Shown here: positions 1-64,000 of the stretch, one piece after another
Layout of the letters: every line of letters starts with the position of its first letter
How positions within the stretch are numbered: position 1 is the stretch's first letter
Assembly (NCBI GenBank): GCA_029204225.1
Contig: CM055107.1
Span: 48,658,550-48,722,549 of the forward strand
From: Diphasiastrum complanatum
Lineage: Eukaryota > Streptophyta > Lycopodiopsida > Lycopodiales > Lycopodiaceae
Length of the DNA stretch: 64,000 bases
Direction: 5' to 3'
Position numbers and translations under genes: made by a program
Notes under the pieces: generated by a model
Told to the model about the DNA's origin: nothing
Databases searched by the model: none
Seen by the model: the letters and a program-made list of their open reading frames with translations, nothing else

Positions 1-121
1 GGCTTTTTTGTGGAACTCATCTTCCAACCAAAAAACATTCGAACCACGCCTTTAACGGAAGAAAACAAGGGCTACACACCTTCCTAGAATTGGGAGTGTT
101 GGTTATCTTTAACTCTTTCAT

Positions 122-123
<2 letters not shown>

Positions 124-174
<51 letters not shown>
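124..174. repeat. (CT)n microsatellite
   Basis: Uninterrupted CT dinucleotide tract of about 51 bases, seen directly. Confidence 0.98.
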
Positions 175-177
<3 letters not shown>

Positions 178-220
178 ACGTGAATGAGTCTATTATGGGT
201 AATTGGATATAGAAATCAAG

Positions 221-390
221 ATTAACTACATCTAATCATTCTATTTGGATTTTTTTTTCTTTTAGAAGCAAGTGAGAGATTAACTACATCTAATCATTCT
301 ATTTGCCTTTTAGAAGCAAGTGAGAGATTAACTTCATCTAATTATTCTATTTGGATTTTTCCTTTTAGAAGCAAGTGAGAGATTAACTTC
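221..390. repeat. Tandem repeat, three units of about 48-58 bp
   Basis: Each unit starts with ATTAACT(A/T)CATCTAAT and ends with TTTTAGAAGCAAGTGAGAG. Units start near 221, 279 and 327, and a partial fourth starts at 382. They differ mainly in the T-run length. No coding potential is seen. Confidence 0.9.
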
Positions 391-490
391 AAAGTATCGT
401 GGCACTCATCCTATCGCTCAATATTTATTGGCCAAACTATACTTGCCATCTGGCCGATCTGCTGCTTGAAATGACACTTGCGTGGAACAT

Positions 491-569
491 ATAAATTATC
501 CTATTGGAGGAATTTATTGATAACCCATCTATTGGATCCTATGCACATATTCAAAAACGTCGGTGAATT
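491..569 (+). mobile_element. CACTA transposase (TNP2-like) scrap
   Basis: About 79 bases match, on the opposite strand, the part of the CACTA transposase at 30286-30365 that encodes the PMHIFKN motif. The codons for DPMHIFKNVGE are visible; the frame is lost upstream and downstream. The 82-codon reading frame at 478-726 that spans it is otherwise anonymous. It is a small transposon remnant, not a gene. Confidence 0.75.
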
Positions 570-847
570 CTTACGGATAATCCACGTGGATATCCACGCC
601 AATCCACGACTATATCCACGTGAAATATTTTTTGCCTCCACATCTTCCTTTGTATTGTGCGTGGCTATTTTCTACATGTGTTCTTGTGATGGTATCCATG
701 TTGTACCATTCTTTTTCCATCTTTGATAGTTAAAATTAAGGCTCAATGTTTGTCTTTCAATTTGATATCGAAAGCAAATGGAGTTCTTTTTATTCGGCAA
801 TTTATTTCTCCGTTTGATTTATGGTCCCATTCTTTTGTTCATAAGTT

Positions 848-1702
848 CTAACAATGTATCATATCTAACAAATTTATACAAACAAATAATGTCGGTGTTC
901 TATGCACATTTGCAATTGAAAAAAAATCAACAAATACATTCAAAGAAATAAACCAACTTAATCGGACATTTTTGGACCTAGTACTTATTTTCATAGAATT
1001 CTTCACATCATTAAAGAGCTTGCATCGAAATGATTCTAAAACAATGTTCTCAGAAGTAATCCATTCATCACTATCCAACCTTGGAAGTGGAAAAGCCTCA
1101 AGGTTTCCAAATCTTCCATGCGTATCTGGAATGTAAACTGATTCATAAAAATAGATTCCACTGTCGGCAAGTTCTTTTGAAAATCGGCCTTTGTACTGCA
1201 ATTTTTCTATATCTGAATGTATGACATCCAATATACCTGCAAGTGATTGTGTGGGCTCCCATTCCTTTAAATTTGATGGATATAAATCTGCATGATAAAA
1301 TAGAGATGAGTTTCCAAATAGATATCCAAATTCAGTATGCTAAATAAAAATAATGGCATAAAATAATAGAGTTGAATTTAGCTGCATAAAAATAAAACCG
1401 CAACAATTGCATCTTTTATGATCATTTGATTCACGGATCGGAATGCATATAAACATGTTGAACTAACATCTCTGAAATGGATTTCCACCTAGCGATGCTC
1501 TAAAGTCAAAAATCTTAGCTTTCCAGTAGGACCTGAAACATAACTTGGATCGTTTTCTCTTTCTAAATGGTCCTTTTGATGATGGATGCATTAATACCCA
1601 TGTGTTTTTGACGTATTTTTTTGGTATCCAATATCCTGCTTTGTCTTTCTCATTGTGAAGAATGACAGAATCTATTCTGGATCTCGGTCTCCTTGATGCC
1701 AT
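848..1702 (-). CDS. Unidentified two-exon gene
   Basis: An ATG at 1702 (minus strand) opens a basic exon (MASRRPRSRIDSV...). An AG|GTGG donor would end it at 1489. A CATGCAG acceptor starts a second exon at 1287, and the split codon (G+AT) keeps the frame open through to a stop at 848. This predicts about 217 residues with a 201-base intron. The first exon is Lys/Arg-rich (RKRKRSK near residue 50); the second is acidic and aromatic (SGIYFYESVYIPDTHGRFG). The last ~45 residues may be read-through into a further intron. A CA/CT microsatellite lies directly upstream of the ATG. I do not recognise the family. The phase-compatible splice sites are the main support; function is unknown and it could be a fragment of a larger gene. 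Confidence 0.45.
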
Positions 1703-1712
1703 GTTTTCGATC

Positions 1713-1716
<4 letters not shown>

Positions 1717-1793
<77 letters not shown>
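1717..1793. repeat. Compound (TC)n(CA)n microsatellite
   Basis: TC tract at about 1717-1752 passing straight into a CA tract at 1752-1793. It lies just upstream of the ATG of the minus-strand gene at 848-1702. Confidence 0.97.
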
Positions 1794-1795
<2 letters not shown>

Positions 1796-2177
1796 TCAAA
1801 CTTTGCCGCTAATTGTAACTATGCAAGATTCTTGCGATCACAATATCCAACCAATGTTGTTACTACTATAAACTAGTTTGTGATTGTGGTCTAGTTTCTA
1901 AGCATTCCGGGTTAGTAATTTAACTTGAAAAAGTTGATTCGGGGCAGCATTGTACTCTACGGGCAGCACAAGCCAACCAATCATATGTGTAATAGCTGCC
2001 CGACGTCAATTTAAAAAATTCAAAAATTACGAGCCAATTTGCTAGTCCCGATAAGCTACGTTACGTAGATTTCATTTTTGGGTCTTTTGATTGGTCCAAG
2101 TGAAAGCATAAATTAGAGAAAAAAATAAAAGTATTTTTTCAGAAGGCCCTTTTGTACTCAAGAACTCCTGTAATGTT

Positions 2178-2865
2178 CAAAATCATACTTGTACATTTTG
2201 CCTTTTGACTTCAAATGATAGCCACACATAAAGTGATGACTCTAGTCTTGATAACCACCATCTCTCACAACTGGTTCTGAATCAACTTCATATTTTAGGC
2301 TTGTATCTCCTTTGCCTCCCATCTCCATCTCCATCCCCTTTTATTGTATGCAGCTGCAATCCTTATTGTTGTTTAACTTTCATTTTGACTCTACTGCATC
2401 CCCATGATTATGGGACTATAAAATTTCCATTTGACCTGTGGGGCATAGACTCCATTAAATGAGCATAACATTTTTTGTGCAAAACAAAAAACAAAATCAA
2501 AAAATCAATAGTATAGTTGATGCAATTTTTGAATTATTTATTTGGCGCCATTTCAATCGTCGCATGTCCTGATAATCAGTATGAGCCATAATTTTTTGAA
2601 AATTAAAAAGTGATCCTCTTCTCTTGTTCCCATTCACTATGGCTTTCACCATTTTCGTGCAATATTATCGTCATCATCCTCCTGCCACTATCAAGATTAC
2701 TGGCCCTATATTGCCGATATACCTACTGCGCAAGCAGGAGGGCACATCTACGTGCAAAGACTGTGATTGTGGTTGGACTTGGCCACTCGCAAACATCATT
2801 GCTATAAGGTAAGCGTACTATCAGTGAGGAATGTAAGAGGTTTCACGGCATTTCATTACCATCCC
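2178..2865 (+). repeat. Expansin upstream region, duplicated at 18.1 kb
   Basis: Segments 2178-2222 and about 2700-2863 recur, in the same order and orientation, at 18090-18133 and 18145-18306. Roughly 480 bases are missing between them in the second copy. The second block carries a splice-donor-like AAG|GTAAGC at about 2808, so it might be a 5' untranslated exon or promoter-proximal part of the expansin gene. That role is inference. The rest of 1800-2960 shows no coding sequence I can support. Confidence 0.7.
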
Positions 2866-3716
2866 TGATGCATTTCTTATTCGGTTTATTTAGAACTTAA
2901 CCTTCGATATAGGTGACGCGGTTCTGTGGCAGTGTCCCTGTGTATCTTTTTCTGACAGGACAATGGATCGTTTCATGGCACTACCAGCTTCATTGGCGAC
3001 TATGTTAATTCTAAGCTATTGCCAGGATTCGTAAGCACGATATTCATCTGAACCATCTTGGAGGCACTGGAATGAGGCACATGCTACTTTCTATGGAGGC
3101 AGCGACGCAACTGGCACAATGGGTAAGTCACTCGCTTTACCTCTGCAAGTAGGGCATACATTGTATCACAGCTACAGTACTTTGAACATTAAATTGGTTA
3201 ATGACACTCTGCCAGTCATACTTCCTCTTGCTATGATTAGATGGTGCATGCGGATATGGCAACCTCTACAGCCAGGGTTATGGTACAAATACAGCAGCAC
3301 TCAACACCGTACTATTCAACAACGGCGCAGCTTGAGGAGGATGCTACGAAATCAAGTGTTGGAACGATACCCAGTGGTGCAACCCTGGAAATCCATCTGT
3401 GTTTGTTACTGCTACAAACTTATGCCCTCCAAACGACTTACTTTCGAATGACGATGGAGGTTGGTGCAACCTTCCCAGAGAGCACTTTGATATGTCACAG
3501 CCGGCGTTCTCTCAAATCGCTTTTTGGCGTGCAGGCATTGTCCCTGTTCTCTATTGAAAGTAGCAGCTTATAGACATTGGTCGGTCTAGCCTATCTAGAT
3601 ATACAGTGCGAGCTTCCGAATGTTGCATATTTCATTTGACTTTACTGACGTTTGTCATAAGCTATTACTATAATTCCAGTCAAGCTACAATTAAATTACC
3701 GCTCAACAATTATCGT

Positions 3717-4106
3717 TGTTGGTGTCAAGCAAAACACAGGTGTGTTTGTTGACGTCAACAGTCTGCCTCCCCCTCCATTTCCTACGTGGCGATTAGGGCA
3801 CTCATTTCTTGGCATGTAGGCACTCCTTCTTTATAGGAAAAGAAGGAGGCACGTAGAGAATTCTATAATCATCCAAACACCAGAAGCTTTTGCACTGTCA
3901 TTATTTTTACATTCTACATGAGTATTTGTTTCAGCTACGTTTCTGTTTCTTGTTTCTTGGTTCTCTTTTGCAATTGCATAGTTCCATGGATATAAGGTAG
4001 GAAATATTAGCAGTCTTTATTGCTCTGTCTCTCTCTGCCTGCGCTCTCTTAGTTTCCATGCGCTCTCTTAGTTTCCAGTAGCTGCTCTTTTCTACATAAT
4101 CCAACA
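3717..4106 (+). repeat. 5' LTR of TRIM-like element
   Basis: 390 bp, begins TGTTGGTGTCAAGC and ends TACATAATCCAACA. It carries CTTTATAGGA and CTCTCTTAG motifs and a small internal duplication of GCGCTCTCTTAGTTTCCA. It differs from the 3' LTR by only a modest number of substitutions and short indels, suggesting fairly recent insertion. Confidence 0.93.
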
Positions 4107-4150
4107 AAGGTTATGGGCTCACACACTCAGAGCCACAGGTAGCACCGGCT

Positions 4151-4597
4151 ATGCAGGTTTTCCTCGAGGATGTTCTTTCACATGAATCTGTAGCGATGCA
4201 CTTTCCGGAGTCTTCTTTCTTTCACTCCTCTCAAGCTCCTCTCTTACTATGGCTCCTACTTTCTTGGATACTCTTGCTTATCTCTCCATCTACATTGCAA
4301 GCAACGGCTCTCAACCAGCTCCATGTTAGCAGGGCCACCATTGCAGCAGCAGAAGTATGGAAGGAGCAGGAAGAAATATTCGAAGCAAAGCCAGATCTCC
4401 ACCTTGAAAAGAACCTACAGCTGGTGAAAATGTCAGGAGGATGTCTGGCTATGGAAGACAATCTTTTGAGCCTCCGGGTACAATTAGGTCAGAAATACAA
4501 TGGGATGAAGCTCTCACAAATTCCTATGCTCAGTTTGCCACCACGTTTGGAAGCTTCAAAGTTGTTCTTCAAGAAGAAGTCATGCCACTTTAAGTGA
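4151..4597 (+). CDS. Internal reading frame of TRIM-like element, unknown
   Basis: An ATG-initiated open frame of 148 codons fills most of the interior. The conceptual protein has a strongly hydrophobic stretch at about residues 31-50 (LLLWLLLSWILLLI) followed by an amphipathic Glu/Lys-rich segment (VWKEQEEIFEAKPDLHLEK). It resembles no retroelement protein I know. TRIMs often carry captured host sequence, so it may be a transduplicated gene fragment or a chance open frame. There is no start-context evidence for translation. Confidence 0.3.
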   Translation: MQVFLEDVLSHESVAMHFPESSFFHSSQAPLLLWLLLSWILLLISPSTLQATALNQLHVSRATIAAAEVWKEQEEIFEAKPDLHLEKNLQLVKMSGGCLAMEDNLLSLRVQLGQKYNGMKLSQIPMLSLPPRLEASKLFFKKKSCHFK

Positions 4598-4639
4598 ATT
4601 AATAGCTTCATGTAGATGCTAAAAATCAATGTAATTCAC

Positions 4640-4796
4640 AGTCCATGTATAGTTACAAAGTCCACATAATGGTGTGTGAAGATATAAAGTCTACATGTAG
4701 GTAAAAGACGGTTTGATCACAGTCCACGTATAGCTGAGTAGACCACACACAAATGGTGTGTGAAGGTGTGGAGTCTACATGAAGGTGATAGTAGAA
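4640..4796 (+). repeat. Imperfect tandem duplication inside TRIM interior
   Basis: Two ~70 bp units at about 4640-4708 and 4719-4793 share CAGTCCA(T/C)GTATAG, ATGGTGTGTGAAG and AGTCTACATG. They lie between the internal open frame and the polypurine tract. Confidence 0.75.
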
Positions 4797-4821
4797 TTCA
4801 AAAAAGAATCGTAATGTTTTG

Positions 4822-4835
4822 CTTGTGGGAGGGAT
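4822..4835 (+). promoter_or_regulatory. Polypurine tract
   Basis: CTTGTGGGAGGGAT directly abuts the 3' LTR start at 4836, the position where plus-strand priming occurs in LTR retrotransposons. Confidence 0.75.
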
Positions 4836-5227
4836 TGTTGGTGTCAAGCAAAACACAGGTGTGTTTGTTGACGTCAGCAGTCTGCCTCCCCCTCCATTTC
4901 CTGTGGCGATCCAGGGCACTCCTTTCTTGGCATGTAGGCGCTCCTTCTTTTCCTATAAAGGAGGAGGCACGAGGAGGCACGTATAGAATTCTATAATCAT
5001 CCAAACACCAGAAGCTTTTGTACTGTCATTGTTTTTACATTCTACGTGAGTCTTTGTTTCAGCTACGTTTCTGTTTCTTGGTTCTCTTTTGCAATTGCAT
5101 AGTGCCATGGATATAACGTAGGAAATATTAGCAGTCTTTAATGCTCTATCTCTCTCTGCCTGCGCTCTCTTAGTTTCCATGCACTCTCTTAGTTTCCAGT
5201 AGCTGCTCTTTTCTACATAACCCAACA
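4836..5227 (+). repeat. 3' LTR of TRIM-like element
   Basis: 392 bp, begins TGTTGGTGTCAAGC and ends ACATAACCCAACA, followed by the target duplication ATCGT. One visible difference from the 5' LTR is a short repeat of GAGGAGGCAC at about 4970. Confidence 0.93.
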
Positions 5228-5795
5228 ATCGTAACCTATTTTTGCACTTGGGTGGTCTGTGAGACCTTGAACTAAAATTTATTTGCTTTCAATAATTGAG
5301 AACTGATGCTAGTACATGTCAGCATTCGGTATGGTCGGGATACATCCATTCAAAGAAATGATGATATTGCACTTCTTATACTCCTGTAAGATATTCGTTA
5401 AAGGCGACACTTCTAGAGGGTAGTATTTTAAAATTTTAGCACGGACCTTTTGACGTGAAAAGACTGAAATATGTGACTGATGCCTGTAGAGTGCCATGCC
5501 ACAAACAAGGAGGTATGCGTTTCACCATCAACGGCAACCCTGGTTTAATCTCGTCTGGGTCAGTAATGTGGGTGGCGTGGGCGACGTATCTGTTGTTTCA
5601 GTTAAAGGCTGCGAAACGGATTGGATTAGCATGAAGCGGCACTGGGGACAAAATTGGGAATGTGACACTGTGCTGGTAGGTCAAAGTTTATCCTTTCAAG
5701 TCACGACAGCCGATGGAAGTAAAATAACCTCTTACGATGTTGCCCCTTTAAATTGGCAGTTTGGTCAAACCTCAAGTGGACAACAGTTCTATTAA

Positions 5796-6640
5796 GGAAT
5801 GGCATATTTCTCATTACAAAGAAACTCTCACAGATGATTTTCGTCACTTACTGGTAGAATATTGAGTTTTTTGATGCGTCTTTATTTTCTCTAAAATGTA
5901 AATGTAAAACAGGCTTGCAGTCTGGAGCAGCCCATTGAATTATACTCGAAATGCGGAAATTGCAGAAATTAATTGAGTCTATGACTCGTGACCGTTGCAA
6001 TGAAGCATATTGTTTGCATCGTGGATATCCAGCATCGCGTCAACTTATTTTCCAGTTTACTAATTGAAGAATAGATGATTTCTGTTGGGTTATGTATCCT
6101 AATGATGTATGGATTAGAGTAATAAAGCAATCAAACACAAGTTATTCGGGCTCGTGATAAGCTATCATATGTCTCATTGGAATCATGTATGTTTACGGGA
6201 ATGAGTCTTGGTTATGTGAACGCACATTTGCAATCATAGGTTATGTCTGATCATAGGACTATACCTTGTCAGTCTGCTTGTCGTAGAATGGACAAAATCA
6301 TCATCATTCTTTATGATCCTATGCAGGAGACTTGCGGGATGTTTAGTCCCCACCAGTAGACTATCATCAAATACTGAAATGGAAGAAGTGGATTGAACGA
6401 CAATTTCTTAGGTTATATGAAGTCGATTAAAAGTAGTAAGTGAGGCCAAAGTTATTAAGATTCAAAGGAGGAAAACAACAATATGAAATTCCTACCCGAG
6501 CATATTCAAAGAAAAGAACTACTCAGAACCATTTCTAATTAAGTGAAGCTTATAAAAACCATGATGTTATCAAGTAATTTATTGCTACTTTATTTATCTT
6601 TCCAATATCTGCACATAAAACTTGAAACGCTGGTCGCAAA
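5796..6640. other. Non-coding flank of expansin pseudogene
   Basis: AT-rich sequence after the expansin stop. I see no reading frame, structured repeat or RNA gene that I can support. Confidence 0.6.
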
Positions 6641-6641
6641 C

Positions 6642-6922
6642 ATGTGCAACATCAATGAACTCTCTTTGGAATTGATAAATCTTTCCCAAAGCAGACACCA
6701 CATTGTCAGTTACCATTACATTGTCAGAATCGCAACTGACCTCATTAAGTCTTGCCAGTGCTTGTGCGTTAACAAGAACAGTAGTGGACATGTTCATATT
6801 GTGTAGAGAAAATGCCACCAGCAGTGTTTGCCAAAGACAACCAGTGCAAGGTTGGCTTTACCTCTAACAATTGGAACACCACCAAATTGGGCATGCACGC
6901 CAATACCGTAGACTGCTGCTAC
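6642..6922 (-). pseudogene. Importin-beta (importin-5/IMB3-type) gene fragment, two exons
   Basis: Importin-5-type karyopherins carry ribosomal proteins and other cargo into the nucleus using HEAT repeats. Exon A (6922-6862, after a TTTTGCAG acceptor) encodes AAVYGIGVHAQFGG. Exon B (6760-6642) encodes ALARLNE, then DNVMVTDNVVSALGKIYQF and QREFIDVAH. From memory of the family these correspond to adjacent HEAT segments near the C-terminal third (AAVYG-GVCAQFGG, then DN-MAYDNAVSALGKI-QFHRDSID). The 101-base intron is GT-AG and phase 1, and exon B is exactly 40 codons with the split codon, so splicing looks conserved. I do not find the preceding or following exons within about 600 bases. It is therefore an isolated genomic fragment, probably a decayed duplicate; the retained introns argue against a processed copy. 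Confidence 0.8.
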
Positions 6923-7580
6923 CTGCAAAAGAAACTAATAATAACCCCGGTCTGCAATATTGAAATAGATGTACTTTTTCAGCTATCATCCCAGATTTTC
7001 TTAGAACCAATTTAAGGATATTTCAGCCAACGGTCATCGATTCCTCTGTTAATGCACTCATATCATAGATTTAAGGGACTTGCTTCACTTATGTGTTTTG
7101 AGGCAATTGTTCATCATTTATAGTGCCAGCATATTGGGAAAATTATGGGCACTTCCAGCCCTGGTGCTTGATGGATTGCGACTTATGTAAAAACCATTTC
7201 AAAGAAGTTCTAGCAGTAATAAAATTGCACCATAAAATATTTTTGAGTCCCAAAAATAGTTGAGGCATGGATATAGAGAAGTCTGTAGGTGATTCTCCAC
7301 AATGGCATTAAACTGGTGAATGATGGAAGTAATTGATGAAAAAAGTATTTGCAGATAATTGAGACAAAGCAGCAATGCCCACACTCTTGGATAAGATTAT
7401 CTTTGGATGAACTAGATTGGTAGTTGCTCATTGCCTATCCACGGTTGAAAATGCAAACTACATATTGCATTCACTACAAGAGGACGGGTGATTACCAAGG
7501 CTATTTTTGAGCATTTCTTTGAAAGATAGTTTTTAAAATGAGTCGAGGGGGTAGCGGAATGCTTGAGCCTCGGGTCCGGT
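6923..7580. other. No feature recognised
   Basis: AT-rich. Short open frames exist on the minus strand (7199-7431) but have no recognisable motifs. Confidence 0.5.
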
Positions 7581-7584
7581 GTTT

Positions 7585-7800
7585 GGCCTATGTATAAGCC
7601 TACCAAATTTGGACTTGTTTTTTAAACATTTATAGAGAGGGATATAGAGAGGGTTGTAAATTCACTAAGGGTCTTGGAACATACATCGGAATACTGAAGC
7701 TAATTTGATGGGTATACCGAGGCTGACGTTGGTATAAGCCTACCAAATTTGAACTTGTTTTTGAGACCTTGTTAGAGAGGGTTATAAAGAGGGTCCAGGT
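7585..7800. repeat. Interrupted direct repeat of a ~65 bp unit
   Basis: ATAAGCCTACCAAATTTG followed by GACTTGTTTTT, TTAGAGAGGG(T/A)TATA and AGAGGGT occurs at about 7593-7655 and again at 7734-7797, with ~80 bases between. Confidence 0.8.
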
Positions 7801-8159
7801 GGCCAGAGGCATTCCAGGACACTCTGCTAACCGAGAGTAGTACTGAGACTGATGAAAAAAAAGGCCCCTCAGTATAAACCACGGTATGTTACAGAAAAAT
7901 GGATCTCACTTTTAAAAATTGTTGTTTATCAGCGCATTGAATTTCATTTTCTATCAGCATCGATTGCCATATGCACAAGTGAATTAAGAAATTTATGTAT
8001 CACAGAAAAATGATGATCACAAACTGTGTACTCACATGCATCGACTTCTTGTTCGATGTCAACTAGTCAATTAATAAAGTGTAATTGCATCTGTTAGCAA
8101 TATGATTATTATTACAATGAGTTGAAATACATGGTACTGTCTCACTTATTTATTTGGTG

Positions 8160-9436
8160 GTTCATCATTATCATTTGCCGCATCATCATGCGACAAATCC
8201 AAAAAACCAAATGAGTCTATCTTTAATTGTACCATAATATCTCCTATAGCTTCATCATTAGCAACGAGTGAGATCGAGAAGGTGTGTCGTGTGTCGTCGA
8301 TCCATCCAATGATGATGCATCATCATTAGCTTGTGAAGCTTGCACATGATCATTCTCCAAAAATGTGTCATTGAATCCTTCATCACGATCTTGTTCATGA
8401 GATGCGTCAGCTGGCAGCGCCTTGTCCTCCACAGCATCTCTATCTTAAAAAAAAAAATTACTTCAAGAAGCGACTTGAATCACGTACCACTATTTGGGAT
8501 CTGAACGATCAGGGTGAAAGACCCACCCGTAATTGATCGATGTTACCATAAACGTTGACTCATAGTTAGTATCCATAGCTATGTTACAGTTGCTTGGTTA
8601 TTACTATACACAATATACATTTTTTGTAGTACATTGAAAATCGATTGATTGACAACAAAAGACCATAGACATGTTGAAGACATGAAAAAATGTACCTACT
8701 CACGTTGTTGAGAGTATGTGAATGATGATCATCATAGCTTATATATAAATCGCACCCCCTTGCATATTCTTGCTCTCTCTCTGTTACTCGTTGGTTGTTT
8801 GCCAAGGTTTCTCTAAGGGCGTCACACAGCCAATCAAACATCATGTCCTTGGGTAGAAGGGCAAGGTCAGGTGGATATGGTTGTCTTCTATGCCCTCTCC
8901 TAAAAGTGGCTCGAGCGGTTTGTCGACGAGCCTTGGCATCTTCGTATAGCGAAATCCAGTTTTGCTTTACCTCGCTATTAAGAATACAAAACTTATTTAC
9001 CTTCTCCGTAAATGGTTCACTCACTATGAGCAAGGAACTCCATGATGTAAACCATAAACTCTTGCACTAGCCATCCTTCCGCCATGCTACCCTTGGACCT
9101 TGCTTTTTGTCTTATGAAGCCTTCAATGTTTTCATGAATTGTTCCAAGAAAAACATCCAAAAGCTATGGACAATGCCTGAATTAGAAAAACGGATCATTG
9201 ATAGTGAGAGAACATGGGAATTACCACAATAGCAATAATCTAGGATGGACTACGAATAGGCAATTGACGCAAGTATATGATGTACTTGCAATGACCACCT
9301 CATCTACCAAATGCACAATGAGATGCATTTGAATGGTGAGAATGGATGTGGGAAAGTGGCTCGAATGCCATGTCATTAGCTCTGCGATGGAACTACACTT
9401 AAGCATGTGGCGTATCCTGGGTAACAATGCTAGCAT
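8160..9436 (-). mobile_element. CACTA transposase (TNP2-like) 3' remnant
   Basis: Read on the minus strand: HFPTSILTIQMHLIVHLVDE at 9370-9300 (DUF4218-like), FIRQKARSKGSMAEGWLVQE at ~9120-9060, then a basic stretch (KARRQTARATFRRGHRRQ) and FDWLCDALRETLANN down to ~8750. A separate acidic stretch (8432-8244) could be the C-terminal tail. The same domain order occurs in the larger CACTA copy at 28.3-30.6 kb, which encodes ARPEGSIAESWLIQE at the matching place. CACTA transposases cut and paste elements with CACTA-type ends. Frames are interrupted and no terminal repeats are seen, so this is a dead fragment. Confidence 0.85.
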
Positions 9437-9483
9437 TAATGTGGACTAGATTCAAATGCCTCATCATTCAAATTGAATCTACT

Positions 9484-9625
9484 ACAACTCGTGTACTACA
9501 CTTTTCCAAACTTTCAAAAAGTGTTTATTCAAATGTCGTTAGAATAATATAACTTTGAAAAGTCAAACTCTAAGTGTAATATGAAAATTGGCCTCAATTG
9601 CCAAATATACAAAAATAGCAAAACT
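9484..9625 (-). repeat. ~145 bp dispersed repeat, copy 1
   Basis: The reverse complement closely matches 49597-49745. Both copies contain ATATTTGGCAATTGAGGCC, CTTAGAGTTTGAC and TTTGAATAAACACTTTT. Copy 1 abuts the CACTA remnant; copy 2 splits a gag-protease frame. Short, non-coding and dispersed, it is a candidate MITE, SINE or Helitron-end family. Confidence 0.8.
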
Positions 9626-10186
9626 AGTTGAAATTTATCACATCAATCACCATGCAAAAGCTCCATAGATCCAATTAGAGCACCTGGGCCCTCATAAGAT
9701 TATTAATAACATTTTCGGCCTAGTCCAGAATGACGTGGAATAACTAATAATCTTGTACACTGGAATATTGAATATCCAAGTCTAGGATTATGTCGAATCC
9801 TATATACAGGTGATGGATGTAACAAGGAGAGAGAGTATACTACGACCTTGTACTAGTCAACTTAAAATCATTGATTTTTGGAGAGATTTGATAGAAGTGT
9901 GAGGGCCAAGACTATAGGCTTCTAAATTGCTTAGAATAGCTAGAAGACTATTTTTTGAGTCATTCAACTTAAATGAGATCAATTGAATCTCTAGAATTCA
10001 AATTTCATTCATTTTTTGTGAGGTAAGATCTGTAAAAATCCATAAGCTTGTTTTGATTAAAGATCACATTGATATTTCTACTTGTGTCAAAGTGACATAA
10101 ATCAAGTTGAAAAAGAGAGAAATTTTTGAGAAGAACATAGTTTGAGGGCTGAGAAGTGCTTAGTAAGTACAAGTCATAGAATCAAG

Positions 10187-11020
10187 ATGGGATCTATTGG
10201 TGAATTCTTCTTGGAGTCTAGTGAGAGGCTTAACCCTACAAATTACTTAATTTGGAAGGTCAAAATGGAGTCACTTTTGGTACTCCAAGACCTTTTGACT
10301 ATTTTTTTGTGAGGAGGAGGAACCTCAAGGTGGACAAGAGTTGATGGAATCTAAGAAGAGAGCTAGATTTGCACTAAATTCCATAAAAATGAATGTAAGT
10401 CATGATCTTCTTAAAGAGGTTGTAAATTACACCTCGACCAAAGAAGCTTGGGACTCTATAAAAGCTATATATGAGTCCAGTAATACCTCAAGAGTTCTTA
10501 TGCTAGGAAATCATGTTCTTCAAAGCATGAGAAGAGGTGATAAGAGTGCACAAGAATATGTGCTTAGGATCAAATCACTTAACAAAGAGCTTCTTCAATA
10601 GGTGACAAGATCCAAGATAAAAAAAAACTAGTACAAGTCATTTCTTAATGGACTAGGAAATGACAACTTCCAAATTTTTACAATCCAAGATGACTTCTTT
10701 GCATTGACAAAATCAATAGTGTCTTTCTGGCCAAGGAGTGTAGAGTGCACCATGTCAACAATAGGATGGGTTCTCTATCCTTGCATGACGGTGATAAGAA
10801 GCTCAATCACTCTAGCAAATGAAAATGGAAAGTCAAAGGATCCAACAATAACCAAGTGAAGGATCAAGCAAAGAGTGAAGTAACACAATCAAGTTTGAAG
10901 TCAAAGCATCAAAAAGACAAATCCAAGCTCAAGTGTTTCTTTTTCTGAAAAGAAGGGGCATTTGACATCTACATCCACATCAACAAGCAAACGCAACTCA
11001 AATGACACTTGGTGAATAGT
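10187..11020 (+). pseudogene. Ty1/copia gag remnant
   Basis: Starts at an ATG (10187) with ESSERLNPTNYLIWKVKMES, the plant copia gag (UBN2-type) N-terminus, and reaches a stop near 10310. It resumes in another frame at 10341-10601 with ALNSIKMNVSHDLLKEV, TKEAWDSIKAIYESSNTSR and AQEYVLRIKSLNKELLQ. Further on, CFFFxKEGH at ~10935 is a ruined zinc knuckle (CFYCxxxGH expected). It parallels the better copy at 60.3 kb motif for motif. No protease follows. Multiple stops and frameshifts make it non-functional. Confidence 0.9.
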
Positions 11021-12300
11021 GAGGTAAGTTGCCACATGATATTCTAAAGGGAATCCTTCTCAACTCTAATCTCTTTCAAGTACAACAGAGCCTATTATTT
11101 TGAGCCAATCTTTGTAATCCTTCTTATGGCTATACATTGAGATCCATATTTCACTTGAGAGGGCTTTCTACTAGTTGCTACTTGAAGCATTTTAGTAGTC
11201 ATGAGATTAGCTCGTGATTACTACTTGTGCGAGCAACACATCATATATGAACTTGTTGGATGAGATTTCGAAGCAAAGAATGAGTGGCCAGCATGACATC
11301 TAACCAATGACATTGAGTGCAAGGCTTTCACAATAACAAACAAGGCACATCTTCAAGATGTTCAATTGGTTTATGATTTTCCATAAGCTTGAGCTGGAGG
11401 AAGAACCGTGACTCTTTTCAAGTTGTTAATACAAGCGAGTAAAATCTTTGAGATATGTTATGATTATATGTGTTGTAGGCATATGGCACTAGTTCATCAT
11501 AGTTTTCTACGAGCCTTTGATTTTCCTTGGAATGTGAATTTTTGTGAGCATTCATACCCTTTTTGATGAGAGATGAAATGGTGAGTTTGTACAATATTCA
11601 AAAAACACATGGGCTGGATGCTATTAGTGATTGTTATGTGTCTTTAAGGGAATCGAGTATGAAGCGCTAAAGTCCCAGCTTTATATCTCTTGTTTTCACG
11701 ATTAGAAGTTGTCTCAAAGTTTTGCCCATCATTCTATGAATGAAGTGTTGGGTGTGCATGGCTGCATTTTATAAAGTTTTTCAGTTTGAAAAGAAATCAA
11801 CTTTCAAGAAAATAGTGCAATAGCTATAAATTACTAAGTGTATCGGGTGGACGTCTCTTTGAGTCAGTTAATGCAAATAACCCTCATCTCCTTGCAACAC
11901 AGGAGTAAGGATTAAACTTATGATGGTTGGAAAACACTATCATAGGATAAGAATTAAACCGTGATCAAGACAACTCGTATGCACAGGCAGCTATCCCTGA
12001 ACCGGATAGATTGGATTGAAGATGATTGATATAAGAGAAAACAATGGGTAAGAATCTCTTTAAACAAGGAAAGGCAGTGCGCGAAAAAAAATCAAGAAAT
12101 TTCTGAACAATGCATGCGAGCAAGAAGCATTAGTGAGAAAATTTTTGATCCTACATGGTAGTCTTGTTATAGCACTCTTATGCATGATTTTCATTGAAGA
12201 GCAATAAATGTGAATACTTCCAGTTATGGGGAGTTAAAATCCTACATATCACTGAGAGATTCCATTAATACGGCCATAGGAGATCTAACATTTTATAGAC
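11021..12300. other. No feature recognised
   Basis: AT-rich sequence after the copia gag remnant. I could not align any frame to pol, and I see no LTR boundary. Confidence 0.5.
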
Positions 12301-14225
12301 CCAATGTACTGTGATCTCAAGAACATTAAGGATGTTTCATTAAGGGGTCTGCAAAAAGCAGTGATAGAGAGGTGTAGAAATTTGCAGGAGCAGATTTGGT
12401 GGAAATATGAGAAAATCGCAAAATTTTCAGATTCTATGAGCTATTGAAGGCTTTCTCAGAAAAACTATTTGTAGTCAATTGAGCACCGATCAAGAAGCTG
12501 TAAATTGCCTCAGAACACCAGAGGTAGGGCGACCTTAGTGGTGATTGGTGACAGTTTTGAGAGGGCAAGTAATCACAAGCATGGTATGCCGGTTGCGGGT
12601 GAAAAATTCTCGTGACCAGGTTCAACTCTTGGGGTTTGAACCAACCAATGTCAATTGGCGTTTTGGAGGAACGCTCTCATAGTAGGGTGCATATCGTTTG
12701 GTTTGGGCCATGGAAGATCTCACAGACTCACTTGGAAGGATATTGGCACACACAATCATGTGAGGGAATTGATGGTGGCTTTGGAGTTCACATCTCAATG
12801 TATTCTCGGGGAGTGGTTTGGAACCATTCATAGGAGCAGCTTGGAGCTAGCTTGGGGGAATACAGGTGGGCACTACAAGGTAGATGCTCAGATCTTTGTG
12901 ATCAGGAATGACATTGGGATACCTGGTAGGGATAGCATTGTAGGATGACATGGGATGATCAACAAGGGGCAGCTATTTCATATTGGACTTTTGTCTTTTG
13001 ATGGACAGGACTTACAAGTGGGATTCATGATGGAATCAGGTAGCTGCAAATGTAAATGGGCAAAGCGTGAAGCTTTGGGAGCCAGCTCTAGGCTGGAGAG
13101 CGGATGGAGATCACACAGGGTGTGATCAGAGGGCAAACACTGTGGTGAGTGTTTTGCTAGTGATCTACTAGAGAAGACAGTGATGGAGAGGACTTCATGG
13201 TGTGCTCATTTGGGAGTACAGGTTAGCATTACAACATGGGACCAGTTTTGGACATTGGCTTCGATGGGGAGGTCTTTGGGAGATGGGTGAGCTACTCAGG
13301 TATAGCCTATGGTGACGTTTGTGTACATTCATTCAGTGAGTCCTTGATAGACTCTTGTTCTTGGAACATGGAGAATGGATGGGGATCAGCTTTCAGGGCT
13401 TATTGGACAAGATGTCAAGGCAAAGCGCCTTGGAGCATGGTTTTGTTTGGGAGATACATCAGAGATGAGGCTTGCAGCTTTCATTGGTTCGAGATGGTTG
13501 AACTTGGATGATGTATGAGGACATCTCTGTGATATGCTTGGACATGAGGGCATATTGGTACAGGTGCAGGCCATGGTTAAGCACCTGATTTGGTGAGCAG
13601 TGATTTAGCAGCAGTGGATCCACAGGTGACAGGTGCTGGTATGACAAGATACCACAGTTTGCCCAAGCCTGGTCATGTATTTGACGTATTCGTGTTGGTT
13701 TGCATGAATGTGTACTTGCATGTTACCTTGTCACGGGAGTCTAGATCTGAGTCGGAGTTTTACGTGATTTGCTACATTAGAATCAAAGTAATCATTTGAT
13801 GCTCGTTGACTTGTCATTGTCTACTAGTTGTCTATCTGGTGAGGGTACAATCTTATGGTGGCAGTAAGATTTTCTCAGCTTTATGTCAGCTTTATAGGTT
13901 TGTGCTTGTAAGTGCCTAATATGATGTCAGCCTGGTTAGATGGAGGATGTAAGTCTCATGGTGGCAGTGGGATTTCCTCGATTTGAGCCATGTCGCTCAT
14001 GTGGTCCATTTGTGTTCAAGTTGGATGGGGACGAGTCAGTTGGTCGAAAGTATGGTAGACTCTTTGTATGAGCATTGTGTTTGCATGATACTTTATGAGT
14101 CAAACCTGGTGGTTTATTGGTGTGCTTGAGTGTTAGTCAAGTATAGAGTAGCAGGACATGCATAGCATCTTTTGGACACTCCAGACGTTGCTACAAAATA
14201 TTGTTTTCACTGTTATCACATTTGA
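12301..14225 (+). other. Probable non-coding interior of an LTR retrotransposon
   Basis: GC content and base style shift to G-rich on the + strand compared with the flanks. Short open frames (12612-12833, 12655-12948, 13236-13511, 13590-13799) have no known motifs. Two internal near-repeats read TCTTATGGTGGCAGTAAGATTTTCTC (13851-13876, in part) and TCTCATGGTGGCAGTGGG (from 13953). The region ends in a purine tract followed by LTR-like sequence. Classification as a large non-coding retroelement spacer is inference. Confidence 0.35.
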
Positions 14226-14228
14226 CTT

Positions 14229-14700
14229 TAAGGGAGAGAGTTAGAAATCAGTTTTGATCTAATTCATTATGATAAGCTTCAAATGTGATACTGTAATAAA
14301 TGTACAGTTAGTCAGTTTACTGTTTCCAGTAGTGATTGGGATGTGACCCACTATCATTATATCAGTCGGACACTTGTCCCGTAGACGACTACTTGGGTTA
14401 GCCGGGTAGCCACGCGTAGGGAAATTAGCCTGTACAATGTATTTTTTATGGCATGTGCTATACTCAGGGGCATGTCCTAAGTTTGTCAGTCTTCTAGCCC
14501 ATGTTGGGCATATTAGTTAGACAGCTGCCTATTTCAGTGAGTTGATAGTTGGCAGAGCCCATGCATGTTGGGGCTTTTACTATATGTACAATTTTCTCTT
14601 TGTAATCCATTAACTTTTGTTGTGCCATCATTGAGAGTTTGTGAGGAGTGGCTAAGGTGATTGTGTGATGTGATCTGCATACTGCACTAGATTCTATCGG
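14229..14700 (+). repeat. Probable 3' LTR with polypurine tract
   Basis: The purine tract TTTAAGGGAGAGAG (~14228-14241) is followed by TTAGAAATCAG and a 450 bp block. That block has a GTACAATTTTCTC/TTTGTAATCC poly(A)-like zone near 14590-14610 and an end like CTGCACTAGATTC. This is the architecture of a plant LTR, but I found no partner LTR or target duplication. Confidence 0.4.
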
Positions 14701-15046
14701 AATTTGAACTCTATTGAATGTGCCTATGCATCAAATATAGCTTCAATCGTCCTCTTCCAAGATGTGTACAAAAGGTTTAGAGCCAAACTCAAGCATGTAC
14801 CATGTAAATATCAAAATACATTTTATATATTCAATGGGAACAAGTTTTTTGGTCAATTGATGCACCTAGTAGAGTTAATGCATGAATCCTACCATGATAT
14901 GTTACATTTAATGTCAAGTTATTGTGTTTTTTAATTCATGCTACAATTAACAAAAATACTTGGAACAAGACTTTAGATATGATGTTTGATTTGGATATCT
15001 TAATTTAAATTTCTATTTTTATGACAACAATCTTATATATTAATCA

Positions 15047-15860
15047 ATGAATCATTCTTTCCCATGTTTGAAGGACTGTAAATCATCATGTAGTTCCAGT
15101 GACGATGACAACAGTCCCTCCAGATCGAAAACAAAACTAGCATACGATGGGCCACACATAAATCAAGTATCATGTCATGAGTGTGTGGGATTGAGAGCCA
15201 TGATGAAAATATATGAATACCAACACACCAAAACAAAGAGGCCTCAACCTAGTTCTTCTTTTTCAGAATCAAGATCAAGTGTTGAAAATCATTTTTGCAT
15301 GCAAGATGAAGTGGAAATTATGAACAACTTGATAAATAACGTCTACGAGCATCATGACATGGAGGAACGCACTAAATATGGTACTGAATCATTTATGAGT
15401 CTTGAGGAAAATAAATTGAGAGAAGAATCAAACAACCACTATATCCTAGAGCAAAGACATCTCGTTTGGCTGCCTCGTTGCTTATATTTGACCTCCTATA
15501 AAAATATAAATGGAGTGATACAATTGTTAAATCTTTATTTGGATAACAAAGATTGAGATTTTCTTTAAAGATTTTATTTGATGTGTTGCTTAAGTCAAAA
15601 AGTTCTAGCTGGGTAGATGATTGAATTTAATATTATGAAAACTCATTTAATTATGTACAAGTTATTGTAAAAACTAACCCCAGAAGAGAATATTGTGTTA
15701 GAGACAATAGCTGAGGCATGAAAAATATTGAATGCAATGGGAATGGACTATACATTACATCATGCTTGTCCGAAAGATTGCATCTTATATCGTGGTGAGT
15801 ATCGAGGGTTAAAGGCTTGTCTTGTATGTGATACTCCTCGCTATTTGAGATAACTTACAA
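15047..15860 (+). pseudogene. CACTA transposase N-terminal part
   Basis: Open from an ATG at 15047 to a stop at 15556 (169 codons), starting with Ser/Asp-rich sequence (CSSSDDDNSPSRSK). After a frame break it continues at ~15650-15850 with LTPEENIVLETIAEA, then HACPKDCILYRGEYRGL and CDTPRYLR. That run matches the CACTA TNP2 N-terminal signature, in which a loop around CPNDCILYRGEY and a CPVCGxSRYK motif precede the catalytic domain. No catalytic region follows; a GC-rich block begins at ~15950. Truncated and frameshifted. Confidence 0.85.
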
Positions 15861-15989
15861 GAGACCACTATGCCATGCAAGGTGTTGTGACATTTTCCAA
15901 TAATTCCATGATTGCAATTTGAGGGTTATTTTTTGTGCCCTGGAATGTTAATAATGTTTGCTGAACGTTCCACCGGCCTAAACCGTCCA

Positions 15990-16140
15990 AATAGGTTGCC
16001 CGCCGGGTCCCTTAATGAAGCTCGACAAGACCCCTTGTTTGTAAATGTATTCAAGATTGCACATTAATTGAATACATAAACGTAAACCTAAACTGTGAGA
16101 GCTATGTTAGAGGGCACCCGACGGTCCCGGCGGGCATCTT
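15990..16140. repeat. GC-rich inverted repeat
   Basis: TTGCCCGCCGGGTCCC (about 15998-16013) faces GGTCCCGGCGGGCATC (about 16124-16139), making a near-perfect 14-15 bp stem across ~110 bases. Flanks 15950-16200 are also unusually GC-rich for this window. It lies directly after the CACTA N-terminal fragment. It may be transposon sub-terminal sequence; function is unknown. Confidence 0.6.
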
Positions 16141-17020
16141 TCTTGGACCCAGCGAGGCCCATCGGTGTATTCCACAGGACAGCCTGGTCCAAACATTAAC
16201 AAAGAGTCATTTTTTGTTGACATTATGATTTTTTATGTAAGTTATGTCAATATTATAGTTATTTTCGTGAAAAAAAATGAGTAATTACGTCAATCTAAAA
16301 ACTTTGGTTGCAACACATTGACAAAGAGTATCCATGTTTCGCAAGTGAACCAAGAAACATAAGATTTGGACTTGCAATAGACGGAGTGAACCCCTTTGGA
16401 AAAATGCCAAGCACATGGTGTATTTGGCCAATGATATTTTTTTAATGAATAACATAATGCTTTCAATGCGTTAAAATATAATGTAGGAGGATGTTTTTCT
16501 TGGAGAGATTCATGAAAGTTTTTGTCCGTCAAAAGGCAAGGCCAGGGGGATGGTTAGTGCATAAATCTCTGTTTTATGTTATTGAAGTTTTGCTTTAGAT
16601 AGAACCATGGTGAACTGTATAATCAATTTATTAACTAATTATTATCATTTTAAAGTTTCCCACCCCCAAAAAAAGCCCAAAAGAATGCCAAAAAAGACCA
16701 AAAATGACGAACCTGTGAAATGAGGACCAAAAATCTTTCAAATATGTGAAACCATTTGTGAAATCTATGAAACGAGGACCAAAAATTGCTTGGGAGGGGT
16801 TTTGGGGGGGATTTGGTTACAAACTAATTAATTAATTATTTAAACCGTACCACGATTCATGAACTGTGGTACGATTCACCCCATGGTTCCCAAGACCCAT
16901 AGTTTTGAGAACCATCGGTTTCATGATCTAGATATGCCACATAATCCAAATATTAATAAATAAATCTACATCCCAAATTGCTAATCCTCAACCACTTACA
17001 CTAAACCCCAAACTCCTTAA

Positions 17021-17482
17021 ACCTCCATGTCTATCATAGCTGCATTCTTGAAAGCAAACTAAGATTCCATTTAGATTGAGTCATAGGCATGCAACAAAAG
17101 ATGTTCTTCATATAAGCATATAAGCAACTTCATAACTTTTGACTAATCTTCTTGTTTCTAATTTATCTTAGGATTTAGGATACGGGGTCTGGGTTTAGGG
17201 TTTGTAGTTTGAGTGTATCGTTTATGGTAACGAGCTTGGAATTTACGATAAGGAATTTGGGGATTAGGATAAGAAGTTTGGAGTTTAGTTTTTAGGGTAA
17301 GGAGTCCAGAGTTCTAGGTCACTTGAATCACACATCTATCGAACATGTTTAGAAAATCCTTAGTACTTGATCTCAATTATTGAGACAAGAAGATTGACCT
17401 CCATGTCTGTCATAGCTGCATTCTCGAAAGCTAACTAGATTCCATTTAGATTGAGTCATAGGCATGCAGCAAAAGATGTTCT
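17021..17482 (+). repeat. Separated direct repeats (~87 bp) flanking GTTTAGG-rich DNA
   Basis: CCTCCATGTCT(A/G)TCATAGCTG through CATGCA(A/G)CAAAAGATGTTCT occurs at about 17021-17107 and 17398-17482. Between them are scattered degenerate TTTAGGG-like words and purine-rich TAAGGAATTTGG-type words. Confidence 0.8.
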
Positions 17483-17790
17483 ACATGTTGTCCATTCAGA
17501 TACTATGTGGCTCGATGCAAAGTTTGTCATCAACCTCTTCAGAAAATTCGAGGAGCGTGCATAACTCGAAACTAGTAAAAGAATGAAAGCAATGAAGCTA
17601 GATAGAGAATATATCTCAACCAAATTCAAGGAGTATAGCCTTAACAAATGCGTTCAACAACAATTTATTACTTCTTATTCGCCTTAGACGAATGGACTTG
17701 CTACAAGAAAAAATTGAACCTTGGTCAAAGAGGCTTAATGTATGCTTGCTCACGTGACACTGCCTAAATTCTTCTTAGTAATTTAGAGTA
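17483..17790 (+). pseudogene. Ty1/copia integrase core remnant
   Basis: In frame on the plus strand: FVINLFRKFEERA, MKLDREYISTKFKEY, QQQFITSYSPTNG and MLAHVTLPKFF, with stops between. These align in order with the copia integrase core (DNGGEYISxEF, APYTPQQNGVAERKN, ML....LPKxFW). The DNGGEY box has become DREY and the NGVAE glutamate region is lost (NGLATRKN). It is a short, dead fragment. Confidence 0.75.
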
Positions 17791-18089
17791 AGTAGTTGGA
17801 GGTTTAGCATTTATGGTAAGTTGCAGGGTTTAGGGTTTAGGAAAACGGGTTTGAGGTTGTATTCATTTGTTATCCTTAATTACCTATCTTAATGGGGTTT
17901 CATTTGTTCTTATCATATCAAAGCATTTTATTAGGAGTGTATGATTCACTAAGCTTGTGAGAAGAAAATTACCTATGCATGCCAACTTCTAGAGTTTCTT
18001 AGTCTAGAATTATTAGTTTTCCAAATTGTTGTGTGCCTATATACATGAGGCCAACTCATAGCTCATTGCCCCCCTTCACTCTATGAACA

Positions 18090-18306
18090 AAATTCAAAGT
18101 CATACTTGTACGTTTTTCCTTTTGACTTAAAATCATACTTCCTTGGAGCATCGGCCCTAGATTGCCGATATACCTAGCACAAGCAGAAGGACACATCTAC
18201 GTGCAAAGACTGTGAATGTGGTTGGACTTGGGCGCTCGCAAACATTATTGCTATAAGGTAAGCGTCAGTGAGGAATGTAAGAAATTTCACGGCATTTCAT
18301 TACCAT
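18090..18306 (+). repeat. Deleted copy of expansin upstream region
   Basis: Matches 2178-2222 and 2700-2863 in order, with the intervening ~480 bases missing. Shared words include CATACTTGTAC, ACACATCTACGTGCAAAGAC and TGCTATAAGGTAAGCGT. The match stops at ~18306, before any expansin exon, so this is a promoter/5'-region duplicate without the gene. Confidence 0.85.
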
Positions 18307-18324
18307 TAGAGTTTAAATTTCTTA

Positions 18325-18450
18325 TATAAGAAATTTGATAGTGGATTTCCTAGATGTATACACTAGGAAGTGTTCTTTTTTTCCTAGCAAGCACTTTCCC
18401 TAGTTATGTTCATTTTTGTATAAGAAATTATATGGAGAATCCTTTATTCT
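18325..18450. repeat. Foldback-element fragment
   Basis: TTTCCTAGATG, CACTAGGAA, TTTTCCTAGCAAG and TTCCCTAGTTATGTTCATT resemble arms of the foldback element at 34.63-34.88 kb (ATTCCCTAGTTCATTTC, ACTTTTCCTAG). It starts just where the expansin-upstream duplicate ends. Confidence 0.45.
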
Positions 18451-19065
18451 TTTATGTAAAAAAATGTAAAAATAAAGTTAACTTGACAAAATATTATAAT
18501 TGAAGTAAAAACATCCCATTAACTCTAATTGATTTTTCAGAAAACAATTTTAATTATCATATTATTGTAACACTTTTCAAAAATTTGAACAATAAACACA
18601 ACTTCTTAAATTTATGCAAATTGTTTTACTCAATATTTATAAGATCTATGCTACTTACTAGTCACAAAACAAAAAAAAATCATGTAACTTGAATCATAAC
18701 AACCAAAAATCAACATACTTAAATATTAACTTCAATATCCTTTGATTTCCACTTTGAGTCTTCTGTGTTGTCTTCAGGTTTTACTTCTATACCTGTCACA
18801 ACATCCCATAACTCGTTGGCGATTAGCAAGGTCTTTATCTTAAATTTTCACAAATGATAATTGGATCCATTCAGCTTGTCTGCAATAAGACCAGCTTTAC
18901 TTTGACAATACATCTGGAACTTAGTTTGTCAATTGTATCGATGACGCTAAGATGTAGTAATACCAACAATCAATTCTCTGATACTGAAACGATGAAAGGA
19001 ACCGAAGAATATGATATCAATTTAGAGCTTTTGCTATGATATCGAAATAGTATTAGGCCTTGAAA

Positions 19066-19780
19066 CAGAATCAACGCTCTAATACCATGTCGGAAATAGG
19101 ATAGATAATGTAATGCGGGAACTTCCTACTTCCAATGCATGACTACGCCTATCAAAAAATTAAACAAAGCAGTAGTGACAAAAATCACGTTCAATCTTTA
19201 GCAACTACCTTTGAAATTGGTAGATACTAAGTGATTACGTAGCCAAATATAAAGTATTGAATTCTCAAACAATTTCTATCAATTAAAAAAGCAATACAGA
19301 GATGCATGCATTCTAACATATACTGAATGCAATAAGAAGATAGTATTGATTTAGAAAAACAAAATCAGATGCTAATGAGTGCAAAACAGTAGCGGATAGA
19401 AACCGTGCAGTCTAAGTTGTCTCTTAGTAACTGAGAATAAGTCTGATGATAGGCAGCTATGCTGATAAACAGTAGCGCAATAGCAACTCCAAAATAAATC
19501 CCTAAAAGGCTGAGCTAGAATGCTCAACAGAGTTTAAGCTTGAAAGCTTGATAGAGAGCTAACAACAATACTTTCTGATTGTGAATGATGTGCTTGATAA
19601 GAGCGCAGGACACGTTGTGTAATAACACTCAACTCCTTCACAATTCACAATGTTGATGCATCGCTTCCGAACTTGAAAAGAGATGTATGAACAACTGATT
19701 TATACTAAGTAATTAGGTCATCAAATGTGAGAGGATTAAAACCGATTAGTCGATTATTAAGAAGGAGAATAATCCAACAG
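19066..19780 (-). repeat. Reverse-oriented LTR with Met-tRNA primer site
   Basis: Read on the minus strand, an LTR-like block with ends TGTTGG (19780) and CCGACA (19089) is followed at once by TGGTATTAGAGC (19088 downward). That is one mismatch from the initiator-Met-tRNA primer site TGGTATCAGAGC. The retroelement interior would lie to the left (below 19066), but no coding sequence is recognised there between 18450 and 19066. The right-hand boundary is inferred from the inverted TGT...ACA ends. Confidence 0.55.
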
Positions 19781-19918
19781 AAGAGATTTGAGAGGTTCTG
19801 CATTTTTGTGATTTCTTCTTGAGTTCATTGGTTGACATTCAAGAGAGTGTTTTGTGCATTGGAATAGGTTGAAAGAAGAAGATCGGGTCATTGCAACATC
19901 GCTACAGGTGGTGGATTG

Positions 19919-21571
19919 ATGTTGGAAGTCAATGATAGGCTTACCTCAATCAACTATTATACCTGGAAGGTGAGGATGGAGTCCTTATTGGAGATGAATG
20001 AGTTGATGAAGATTGGTGCAGGTGTGGAGGAGAGACCTCAACCACCTCAAGATCAAGTGAGGTATAACAAGAGAGCAAAGAATGCTCTACACATGATTAA
20101 GATGAATGTTAGCAATGAACTTCTCAAGGAGATTGGTAAGTGCACATCATCTTTGGAGGCTTGGGAAGCTTTGTGAATCCAAGTCTACATCAAAGGTGCT
20201 TAATCTTAGGAGGCAAATCTTTTAAAGTTTTCAAAAGAAGGAAGAGAGTACTCATGCTTTTGTTTTGAGAGTTAAAGCATTCAATGATGAGTTAGCATGT
20301 ATTGATGAAAGCGTTAAGGAGGTAGAACTTGTTCAAGTTATACTCAATGGCTTGTTGGATGAGTTAGAAATAGTAAGCTCAACCATGATTGTAGTTTACA
20401 GTTATGTACTGTTTTAGTTTGGTAGGTTTTAGTTAAAAAGCCAGCTCGGGGGCTTGTCTCGGGCCAATAACGGGAGTTTACCTGTATATAGCCTAAAATG
20501 TCACGTAGAGGCCAATAGTGAATTTCATGCATTTATTAGGTCCATGTCACATGGCGTCCCCATGCAAAGGGGACCTTTACTTGTATATGTATTAGTCTCT
20601 TTGTAATAAAGATGCTTTTGCTTTGTGAGCTCTTTTCTTGATGTGAGCTCCCCCATCACTCTGTTACCTGTGGATGCTGTTTATGGTTTTGATGGTTGGC
20701 AAATAGTCAGTGATTGCATCTCTAATCTGCACTCTCCACTAGATCAAAATTTCCACATAGAATGTTAACTGGATGATCATGCTAATCTTGTTCAAAGTTT
20801 TACTATTCAAAAGACTTTGCCAAGTATCGTGGATTTGCAAGAGTTATTGGTGAATGAGGAGTATAGGTTTCAATCAAGAGGAGGTGGATCTACATCAACA
20901 TCTCAATATGACGAGGAGGCTATGTTCATCAAAGGCAAGTTCAAGGGAAAAGGCAAAGGAAAGTCGTCTAAAGGGCAAGGTCAAGATGAGACTTCCTTTT
21001 TTGGCAAAAAAAAAAGATAAGTCTAAGTTGAGATGCTTTTATTGTGGAATCAAAGGGCATTTTGCAAATGAATGTTTGAAGAAGCAAAGAGATGAAGGTA
21101 GCAAGCAAATCGACTTTACTACTAATGATGATGATCTAGGTGGTGGTGATTCTCTTTTGATGTGTTCCTCAAGTCCAATATCAAGTGAAGGTGACAAAGA
21201 TTCATGGTGGATTGATAGTGGAGCTAGTTCACACATGACTAGTCACAAGGAGTTCTTTACTTTTTTGGTCACTAGAAATTCACATGGCCAATGGTGGTGA
21301 GTGTGTGACTGAAGGTATTGGTTCAATTTCTATTTGTCTCTCTACTAATACGAAAACAATACTTGATGGTGTTCCTTACATTCCTTCACTTTCAAAGAAT
21401 TTGCTAAGTGTTGGTCAAATGATAGAGAAAGGATACATGGCAAAGTTTGGTGGTGATGCTTGTTTCATTACAAAGGAGGAAATCTTGGTTGCTAGGGGCA
21501 ATAAACAAGGTAGACTTTTCAAGCTTGATGCTTTTGTTATGGCTAACAAAAAGGACGAAATGGAAAAGTAG
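19919..21571 (+). pseudogene. Ty1/copia gag-protease (frames broken, with insertion)
   Basis: N-terminal gag motifs start at an ATG (19919): RLTSINYYTWKVRMESLLEM, ALHMIKMNVSNELLKEIGKC, SLEAWEAL. After a frame shift near 20174 they continue with VLRVKAFNDELACIDES and VELVQVILNGLLDELE. A ~412 bp insertion (20370-20781) interrupts the gene before NLVQSF. The rest has a basic Gly/Lys linker, a zinc knuckle CFYCGIKGHFANEC (~21035-21075), the protease motif WWIDSGASSHMTS (~21210-21245) and LPSLSKNLLSVGQMIEKG. Protease Asp is intact. An in-frame stop at 21569 separates it from the unfamiliar region downstream. Confidence 0.92.
20370..20781 (+). mobile_element. ~412 bp insertion in copia gag, solo-LTR-like
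   Basis: Comparison with the gag at 60.7 kb (LRSEFDNLVQSYAI) shows that foreign sequence splits ...LLDELE from NLVQSF. The insert has CTGTATATAGCC (TATA-like, ~20480), TTTGTAATAAAGATGC (poly(A)-signal-like, ~20600) and an end zone CTGCACTCTCCACTAGATC resembling the LTR-like block at 14.69 kb. This suggests a solo LTR. I could not define a target duplication. Confidence 0.6.
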
Positions 21572-23075
21572 ATTGGTCTCAACTTTCCAAAGTTCCCTTT
21601 TAGCATCAATAAGATTGGTGGATCTTATGCAAAGTGTAACAAGCTTCATCATGCTACATCTAGGTCGAGATCTAATATGCTTCTTGGAAATGTTCATCTT
21701 TGTGCTAATTTGGATGGTTATGAGGATAATGATGGTTCTTCAATGGTTCTTCATGGCAAGTGCAAGCATGCAAAAGGTAAGGAAAGAGCTAACTTCATCA
21801 ATGGAGGTGGTGAAGGTTCTTCCTTGGAAAAGATTGTTGTTAATGATTTCTTTGATCATATGGAAAAAGATGTTGCTAGGTCCATGCATGAAGGAGGTGG
21901 TTCTTCTATATTCTTTTTTGATGAGTCCAAGAAAGTCAATTTTGCAGCAAGTGGAGTCACATGTCTTCATAAAAAGAGTAGATCAAATGGTTCTATCAAG
22001 AGACTTGGTGAGGGAGATAGTCACAAGTCAAGAAGAAGAGAAGTATGTGAGGAGTTCAAAGTAGGATGTACTTTGAATGATGTCATTGTGAATGATAATG
22101 AGGAAAAATCATTATCATATGAGTCATGACCTAAAACATTGATTAGAAGTTCTTGTTTGAAAAAAGAGAGTACTTCAATAATCCTTATGTTGAAGGTGCT
22201 GATCATTTTTTTCATGGCTTCTAATGTTTTTGAGGATTCTGCTTCTTATGATGCAATCATTAAGAGAGAAGGCTTATGAAGGAAAGAGAAATGGAAGATT
22301 GGTTCTTGAGAAGATCCAAGGCATGGGTCTCACATCTCTTCATCAACTCAAAGGATTCTATGATTTAGAATTGATCACTCATGATTGAGATGGCAGAAAG
22401 TTGATTGGAGAAGACTACATGAAGCAAATCGAGAGGCAATTTCTTTAAGGCAAGGGAGATCTCATTGGTGAGCTTATTGAGAGTTTTTATGTACTCAAGA
22501 AGGCTGGGTTTATTAAGTTTGATACTCATCTTCACCTACTCTACTTCATGCTGGATGGAAAGTTTGGAATCTATCTTTTGATTTATGATGGTGCCACCGA
22601 TGACATTGCTTTCACTAACCTTTGTGAAAGATCGAGATCAAGCATTGATGAGATCTTGTTAAATCTAGATCATATGTTTGAGAGGTAGTATTTCCAGAGG
22701 TTCAGGTCTGAAGATATTCAGATCTTTGATATCTTTGATGATCAAGAGAAAGATAAGCAAGTGGAAGCGACTCACCTTGCTTTACTCACATGTTTTGGAG
22801 AATCTTCTTGTGTAGATGATGCTATGCAAGTGGATATTGGTTCTCATGGTTTTCATGCTGGAATATCAAGTAATGGATCTGAAAAAAAAAGTTTGTTCAA
22901 TGACTTTGATGTTCAAGAGGAAGATCAAGAGGTTGGTCTCAAAGGGCGTCAACAACACAAAAGGAAAGGTGGCAATTTGGAGCTAGTCAAGAGCATCAAA
23001 GGAAGTCATTTGGCAAAGATGTTATGGATCTATTTTTGTAGGTGTATGAAGACTCAATTAAGGTCAAAGGAGTAG
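21572..23075 (+). pseudogene. Unfamiliar reading frame fused to copia gag-protease
   Basis: After the stop at 21569 the same frame stays open to 22129 (Lys/Ser/Gly-rich: KHAKGKERANFINGGGEG, DESKKVNFAASG). It is readable to ~22262, and after one frameshift it continues as one frame to a stop at 23075 with only three internal stops (near 22388, 22449 and 22688). The second half looks folded rather than random: RLVLEKIQGMGLTSLHQLKG, GELIESFYVLKKAGFIKFD, FMLDGKFGIYLLIYDGATDD, SIDEILLNLDHMFER. No integrase, RT or RNase H motif is present where they belong. Roughly 490 codons in total. I recognise no family. It may be an accessory protein of a non-autonomous copia lineage or a captured host gene. 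Confidence 0.55.
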
Positions 23076-23630
23076 AAAGGAAGTGTTGTTCATGTTTACT
23101 TTACTTCTTCTATCTCATGTTTGAGCAATTTTATGTGAATGTGTGCAAATTGTCAAGATATGGACAATCTAGCTACATTGTCTTGCAATATCTTATTGTT
23201 GGATTTGTACTAGAATTATGGGCTGGTTTTGCTAATGAAAATAAAGCTATTGGAGGTTCATTATATCACTCATCCATGCCTAAGTTCTCATGTGTTGAGC
23301 TACTTGGTGCCAATGTTTGGAGATTGTCAATTTTTGGTGCATTCATGGTCATTTTCTTGTGTCAAGTAGATCTTGAAGATGGACTAGTGCAACCTACTTG
23401 GTTTATGGAGTCCAATGGTGCTGGATTGCATCATTGATGTACTCACCTACTCATGGATCTCCAAGGTTTGATGGTTTCTTGTGGCAAGATGGAGATGGAG
23501 GCTCATTCATGGAGTTTTATGGTGGAGAAATATCAAGAAAGGACAAAGTTGGAGGACACAAGCAAGCAAATGTCATCACTCACATTTATTGTTTGGTTGC
23601 TGTAATTTTTTAGATATTTCAAAGTTTGAA
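23076..23630 (+). other. 3' part of the copia-derived element, unassigned
   Basis: Contains an open frame (23042-23437) rich in Cys, Leu and Tyr without known motifs, and purine-rich words near 23490 (GATGGAGATGGAGG). It may be 3' untranslated sequence or LTR of the preceding element; I cannot find its borders. Confidence 0.3.
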
Positions 23631-23639
23631 ACATGGAGG

Positions 23640-23745
23640 AATCATTTCATTTACATCCCAGATGGAAATACTGTGTTAGAGACAAGACCTGAGGCACAAA
23701 AATGATCCAAATGCTAAAGGGCTCTGATACCACTGATGAGAACCA
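23640..23745. mobile_element. CACTA scrap next to a reverse primer-binding site
   Basis: IPDGNTVLETRPEAQK (+ strand, ~23655-23702) resembles the CACTA N-terminal motif ENIVLETIAEA at 15.69 kb. Next, GGGCTCTGATACCA (~23719-23732) is the exact reverse complement of a Met-tRNA primer site (TGGTATCAGAGCCC), with CTGATGAGAACC beyond it. This implies a minus-strand copia LTR starting at about 23735 and running right. Its other end is not resolved. Confidence 0.55.
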
Positions 23746-26700
23746 TGGGATCTTGGGTTAAACCAGAGATGAAGGCTGGATAGAGCCGACTTAACAACTG
23801 TTTGACATCAATGTTCACTTTCTGGTATAAACAACTCACAATCATAATCTAAAACCTTTAAATAAACTTTTGTTGCACATTAAATACTATTCTTATTATC
23901 TCGAGTACTTTAAATGTGCTTCCTCATTCATAGAGTTACATATTAGATTTGCTAACTTCAAGATATTGTTTCATGAGTAGACTTTACAATGAAGCATTTT
24001 CATGATGAGAACAAACTATCACCAAGAGATGAGTCATCCGTCAATATTAATGTTTTGTTGAAAAAGAATAAGGATTCTTGGAAAATCATTGAGAATGAAG
24101 CATCCAGTTAGAGCATTTCAAACTTTCAGAAAATTGCAAGAAATAGCGGAAGTCTTAGCATATGGTCATCGCAAGGAATGGAAAAATCTCATTGGTAAGC
24201 AAGAGCGGCATTTCATAAAAGTACACAACATGGTGGGACTAGCACAAACAACAACTATATACTACAACTTTTCTAATGGTTTTACAGAAGAATTCAAATT
24301 CGTCATGATACAAAATTGACGAATTATAAAAATTTCAAAAAGCATGCAAATTTGTACATGCCAATATGCAATAGACACAAAATGAGATTTTGTTTATTAA
24401 ATGAAAATTTTTACAAAGTACAATTGAGCAAAATCTACTCTACTTTCGATACTTTCTCTAATGAAAGTTGCAACTTTGAATCATGCAACAATTTCCTTCT
24501 TTGGTATGGATCCAAGAGCTCATAGTTTTCATGCTTACTCAGATCAACGTAGGCAGCATACAATGCAAAATGAGATGATCTGAACATGGAATTCACTGGT
24601 TCATATCCTAAAATTTAAGTGCAATAGTTTTTTTAAAAAAAATTATTTATGTCCTCCAAGAAAATGAGATAGTGCCTAAGGGAAATTGTACCAAGAAACA
24701 CTATTATCTACAAGAAATTGTGGATATATTTTAGATTATCAAAAAATTAATTTTCTTTAGCTTTTGGACTTGATCTCAGAAATAAAGAGTTAATTCACCT
24801 AATGGTTCATGTAATTTGGATTACATGAAGGTGATGAACTTTTATTTGGAGAAGATCAACCTATTTGGATGATTCATAGCTTAGTGTATTTTTTCTGAGT
24901 TGTTATTCATGTGTAGAGGTAAACAATCGAAGAATTGATATATTTCTCAATGCTTATTCAAATGAAAAGATCAGACTAAGAATGATAATTCCTGGTCAAA
25001 AGTTGAATGCTTCAGGAATGTCTTCTCTTTCTCGTTCTAAAGACAGAACCTATTTAGGGGAAGAAGAATGTTACGACCATATTGAGCTAAGGACATGGAA
25101 TAGTCCTAATATGGTAGATTGGCCCTTCGGTACTCGAGATTGTTGGTCATGCCAAGATTTAATCTCATATCAAGGCTTGTATGTGACTAATGACCTTGAG
25201 AGGACCCAAACACTCTCTTTGAGAAATATGGAGTAGTGCATGTACATGTGACTGATATAGGCATGAGGATTACATGAATAGCTATGACCTATTTATAGTT
25301 GAATTGCATGGGGATTGCATGGGTTCAAGCACATGAATCAATTCTCTCTATATTGGGGTAGGGATTCTCCCTTTGACAACTTTGATCAGATAACTTCTCC
25401 TCAAGCATTCACATGGCATGGCTCGGGGGCTAGATCCAAGATTGATCTAGGATTGGTTGGGAGGTTTTGCTCCTACATGTCTCCTGTTGTTTCTCCTATG
25501 CTCATCTTAGGCGTTTTTCCTGGTGGTCTTTACACTTTTGTCCCAAGTGAAGCTTCTAACCTAAGTTTGTATTACATTAGAAATCAGAAGAGATAGTTGA
25601 AGAGTATTGGATCTGTGTGCCACTTAGATCTACTTCACTATGAATTGCCTTGATTGGTGTAAAAATTGTCAACTAGTTTTGTAGCATTCTTGGCGAGCAA
25701 ACTTCACATAGCTTTCTCACATGCATGAAAGTATGGTAAATCATCAACTTTCTAGATGGGTCTAAATTCACTCACTTAGTCATGCAAAAGTCCTTTTTTA
25801 GCTTTACTTGGCAATTTTGTCCATTATGACTAGTTTAGCTTGCACTGGAATAGCATAACCTAAGTGGTATTCCAGTTTTGGAAGGCTTGGAGTGAATACT
25901 ATCTATGTCATATTTGGTTCTCTTCTACTTTTGAGTGGAATACTTGATGTACGTCTATTCTATATCTTGATTTTGAGTGATAATAAATAATTTGATGTCG
26001 AACAACATATTTATAGAGATTAGAATTAGATTTTGTGTGTATTTTGATTCTATCTTGTTGTATGATATGGATCAATCACTCAAAAGGAGAGAGGATTGAC
26101 ACTAACATCAAAATCAAGCATATACTAGTGCGAGCCCAATGGGTATACTTATACCCTCCAAGGCCCATGCACCACTAGTAGTGGACTGGACACATCTGCA
26201 GCCTATTGATGTGAATTTTCTTATTCTATGAATCAAATCCTACATTCTAAATTGTCTAAGGTATGTTGTTATGTGCTACTACAAACCACAAGTTTTTAGG
26301 GGGGCATATGAACATCAATTTAAAGTCAATAGTGTTTAAACAGGTGACGCACATTTAATTATGACATAATGAAAAACTCTAGTGTGAATGACACAATCAC
26401 CAATTCAATTGTCCTACACTCTATGAGTTCCTAACCTTAGGATAAGGCAGGTTAGTTGAGCACATTGTTTAACTGTAGATGGAGGTTCTCATTTTCATGG
26501 ATCCTCATAAATAGATCATTTTCAAGATATCTAAGCGCTTATTTTTAGCTTGGTGCAATTTGCCCAGTATGCCTTGCTAGGAACTTAGTTTCAACCTCCT
26601 ATGCTCTCCACTTCAACTCCTCCAATGTTTTACTTCTTTTGCTTACGTTGCAATAGCCACACCTGTACTTAACTATTAAACACATGGAGGCATTGATTCC

Positions 26701-26800
26701 ATCATTGTATTGATGACTATAGACACGTGGCTTCGGGACTCACGAGTCCAATTTGACACGGTCTAACTATAGCCTCCAAAGTGTCGCTGGTGCCTAGGAA
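23746..26800. other. Unassigned AT-rich sequence
   Basis: Short open frames at 24089-24319, 24982-25236 and 25315-25596 have no motif I recognise. The left part is probably LTR of the minus-strand copia element implied at 23.73 kb. I see no other supported feature. Confidence 0.4.
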
Positions 26801-26869
26801 TAAATAAATAAATAGTGTTTGATCGGAAATTATAAATATTGTTTATAGTAGATTTTTAAAATTATTTAA

Positions 26870-27233
26870 GACAGTGTATGTGTGTGTTTGAGAGGATGTG
26901 TATGTGTTTTGAATTTCGCATTCATCTACAATTTAGGTTAATAGACAAATAGATATACATAATGTTGGGTAGTAATAGATTGTTACATTTATAATGTGTA
27001 TGTGAGAGAGAGAAAAAAAAAAAGATGTGTGTGTGTTTAACATTTTGCATTGATTTAAAATTTAAGATTATAGATAAATACATAGTCTATGGTAGTAATA
27101 GATTATTAGATTTTTATTTATTTAGGACTAAGAATGATAGATGAAAGAGAGGGAGATAGAGAGAGAGTGTGTGTGTTTTTGTGAACATGTTTAGCATTTT
27201 ACGTTGATCTAAGATTTGAGATATAATTATATA

Positions 27234-27273
<40 letters not shown>

Positions 27274-27600
27274 GGGGTGGAGAGAAGAGAGAAGAAGCAT
27301 GTATGTTGTGTCTTGCATTTTGAATTTAAGATAATAGAGAGAGAGAGATAATGTGTGTGTGTGTGATTTGATTAAGATTTAGATGAATAGATTGTGTGTG
27401 TGTGTGTGTGTGTGTTATATATATTATGCATTAGTTTAGGGTATTTAAGAGTGATAGATAAATAAAAAGTGTTTGATAGAAAATTTATAATAGATTTAGA
27501 GAGAGAGAGAGAGAAAGAAAGTGTGTATGTGTGTGTGTGCGTGTGTGTCTTGATTAAGATTTAGAGTAGTAGATGACTAGATAGTGTTTGATGGTAATTG
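26870..27600. repeat. GT/GA/AT-rich simple-sequence region
   Basis: Repeated short GTGTGT, GAGAGA and TTGAATTT/TTTAAGAT words recur about every 100-150 bases, as in a degenerate minisatellite. The recurring unit resembles ATTTTGCATTGATTTAAGATT-(A)GATAGATAGA-(GT)n. An AT tract occupies about 27223-27269. Confidence 0.7.
27223..27269. repeat. (AT)n microsatellite
   Basis: AT dinucleotide run with one internal ATGTAT interruption, seen directly. Confidence 0.95.
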
Positions 27601-28695
27601 TATGTTTGAATTTGCTTATAATAATGGTTCAATTGTATAAAATAGTGTTATTTTTTAATTGCTTGTGCATGTGAAAAAAATATTCAAAACATAAGAGAGC
27701 AAGCGTTTAAAGAGCGAGCAATTGCATGTTTGCACTTAAGCTTCAAGTGAGTTTACCGGTGAGTTTGTGTTGTTTCAATTTGTTTTATTAATATAATACG
27801 TTATCTAACATAGTAAAAAATTAAATGTAATTCATAATTTTCATTTTGTTCAAAGCAATATCGTATTTTACCGCATACACTAGCAATTAATCATTATGAA
27901 AAGGTGAAATGTAGATAATTAAAATCCCCAAACCTAGGAAGGTGTGTAGCCCTTACTTTTCTCCCGTTAAAGGGAAGGTTCTAATCTTTCCAACTTGCAT
28001 GGAAAAACTTACATGCCGCAGGGAGGAAATATGTGGTGACATTCTGAAACAAGACATAACCACAAGGTTTGGGTATTATAATTATCACATTCAACTCTAT
28101 CTATAAAGTTATACACAAAAAGTATTACGATGAATATAAAAAAAAAAAATGAGTGCAAGTGAATTTAAGTATTAATAATCATAGATCACTCTCATCAATT
28201 ACATCATTTTCATCATCACACAAGACTTGACACTTATCTGAATATAGGTCTAGGTATAATCGTAAATTTCCAATCGTGTCTCCTTAATGATGTGAGCTAC
28301 ACTCATATTCAATCTCTTATTCTTCTAATTCTATCTCATCCAAATGTGGGGGCCTCAAATTACTCCCAATTTGGTCTTGTGCGATCGTAGGAATCTCATC
28401 ATTTCCATTTGTACCTTCTTCTCCCACCATTTCGACATCATTTGGAGTCTGGATGAGTGGTTCAGGTTCTTCCAAAATGTCGCCAAAATTGGGTGGTGGT
28501 TCGTATCCAATTCAACAAAATCTTTTCCTTCAAACACACGTCGTTTTCTTGCATTAAGTTGGATCACATACCACCATCTTGGGTCTATTCGATTTGGATG
28601 GAATATAATCTACCAAAGAATTAAAAAAAATTAAGTTAGTCTTATAAGATTGATACATAAATAATTGGATTGCGAATATTTATGACATTGAAATT

Positions 28696-29058
28696 TTAGA
28701 GTCTCACTTGTTCGCAATGTCGTGGCAATACTAAAGTGTCATGAGAGTCCATCGATATACATTTTGTTGAGTCGATTTGAAAAAACTTTGAGTTATCATT
28801 TCTAATCATGGCATTGCTTCCACGATAGATAACCTTAAGCCATTTTACGTCAAAAATAAAGTATTTGTCGTTAGTCTCGTATTCGACTTCATAAATATGT
28901 CGCAATGTGCCGACATAGTCTAGGTCACCCAAAATGACATTAGGGTCCCTCGCACTAGAACGACTCTCTTGTTGAAAGTTGGCCATTATACCACAATCAT
29001 ATGTACGTCGCTTGTTGTCAACTCTCTCAACACGGTAATGGTGTCCATATGCCCACAT
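28696..29058 (-). CDS. DUF4216-like exon of CACTA transposase
   Basis: Open frame of 120 codons, CDCG-like start (RRTYDCGIMANFQQES), then VILGDLDYVGTLRHIYEVEY, FDVKWLKVIYRG and SHDTLVLPRHCEQVR. This matches the beta-rich domain found after DUF4218 in plant CACTA transposases. A second, partly tandem-duplicated copy of its C-terminus is at 56.95-57.14 kb. Confidence 0.85.
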   Translation of the reverse strand: MWAYGHHYRVERVDNKRRTYDCGIMANFQQESRSSARDPNVILGDLDYVGTLRHIYEVEYETNDKYFIFDVKWLKVIYRGSNAMIRNDNSKFFQIDSTKCISMDSHDTLVLPRHCEQVRL

Positions 29059-29248
29059 GGCAGTGTATGATATATACTAAAACACAAAAAAAAAAAACAA
29101 ATGTGTGTAATCAAAAATACTATTCATATATTGAGTAGTACAAAAACAATATTATACTAACCTTCAATTCACATCTGCAAACAAATTCTCATTCTAATTC
29201 GGTCACTTCTTCTTTGCATTCAGATGCTTTTAGTAATGTATCAAAAAC

Positions 29249-29794
29249 TCATTCACGAGAGCATTTTGAAAGTAAAGGCTCGAAAGGTTCGTCGTTCTCC
29301 AACGCCCTCCTTCTTCTTTGATTGATATTTCTTCTTCGTTTCAATGTTATGTTTCTTTCCTTTTTGGCTTCCGTTGAAATCCATTTTTCCATTTGTCCAA
29401 AATTATTTAATATGAATGTGTCAATTTTCTCTTTTAATTGAGGTGAAAGTCTTTTTTGCACACCATTTCCTTGTGGTACTTCACCCTTAGCACGTTCTTC
29501 TTCTTCACACCACATTTTTGGACTTGTAGGATGCAATTGTGAGATTATTTCGGTGATATAAAACAAAGATTCCTGTATAAGCCAACTTTCTGCAATGCTA
29601 CCTTCTGGCCTTGCCTTTTGTCTCACAAAGCTCTTCAAAACTTTTATAAGGTAGAACATCCATCTCGTGTGCACATGTCCTGCAATTGATACTTCTTCGA
29701 CCAAATGCACTAGAAGATGAACTTGTATATCCAAAAAGGAAGTTGGAAAATCTCTTTCTAACAAACATACCATTTCGATCATTTGGATTTTCAT
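29249..29794 (-). CDS. DUF4218-like exon of CACTA transposase
   Basis: 181-codon open frame: LERDFPTSFLDIQVHLLVHL, VEEVSIAGHVHTRWMFYLIK, RQKARPEGSIAESWLIQESL. These are hallmark DUF4218 motifs. A Glu-rich then strongly basic C-terminus follows (TLKRRRNINQRRRR), plausibly nuclear localising or DNA binding. Confidence 0.9.
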   Translation of the reverse strand: MKIQMIEMVCLLERDFPTSFLDIQVHLLVHLVEEVSIAGHVHTRWMFYLIKVLKSFVRQKARPEGSIAESWLIQESLFYITEIISQLHPTSPKMWCEEEERAKGEVPQGNGVQKRLSPQLKEKIDTFILNNFGQMEKWISTEAKKERNITLKRRRNINQRRRRALENDEPFEPLLSKCSRE

Positions 29795-29983
29795 GGAATC
29801 TAATTCACTATTTTATACTTCTTTTGAGGAAATCCACCTGCAAGATAAATAGTACATTAGGTTGTTTAACACATAAAAATATTGAAATAACACATATTTA
29901 TACAAGTGCTTAGAAAAATATACAAACCTAATCATCGATGACAAATTGTAAAGCATATTTCGTACGTCATCGTTGAAGAGACC

Positions 29984-30343
29984 TCAAATAAAAAGTGGAA
30001 ATATGAATTGCAACATCTTATGCCAATAATGTGATTTCAATCCACTTAATTTACCATCTTTGGTAAATGATTTGCATAAAGAATCTGCATAGCCTGTTGG
30101 AGTTCTCATTTGTTCTATGACATGTTTAACATATGAGAGTTGTTCTTTTGTAAGAATCCACGGCACGCTAGGTAGAATCTCATCTCCACCTTCGGTGTAT
30201 TGAATCCAATAGGGTCTTTTCACATCGGCTGCTTGTAGATCTTTACGAGCTATAGAGTTGTCTTTTATGCCAATGATGTGGTTCCATAAGGATTCACCGA
30301 TGTTTTTGAATATGTGCATAGGATTCAATAGATGGTTTATCAA
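29984..30343 (-). CDS. Transposase_21 C-terminal exon of CACTA transposase
   Basis: About 119 codons: HLLNPMHIFKNIGESLWNHI, NSIARKDLQAADVKR, VPWILTKEQLSYVKHVIEQ, PTGYADSLCKSFTKDGKLSG, LKSHYWHKMLQFIFPLFI. This is the conserved DxMHxxKN-to-GLKSHDxH block of TNP2 transposases, with the first aspartate-type position here Asn. Confidence 0.88.
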   Translation of the reverse strand: MINHLLNPMHIFKNIGESLWNHIIGIKDNSIARKDLQAADVKRPYWIQYTEGGDEILPSVPWILTKEQLSYVKHVIEQMRTPTGYADSLCKSFTKDGKLSGLKSHYWHKMLQFIFPLFI

Positions 30344-30635
30344 TAAATTCCTCCAATAGGGTAATTTATGAAAAATAGATATCCATTTTATAACATCAAT
30401 GAATTCATTCCATGTGATGTTTCAGCCATTCACCATGTCATTCCGCTACTCCCATGCGTGGGGGTGGTGGTGTAGTTAGAGGATTATCTCCTCACCCTCC
30501 AAAAAATTGCCTATTCAACCTTCGAAAATGATGATCAGGTGACAAATATTTGCGATGATTTTCATACACCATTTTTTTTAACATATTTGTGCTATGTCGA
30601 CCCTTCAAAAGTGGTTCATCAGGAGGACCTATGAC

Positions 30636-31674
30636 ATAAGAGATTGGGACATCTCAATTTCAAGGCTATGCAATCTATGGTCAAGGAAGGAAAAGTAGTT
30701 GGACTACCAAAGACACTTTCAAAGGAGCTTCAACCTTGTGAAGCTTGTGTTTTGGCAAAATCACATAGGAGACCTTTTCTGAGATCCAACATCAAAACTC
30801 AACATCCATTTGAACTCGTGCACTCTGATGTTCATGTCTCTTCAAGCAAGAGCAAAGGAGGAGCAATTGTCTTTTGTTCGAAAGTCTCTATGACCTAAAA
30901 GAAGCACCAAGGTCTTGGTATACAATGCTCAACTCCTTTCTCATATCACTCGGATTTCGTGTTAGTGAATATGACCCTTCATTGTATATTCAGTTTGTAA
31001 ATAAATTTGTAGTTATTCTTCTCATCTATGTAGATGATGTCATTCTTAGTGGAAATAATGAGGAGCTAGTTGAAGAAACTAAGTATGCACTTTGTAGTGG
31101 ATTTAAGATGCAAGATCTAGGAGTTCTTCACTACATTTTAGGCCTAGAAATTGACTTTTGGAAAGAACATGCTTTCATAAGTCAAAGTAGATATGCACTT
31201 TCCATGCTTAAGAAATTTCAAATGGAAAACTATAAAGGCATAGATACACCAATGGAGCACATTGTAAAAGTTCCTATGAAAGATGATGAAAGATCCTTTG
31301 AGGACATCACTCTTTATAGGAGTATTATTGGCTCACTTATATGGTTAACTGTGACAAGGTATGATCTAAGCTTTAGTGTGCATAAGTTAAGCCAACACAT
31401 GCAGGATCCAAAGAAATATCATTGGAAGTTGGCTAAAAGAATCTTGAGATATGTATCTTCTACCTTAGACTTTGGATTGATCTACAAAGGAGAAGATGTA
31501 ACTTTGGTTGCTTTTTCAAACTCAGATTTTGCAGGAGACAGGATAGATAAGAAATCCACAAGTGTTTACACAGTTTTTCATGGAGGGAATTTGGTTTCTT
31601 GGCTATCAAATAAGCAAGCAACTATATCCTTATCATCTTGTGAAGTTGAGTGCAAATCTCTTACAACCACTTGA
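30636..31674 (+). pseudogene. Copia polyprotein fragment with internal deletion
   Basis: Begins abruptly inside GAG_pre-integrase (RLGHLNFKAMQSMVKEGK, then CEACVLAKSH and LVHSDVHVSSSKSKGGA) and jumps at ~30873 straight to RT (SLYDLKEAPRSWYTMLNSF, LLIYVDDVILSG, LGVLHYILGLEIDFW) and RNase H (GSLIWLTVTRYDLSFSVHKL, RILRYVSSTLDFGLIYKGED, TISLSSCEVECKSLTTT), ending at 31674. Compared with the copy at 61.6-63.9 kb, about 1.27-1.29 kb (most of integrase and the front of RT) is gone. Both outer ends are truncated and no LTR is attached. The RT/RNase H frame of 266 codons is itself uninterrupted. Lying flush against a CACTA transposase, it may have been captured by that element. Confidence 0.92.
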
Positions 31675-31716
31675 TTTTCTTTTTTTCTTCATTTCAATAT
31701 ATTAGGGTTTATTGTA

Positions 31717-32055
31717 ATGGTTTGTATGTTTATGAATGTAGAAAACATGTCGGGATCTGGCACTGGTGTGAGCTCGAGAGACCATGTCTCAAACTTCTAT
31801 GTATTGTTATCTTCTGAGCAAGAAGCACAATTGCAAAGCTTGCTTAGTCAAGATGAGGGGGGTCTCTCACAAGCGGCTGCGGCGACCGCACCTACCGAAG
31901 AGTCATCCACATATCCGTATTATAACGTGAATCCTCAAGGTAACATAATCGCCAACCGCAAAGGTTGGGTGGTTATGGACCGCCTATATTCTTTATGCCA
32001 ATGCCATTTTGGCGACAGATTGTTCATGAAATGGTCCGACAATCTGCCAATCTGA
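31717..32055 (+). CDS. Unidentified open frame beside CACTA/copia junction
   Basis: 112 codons from an ATG. Ala/Ser/Glu-rich first half (LSQAAAATAPTEESSTYPYY), then VNPQGNIIANRKGWVVMDRL. The PQGNIIANRKG stretch faintly recalls the start of the plant Ptta/En/Spm (TNP1-like) accessory transposase (DG..LLPN-K), which would fit a CACTA context. That is a guess; the frame is otherwise anonymous. Confidence 0.3.
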   Translation: MVCMFMNVENMSGSGTGVSSRDHVSNFYVLLSSEQEAQLQSLLSQDEGGLSQAAAATAPTEESSTYPYYNVNPQGNIIANRKGWVVMDRLYSLCQCHFGDRLFMKWSDNLPI

Positions 32056-32099
32056 AACGGCAGGTTGTTGGTAGCCTTCATGAAGAATTCTCACAAGAT

Positions 32100-32180
32100 G
32101 ATTATAATAATCACATATGTCACAAGAGACTTAAAAGGATATAATGCATGCTTGATTCCACATGTTCTAGCTTCTTCTTC
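32100..32180 (+). repeat. CACTA-associated block, copy 1
   Basis: GATTATAATAATCACAT(A/G)TG, GAGACTTAAAAG and GCTTGATTCCACATGTTCTAG also occur at 56869-56945. There the block directly precedes a CACTA DUF4216 fragment, so it is probably an internal CACTA segment. Confidence 0.8.
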
Positions 32181-32404
32181 TTCTTATTCCGCTCTCACAC
32201 GCTTGAATGAACAAATATGACAAGTGATAATATATTTTGATAATTTCTTAATCAATATAATTTTATTGCTTCTAGTAGTGTCTTGTTTTGCATGATATAT
32301 ACAAAATGTCTTCCATTTATCGGATGAAGAATCGATTGACTTTTATGAGATGTGTCTGAAGAGAGTATCTAAAATCACCTATATTGAAAAGCTAATAACT
32401 TAGA

Positions 32405-32512
32405 TATTGATCATGATTATTGTGAACAATGACCATGATTATTGTGAATACTAGTCGTGAGAATTTTGAGCACTGGTTGTGATTATTGTGAATATTGATC
32501 ATGAATATTCAT
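32405..32512. repeat. Imperfect ~30 bp tandem repeat
   Basis: Units around (C/G)ATGATTATTGTGAA(C/T)A recur about four times between 32405 and 32512, including TGACCATGATTATTGTGAAT and TGGTTGTGATTATTGTGAAT. Confidence 0.75.
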
Positions 32513-32804
32513 GAATCTTTGCCAATTTTAAAATTTCAAAATCACGGACATATTTTGTGGTCAAAGTCTGAAACTCATTGCAAGAAACTATTATGAAATG
32601 AACATCATCTCTTTGTTGGCAAAATCATTTGATACACAATTCTTAGTCATTTTAAATCCCAATATGCAATCATAGTTCTTCGATTATCAGAACTGTAACT
32701 ACTTTTGTGGTGGTTATTGTTATATAAGCTCTTGCAACTTTTTAACCATTATGGCATGACCTTGGATATATAATACCTCAACGTTCTTGTTTTATTTTGA
32801 TTGT

Positions 32805-33240
32805 GATGCATGTTGATGATTTGAATTTGAAAGCAAATAATCAAAGATTTGCTAAATGTAGTGAAAACAGATCTATGTAATTAGTTTGATATCACAGACT
32901 TTACCTTATTTACTACTGCTTGCAAGTTGAAATATGGCTAAAGGAGCAAGGTATTGGACTTACGTAGACTACGCGTGTCAGTAAATTGCTCAATCTGTTC
33001 CATATGGAGGCATGCAAGCAAATGAATACACCTATCAAGGTTCATGTTAAATTGCCTATGTTGGATTTTACATCCCTTGTGGATATCACTTTGTACATCA
33101 ATTAGTAGTACACATTAGCTTTTTTTTCGGTTGGTGTGTCAACTCATGATGTCTTCTTCTCAAGATTATTGAAAGACAACAAAGTAAAATTTGAGGTACG
33201 TCAAGAATACATCTCAACAGTTCATTGTATGTTAGTGAAA
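32805..33240 (+). pseudogene. Decayed copia RT/RNase H
   Basis: Frame-shifted but ordered motifs: HVDDLNLKANNQ (RT YVDD box), LLNLFHMEACKQMNTPIKVH and LVDITLYI (start of RNase H, normally TPI...LVDPTLYR). Many stops. The same decayed sequence occurs inverted at 39.6-40.6 kb. Confidence 0.8.
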
Positions 33241-33985
33241 ATAAGTAGCGCAAGTTAAACCACTATTATGGAACAGGGAAGCAACATGACTATCAAAGGT
33301 ATATGTTCCATGTAGGAAATGAGAATCTCATATTTTTTGATAGTAAGCATAACATAGTGGTGTGGCCCCTTTTAGAAGTTGAGAACAAGGTCCTCATCAA
33401 CACAACTCGGTGAAGCAATATGGTTGAGAAAAATCCCTAGGAAGAATAAGATTTAGCAAGAAAAAGATACAGAAAGAGACCACAATCTATAATCAGGTTC
33501 CAACTAGGACTCGATCTGCTAGACACCTATTTTTGTATCACCTTCTTTATGAGAAGACATTGACTACCAACTTCTGTATTATAAACGTCTAGTTTTCGAG
33601 GTTTTCATAGTTACCAAGGCCATGTTGTTGCAACACGTGTCATGTAAATACTCACCCATGTACAAGTTTTCCCAAAAATATGTACATGTCTTTCTAGGTT
33701 TGAATATAACACTTCCAATTCTTCATTTTGGTTACTCTCAAGCTCTAAATGATTTATATGGGTGCCACTCTTAAGAGATTGTAGTTTATCATAGGCCTAT
33801 TTATATATTATGAAAATGAGTGCCATCATAATTTTTCAAGGATGCAATTTGGATTGCTGATGTATGGGATGATATTATGGTCACTTTCAGAAAGCAACAC
33901 CAGTTCACTCCCAAGGAAAATAAATTTAGAAACTGCACATAAAAAACACTAGCACCAAATACTTTGATGAATCAGATGTGGTAGC
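32955..33985 (+). repeat. ~1.03 kb inverted repeat, left arm
   Basis: Matches the reverse complement of about 39583-40610 along its whole length with indels. Shared words include TTGCTCAAT(C/A)TGTTCCATAT, AGATTATTGAAAGACAACAAAG and TGGGATGATATTATGGTCAC. It contains copia RNase H and 3' sequence. Confidence 0.88.
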
Positions 33986-33989
33986 TTCA

Positions 33990-34625
33990 AAGTAAATGTC
34001 TATATGATAGAGATATAATAGCTTGTGAGGATGGCAAGCCTGAGTTGCCAAAATACCATCATAAATCCTTTGCTCTAAGTAGTATAAGGAAGGGTGGGTG
34101 GTTGATGAATCACACTAACTATGAGTAAATAATTATATTGAGAATAATTGAGAGATGATAGTTCTTGGATAGGTTAGTGGATGGCTTTACTATTTATCAA
34201 TAGCAATATAGAGGCAACTAGTGTGAATCTCAAGGCAATTAGGATGTTCTTTCAGTAAATTTTGCAGATGTCACTACCTAATTGTAGATTTACTCCAATA
34301 CATTCCGATAATCACCTCTAAAGAATTTTTATCACAATTATGTCGGTTTATGTAGAAATCTACCGTTACGCGGTCTCTAATGAAAGAGGAATATAAATGT
34401 GCATATTCCAACAACATGCAATCATTACTCGAATTATCGGAGAGAGAAAGGAGTGAGAATTGATTGAAATGAATATTTTGAGGTATATATGGCATCAAAA
34501 TATATTTTAACTTCACTACATTCATGTGGTTTGACTTTCCCTCTCATCACATTTCTAAAATAACTGACTCATCTTTCATTGGTTCAATGCAGGTATTGCA
34601 GTCCCAACACAAGAAAAATAAGACA
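33990..34625. other. No feature recognised
   Basis: AT-rich, non-coding as far as I can see. Confidence 0.5.
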
Positions 34626-34629
34626 TGTT

Positions 34630-34880
34630 CCTATATAGGAACAAAAAGAAGTTTCCCTAGATTAAAATGAACTGATATAGGGAATTTGCATACTAGGAAA
34701 AGTGGTTCTTTTCCTAGAAAGCAAATCTAGGAAAAATGCATACATTTTACCTATATAGGGAAATCATCTAGGAAAAATTCCCTAGATGATTATCCCTATA
34801 TAGGAAAAAAGTTTGTGCCACTTTTCCTAGTATGAAAATTCCCTAGTTCATTTCAATCCAGGGAAATTTATAAGAAAACT
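34630..34880. mobile_element. Foldback MITE-like element
   Basis: A ~250 bp nested palindrome. Outer arms 34651-34705 and 34818-34867 are imperfect reverse complements, both carrying a copy of CATACTAGGAAAAGTGG or its inverse. An inner palindrome at 34750-34805 reads CCTATATAGGGA...TCCCTATATAGG. Only ~45 bases separate inner and outer stems on each side. No coding sequence. Strong hairpin potential would also make it a candidate small-RNA source. A related fragment is at 18.33-18.45 kb. Confidence 0.85.
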
Positions 34881-35767
34881 TTTAGGAAAAAATCGCTATA
34901 TAAATTTCTCTCTCTCTCTCATTGTTTCCTACAAGGGGCTTCATGATGTTTGATTCATTTTTTTGTGTATAAACTATTGCCAATACGGAACTCTTGTGCA
35001 CATAAAAATTGACGATTACGAACATCAACATTAACGATTGTAGGGCAGCCACATGTGCTTTCCAACGCTGAAGGAAGTCATTTAGAAATGGATCCCTTAC
35101 GCACCATGCAGCCATGCTGTATTTGAGGAAGGATCATTAGTCCACAACCAAGCGAATGTGAAATGCGGAAAACATTATTAGTGCTGGACTGCTACAGCTA
35201 AAGCCAACAGAAATAAAATTTCAGTTATTCACTCGTAACAATCTAATTCAGTTCAGCTATCTATAGCAAAATTTATTAAAGATTTGCATCCACCTTTTGG
35301 AGCTGCCAGAAAAAAACCGATCGTCATTAAGACTTCGAGAGTCCGAGCCGTGGTTAAAGCTCTCTTGGCAGCTAGTAACAAGGCCGGAGGCATGACCATC
35401 CACTGCACCAAATACATAGAGCACACTCCAGTTACTTCAAGCTATGTTGTAAAATTCCGTTAGACAGGTGATAATCTCAAAAAATCTGGAAGAGTAAGCA
35501 ATTCTGGCGCCTGCGAGATACATTGATATGTAGATGCCTCTCATGAGAATGGAAAACAAAACCGGAGGCTGCCGTTTCTACCAAATAGATAGTATATACA
35601 TATAAGGTTTGACATGTCATTTAGTGCGCGTAGAAACATAGTGTCGATCCAGTCAATGATACAGGAATCAGGATGCACGCTTGAGATGTATGTTGTGAAA
35701 CAGTCGAGGAGGCATCAGATCTAAGAATAATATAGACATCGGTGGGTTTGCAGGAAGATATCAAGGT

Positions 35768-38681
35768 CGACTGACAGGAGCAGGCTCCTCGGCTGGATTC
35801 TTATTAGCACTTGGTAACTCATAATCCGAAAGCTCAGGTACAAGTTTTCTCTGACGGTCGCACAGGCTCTGGTCTTCTACATATCCGCACCAAATCTCAT
35901 TCGCTTTACCGTGGTCATAAATAATTGAGTTCATGTTCTATTTCTTTGTTCGTCCTAGTTAGCTTTTGAGAATACAAGAAAATAAGAAAAGCTCAAACGA
36001 TCTAGACTAGATATGTGAAGATACAGTGGACAGAGTGCCGAAAGAAGCAGATACAGTGGACCAGATATGTGAAGATATAGTGGATAGAGTGCCGAAAGAA
36101 GCAAGAGTGTTACCTCCACGTGAAATATAGCTAGCTGCAGTTTGATGTTGGTGGATTGCGTGCCAAGCTTCTACGCCGCCGCAGAACTTCTCTCTGAAAA
36201 AAAAACACAACTAGGCAACACAAATTTCCAACTTAAACTATTGAAAAGCTCGCAAGGAAACCAGAACCGAGGTGAGCCCAACTATAGCTGCTGATCGTGC
36301 AATAGTTGAAAGTTTCAACTGCATGCAAAGGTAAGTCCATGAATTTCCCAAATGATTTACTCCAATCTATCTAGAATTGTATATATATATATATATGTAT
36401 GTATGTATGTATATGTAGAAAGTCGCACATCACCGCAGGGTGTATAGCCAATCATACCTTCTTTCTTCAGAGACTCCAAACCATGTGGCAAAGTATTCAC
36501 TGTATATAATCCAAGACGTTGATGGGAGAGATGAAGTTTTTACACCTGTAAAAAAGAACTCATTAAAGTTCACATTGGCTGCATCAGAGGATAGAATGGA
36601 TCCCGGAACAAGTACTCAGAATGATCTGGACAGAGGTTAGAGAAGGGCACGCACATAAACCCTCCGCTAAATTTCCCCAGTATGCAGCAGCCGACCAAAA
36701 CAAAAATCTTTCTGTGACAAATTCTACAAACAAACCAATGAACCTTATCCTCAATCTATCAAGCATCGTACAAACACGTAGACCCAAAAATGTATTGATT
36801 TTTTTGCTAGATGAAGCGGTTCGGAAATAACCACAACATATTTACTCTACAAAAACATAGGCAAGTAAGAAGCAAAAATGTTCGAAGAACTTTACAAGTT
36901 AAAGGTGAACTGATCAAATACCATAACAATTCGGATTGTTGAATTGCTCCAAAAAGGCACCGGGTGTCGCCAAACACAAATTAGAGGAGCCATGCAGTTG
37001 TGTATAACGTGAACATATGCCTTGCGCCGTTTTTGAATTTGACAACCAAATCGTTGATGAATTGGATGCATGGACCTGGTGAAGAAGACCGCAGTAGCCC
37101 GCAACAGATGATAATTTACCCTCTCCTACAGTTTTCCTCACCAGAAGAAGAGAAAAGCATTTTATAAGCAAACAATCACTAACATGGACCTGCCTATCAT
37201 TAATAAGCACCACCAGCCTAAGAAGAACTGGATCCACAAGGTGAAGTATTCAAGAAAGCAATGCACTTTCAATAGTCACATTAATTTTATCATCAGTCAC
37301 CAGCGAAATGTCTATCACCTTTCATCAAACCAGCCTTCATAACGAGATCAAAAGCAATGTTTAGGGTCAAGCATGTCCAAGAAAAAATGTAGCTTTGAAT
37401 TGCAATGGTTGAGAAGTGAAACATGCATATACAACATATTTCATGCAATGCTTTTGTTTAAGAATTGCTTCAACAAAAAAAAAAGGCATATGACGGCCAG
37501 AGCTTTAATTACAAAAAATATGCACGATTAGATTGAACATCTCTACATAAAAGCCCTTTGTTAAGATCAAATCTTTGTCGCACATTCACTTTGATCAATG
37601 TCAAATCCAACTTACAAAAACACGTCTTTCACGAAAAATAGTTCGTAGATACAAAGAACTGGACATCGTCAATTGTAACTGTCCAGGTATGTGTTTCTGC
37701 AACATGACTTTTTTTTTTCTTTTAGAAGATAATTCACAATATTTTTTGCTATGTTAGCTGAGCTACGATCGCTCATATGACTATTACAAACTTGATTAAT
37801 GAATAGTAGTTGCCATGATTCTTATAAAGCTCGTTTACTGTCTTGACATTAAAAAACTTCATCGAAATGGTCTCTTGATCTTGCTCGCATATTTCTGGCT
37901 CACGCACCTACAAAAGAATCACATTAAAACTAATTGCCAAAATATAGCATCAATCACGATTCTAGAAAAGAGCAACTTCCTGAACATTTGAATATCTCAT
38001 ACCATTGACTGATTACTTGAATTCTGATTTATAGAGCCATAATCAAGCTCATGGAGGGCCTGATATCCAAAGACAAAACAACATAAATTCAAATCAACTC
38101 GAAACACACAACTGAAACGATCTATTTGATAGAAATACAAACTCTACAAGGCTTTAATCCAAAATTCTAAAAAAACTGCAAACATGACATATGTTAAATA
38201 ACTTCAACGTTATACTAAATCACGTGTCATGACTTTGATAAATGATAAAATCATTATTTAAAGAAGTTGGCATGTAAATTATAATCTACAAACATGTGAA
38301 AGAAAATTTTTTGATGATGCTCTAAGAATAAAAAAAAAAACCTTGACTTTCTTGGAACCGTGCAGGTTTTTGGCAACATCAAAATTTTCTTTCTTCAGAT
38401 TTTGAATCAGGCTGTGATTCACCTACAAAATACACAAACAAAATACAGAGTAAAATTTAAACCATGAACGAATATCTCAACCAAAGCTCACTTACTATTC
38501 AAACATTTACACAAGCTCTACAGAATAAGTTTGATGCACAATATTCTGAAAACTATACATTTAAAATACAATATCAAAATTAGTCAAACAAACTTTTTTG
38601 GTTACCTTAACTTTTACGTGATCTTTTGGTAATCTCACCAGATCTTTTTTCTCTCAACATTGCCATCATTTTTTAGCTCGT
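35768..38681 (-). pseudogene. Candidate multi-exon host gene, unidentified
   Basis: Several short minus-strand segments are bounded by good splice sites. 38681-38606 encodes DLVRLPKDHVKVK near its end but needs a one-base shift in its front half. 38422-38342 is 27 codons with NHSLIQNLKKENFDVAKNLH. 38059-38003 is 19 codons, ALHELDYGSINQNSSNQSM. 37907 downward encodes VREPEICEQDQETISMKFFN, then VKTVNELYKNHG. 36193-36114 encodes EKFCGGVEAWHAIHQHQTAA. A terminal exon at ~35930-35768 encodes EIWCGYVEDQSLCDRQRKLV and ends ...PAPVSRP-stop. Exons at 38.4, 38.06 and 37.9 kb join in frame. Further possible exons lie at 37.2-36.9 kb and near 36.5 kb (SLPSTSWIIYSEYFATWFGV). I do not recognise the protein. 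One frame problem suggests decay. Confidence 0.45.
36010..36101. repeat. Tandem duplication, ~53 bp unit
   Basis: GATATGTGAAGATA(C/T)AGTGGA(C/T)AGAGTGCCGAAAGAAGC occurs at 36010 and again at 36063; the two units are separated by AGATACAGTGGACCA. It lies in a presumed intron of the minus-strand candidate gene. Confidence 0.88.
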
Positions 38682-38851
38682 CTGAAAAGAAACATACTAG
38701 AAAGGTATATACATAACATGTACAAAAAACAGTTCCTAGATAAAAGATGATCATACATACCTTGCAAGCTCGCATACTTCTTTCAATTAATCTTTTATTT
38801 TGCATAACAAGTACTTGAATATTGTGTCGTTGAAGATTAGTGATCTCCCCC

Positions 38852-39032
38852 CCTCTCTATATCGTCTGTAGCTAGTATAACTTTAAACATCACACAAGGG
38901 CAACTAGCTACTTCTGATGGTTGAAAACAAACAAGTGATCTCTCCTCTTTGTATCGTCTGTAGCTAGTATAGCTTATAACATCACTCAAGGGCAACTAGC
39001 TATTTCCAATGGTCGAAAACAAACAAGCTAAT
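38852..39032. repeat. Tandem duplication, ~90 bp unit
   Basis: Two copies of a unit with TATCGTCTGTAGCTAGTATA, GGGCAACTAGCTA and GGT(T/C)GAAAACAAACAAG, at about 38845-38934 and 38935-39031. Confidence 0.88.
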
Positions 39033-39582
39033 TTCAACCTCCACTAGAAAATTCTCCCAAACTCTGGGATGTTTTCCAAATGCTCTTTGTGGAAGCAAAA
39101 ATTTGATCAATTTATTACCAGCACTGAATTTGCATGAAAAAGGACATTTAGTACTCACTTGAAAGTGATTTGAAATATTCTACTTTAGATCGATCGGCTC
39201 GGTGAACTTGTTGTTGACAACTTGGAATTTTATATCAAATTATCAATCACCTCAAATAATTATTTTTTAACTCGGAATTGGCTATTCAATGTCCTCTCCC
39301 ATTGAGATGCATTTTTTATATGTGATTTCAATTACAGCTTCATTTCCTATGGTTAAGCTAGTTATGATACCAATTGATTTATTTTGTCTCAAGAAATACT
39401 TAATTTGGTCACAATTTTAGATTTCACTCTTGAATGTCCTCATATGTGTGGGCAATTTGCATTCGAACCCATGCTCTCCCAAAGGGGATAGGGAGTCTAC
39501 CCAATTCACAACTTGTTGAAGGACACAATTCTGGATTTTAGAGCAAGACGACTTACCAACATAGACATGTACTCTAAAGCTA

Positions 39583-40610
39583 ATACATTTGATTGATCAA
39601 ATTATTTGGTGCCAGTGTTTTTTGTGTAGTTTAAAAAATTTATTTTCCTTAGGCTACTTTCTCAAAGTGACCATAATATCATCCCAAACATCAGCAATCC
39701 AAATTGCATCCTTGAGAAATAATGATGGCACTCATTTTCATAATAGGCCTATGATAAAATACAATCTCTAAAGAGTGGCACACATATAAATTATTCAGAG
39801 CTTGAGAGTAACCAAAATGAAGAAGTGGAAGTGTTATATTCAAGCCTATATACATATTTTGGGACAATTTGTTGCAACAACATGGCCTTGGTAATTATGA
39901 AAGCCTCCAAAACTAGACATTTCTAATACAAAAGTTTGAAGTCAATGTCTTCTCATAAAGAAGGCGATACAAAAATTCAATGTGCTAAGTTTATAGATAA
40001 TACACCTAGGTGTCTAGAAATCGAGTCCTATTTTGAACCTGATTATAAATTGTGGTCTCTTTGTCTATCTCGTTCTTGCTAAATCTTATTCTCTCCTAAG
40101 ATTTTTCCCAACGATATTGCTTTACCGAGTTGTGTTGATGAGCGCCTTGTTCTCAACTTCTAAAATGGGCTACACAACCATGTTATGCTTACTATTAGAA
40201 AATATGAGATTCTCATTTCCTTCATGGAACGTATAACTAGTAGTTAACCTTTGACCGTCATGTTGCTTCCTAGTCCACAAAATTGTTTTTACTTGGGCTA
40301 CTTATTTTCACTAACATACAATGAAACGTTGAGATTTACTATTGACATACCTCAAAATTCACTTTGTTGTCTTTCAATAATCTTGAGAAGAAGACACTCA
40401 CCAACCGAAAAAGCTAATGTGTGGTCTTGTTATTGTTCTGTAGGTCAAATTGCCTACTATTTGATGTACAAAGTGATATCCACAAGGGACGTACAATCAA
40501 ACACAGACAATTTATCACAAACCTCGATAGGTATATTCGTTTGCTTGCATGCCTCCATATGGAACATATTGAGCAATTTATTGACATGCATAGTCTATGT
40601 AAGTAATGGA
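39583..40610 (-). repeat. ~1.03 kb inverted repeat, right arm (decayed copia)
   Basis: Reverse complement of 32955-33985 with moderate divergence and several indels, one of ~30 bases near 40435. On the minus strand it shows the same RNase H start (HMEAC then TPI) from ~40580 downward. Separation of the arms is about 5.6 kb. Confidence 0.88.
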
Positions 40611-41317
40611 TGCTAGCGGTATCTCCTTGGATGAAATGTATCTTCATAAGAAAGTAAACAACAATAATACACACATTAGTTAGATCATGAGTCTTAAATC
40701 ATCTAAAAAGAAATTTCATGTGATTTGAATTTGCTTTGATCGTACGTCACACAATAACATATCGCGGCAATTCCGACGTGGGGTTTTGACGAATTTTTAG
40801 AAATTTTATAATCCGTCACATTTTGACACGTTGAATTCCGACATCCAAGCAAAAGATTTGAAAATGGACCTCCGGTGATTGGCAAATTTAGACAACAACG
40901 AATTTTCAAAGTTGACGTTGGAATCCAACATGTCGGAATCCAACCCGCAGAGATGGACATGACATATCATACCTTTTAAAAAAAAAGACTTCGCATCGGA
41001 CATGACTGTCGTATTCCGATGTCCGCGTCGGCAATCTGATGCACGATCCACGGTCCTGTGACTGACGTGTGCAGCCTGCAAACATGAACGTCGAATTTTG
41101 ACCTCTTCTTTGGATGTTGGATTCCAATGTCTATTTTCATTTTGGATTCCTGCAATCCTTCTGCTTTGTTCTCACTTTTGCTCTTGCAACTTGGAGCGAT
41201 CTTGGAGCAATTTGAGGCGATTTGACCATGGATGTTGATGCTCCTCATCCTATTGATGCTTTGAGGTTAGTGCTTGATGATTTATAAAGTTTTTGAAGTT
41301 CATGTTGTATTTTTTTG

Positions 41318-41560
<243 letters not shown>

Positions 41561-41704
41561 GGAGATGAGTGTGTGCGTGCATGCATTAGTTTAAGAGAGA
41601 GAAAAAAAGAGAGTCTATTTTTCATTTCGAATTAGTTTAAGATTTGTGAGAAAGAGAGAGAGTGTGTGTGTATGTTTTGCATTTTGCATTAGTTTAAGAT
41701 TTTT

Positions 41705-41835
<131 letters not shown>

Positions 41836-41873
41836 AAGAGAGAGATAAAGAATAAGTGTGTTTAATTTAAGAT

Positions 41874-43300
41874 TTAAGAAGTGTACAGGGTTACATGTCC
41901 TTCACCTTTGCAATTTCCGCACAAGGGTACATATCCAATCTGTTTCTTTGGTTCAGAGCATTCATTGGAATAATGTCCAGGTGTTCCACAATTAAAATAG
42001 GTAGGTATCTGCTCTGTTCTTTGGACACTGTTCTTCTGCTGATTGGGTATATACTTCTGAACCAGAATAAATTTCTTCATAGGAGGTCTGTATGAAGGAG
42101 AGACTGGTGTAGTAGTAATTCTCGGATTAGAAGCTTGTACTTCATATATAGTCTCACTAGGATCTACCTCCATTAAATAAACCAGTTCGTTGTTAGAATT
42201 TCCTTCCTCATAGGAAACTTGCATTTTAGCTTTACATTCCGAATAATGGTGACCTTCCTTATTGCACTTTCTACACCATGCATTTGACTTTCTTAATATA
42301 TTGGGATATTTTCCTTTATTCTTCGGTTGAAGAATATGAACTTTCAAATCCACAAATTTTCTTTCAAGTTTGGATACTTCCTTTTTCCATAAGGTCTACT
42401 ATTTTCGATCGCTCTTCTTTGGATCTTCCATTCTTTTTTGATCTTTTGTTCATGTCTTATGGCATTTTGAAGTTCTTCTTGGAGATTCATCTTCACTCAA
42501 ATTATCCGAATCCGAACCAGAACTTGATGATGAACTAGTCTCCGATCCTGGTCGTCTGAAGAATATTTATTCTCTTTCTTTTTAATAAGCTCTTTCCTTG
42601 ACCTTCGGCTTCTCCATATCCGAGAAGTCTCATAATTCTCTGCCGTAGCAATTACATGCTCAAGGCTTTCCATAGGTCCTTGCCTGCAATATCGATCTAT
42701 TCTTTTGGGTAATCCCCTCAAGAACCATTCGATCTTCATGGCTACTGGATATACTCCACTCAGTTGACCAATTAGTTTTTTTGACCCTTCGAGTATACTT
42801 CCTTAGAGATTCTTTCTCTTTTTGCCTGATTGAATTCAATTGGGCAAGTATTTGTGTTGAATAACCAATTTTTCTTAATTGCTTCACGAATTGGGTTTTT
42901 AAATCTCCCCAAGTTGTTAACAGATCTGATTCGATCTGGCTGTACCATCTTCTGGCTTCTTTTCTGAGAAGTCCGGTTAATATCCTTAGTTTGTCAGCAT
43001 TTAAACTTTCTCTATTGCTTGTTGCACTAGACTCAAACTGAGACACATAGCTATCTGCATCTTCTAAGGCTTTTCCATTAAGATAATCATACCGGATTTT
43101 AGAAGAAGACAATCCTGGAGCAACCATATCTTCTTCATCTCTGTCGTCCCGATCAAGGGGCGGATTGGGTGATTTTTCTTTTTCCAATTCACTTCCTGAT
43201 GTGGAAGACTCCTTGTAATCAAGTCTCCTTCTTCGAGTATCCCAGTTTAATTCTCATTCCTGTTCTCTGCACCTTCGTCTTTCTTCTATTTTCTTTCTTT
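41874..43300 (-). pseudogene. Ty3/gypsy gag
   Basis: Gag makes the particle shell and binds element RNA. On the minus strand, an Arg/Glu-rich N-terminus (RERQRKKIEERRRCREQE, ~43300) leads to GLSSSKIRYDYLNGKALEDA, then LRILTGLLRKEARRWYSQIE, TTWGDLKTQFVKQLRKIGY and RQKEKESLRKYTRRVKK, a Retrotrans_gag core (43187-42700). WFLRGLPKRIDRYCR follows, then zinc knuckles CRKCNKEGHHYSEC (~42270) and FNCGTPGHYSNEC (~41980) and a partial third, CGNCKGEGH, at the end. Frames shift at ~42750 and ~42400. No protease or pol follows; a GA microsatellite takes over at 41.83 kb. Truncated. Confidence 0.9.
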
Positions 43301-45370
43301 GTCTTTCTCTCCAATATTTGTCTTTGAACATAAAAGTACAGAAGGGTCGGATTTTGTAACTTTAACATTTAAAAGATTGAAAATCAATTTTACAAAAAAA
43401 AAAATTGATGGGTCGAAAATTGAATATTTTTGGACAAGTCCGTCGACTCTGGGTCGGATCGGATTGGTTTGAATATTTTTGATCCAATAGAAATTCGATT
43501 CTTAACAAAAATTGATCGAAAGAAATTCAACACGTGGAGAGATGGTAATCCTTTCTTCACACGATCTCGTGCATCAACAAGTGCGTATAGACAAGTGGTA
43601 TTTTCATCTCATTATTGCTCATGTCTTTTGAGATATATTACGATTTTGTCAGAAAGACTGATTGCATGATATAAAATCTTCTAGGATTATCTTTCAATCA
43701 ATAATCTTTTTCTTTATAAATCCATCAATTGATCTGCGAATCATCAATACCATCAATGTTTCAATCTCAATCTTCCGCTCACAATGCTTTCTCTCTTGTT
43801 TCTATCAAAATGGCTGATCGTGGCTTAATCAGAGGCGGACGCATAATCAGAAGATGGGTAATAATGTTGCCCCCAATATCGATGAAGATTCTGGTATTAC
43901 CTCTAAAGATACACTTTTGCTCATCTTATGATCTTGATCACTATGATCTTAGTGACATTTATGATGCATCGAAGCCTCAAATTTCTATCTCTATGGTGCA
44001 GCCATCTTCATGCAAGTTCAACTTTCAAATAAAAAATCATCATCAAGCATGGAGGAGGTACATTGAAATAGCGGCAAATTGGTGGAGTACTCTTCAAAGA
44101 AAAGGATCCACTCAAAAAGTTTCACAAACTCCTTGATCTTACCAAGCTAATTTTTGAGGAGTGTGATTAAATCTCCTGAAATAGCCAACTTGTCCAAGGA
44201 ATAGTCTAAGCGAGTCTCTATCTTCAATGCTTCTAAGAAAATTCTCGCTGGACATCTTGAATCATATTCCTTGAACCACAGAATAACAATTCCCACAAAT
44301 TAATATCCCATTCTCCCTGATGGCGCCAAAATTTGGCATATGTCGTGACATATCGAATTGTGTTTTAAGGTATTTAATGTAGTATATAAGATGTCGTTCC
44401 GCATAAAGAGATAATTAATGACATTATACTCATGGAAATTGTCATTCAATGTAGAAGATGGTTAATTGATTATCAAGGGATATTTAGTTCAAGCATCCAG
44501 TACAGCCTTTTCATTACTAAACGATGATCTCCTTACTACTGACAGAAATTTGTTAATGGTTCCCTCCAATAAATTGCCATGCATGACCATAATTCGATTG
44601 AGAGACTAACAGTCACTACACACACGACCAGAATACCCACAAGCTTCAAAAGTATGTTTCCTCCAGTTCTAACTCAGTAGCTAAGCACCCTGCAAAATGA
44701 CTTGGGGAGTCAAACATTCCCTCTTATCCTACTTCTCATAATCTGACCGAAAGCACAATTATAATATTATGAATCAATTCAGACGTATTCTTCAATATGG
44801 TTTCGATTTGAACTATCTCAATCGGCCATCAATCACTCTTTACCAAACATTCATCATTTACTTGAAAGAGACACAACTTACATATCTATCCAGACTCTAG
44901 AAAAAAAGTGAGCAACAAACACATTCGATCGTTTAAAAAGCAAATATCCACAATCACTCATACACATAAGCACCAAAGTATTTGCTTACAGAACTGTCCT
45001 TATTAAAATTAGGTGTACAACAGCTCTTTATAGTCTTGTGACTGTAGATAACCATTTAACTATCATAGCTACTGTAACTACTAAATTCTCGGATTTGGAT
45101 AATTTTCGACCTTGGATCGGATCGGATCGGGTCTAAAAATTCCGATCCAGTGGAAATCCGATAGTCAAGAGTCCAAAATACTTAAACTTCCAAAACACTT
45201 AAACTATTCATTACTTCGGGAAAGCAACTATATATAATCAAAGCTTTAAAGAAATAAAAACTTAAAAACTGGTCATGTGACTAAATCATGTCATCACAAG
45301 CACATATTCTGATAGCTATTCCGATGGCTAATTTTGTATTCATCAGATGATTTAGGGTGTTGTGCTTTGT
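43301..45370 (-). other. Leader and probable 5' LTR of the gypsy element
   Basis: 43.3-44.3 kb is leader between primer site and gag. To the right of 44335 is AT-rich LTR-like sequence. TCGGATCGGATYGG words occur at both ~43454 and ~45116. The outer LTR edge and any target duplication are not resolved. Confidence 0.35.
44316..44334 (-). promoter_or_regulatory. Gypsy-type primer-binding site
   Basis: On the minus strand the sequence reads AAATTTTGGCGCCATCAGGG. TTTGGCGCC next to an LTR end is typical of plant gypsy primer sites. It lies ~1.1 kb upstream of the gag on the same strand, so the 5' LTR should run right from about 44335. Confidence 0.55.
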
Positions 45371-45710
45371 TGTAGATCCACATATTTTGTTGTACTAGAT
45401 TTTTAGATGGTCGAAGTGGTCATCAGAATACGCGGATTTCTTTGATTCAGTTTAGCGTCTCCGATTTCGATGGCTTCCGAAGCCAATTCATTCCAAGTAG
45501 TAGATCCAAGATATCTTATAGTATCTATATTAGTGTATTTGTTGTAGATCCAAATATATTGTTGCAGATTTAGATTTTGTTGAAGGTCGGAATAGGCGGA
45601 TATCTTTGATTGAATATATCGTCCCCTATTCTGATAGCTATTTCGAAGCTAGTTCATTTCAGTATATTGTAGGTCCAAGTTTTTGCATAGTATCTATATT
45701 AGTTTTATTT
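45371..45710. repeat. Two diverged tandem copies of a ~170 bp unit
   Basis: Both copies begin TTGTAGATCCA(C/A)ATAT, contain CGGAT(T/A)TCTTTGATT and end TAGTATCTATATTAGT. Copy borders are about 45371-45541 and 45542-45710. Confidence 0.7.
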
Positions 45711-46071
45711 AATATAGACCCAGATCGAGTTCATTTTTTAGATCTACGCATCTTTGTTATTTTTCATGTAGATTTAGTTTTTGCTTTGAGTGGATTTAGT
45801 TTTTTCAGATTTTTTTTGCAAAAGTTTAGATTGTTGCAAGAATTTTCTTTTGTGGTGATATACTTGAGAGCTTCACTATTGGTTTTTGTTTTGCTAGTTT
45901 GTTTGATGATTTCTAGGCCGATGACCATCAGAGCAGTTGAGATGCACATTCGGTAGCAGATCCCAGGTATTGACAGGGTCGAAATGGAAGTCGAAATGCA
46001 TGATGCTATTTTCAACAATATACCAATGTCTATTCTTACGTTTGTTCCAACCTTAAGGCTTTATTGTTTTA

Positions 46072-48262
46072 TAAAAGCCGAATGAGAAACACCACCACCA
46101 AAAAATTGGGCACTACAAGTATCAAATATCACACTAGGACAATGGGCCATGGGACCAAAATGGGCAAAACCTTCATACTTATGGAAGTACCTAAATGCAT
46201 AAGGGCCACCCAAAGATCAATTATCAAGAAGGACCAGAAAAATGTCAAAGACCATCTGAATTTAAGAGGATGGTGACAAAATGTGAAATACCGGGCATAA
46301 GACCTTGACTCATGTTTACAAATGGGACATTTCTATTGGATGAGAACATTGACCCACATGGGCCATGTACTTTGGTCATGTATGCCCATGTGGCCCTATC
46401 CACACTCTTCAATGCCATTTCAGAGTCCACATGGCACAAGGCCAAAAAGTCTTAATGAACCCTTGAAAATGAAATGTTGAATGGTCAAAGGATATGATGA
46501 AATGAAAAATTGAAAGGTTGGGCCGTCATCCGTTCAGAGATATACATGCATGGCCAGCCTCACGAAACGGAACCAGAACGAGAACCAGCTCTATTTTTTC
46601 ATATCATTATGCTTTCATGTTTGTTTTATTGCGTAGCCTTGCAGAGGTGCGATGGTGATATTCCTTCTTTACGTAATTTGTTGAGGGTGATGGAGACCAA
46701 CTTTTCTTTCATGAGAGCCGAAAGGATTGTGGAACTGATCGTTGTGTTTGAGAATTTCTTGAGTTGATCTATCAAAATCACTATCACGGAGCTAACACAT
46801 TTCAAAGATGGAGAGTGTGGTAGATTTCAATGTGTTCATGGAAAGATATGTAACTGAAAGCATCTCATTTACTCTGAGTAACGTTAGTATTGTTGAATAT
46901 CATGTTTCCGAGAGTATTGATCACCCAAGTACGTAAGAGCTTCAGGGGAATGGTACTTTGATTATGAGAACGATGGATTAACGGTTAAGTCTACTCCTGC
47001 TCAAGAGCTAATATGGGCAGAGTCTCAGAGCTCCAAATTTTGATTGACCAGCGTTGCTACATTAACTACTTTGATTAAGATTTGTGGAGGCTACATACTG
47101 ATCAATTGATGCAGATCATGATCACTGACGGACGGGATAGGGAGATAAATCCTAGCTGACAACGTGAGCATCCTCTGAACGTGCGTTGACTCACAAAAGT
47201 ATCATCATGTTGCTCTCTATCCTCCATGAAAGATTTGAGGCATTCCATTGCTACTGCTGCAGTTGAGAACTATTGTCGTTGACCATCCTCATATTACGAA
47301 TACCACTCAGTTTTCAGTCGAGTTTCAGTTTATGGTGCGATCATTTGAAGAGACCATTGTTTCAGTACCTACACGAGCATGATTGAGTTAAGCAGCACCT
47401 ATCGGGCCTAAGCAGACATCACTACTTTGATGTGTTATTGAGAGATTACCTTCAATCGATCTCTATGGGAGTGCTCACCGTGCATTTAAGCAGTTGTATT
47501 ATGAGTACTAGTCAGTACTGCTCTTACATCAGTTTTGAAGTATGGATTCTCAGTATACTATTATCTGTCTCTATATAGTGATGAGATAACTAATTTGATG
47601 ATGACTCCTATCAAAGCACTGCTCCATATGTGCAGTTTTGAGGATAGACTTTTCAATGATTCTGAGGAAGTTCTGCATGATGACTTGTACATATTCCTGC
47701 TAATCAAGTGCATTCCACAGACGTTTGAATACTGAATATCAAACATCGGTCTATGAGAGACAGAGAGCTTTATTATCAGGCTACTAAAATCAGTGAGGAA
47801 TCGCTATTAGCAATGGATATTCTGAGTGAGAATAATTCCAAATCCTGGGATTGATTTGAGCAAATGTTAACTCCATCACTGATATGGGGACCCATTGAGA
47901 ATGTACGTCTGATTATCGTGGAAGAGCCATCATTGAACTAGAGCTGTCATTGTTGTCTGCTATGGAGCAATCGAAGGATGTTGTCTCTGTTGCTTTGTCG
48001 ATTGAAACTTGCTAAACACATTTTGTAGAAGACTGATGAGGAAGCTGATATCAAGCTGTCCATGAACTGCATCAGCTCACTTTGGATCCTGCACGACTAT
48101 CAGTCATTCTAGCAACCAGTCTGCACTTAGGAGCAACACTTCTTTGTGTCTACAAGGTGAACTCCAGCAACACTACACACTCCCGGAAGCCTAACCTTTG
48201 CATGATTGGTCTCTGATTTCCTGCGGGCTGGAGCTGGAGGAGACGTGAGAAGAGAACCTCAC
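46072..48262 (+). repeat. Long direct repeat, copy 1
   Basis: 46072-46168 matches 52123-52221, and 46761-48262 matches 52252-53728 at high identity. The 592 bases between (46169-46760) are unique to copy 1. Shared sequence includes GATGGAGAGTGTGGTAGATT and, near the end, GGGCTGGAGCTGGAGGAGAC. It contains decayed open frames common to both copies (for example 47535-47735). It could be the LTR or the 5' half of a gypsy-like element. Confidence 0.9.
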
Positions 48263-48267
48263 TACTC

Positions 48268-50926
48268 ACTTTCTTTCTGAGAGGCCTAAGAGATGACATA
48301 CAACTTGTAGTATGTCAGAGTAGCACTCAGAAATGGAAGTCGTAAGTAAAGCTCTTGTAGTGGAGGATGCACAGATTGCCATCACACATGCATCAAACAT
48401 ATCTAGAGCTGGAACGGATGTGTGGGAGCATAGTACATTTAGAGGAAATCAAGTCCACAACAACCCCCGGCCATTACAAGAGAGAAGACCTCTAGCAGCA
48501 ATGCCAGAACCACAGCCACCACCCAGACTTTTAGAATTGATGCCACCTAATACTAGAAGGCAAGTTTCTGGCCCAGAAAAGGGATATGAGAGTACTAGAT
48601 CTAATTTTGGTCTAGATGACATGAAAGAGATGCTCAAAGGATACACGGATGTCATGAATGAGAATATGTCAACATTAGCTTCAGATGTGAACCTTTTCAA
48701 GCGACAACAGAATTTGTTAGGCCAAAGGAAACCATTTGACCAACCACTAGGTATACTATGTCGATTCTGCCAAGGAAACCACTTGAATAGAAACTATCCT
48801 AACACAGTTTGTGCTATTTGCAAAAAAGACTGGTCACCAGGAAGATAGATGTTGGGCTCGCAGAGAAGCCTTAGTGGCGCCTAATCTAAGACCAGGACCT
48901 ATGAATCATAGATCACAAGATGAAAGAGTAGTTGACACCCCCAGATTAGTCAGCTTTCTACACAGACCATCTATAATATGATCTCAAGACAAGGGAAAAG
49001 CTACAATGGAGGATGAATGGCCTCCAGTGAATCTGATAGAGATTGAGACAATGAGGTTTAGAAAGACAAAAGAAGAAGTACTAGATGTAACCAGAAGTAA
49101 GACACTGATGGATCTTTGAAGAAGGTAGTTGAAAAAAAGACAAGTGATGTGCTTGTCTTGCACTAGATGATAGATCCCTCAATGATACTAAATACACCCA
49201 TAGTCAACATCGACAAAACAGAGCCTGGAGAAGGGGAGAGATTGGAAGCTAGAAAGCCACCTAAGATAGTTCGAAAGAAGGAAAAGGCTGAAATTGTACC
49301 ACACAGAAATAGAAGCATAGTCAGATGGATTCGTGACATAGACCTCAGCCCTAGGATTGGATGAATTGAGATTAGAGATAGGCTTATGGCAGTTACTCCA
49401 ACTTTCACCCACAGTCCGCCGGAAGGTGAAGCAGATGATGAGGCCGATAAATTTGGGAATGGGGAGGTCAAGTACTATCCTTGGTGGATAGACTTCAGGG
49501 AGGGAGAATATCCGCCATCTAAGGCAGCACAATACCATCTCCATGAGAAGGGTCGCCTTGTTGTAGAGGATAAAAATTATGTGAGAAATTTCAACTAGTT
49601 TTGCTTTTTTGTTCATATCTGTATATTTGGCAATTGAGGCCAATTTTCATGTTAGACTTAGAGTTTGACCTCCCAAAGTTATATTAGTCTAAAAGCATTT
49701 GAATAAACACTTTTGGAAAATGTGGAAAAGTATAGTACATGAGGTTTGGTAGATTGATAGGAAAAGTGGACAACAACATAGTAGACCGATATTGTCCCAA
49801 AGTTGATGTCACTATAGATGGTTTAGTTATCAAAGAAGCTACAGTAGATGCAAGATTGGCGGTGAATATAGTAAGCCTAGAATTGGCAGACAGGCTTGGA
49901 ATAGACCCGGAGCCCACTTCATTGACTGCCTTGAAGTTGGCCAACAACTCTGTTGTCAAACCTGAAGGAGAAATGAGATCTGTCCCTATTACAATTGTTG
50001 GAAAGATTGTGAATGTGGACTTCTATGTCATGAGAATGCTGGCAGACTATAAGAGGTATTCTCTCCTATTAGGGAGGCCTTGGTTACGATTAAGTGACTG
50101 CACAGTAGACATTCCTGCAGGACTATTGATTTTTGGTAGAGGGAAGAGCCGAGTGGTAGTTGATGGATACCCCGAGACCCCTCAGTCAGAAAGAGCCCCT
50201 CTACCCTTTTCAAAATGGGAAGAAGTGTCTAATGATGATTCAGGAACTGATACAGATGATGATGAACACAATCGAACTGTACCTCATGACAAGGATAGCG
50301 AAAGCAGCTTGAACCATGCAGAGGTGCATGAAATAGTATGGATATGCCTTGATGATTATCTCCCCATAGTCAAATCCATGAATCTAGGCCCATCAAATTA
50401 TGAGAGTAGGGAGGATGCTAGATATACTGCATCTGATGTCTTTGATCATGAACTGTTTGGTATACAAGAATTATTTAAAGAAAGCCAAGTGGTGCCAGTG
50501 AAAATATTCCATTGGGATAATGAACTATCTGGATATGATTCAGACTGTGAGAAAACTATAGAGGCAAGGTACCCTCCTAGCCCAATTAGGTTGTACTCCC
50601 AATCAACCAATCGAAATGACAAATGAGGCATTGCATCTCCTAGAGCAAAAATGATTGTAGACAACAATAGTGAATCGTATGAGGTAGGAGAAATGTTCGA
50701 GACTGCAGAATCAAAACCTGCATTCTACTCTCATAATCTAGATGAACATAAAAACCTTCATAGTCATGGTCATCAAGGAAATTCAAATACAGATCTGAAT
50801 CTTTTACCTTCCTACCTTGAGTATGATCATTTTGATGATTTAGAAAAGAACATGGGAAGACAAACCAGTGCATATGATAGAATGGAACCAGATGACGAGT
50901 ACACTGACAACAAGATCGATAATGGG
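48268..50926 (+). pseudogene. Gypsy-like gag-protease without polymerase
   Basis: Starts with FFLRGLRDDIQLVVC (48.27 kb, end of a gag core) and SKALVVEDAQIAI. Two zinc knuckles follow at ~48.76-48.85 kb: CRFCQGNHLNRNY (last Cys lost) and CAICKK/TGHQEDRCW (one-base frameshift inside). A protease domain (49739-50200) reads VDVTIDGLVIKEATVDARLA, VNIVSLELADRLGID and YSLLLGRPWLR. The flap and GRPWLR motif are good, but the catalytic D-S/T-G triad reads DAR, so it should be inactive. An acidic tail runs to 50626 and on in another frame to 50926. No RT or integrase before the second long repeat. A ~145 bp repeat splits the frame at 49.6 kb. Confidence 0.85.
49597..49745 (+). repeat. ~145 bp dispersed repeat, copy 2
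   Basis: Reverse-complement match to 9484-9625. It begins CTAGTTTTGCT and ends AGTACATGAG, and interrupts the gag-protease frame between DKNYVRNFN and RFGRLIGKVDNN. Confidence 0.8.
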
Positions 50927-50929
50927 TAG

Positions 50930-52120
50930 TAAATGATTATGAAACCATCCATTCTTACCCTTGGATTCCACCAAGGGGGTAAGAGACTGTAAATTTAATT
51001 TGAGTTCTATTTTTGTCTATCTATTCATAGTTTTGTTGATAGATTATTTTGCTATTTCATTCTATATATCGATTGAAAAAAAAAAGTTCAACGTATGGAT
51101 GGTTTTCTTGTCTTTTGTATAATAGGTAAGTCAAGCGTTTAGATAATTTTCCTTATGAGAAAGGATACATCAACTACTCACCATTATCTGAGCATCATAT
51201 TATACATGGTTTGATTGATTCATTTATTGCAAGTCTGAACAATGGCATTCATCTCTACCTGCATTATGCATGAACTTAGGAACAGACTTGATGGGCATTA
51301 CGCTTGCATTGTTACCAGGGCATAACTGTTTGAACAAAAACATGAGGAGAGATATGAAAAACTGAGAGAAGTAAATGATATAAGTGAGTAGGAGATTGTT
51401 GTGTATATATGTGTATGAAAAAATTTGTATTTGAAAAAAAAATAAATGAGAAAAAAAGAAGGAAAAAAAAAAAAAAAGAGAGAAAGAGGGCATATCCTCT
51501 ATGTTGTCTAAAAAGGAGCATAATTGTATGATTTAGGAGTTTGAGATTGAAAAAAAAAAAAGATGAAAATGATGGTTGGGAAAAAATATGTATATTGTGA
51601 GCATGATATATGTATATATATCTGATTCAGTCTTTCTAAAAAAAAATTAAAAAAAAAAAAAAGAAAAGAAAGAAAAGTTAGCATCGGAGAAGTTTCATTG
51701 ATTAAATCAATCATGAGTCTCTGAAGTGAGTGAGAGATATAAATTCTTGAGAAAAAGTGAGACAATAGACCTATTGCATCCACTTGAGGTTTGAGTACAC
51801 ATCTAGACATGTTCTGATATAAAATGCATCCATCGATTGTCATTTTGTAGAAAGAAATTGCATTCTCATATCCCCAAAGTGCATGGATCTGAGATGGGCA
51901 TATAGTGAAATTTGATGGGAGTGGGAGCATAAGCCGATCTAGGTGCACGGGATGGGTATGATGCAGAGACTTTTTTTTTAGGTTCTCCTTTCATCCAGCC
52001 TATGTGGAAATTAGAGACTGGCCATTATTTTCGAGCACCTGGATATTTCGAAAATGTCAAGAATTTTCGACAAAGACCAACATTCTTCTCCAACCGATCT
52101 TTTTGGACCAAAAATGTCAA
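50930..52120. other. A-rich, low-complexity spacer
   Basis: Many A-runs of 9-15 bases (51077, 51465, 51550, 51645). A tract CCAAGGGGGTAAGAG (~50970) could be a polypurine tract of the gag-protease element. Poly(T)-rich reading frames on the minus strand are artefacts. Confidence 0.5.
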
Positions 52121-52122
52121 TT

Positions 52123-53730
52123 AAAAGCCGAATGAGAAACACCATCACCGGAAAATTGGGCACTACAAGTATCAAATATCACACTAGGACAATGGACCAC
52201 GGGACCAAAATGGGCAAAACGTGAGTTGATCTGTCAAAATCAGTCAAAACGTGAGTTGATCTGTCAAAATCAGTCGCAGAGCCAACACATATCAAAGATG
52301 GAGAGTGTGGTAGATTTCAATGTGTTCATGGAGAGATATGTAGCTGAAAGCATCTCATTTACTCTGAGTAACGTCAGTACTGTTAAATATCTTGTTTCCG
52401 AGAGTATTGATCACCCAAGTACGTAAGAGCTTCAGGGGAATGGTACTTTGATTATGAGAACGATGGATTAACGGTTAAGTCTACTCCTGCTCAAAAGCTG
52501 ATATGGGCAGAGGCTCAGAGCTCCAAATTTTGATTGACCAGCATTGTTGCATTGACTACTTTGATTAAGATTTGTGGAGGCTCCATACTGAGATTGATGC
52601 AGATCATGATCACTGACGGACGAGATAGGGAGATAAATCCTAGCTGACAACGTGAGCATCCTCTGAACGTGCGTTGACTCACAGAAGTATCATCATGTTG
52701 CTCGCTATCCTCAACGAAAGATTTGAGGCATTCCATCGCTACTGCTGCAGCTGAGAACTATCGTCATTGACCATCCTCATAGTGCGAATACCACTCAGTT
52801 TTCAATCGAGTTTCAGTTTATGGTGCGATCATTTGAAGAGGCCATTGTTTCAGTACCTACATGAGCATGATTGAGTTAAGCAGCACCTATCGGGCCTAAG
52901 CAGACATCACTACTTTCCTTCAATCGATCTCTATGGGAGTGCTCACCGTGCATTTAAGCAGTTGTATTATGAGTACTGGTCTGTACTGATCTTACATCAC
53001 GTTTGAAGTATGGATTCTCAGTATACTGTTATCTGTCTCTATATAGTGATGAGATAACTAATTTCATGATGACTCCTATCAAAGCACTGATCCTTATGTG
53101 CAGTTCTGAGTATAGACTTTTCAATGATTATGAGGAAGTTCTGCATGTTGACTTGTATGTATTCCTGCTAATTAAGTGCATTCCACAGATGTTTGAATAC
53201 TGAATATCAAACGTCGGTCTATGTGAGAGTGAGAGCTTTGTTATCAGGCTACTAAAACCAGTGAGGAATCGCTATTAGCAATGGATATTCTGAGTGTGAA
53301 TAATTCCAAATCCTAGGACTGAGTTGAGCAAATGTTAACTCCATCACTGATATGGGGACCCATTGAGAATGTATGTCTGATTATCGTTGAAGAGCCATCG
53401 TTGAACTAGAGCTGTCATTGATGTCTGCTATGGAGCAATCGAAGGATGTTGTCTCTGTTGCTTTGTCGATTGAAACTTGCTAAACACAATTTGTAGAAGA
53501 CTGATGAGGAAGCAGATATCAAGCTGTCCGTGAACTGCATGAGCTCACTTTGGATCCTGCACGACTATCAGTCATTCTGGCAACCAGTCTGCACTTAGGA
53601 GCAACACTTCTTGGTGTCTACAAGGTGAACTCCAGCAACACTACACACTCCCGAAAGCCTAACCTTTGCATGATTGGTCTCTGATTTCCTACGGGCTGGA
53701 GCTGGAGGAGACCTGAGAAGAGAACGTCAC
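52123..53730 (+). repeat. Long direct repeat, copy 2
   Basis: Matches copy 1 (46072-46168 and 46761-48262) but lacks its 592-base middle. Instead it has a local duplication of GTGAGTTGATCTGTCAAAAT at 52221/52252. Similarity ends at GAGAAGAGAACGTCAC (~53730), exactly where gag coding begins after copy 1. Confidence 0.9.
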
Positions 53731-54225
53731 ATGTAAGTTTCCTCATTTTGTTCTCACACTCCGCTACCTGTGTATTCAATCTGTGATTGATGATGCAATT
53801 GTGTATGTCATAGATGTCGCAGCAGCGATTATAGCTTCATATTGAAAAATCTTTAATGCATATTGTTTTGTTCCATGTCTTCATAAAGAAAGACTATAGC
53901 ATGCTAAAAGAACTCGTAGATAGTGTATTGTTATGTCTCAGGAGAAAGTTAAATGCAGGATAGTTGTGATTTGAGGTGATGATAGTTTTAGACTCTAGCA
54001 AGATTGCTAGTTTGCTCAGAATGATTGCTTTTTGTCTGAATGCATGGAGAAAGCCTTTAAGGAATGTTGCTTGAGTGAATGTGATGAATGAATTAAGCAA
54101 GTCATCCTCGTCTCCTTGGAACAAACGAGTGAGGTTAAGCTCACTCTGGTTGGAACACACTACATGAGTTAAGAACAAACCTATTGTCGGTTTTCATCTA
54201 GAACCACAATAGTCAAGATAAGTCG

Positions 54226-55377
54226 TTGGAACAAACAGTTCTTGACTATTCACTGTTAGCCATCTACAAACCAAGATGGTTGGGAAATTGCATGCTACAC
54301 TTGAACAGCTCCCATGACTATTTAGATGGAAGGGGTGTACTTAATGAATACTTTGGGAAAGGGTCATATAATACAGCCATGATTCACTACCTAATGCCAA
54401 TAAGCATCGAGAATGTTTCGTCCAAGCCCTCCCATAGGTCCTAATATTCCGGACACTGCTAGACCTTATTTGTATATCACAGTCCTTACAGGCCTGAAAA
54501 TAATGCACCAACAACGGATTGTGTCAATCTTTGGTGCTGCTAGATTAGCAGAGATCCTAGCAACTCCAGAGCCCTGCATATTACCACTTCTAGATTATGG
54601 TAGGACTAGGGATGTCTATATTATGATCCTCTTCTAGAAATGTTAGGAGCCCACACATGCATAGAGGTTTATGTGAATGATTATTGATTGAGGAGTGTTA
54701 GTTATATTGAGAGATTGACATGTCAGAGAAGCAGTAAACTAGTATATGGCCTACACCTCAAACCCAAGGAGGTATTGCCCCGTAGTCAGAATAATTGGAT
54801 GGGCTTCACTAGAACTGATATCATTAGACACCACCATTGGAATTGGAAGGGCTGGGAATTTAGCCATTGAAGTTGATAATGAGGTATTTAGAGTCAAAAC
54901 ATCCATGTACTTCAGAATAAACGACTCATGGGTCCTGGTAGCAACACGCTCCATAGAACTTCAAAGTGCTACTAGGACGAGATCTGGGCCTAGACTGTTA
55001 TGACTGGGTTAGGATTGTGAGAGCTACCTCTACCAGGTGACTTCTGCCAATTGAGTAGAAATGGAAAGGTCTATCATTATTTCTATTCCAGGGATTTCCA
55101 TAGACATCTCCTAGTTGGAGATACACTATTCAGAGTTAGACATAATGCAAACCATAGTTCCCTTGTAGTGTATGAGTCGAGTGAAGATTCTACGTGGAAA
55201 GAGTTAGGAGGATCCTTTACCCAATATACCGAATTGCATCTAGGGCTTCCCGATCCATTGCCAGAGTATGTGTTAGAGAACTTAAATGATATCATCAAGG
55301 ATTCTGGAACAGATTCTCGAGAAGAATACGAGAAGGAGGTAGCTCTGGAACTTCGCAAGCGAGCAATATATCATTAG
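54226..55377 (+). pseudogene. Unidentified decayed coding region
   Basis: Consecutive open frames look protein-like rather than random. 54413-54637 has PNIPDTARPYLYITVLTGLK and IFGAARLAEILATPEPC. 54746-55003 has RIIGWASLELISLDTTIGIG and VFRVKTSMYFRINDSWVLVA. 55051-55377 (108 codons) has GDTLFRVRHNANHSSLVVYE and LGLPDPLPEYVLENLNDI. Two stops and frame changes separate them, with 54413 and 54746 sharing a frame. They lie just beyond the second long repeat, so this may be an accessory protein of a retroelement, a virus-derived segment or a host gene. I do not recognise the family. Confidence 0.4.
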
Positions 55378-56236
55378 TGCAAGTCATGAGTTTCAAGAAG
55401 ACTGAGGAAGTGAGTATAACCCTTTATAGGCTATGTCTATAGAGGCCTGGAAAACCTCTATTAGCTATAGAGGTACGGCTTGGTCGATAGAACATGTCAG
55501 GGATCCCCTAGTGAGCTTTGTGTTTGAGACGTGTACGACCATTCTCATAATAGCATGACACTGGACACATAGTGGTGCTATATCCTGTTATGTTGTTTTC
55601 CCCTTAGCTTTGATCCCCTGAGTGGGAAATGTCATAACACACTCTAATCTCAGTGCCTCTTCTCGCCATTCCCGAGAAAAGATAGATCGTAGAAGGATTC
55701 GCCTCAACGGTGGGCCCTATTGTGGTGATGATATTGATGATGTCGTGTCTGGCCTCAAGTCCAGCACATCCCTCTACCAGGCCTCGTCGTAGGGATATGA
55801 TTCAATGTGTTGTTTTTTTCTGTGATACACATTGTAAGAATGTAGGATATGATAGTTCGTATTGTTGTTGCTTTCTAGTTGAATTTCTTATGCAAATGGT
55901 GCTGACTTTTATTTGATGTCTTTGAGGTGTTTTGTTTTTTTTTTCAGCACCTTTTGGAACTTACCAATTAGGAGATTTTGAAAACTACTTATATTTAGAT
56001 TCAAGTGCCTAATTACCTTACCTTGGGTTGCTTGCACATGTATCCTAATCTTAATCCAATAGTTCCTATGAGATTTGTATTGAGGAAATTCAGATTGAGA
56101 TTTTGAATTGATTGGGAAATTTCCAGGAAGATAAAATTTAGCATTCTCGACCAATTTTTAAAAATCCTGAAAACAATTTTTGGCCTTGCTTTGCAAAGGT
56201 ATTACTATGTTACTGTGTTTTGAGGTTGATCAATGG
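55378..56236. other. No feature recognised
   Basis: Short open frames only (for example 55710-55916). No motif or repeat that I can support. Confidence 0.4.
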
Positions 56237-56720
56237 ACTATAGAAGAAAGTCAATGTTGATGTCTGATATGTGGTGGTGGTCTAATATTTTAAGGCTTGG
56301 CTTTGCTATGGCTTGGATGTTAGGGATTTTAAGGCTAGGGCTTGGCTGCTAGGCCTTGTAAGTGAAGTCTTGCAAATGTTGAAATCTCAAGTGTTGCACT
56401 TGTAAGTTTTCTTTGATTTGGTCTCCTTTGAGTTCATGTAAAAACCTCTTATCAATTCCAAATACAGGGACCTCACAAGTTGATACTAGAAGAAAGTTAA
56501 CATTGATGGCTAATATGTGGTGGCGGTCTAGACTTTTAATGCTTGGCTTTACTGTTAGGACTTTTAAGGCTAGGGCTTGGCTATTATGCCTTGTAAGTGA
56601 AGTCTTCCAAAAGTTGTAATCTTAAATTTTGCACATGTAAGTTTTCTTTGATTTGGTCTTCTTTGACTTCATGTAAAAACCTCTTATGATTTCCAAATAG
56701 AGGGACCTCACAAGTTTTTA
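56237..56720 (+). repeat. Tandem duplication, ~243 bp unit
   Basis: Two copies of a unit running from CTATAGAAGAAAGT/CTAGAAGAAAGTTAAC through AAGGCTAGGGCTTGGCT and TTGTAAGTGAAGTCTT to GGGACCTCACAAGTT. Borders about 56237-56482 and 56483-56720. Identity is high but with many point differences, so it is not recent. Confidence 0.88.
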
Positions 56721-56868
56721 ACAATTCATGCATTTTGTTTGGTGTGTTGAAATGTAGTATGCCATCTTGGATCAATTTATTACATGCAAAAAAAAACATA
56801 GCCTTCATGCATAGAAAGAAAAACAAACAATTTAATTGGCTATTGCATGTTTTATTGTGAACATCCAG

Positions 56869-56945
56869 ATTATAATAATCACATGTGTGAGTAGGAGACT
56901 TAAAAGAATCTAATGCAGGCTTGATTCCACATGTTCTAGTTTCTT
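56869..56945 (+). repeat. CACTA-associated block, copy 2
   Basis: Match to 32100-32180 immediately upstream of the CACTA DUF4216 fragment. Confidence 0.8.
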
Positions 56946-56952
56946 CTTTTAC

Positions 56953-57517
56953 GTGAAAAGAGATCATAGTGGATTTTTTGCTATCAATCCAACCAAGACA
57001 TTAAGCATGGATTATTCAGACACATTCGTGAAAAGAGATCGTAGTGGATTTTTTGCTATCAATTCAACCAAGACATTAAGCATGGATTATTCAGACACAT
57101 TGGTCTTGTCTCGTCATTGTGAACATGTGTGTCACATGACATTCATTTTTTCTCAATCATAATCAGTAACATACACTATTTCATTACGATTAACTATTGT
57201 GGACCTTAGTTCCATGTTGGCACCAATTTTTTAACTTAGCATTGTTAAATGTGCAAGTATTTTTTCAACCGGATTGACTAAACAACAAGTGGTGGTATGT
57301 TGTTCAAGTAAAGCCACGCGCTAGACATGTATTTGAAAATGCATACATTGAGAATGAAATGGAGGACTTGAATATTGACAACACAAACATGGTTGATGCG
57401 GATATAGAAATATCTTCAAGCTCTCTAAATATTATAGAAAATACTTTAAATGAGACGAATGATTCTAACACAAATGACAATATTGAGAGAGGGTCCGATT
57501 ACTATAGTGATGATTAA
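56953..57517 (+). pseudogene. CACTA transposase C-terminal fragment with tandem duplication
   Basis: RSGFFAINSTKTLSMDYSDT, then LVLSRHCEHV (57031-57130), matches SKFFQIDSTK...LVLPRHCEQV in the DUF4216-like exon at 28.7 kb. A 75 bp (25-codon) block is duplicated in tandem and in frame (56953-57027 and 57028-57102). After a short non-coding stretch, NNKWWYVVQVKPRARHVFEN and an acidic Asn/Asp-rich tail run to a stop at 57515, matching the C-terminal tail of the 28.3 kb copy. The rest of the transposase is missing. Confidence 0.88.
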
Positions 57518-57585
57518 AATCATCTAAGCGGAGATGAGTTGCAAGATGTATTGGCTGATGAATTTGAATCTTGTGATGACAAATA

Positions 57586-57588
<3 letters not shown>

Positions 57589-57632
<44 letters not shown>
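57589..57632. repeat. (AT)n microsatellite
   Basis: TA/AT tract of about 44 bases, followed by TCTATCTATC. Confidence 0.95.
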
Positions 57633-57635
<3 letters not shown>

Positions 57636-57659
57636 ATCTATCACAATCATTTTTGTGAT

Positions 57660-58139
57660 AAAATGATAGTTTACGTAATTATTGCATCTTTATAATACAT
57701 TCTTGCATTTTTCAAGTTTATCTTGAATTCAAGCTAGCAATCACTTATGAGTCATTTTAAATCAAATGCTTTCAATGCAATCTATATCTTACTAGAGATA
57801 TAGCAAAAATTGATTGACCAAAGAAAACAATTAGTGAGCATACGTTGATCATTTATCTACACTTCAAAAACATTTTTCTTTTGAAACATCCTTACTATAT
57901 TTAAAATATATTAAAGCAATCTTCATATCTTCACTCTGGTCGAAGCACAATATTGATTTCGTCATAGCACAATAATGTGACACAATGATCATTTGATTTT
58001 TAGTTCACAATCATGATCACACAATAATCATTTTATTATTAGTCCACACTTATTTAAAACCTAAAAAATATTTCATTTTTTAATTTATCATAGAGTTGTT
58101 TGTTTGTCAACATATTGCTCAAATAGTTTTTAAAAAAAC
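57660..58139. other. AT-rich spacer within probable CACTA remnant
   Basis: Between the CACTA C-terminal stop and the palindrome-rich block. Non-coding; nothing else seen. Confidence 0.4.
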
Positions 58140-58510
58140 TTACAACAAATGTATTTTGCCACGTGTGGCAATATAAAATTACAATTCTCTGGAATTTTCT
58201 CTGGAAATTTGCCACGCGTGGCAAATCTCCAAAATAAGTAAATGTTAAATGAGAGGCGGTTATATAACAACCTTGCGTGGCACTTCCACACATGGCTTTA
58301 CCATGCCAAGCAATTTTGGCGGTCATTTTTGGATTAAAAACATTTAATGCCAGACCCACCTCCAGCCTGAATTTGACTAGCAAGGTCCCCGGAGAATTTT
58401 TGGCGTATATCTACCACACGTGACAAAGCCACGTAAAGAAAAATGTCAAAATTTCGATTAAGTATCGGGTTCGCATGGTAGTGTCACGTGGCAAACCGCC
58501 CATATGTGTA
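58140..58510. repeat. Palindrome-rich block, probable CACTA sub-terminal region
   Basis: GCCACGYGTGGC-type words recur: GCCACGTGTGGCAA (~58158), a perfect 20 bp palindrome ATTTGCCACGCGTGGCAAAT (58207-58226), then GCGTGGCA, CCACACATGGC, CCACACGTGACAAAGCCACG and GTCACGTGGCAA. CACTA elements carry clustered short sub-terminal motifs bound by their TNPA-type protein, and this block lies ~0.6 kb beyond a CACTA C-terminal fragment. The outer edge ...ATATGTGTAGTTGTG would make an inverted CACAACTACAC terminus; that assignment is inference. Confidence 0.55.
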
Positions 58511-59003
58511 GTTGTGATTGTTCTTATTCAAACGATGAGGCTGGACCATCATAGATTGGAGGGAGGCCTAGATATACCAGAGAATACCATGCCCATGTAC
58601 ATAATGTAAGTATGCATTGCGACATATTGCTATATCACACGGTCACATGTATGGACAAATCAAGAGAGAGTCATTATTTGTGTGGCCCAAAGTCGGTTCT
58701 TTGATGAGTTTTATGTATCTATCTTTCACGATGCTTGATGTTTGCAAACTTAACATTGCTAATGATTGCATGCACATTTATCTTGTATGTATTTGGCAAT
58801 CTTCATGATGAGAGAGGATATTTAGTTGTTCTAATTGATTATTGTTGCACTTCTTTCGTGTAGGATGATGACTCTCATGTGAAGAAATGAAAAAAGATTA
58901 TCTATGTTAGATATAGGGGTCTTATGTTTTTATATCAAGCATCTATGTGTAGGATATTGATAGGACCAAATTTGGCATAGATGGCAAATTACCCATTTCC
59001 ACT

Positions 59004-59522
59004 TGTAATGCCCCTATTTAGCCAAAATAGAGTAAGAGGCTAAACTCATGCCAATTAGAGTGTAGACAAGTGTAATACTTTTGTTTCATGAAATTTAAGA
59101 GGTCCAATAGGATTTAGAGGTGGAACCTTGAGGGGTCCAATAGAATTTGAGGTTTGCTTGAAAATGGTCCAATAGAATTTAGAGGTGAATGGATCAATGG
59201 TCCAATAGGATTAAGAGGTGGCAAAGTGTGGTCTAATCATACTTAAGCATAGTGCCAGCATGTGGATCTACTAGTATCATTGTACTCCTCATTTGGATCT
59301 AATTGATTTTGAGATTGAGTGGATTTTGTGAGTAATTGGTTTTCTAGCTTTTTGTCTCTACTCGAGAGCTCATGATGATTTTCTATGCATGTAGTAGTTT
59401 TTTTTTGCCATATAATCAAAGATAGATTTTGAATCTCAATCTAGTCTTGATCTTGGTGCATCTACACACCTTAGGAGATCACAAGTACATGTTGTGGACA
59501 GTCCACACGTGTGGAATCAACA
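59004..59522 (+). repeat. 5' LTR of copia retrotransposon
   Basis: Probable LTR with ends TGTAATGCCCC...GGAATCAACA, directly followed by a Met-tRNA primer site. The left edge is inferred from the TG start and motif style. The 3' LTR lies outside the window, so the length cannot be confirmed. It would carry the promoter for the polyprotein at 60.3 kb. Confidence 0.6.
59101..59222 (+). repeat. Four ~33 bp repeats in LTR U3
   Basis: GGTCCAATAG(G/A)ATT(T/A)(A)GAGGT starts at 59101, 59134, 59166 and 59199, so spacing is 33, 32 and 33 bases. Tandem U3 repeats often act as enhancers in plant copia elements such as Tnt1; this role is inference. Confidence 0.85.
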
Positions 59523-59535
59523 TGATATCAGAGTC
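59523..59535 (+). promoter_or_regulatory. Primer-binding site (initiator Met tRNA)
   Basis: TGATATCAGAGTC differs at two positions from the standard plant copia primer site TGGTATCAGAGCC and directly follows the LTR end. Confidence 0.8.
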
Positions 59536-60272
59536 TACCTAAGGTTACCATTCATTTTGATCCATTTAAGTGAAAACTTTTCATCAATCTTGAGCTTGTC
59601 AAGATCCATTTTCCTAGCTATCTTGTCTAACTTTGGATCAAAAGAGATTAACAGGGCATTGATTGGGTCTAACCTGGTACTGTACGGAATCAGGTGCTCA
59701 AACACGTGTGAGGAATATCCAATTTCAGATTGAGAGTTCTCTCTCATGCTTGATCTATTTATCTTGCCTGATAGCTTGTTTTGAAGCTATTTTTGTCTAG
59801 TTTTTGATGCAATCAGTTTCATTCCATTTGGTTGAGCCAATCAGAAGTTATAAGCTTTTGAAGAGGGTTAGGTAGGGAACCTAGACCTGGGTGGACACTT
59901 TTGGTTTGGTCAAGAGATTGCTTGTTAGATCTCTGTTCACAGTTGTATGGTTACCAATCTCATCTATAAGTGATTTAGACATTGTTTTGAGATTATAGCC
60001 GATTTGTTTCATGCAATATCAGTGAGTTTGAGTCAAATTTGGTTACTTAGTGTATTTCACACATGCTAAGAGTAAATGATCCTAACTTTGTCTATATTCC
60101 ATCATTTTATATGAAATAGATCTTGTTTTAAAGAGATTTGAGTAGCTAGTGAGAATCAATTCACAAATAGTTGCAAGATCTTTCATAAGAGCAGATAGTA
60201 CTTCATTATTGGATCCTATTGAGAGTGTGTAGCAACATTTATTGTTCATCATTTGAGTTTTCTTCACTTCAA

Positions 60273-61559
60273 ATGGCTTCAATGAGTTTATCTTTGTTGG
60301 AACCAAGTGAAAGATTGTCCACTTCAAACTATTTAATCTGGAAGATGAGGATGGAGTCCATCTTGATCCTTCAAGACGTGATGGACATAGTTCTTGGCCT
60401 TGAAGAAGAACCACAAGTTCTTCAAGAGGTTCAAAAATACAAAAAGAGATCTAGGATGGCTCTCCATTACATTAAGATGAATGTCTCTAATGAGATATTG
60501 AGGGAGATAGGTACTTGTACAACAACCAAAGAAAGTTGGGATTGCCTCAAGATTATCTATGAGGCTAGAAACACCTCTAGGCTCCTCACTCTTAGAAATC
60601 AAATCTTTCAAAGTAGCCAAAAGAGTGATGAGAGTGCATCTAGTTATGTTTTGAGAGTAAAAGATATTCATAGAGAGCTTGCTTGCATTGGTGATTCCAT
60701 TAATCAAAATGAGCTAGTCCAAGTCATTCTCAATGGCTTGAGAAGTGAATTTGATAACCTTGTCCAATCATATGCCATTAAGGAGGAGCTACCAAGTTTG
60801 GAGGCTCTCCAAAATGTGCTAATTTATGAAGAATCAAGACAAGAGTACAAGCTCTTGAGGATGGACAAGCTTTCTCTCACTCATAATGATGGCAAAGCCC
60901 TCTTTGCCAAGGACAAGCACAAAGGGAGGAGCAAGAACCAATTTCAACAATCCTCAAGCAAGAACAAATCCAAATCCAAAGACAAAGATGAGGAGGAAGA
61001 TGATTCCTCTAATGCTTCATCATCCAAGCTCAAGAAGAAGAAGATCAAGTGCTTTTATTGTGGCAATAAAGGCCATTATGCCACCAATTGCTTCAAGAAG
61101 AAGAATCAACTCAAGCAAGCCAACATCACCAATGATAAGGAAGACACTATTGCAAATGATGGAGAGGGATCTCTTATGGTCTCTAGCTTCTCATCCACTC
61201 CTTTCAAGAAGGACGGCTTGTGGTATATTGACAGTGGAGCCTCTTCACATATGTGTAGCTCCAAGGATTCTTTCTCTTCTATTGCACCTTATGACAGAGT
61301 CAAGAAATCAATATACACTGCAAATGATTTTGAATGTCCTATTGAAGGCATAGGGAATATTCCCTTAAAGCCTGCATCCTCTAAAGTTCTTTCTCTTTCT
61401 AAAGTGCTTTATGTGCCTAAGCTTACTAAGAATCTCATTAGTGTTGGCCAATTTCTCGATAACGGCCTTAATGTAAAATTCAAAGTTGATACTTGTACTA
61501 TCAAGAATAATGATGAGATACTGCATTTGGATCTAAATTTGGAGGCATCTATAAACTAG
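60273..61559 (+). CDS. Ty1/copia gag-protease
   Basis: The best-preserved coding region of the window. From ATG 60273 (MASMSLSLLEPSERL) the frame is open to 61559, about 428 codons. Gag has NYLIWKMRMESILILQDV, ALHYIKMNVSNEILREIGTC and VLRVKDIHRELACIGDS. A Lys/Ser/Glu-rich linker leads to the zinc knuckle CFYCGNKGHYATNC (~61050-61092) and protease motif WYIDSGASSHMCSS (~61222-61263), with the catalytic DSG intact, then VLYVPKLTKNLISVGQFLDN. The open frame extends upstream to 60219, but the ATG with good family agreement is 60273. A frameshift near 61525 breaks the join to GAG_pre-integrase. Proteins with this set form particles and process the polyprotein. Confidence 0.93.
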   Translation: MASMSLSLLEPSERLSTSNYLIWKMRMESILILQDVMDIVLGLEEEPQVLQEVQKYKKRSRMALHYIKMNVSNEILREIGTCTTTKESWDCLKIIYEARNTSRLLTLRNQIFQSSQKSDESASSYVLRVKDIHRELACIGDSINQNELVQVILNGLRSEFDNLVQSYAIKEELPSLEALQNVLIYEESRQEYKLLRMDKLSLTHNDGKALFAKDKHKGRSKNQFQQSSSKNKSKSKDKDEEEDDSSNASSSKLKKKKIKCFYCGNKGHYATNCFKKKNQLKQANITNDKEDTIANDGEGSLMVSSFSSTPFKKDGLWYIDSGASSHMCSSKDSFSSIAPYDRVKKSIYTANDFECPIEGIGNIPLKPASSKVLSLSKVLYVPKLTKNLISVGQFLDNGLNVKFKVDTCTIKNNDEILHLDLNLEASIN

Positions 61560-61573
61560 ATCCAAATGAATAT

Positions 61574-62534
61574 GTGAATTCTTGTAATATTGCTCTTGTG
61601 AACAAGCTCTCTATGGAGGAATTATGGCATAGGAGGTTGGGACATCCCAACTACAAATCCAAAGAGGCCAAAGCTATTGGCTTGACAAAGTCATTCTCCA
61701 AGAAGATCAAGCCTTGTGAGGCTTGTGCTATTGCTAAATCTCACAAAAAGCCATTTACAAGACCTTCTATAAAAAAACAAGCATCCTTTGGAGTTAATCC
61801 ACTCGGATGTGCGTTTCTCATCAACTATAAGAAAGGGAGGAGCCACTTGTTTTGTTACTTTCATTGATGATTTCACAATATTCACTTGGATATATCTTCT
61901 TGCTTCTAAATCTATGGTGCTTGATCATTTCCTTATTTTCAAAGCTTATGTAGAGAAGCAATTCTCATTCAAGATTAAATCTCTTAGATGTAATGGAGGT
62001 GGTGAATATATCTCCAATAAATTTCATGATTTTTGTGAGCTTGAAGGCATTAAAAAAGGGTTCACTTGTGCCTATTCTCCATCTCAAAATGGAGTGGCCG
62101 AGAGAAAGAATAGATCTCTATGTGAATGTGCAAAATCTATGAGAATTGAGACATCTTTGCCCAAACATTTTTGGGGAGAAGCCATTAATTGTGCAAATTA
62201 TCTTTGCAATAGACTCCCACATATAGCTTTTGGAGGTAAGTCACCATATGAAATCTTATATTTGAAGAAGCCTAAGGTTGATCACCTTAGAGTTTTTGGA
62301 TGCATATGCTTTGCCCATATTCCCTTGGAAACAAGGAATAAGGAAGATCCTAGTGCATGCAAAGGGATCATGGTTGGATACTCATCCACCAAAAAGGCCT
62401 ATAGAGTCTTTGTACTCTCTATTTCTCAAGTTATTGAAAGTAGAGATGTTGTCTTTCATGAAGATCAACATTCATCTTTTGAAGAGGCTGAGATCAAGAA
62501 GTCTATGGATGCATCACCTATTATTGATTTTTAA
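61574..62534 (+). pseudogene. Ty1/copia integrase (frameshifted, active site altered)
   Basis: GAG_pre-integrase HHCC-type zinc region: LWHRRLGHPNYKS (with ~5 residues missing compared with 30.65 kb), then KPCEACAIAKSHKKPF. An extra G near 61788 shifts the frame, after which the integrase core is open to 62532: HSDV (first catalytic Asp), then CAYSPSQNGVAERKNR with the catalytic Glu intact, and LYLKKPKVDHLRVFGC. At the second catalytic site RSDNGGEY reads RCNGGGEY, so the Asp is replaced. Integrase inserts the cDNA copy; this one should not be able to. A TAA at 62532 separates it in frame from RT. Confidence 0.92.
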
Positions 62535-62546
62535 GACAATTATGAT

Positions 62547-64000
62547 GTGATGGGGTCGAGAATTGAAGAAGACTCTCCTTGGATTTTCTCACCAAGAAGA
62601 TCCACGAGAGATGGATCTGAGCCTAAGAGGCTCTCATATGTTGACAAAGGCAAACACGTGGATCTTGATTCCACTAATTATGTTTTTTATGTCTCTCATG
62701 AAGAGCCAAAGAATGTACAGGAGGCACTCAATACCAAGGAGTGGTATGATGCCATGAAGCAAGAGTATGATGAATTGATCACCAACAATACTTGGGAGCT
62801 TGTGGATCCTCCATCCAACAAGCATGTGATTGATTGCAAATGGTTATTTCGGATCAAGTACAATCAAGATGGCACCATCAACAAGTACAAAGCAAGATTA
62901 TGTGCCAAAGGATTTGCTCAAATCCATGGCCTTGATTATGAGGAGACCTTTGCACACATTGCAAAGATGGTGACAATAAGAATTCTTATTTCTCTTGCCT
63001 GTTTCTTTAAGTGGAAGGTGTTCCAATTAGATGTATCCAATGATTTTTTAAATGGTTATCTTGAGGAGGAGATCTATATGGAACAACCTCAAGGATTCAT
63101 CAAGGATGAGTTCAAAGTGTGCTTGCTCTTCAAAAGTCTTTATGGACTCAAGCAAGCACCAAGATCATGGTATTCAAGACTTAATTCTTTCCTTATCTCA
63201 CTAGGATTTACTCTTTGTGACTATGATCTTTCCATGTATCTAAAGTTTGTTGATAGTAATATTGTCATTCTTCTAATTTATGTTGATGACCTTATTCTTT
63301 GTGGAAGTTGTATCAAGCTAGTTGATGAAACTAAGCTAGCACTTGGATGTGAGTTTAAAATTCAAGATCTAGGACAAATACATTACATCCTAGGCCTAGA
63401 GATTGATTTTATGAAGATCATATTTTATATGCCAATCTAGATATGCTCACTCTATGTTGAATAAATTCCATATGGAAAATTCTAAGAGCATAGATATCTG
63501 CAATGGAGCAAATTGTAAAAGATCCTAATAAAGGTGATGAAAGATCCTTTGAGGATATCACACTTTTTAGGAGTATTGTAGGCTCCTTGATTTGGCATAC
63601 CATTACTAAGCCCGATATAAGTTTTTTGGGTGCAGGAAATTGAGGTCAATTTATGCAAGATTCTATGATTCATCATTGGAAGATGGCCAAGAGGAATCTA
63701 AGATATGTATCTTCATCTTGTGATTATGGTCTACTTTATAAAAGTGAAGATCTATCCATTGTAGGCTACTCGATTCAGAATTTGCGAGTGACAAGATGGA
63801 TCGAAAGTCATATTAGGGCATACACTATCTTTCTTGGAAAGCAATCTAATATCTTGGCTTTCCAAAAAGCAAGATACTATATCTCTCTCTTCATGTGAAC
63901 CGAGTACAAAGCACTCACTACAACCACCAAAGAGGTGCTTTGGATCAAGAGATTATTATTGGAGCTAAAGTGCATCAAGGAATATGATCTACAATCATCA
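62547..64000 (+). pseudogene. Ty1/copia RT-RNase H (runs off window)
   Basis: RT: EWYDAMKQEYDELITNNTWE, then YKARLCAKGFAQIHGLDYEE, FQLDVSNDFLNGYLEEEIYM (the usual VKxAFLxG Lys-Ala is Ser-Asn), SLYGLKQAPRSWYSRLNSFL and ILLIYVDDLILCG with YVDD intact. The frame is open 62547-63440. A one-base loss near 63411, another shift near 63497, a stop in the SVHKLSQ region (~63643) and a shift near 63775 disrupt RNase H (GSLIWHTITKPDISF, RNLRYVSSSCDYGLLYKSED). EYKALTTTTKEVLWIKRLLL near 63903-63962 is still readable. The 3' LTR is beyond position 64000. Confidence 0.93.

Follow-up and report, generated by a model that had tools for sequence, protein, structure and literature searches.

A decayed locus of Diphasiastrum complanatum belongs to a recently amplified, non-autonomous copia-type LTR family with a reverse transcriptase fossil in its open tail

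LTR elements whose only recognisable domains are GAG, or GAG and an aspartic protease (AP), are known as TR-GAG elements, and the LTR element Bs1 of maize carries segments of host genes. The Inpactor definition, as excerpted, speaks of TR-GAG where GAG or GAG+AP are the only domains between the LTRs (PMC6022998). Of the wheat families treated in the excerpted text of PMC9744471, RLG_Sabrina_SA is a semi-autonomous, high-copy gypsy element that encodes GAG-protease, and the non-autonomous RLC_Angela is a copia element whose coding sequence is full of frameshifts and stops. RLG_Quinta of the Triticeae has GAG and a domain of unknown function; its ancestor was an autonomous family, and it is proposed to move with the help of RLG_Cereba, a partner recognised by primer binding site (PBS), polypurine tract (PPT) and LTR ends (PMC11302176, in excerpt). 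Accessory ORFs also occur in plant LTR elements, some of them with transmembrane segments (PMC7264820, in excerpt).

The locus described here lies in a window of 64,000 nucleotides of the D. complanatum genome (contig CM055107.1, positions 48,658,550 to 48,722,549); it is a copy, decayed and without LTRs, of a non-autonomous LTR family of copia type that was amplified recently. Like RLG_Sabrina_SA, this family is high-copy and has an intact GAG-protease frame without reverse transcriptase (RT) or integrase (INT), and the mobilisation in trans that is suggested for RLG_Sabrina_SA, an element still giving GAG, is proposed here as well; RLG_Sabrina_SA is, however, gypsy and the present family copia, and going by the excerpted description an open tail of 766 codons with an RT fossil is found only in the latter (PMC9744471). 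The family resembles RLG_Quinta in fusing GAG to an unfamiliar domain in one ORF without RT or INT, and differs from that gypsy element, with its known partner RLG_Cereba, in being copia and having a putative helper; the DUF1 of RLG_Quinta is of unknown origin in the excerpted account, whereas the tail of our family is partly traceable to RT (PMC11302176). With RLC_Angela it shares copia affinity and decayed coding sequence that still amplifies through a partner, yet the frames of RLC_Angela are broken and the decayed pol of our family stays open (PMC9744471, in excerpt). The first-pass annotation of positions 19,919 to 23,075 had set the locus beside TR-GAG types, which keep gag and lose pol, and had seen in a replacement domain of this size something new. 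Pfam reports GAG and AP only, and under the Inpactor definition the family falls among TR-GAG elements with the reservation of an RT remnant, below Pfam detection, in the tail (PMC6022998, in excerpt); unlike TR-GAG elements, its 766-codon tail is open and is partly RT-derived.

Against L019, an intact copy used as reference, the window copy occupies 19779-20362 and 20770-23656, equal to element positions 1138-4626; it has no LTRs of its own, and both ends are missing. The leader (from element position 1138) and N-terminal gag lie on the + strand at 19779..20362, with 91.4% identity to L019 1138-1731, a Retrotran_gag_2 match of E 1.9e-7 and a stop in gag at 20174. A foreign, MITE-like insert of 407 bases follows within gag (20363..20769, no strand assigned); it is not in L019, is flanked on each side by TGGATGA, a 7-bp duplication, and has the termini GTTA...TAAC. 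From 20770 to 23656 identity to L019 is 92.8%, and this part begins with C-terminal gag, the CCHC knuckle, the DSG protease and Pol_BBD (20770..21571, + strand) in a frame that is broken in the window copy. Pfam places the copia gag (Retrotran_gag_2), the knuckle and the DSG/Pol_BBD region where the first reading had put them; the protease, which that reading called intact, is not so in the window copy, because a 17-base gap relative to the family lies inside it and shifts the frame.

We call the region that follows X and the further codons behind it Y, and the window copy's parts of region X are labelled X1 and X2. On the + strand, X residues 1-245 (21572..22313), the first half of the tail, hold no domain recognisable by domain searches or alignment. 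Residues 246-370 (22314..22685) are the RT fossil, which starts at motif A and ends shortly behind the YVDD place. Residues 371-500 (22686..23075), where the originally reported region ended, again have no recognisable domain, and a 57-codon segment absent from another copy, L060, falls in their counterpart. Part of Y (23076..23656) carries the family frame on, with 266 codons in L019, until the window copy stops at element position 4626. The long open region up to 23075 had been correctly noted in that it consists of an open stretch of 185 codons, which begins at once behind the stop at 21569-21571, and a second part in a shifted frame that closes with a stop at 23075; its end was set too early, the family frame running about 266 codons beyond 23075 and reaching the 3' LTR, the opening bases of which form its stop. 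An open run of at least 185 codons occurs in 0.05-0.15% of 2000 composition-matched random sequences per model and in 7.2% of 500 sliding tiles of the transposon-rich window. In base pattern, G first and T third, both X1 and X2 of the window resemble the known coding parts, and X2b only has a codon score above the 95% point of the window background.

The arrangement characterises a whole LTR-bounded family and not one locus. In a search of the 1.74 Gb genome with the DNA of X as query, there were 40 scored matches among 5,686 first-look candidates, and 20 of the 40 were fetched with their flanks. Direct-repeat LTRs enclose gag-protease and X in all 20, the genome-wide pattern that the first-pass annotation had proposed to look for, and one of the cases that it named as contrary, a chance nested insertion, does not apply. 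With the protein of X as query, X was free of stops in 73 of 86 scored matches (14,964 first-look candidates; stops counted by hand). The intact element is 5,492 bp long, and its LTRs of 654 bp start with TGTGAGAGATTT and end with CTTCACA. Exact TGGTATCAGAGC stands directly after the 5' LTR in 14 of the 20 copies as listed, and in the remaining six it has one base different or is displaced by LTR indels. The primer binding site of intact copies is of the tRNA-iMet type, a polypurine tract, GAAGAGGGAG, precedes the 3' LTR in L019, the one copy inspected for it, and 17 of the 20 copies have matching 5-bp target duplications. The family, but not the window copy with both its ends lost, has in this way the LTRs, 5-bp duplication, PBS and PPT of a copia-type element. 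LTR pairs differ at 0/654 positions in ten of the 20 copies, at 1/654 in two more and at 10 to 34 in the other eight. L009 and L011 have the same flanks, as do L012 and L014, and each pair is probably one insertion. Two near X matches (98-99%) lie on the window's own contig; one of these two, L003, has small gaps in common with the window copy and an insertion at the same position, and is therefore probably a later duplicate and not a separate insertion. The family has spread recently, making only the gag-protease part of the machinery and a long tail.

A single frame of 1203 codons is present in 12 of the 20 copies fetched with flanks, which gives them the intact GAG(-Pro) frame, without working RT or INT, of a semi-autonomous element. 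In L019 it is made up of 437 codons of gag, knuckle and protease, 500 of X and 266 of Y, and the tail of X and Y, at 766 codons, is about as long as a pol. Pfam finds in L019 the copia order of gag, CCHC, DSG protease and Pol_BBD (PF14223, PF00098, PF22936), with gag_2 at 1.8e-22, Pol_BBD at 2.4e-25, the CCHC knuckle and nothing else above cut-off; the window has the same order in pieces. In the 766-codon tail of L019, Pfam reports 0 families at E<=10, and NCBIfam and PHROGs give no match for X and Y at E<=10. A search of PDB sequences returned none for X of L019 and for Y one row of E 1.2, which is not credible. No known host gene was recognised for region X in these four collections. The INT-RT-RNase H order of copia-type elements is absent from the family, its sole trace being the RT fossil of 125 residues, and Pfam finds no integrase, RT or RNase H in the window copy up to E 10. 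One sub-threshold Pfam row was obtained with X1 of the window, SidF (E 0.036; 12.6 bits against a cut-off of 27.1), and the same molecule appeared in the PDB at E 0.69; we take the likeness as chance, since neither row recurs with intact X. Scans of IMG/VR with X1, X2 and the window's copia RT found no relative, and a PDB search with this RT no match at E<=0.001. AlphaFold models of X2 (core) and X1 were unusable, with mean pLDDT of 34.5 and 31.2. The intact tail contains two TM-like stretches, X 201-219 and Y 35-53.

Analysis of RTs from the same genome shows where part of the tail came from. Residues 246-370 of X in L019 align to the RTs of three copia families with scores of 87, 72 and 78, reached by 0 of 1000 shuffles each (p 4e-7 to 1e-5), and 10 of 10 copies scored against copia RTs reach 64-90. 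The alignment is collinear through what we take to be the motif-A region, the YMEQ block and the YGLK block to just beyond the YVDD place, which reads IYDGDIGD in L019 and IYDGATDD in the window copy, the catalytic motif being absent. To judge from the alignment, residues 246-370 of the tail are a fossil copia RT without YVDD and not a new domain. The new conserved domain that was proposed to stand in place of RT loses ground because of this alignment and because amino-acid constraint is lacking. Window 22314-22685 holds all three of the phrases that had been quoted as conserved protein, except the first few residues of the first; the statement that integrase, RT and RNase H are missing is correct for Pfam and for a functional RT, and does not extend to these phrases, which are diverged RT.

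X 1-245 and X 371-500 gave null results against the same three RTs. Reversed X, Y and gag-PR were not significant against RT (smallest p 0.07), nor were X 1-245, X 371-500 and Y against INT and RNase H in 18 comparisons (smallest p 0.044, for Y against one INT). X 1-245, X 371-500 and Y may be drifted integrase and RNase H or may be of foreign origin. When X was compared with the RT of the nearest gag relative (window 62535-63440), 4 of 1000 shuffles reached its score; X of L019 against the window's two RTs gave a mixed result (26, 1 and 0 of 400 shuffles), and the broken X2 of the window copy showed no significant similarity to the window copia RTs (33 and 12 of 300). A profile of 18 copia RTs, 16 from small slices of this genome and two from the window, gave X 9.4 bits and placed it first of about 3000 shuffled or control sequences, the best shuffle having 7.3. 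In single-family RT profiles X ranks 1, 3 and 5 of about 1,830-1,860, with some shuffles higher in two of them, and in a two-sequence model of the window RTs it ranks 303. Because these ranks vary, the profile evidence for RT is weak when taken alone; homology to RVT_2 is seen in the alignment and weakly in the profiles, and Pfam RVT_2 itself is not reported.

After masking of low-identity bins, parsimony was used to assign changes to tree branches, and the neutral expectation came from the observed mutation spectrum; the sample consisted of 20 similar copies, 11 of which were chosen for open frames, which itself lowers stop counts. On the shared branches of the 19 loci without the window copy, gag-PR has N36, S27 and 0 stops, a synonymous share of 0.43 against 0.23 expected (p 4e-4); the tail has N111 and S35, a share of 0.24 against 0.23 expected, and 0 stops in 146 shared changes against 7.6 expected (p 4e-4). 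With the window copy included (20 rows), gag-PR has N54 S39 (p 4e-5) and the tail N163 S47, a share of 0.22 against 0.23, with 0 shared stops against 10.9 expected (p 1.3e-5), and the two regions differ from each other (Fisher p 8e-4). The signal in gag-PR comes mainly from gag (N39 S33), and the protease part by itself shows no constraint (N15 S6). Private tail stops in the 20 copies number 15 of 651, below the 33.9 expected, a shortage that comes from the choice of 11 of the 20 for their open frames. Among the nine picked by DNA only, the window copy being one of them, shared tail stops are 0 of 139 against 7.2 expected (p 6e-4) and private ones 14 of 277 against 14.4, which is neutral; shared and private tail stops in all 20 differ at Fisher p 0.029. 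Gag-protease is under purifying selection; the amino acids of the tail are not, and the absence of stops alone is conserved there. The prospect of many LTR-bounded copies under purifying selection, raised with the first description, is borne out for the copies and for gag-protease, and in X for the absence of stops only.

With gag-protease as query, 96 of 164,423 candidates were scored, 54 rows being 99-100% identical, and size classes were counted by hand. The open frames of these 54 rows have 1203 codons (18 rows), 1145-1148 (19), 1086-1090 (14) or other lengths (3). No frame exceeds 1203, and therefore there is no autonomous partner with the same gag among those rows. The one tail read from the shortest common class, that of L060, is without the 57 codons between two CTTTGATGATCAAGAG copies and without 58 codons of Y, each in frame; the three pieces in which it aligns have 95-99% identity to L019, and the RT-like core is unbroken. 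An in-frame gap of 174 bases (58 codons) is also present in Y of L009, L012, L017 and L047, and the middle size class, to judge from its lengths, would be without one of the two segments. The size variants have thus been amplified too.

We consider it likely that this is a semi-autonomous copia family of TR-GAG-like build which is mobilised in trans and in which pol decayed while the frame stayed open, and such decay would explain the RT fossil, the lost Pfam similarity and the absent stops. The element would be derived from a copia element with a degenerated pol; it may supply Gag, and perhaps protease, in cis, with reverse transcription and integration provided in trans by a putative autonomous copia. 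Gag would stay selected and the tail would drift freely apart from its open frame, which is probably kept since a stop would leave a 2-kb 3' UTR and lead to RNA decay, or since the tail is needed as bulk; RNA decay, packaging and bulk are all candidate causes. Families B and C, both of them autonomous copia with long open frames, are unlikely as helper, their gag-PR being only 27-28% identical. The nearest gag relative, at 45% identity, is a copia element at 60189-63440, in whose family, by hand count, about 64 of the 131 rows scored have a 1357-codon frame, one of them containing a TGA. The 3' LTR of this element has in common with the family LTR the purine tract and the starting TGTGA, and otherwise there are only short LTR matches between the two (19 bases).

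A more specific form of this explanation is that the tail is a dead pol acting as a filler ORF behind Gag-protease and selected for openness alone, its amino acids neutral and its stops purged. We put this forward tentatively, as somewhat less probable than not, and the same reserve applies to its possible purpose, for instance escape from nonsense-mediated decay, or RNA or particle size. The tail could instead be an accessory protein that works and evolves fast, env-like or membrane-associated for instance, and that helps transposition. It has no shared stops in its frame, the two TM-like stretches (X 201-219 and Y 35-53) would suit such a protein, and plant LTR elements with extra ORFs, some of them transmembrane, are known (PMC7264820, in excerpt); yet the hydrophobic stretches come without constraint, the shared synonymous share of the tail (0.24 for 19 loci, 0.22 with the window copy) is close to the 0.23 expected, in the 54 scored rows the shorter size classes occur about as often as the full-length one, and the sole short tail read, in L060, does without 57 and 58 codons. 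Part of the tail is an RT remnant, and hydrophobic runs may easily arise from T-rich DNA, so that an accessory protein seems unlikely to us.

It is also improbable, in our estimate, that the RT-like core was retained as a working non-catalytic domain, for RNA binding or as a heterodimer with the helper RT: it is unbroken in the only short size class read, and 10 of 10 copies scored reach 64-90 against copia RTs, but it has N31 S10 on shared branches, without synonymous excess, and the AlphaFold model of the window core (mean pLDDT 34.5) is unusable. Capture of a host gene is a further alternative. Maize Bs1 has host gene segments, whereas none was found in this family in Pfam, NCBIfam, PHROGs or PDB sequences, the first three having no match for X or Y of L019 at E<=10 and the last yielding nothing for X and, for Y, a single row of E 1.2, and 125 residues of the tail are RT. 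Gene capture is on these grounds very unlikely, even with the Bs1-like outline of an LTR element that has an unusual chimeric ORF, here a sense ORF of unfamiliar kind fused to gag-protease without pol (PMC13317346, in excerpt). That noncoding or nested foreign DNA came by chance to lie next to a gag-protease relic could be thought from the window copy alone, with its missing LTRs, several stops and nested insert; we reject this, as 20 of 20 LTR-bounded copies have the identical fusion and 12 of 20 have 1203 open codons, and regard its probability as negligible.

Seen with the semi-autonomous families known from wheat gypsy elements, the present family adds an example from copia. It illustrates that what looks unfamiliar as a domain in a mobile element can be the remains, worn down, of the element's own polymerase, and that such remains are recognisable only by way of RTs from the same genome and intact copies. 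Since the family is young and exists in several size classes, it is measurable whether a frame persists without its protein, and the family can show what Gag-only elements need from their helpers. If the tail is indeed a filler ORF, it would represent a class of coding sequence in which the frame, and not the protein, is the selected trait.

The decayed, LTR-less copia copy (window 19779-20362 and 20770-23656) is interrupted within its gag by a MITE-like 407-base insert at 20363-20769, which has a 7-bp duplication (TGGATGA) and the terminal letters GTTA...TAAC. An insertion is also present at the matching place in L003, a locus on the same contig that closely matches this copy in the 500-codon region following gag-protease. 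Antisense copia relics flank the copy at 18740-19087 and 23657-23732. The PBS-like motif TGGTAT(C/T)AGAGC occurs on the minus strand at 19076 and 23721, and positions 18740-18886 hold a piece of gag, also antisense, that is 26.5% identical (E 2.7e-4). A further copia gag relic, of a broad lineage common with the family of the window copy, lies at 10199-10460 as two short pieces, 49 and 57% identical.

Other repeats are also found in the window. Two inverted arms of nearly 1 kb each (32958-33894 and 39657-40604), with about 5.8 kb between them, are complementary in pieces at 88-96%, and a tandem array with mostly 8-base spacing occupies 41330-41889, a stretch of its repeat recurring in reverse complement at 1711-1793. 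Direct repeats of nearly 1 kb each at 46784-47745 and 52274-53213 are 94-95% identical and, together with the ORF at 49736-50626 that sits between them, probably represent an LTR element.

The copia element at 60189-63440, seen also at L061, belongs to a family with a 1357-codon frame in about 64 of the 131 scored rows and with near-identical RT scores, probably a very young autonomous burst. Of these 131 RT rows, 19 (93-100%, counted by hand and with the window included) fall between about 47.7 and 50.2 Mb on the window's contig, as do 3 of the 40 scored rows for the 500-codon region. Because of this clustering, the segment around the window looks to have been repeatedly duplicated as blocks.
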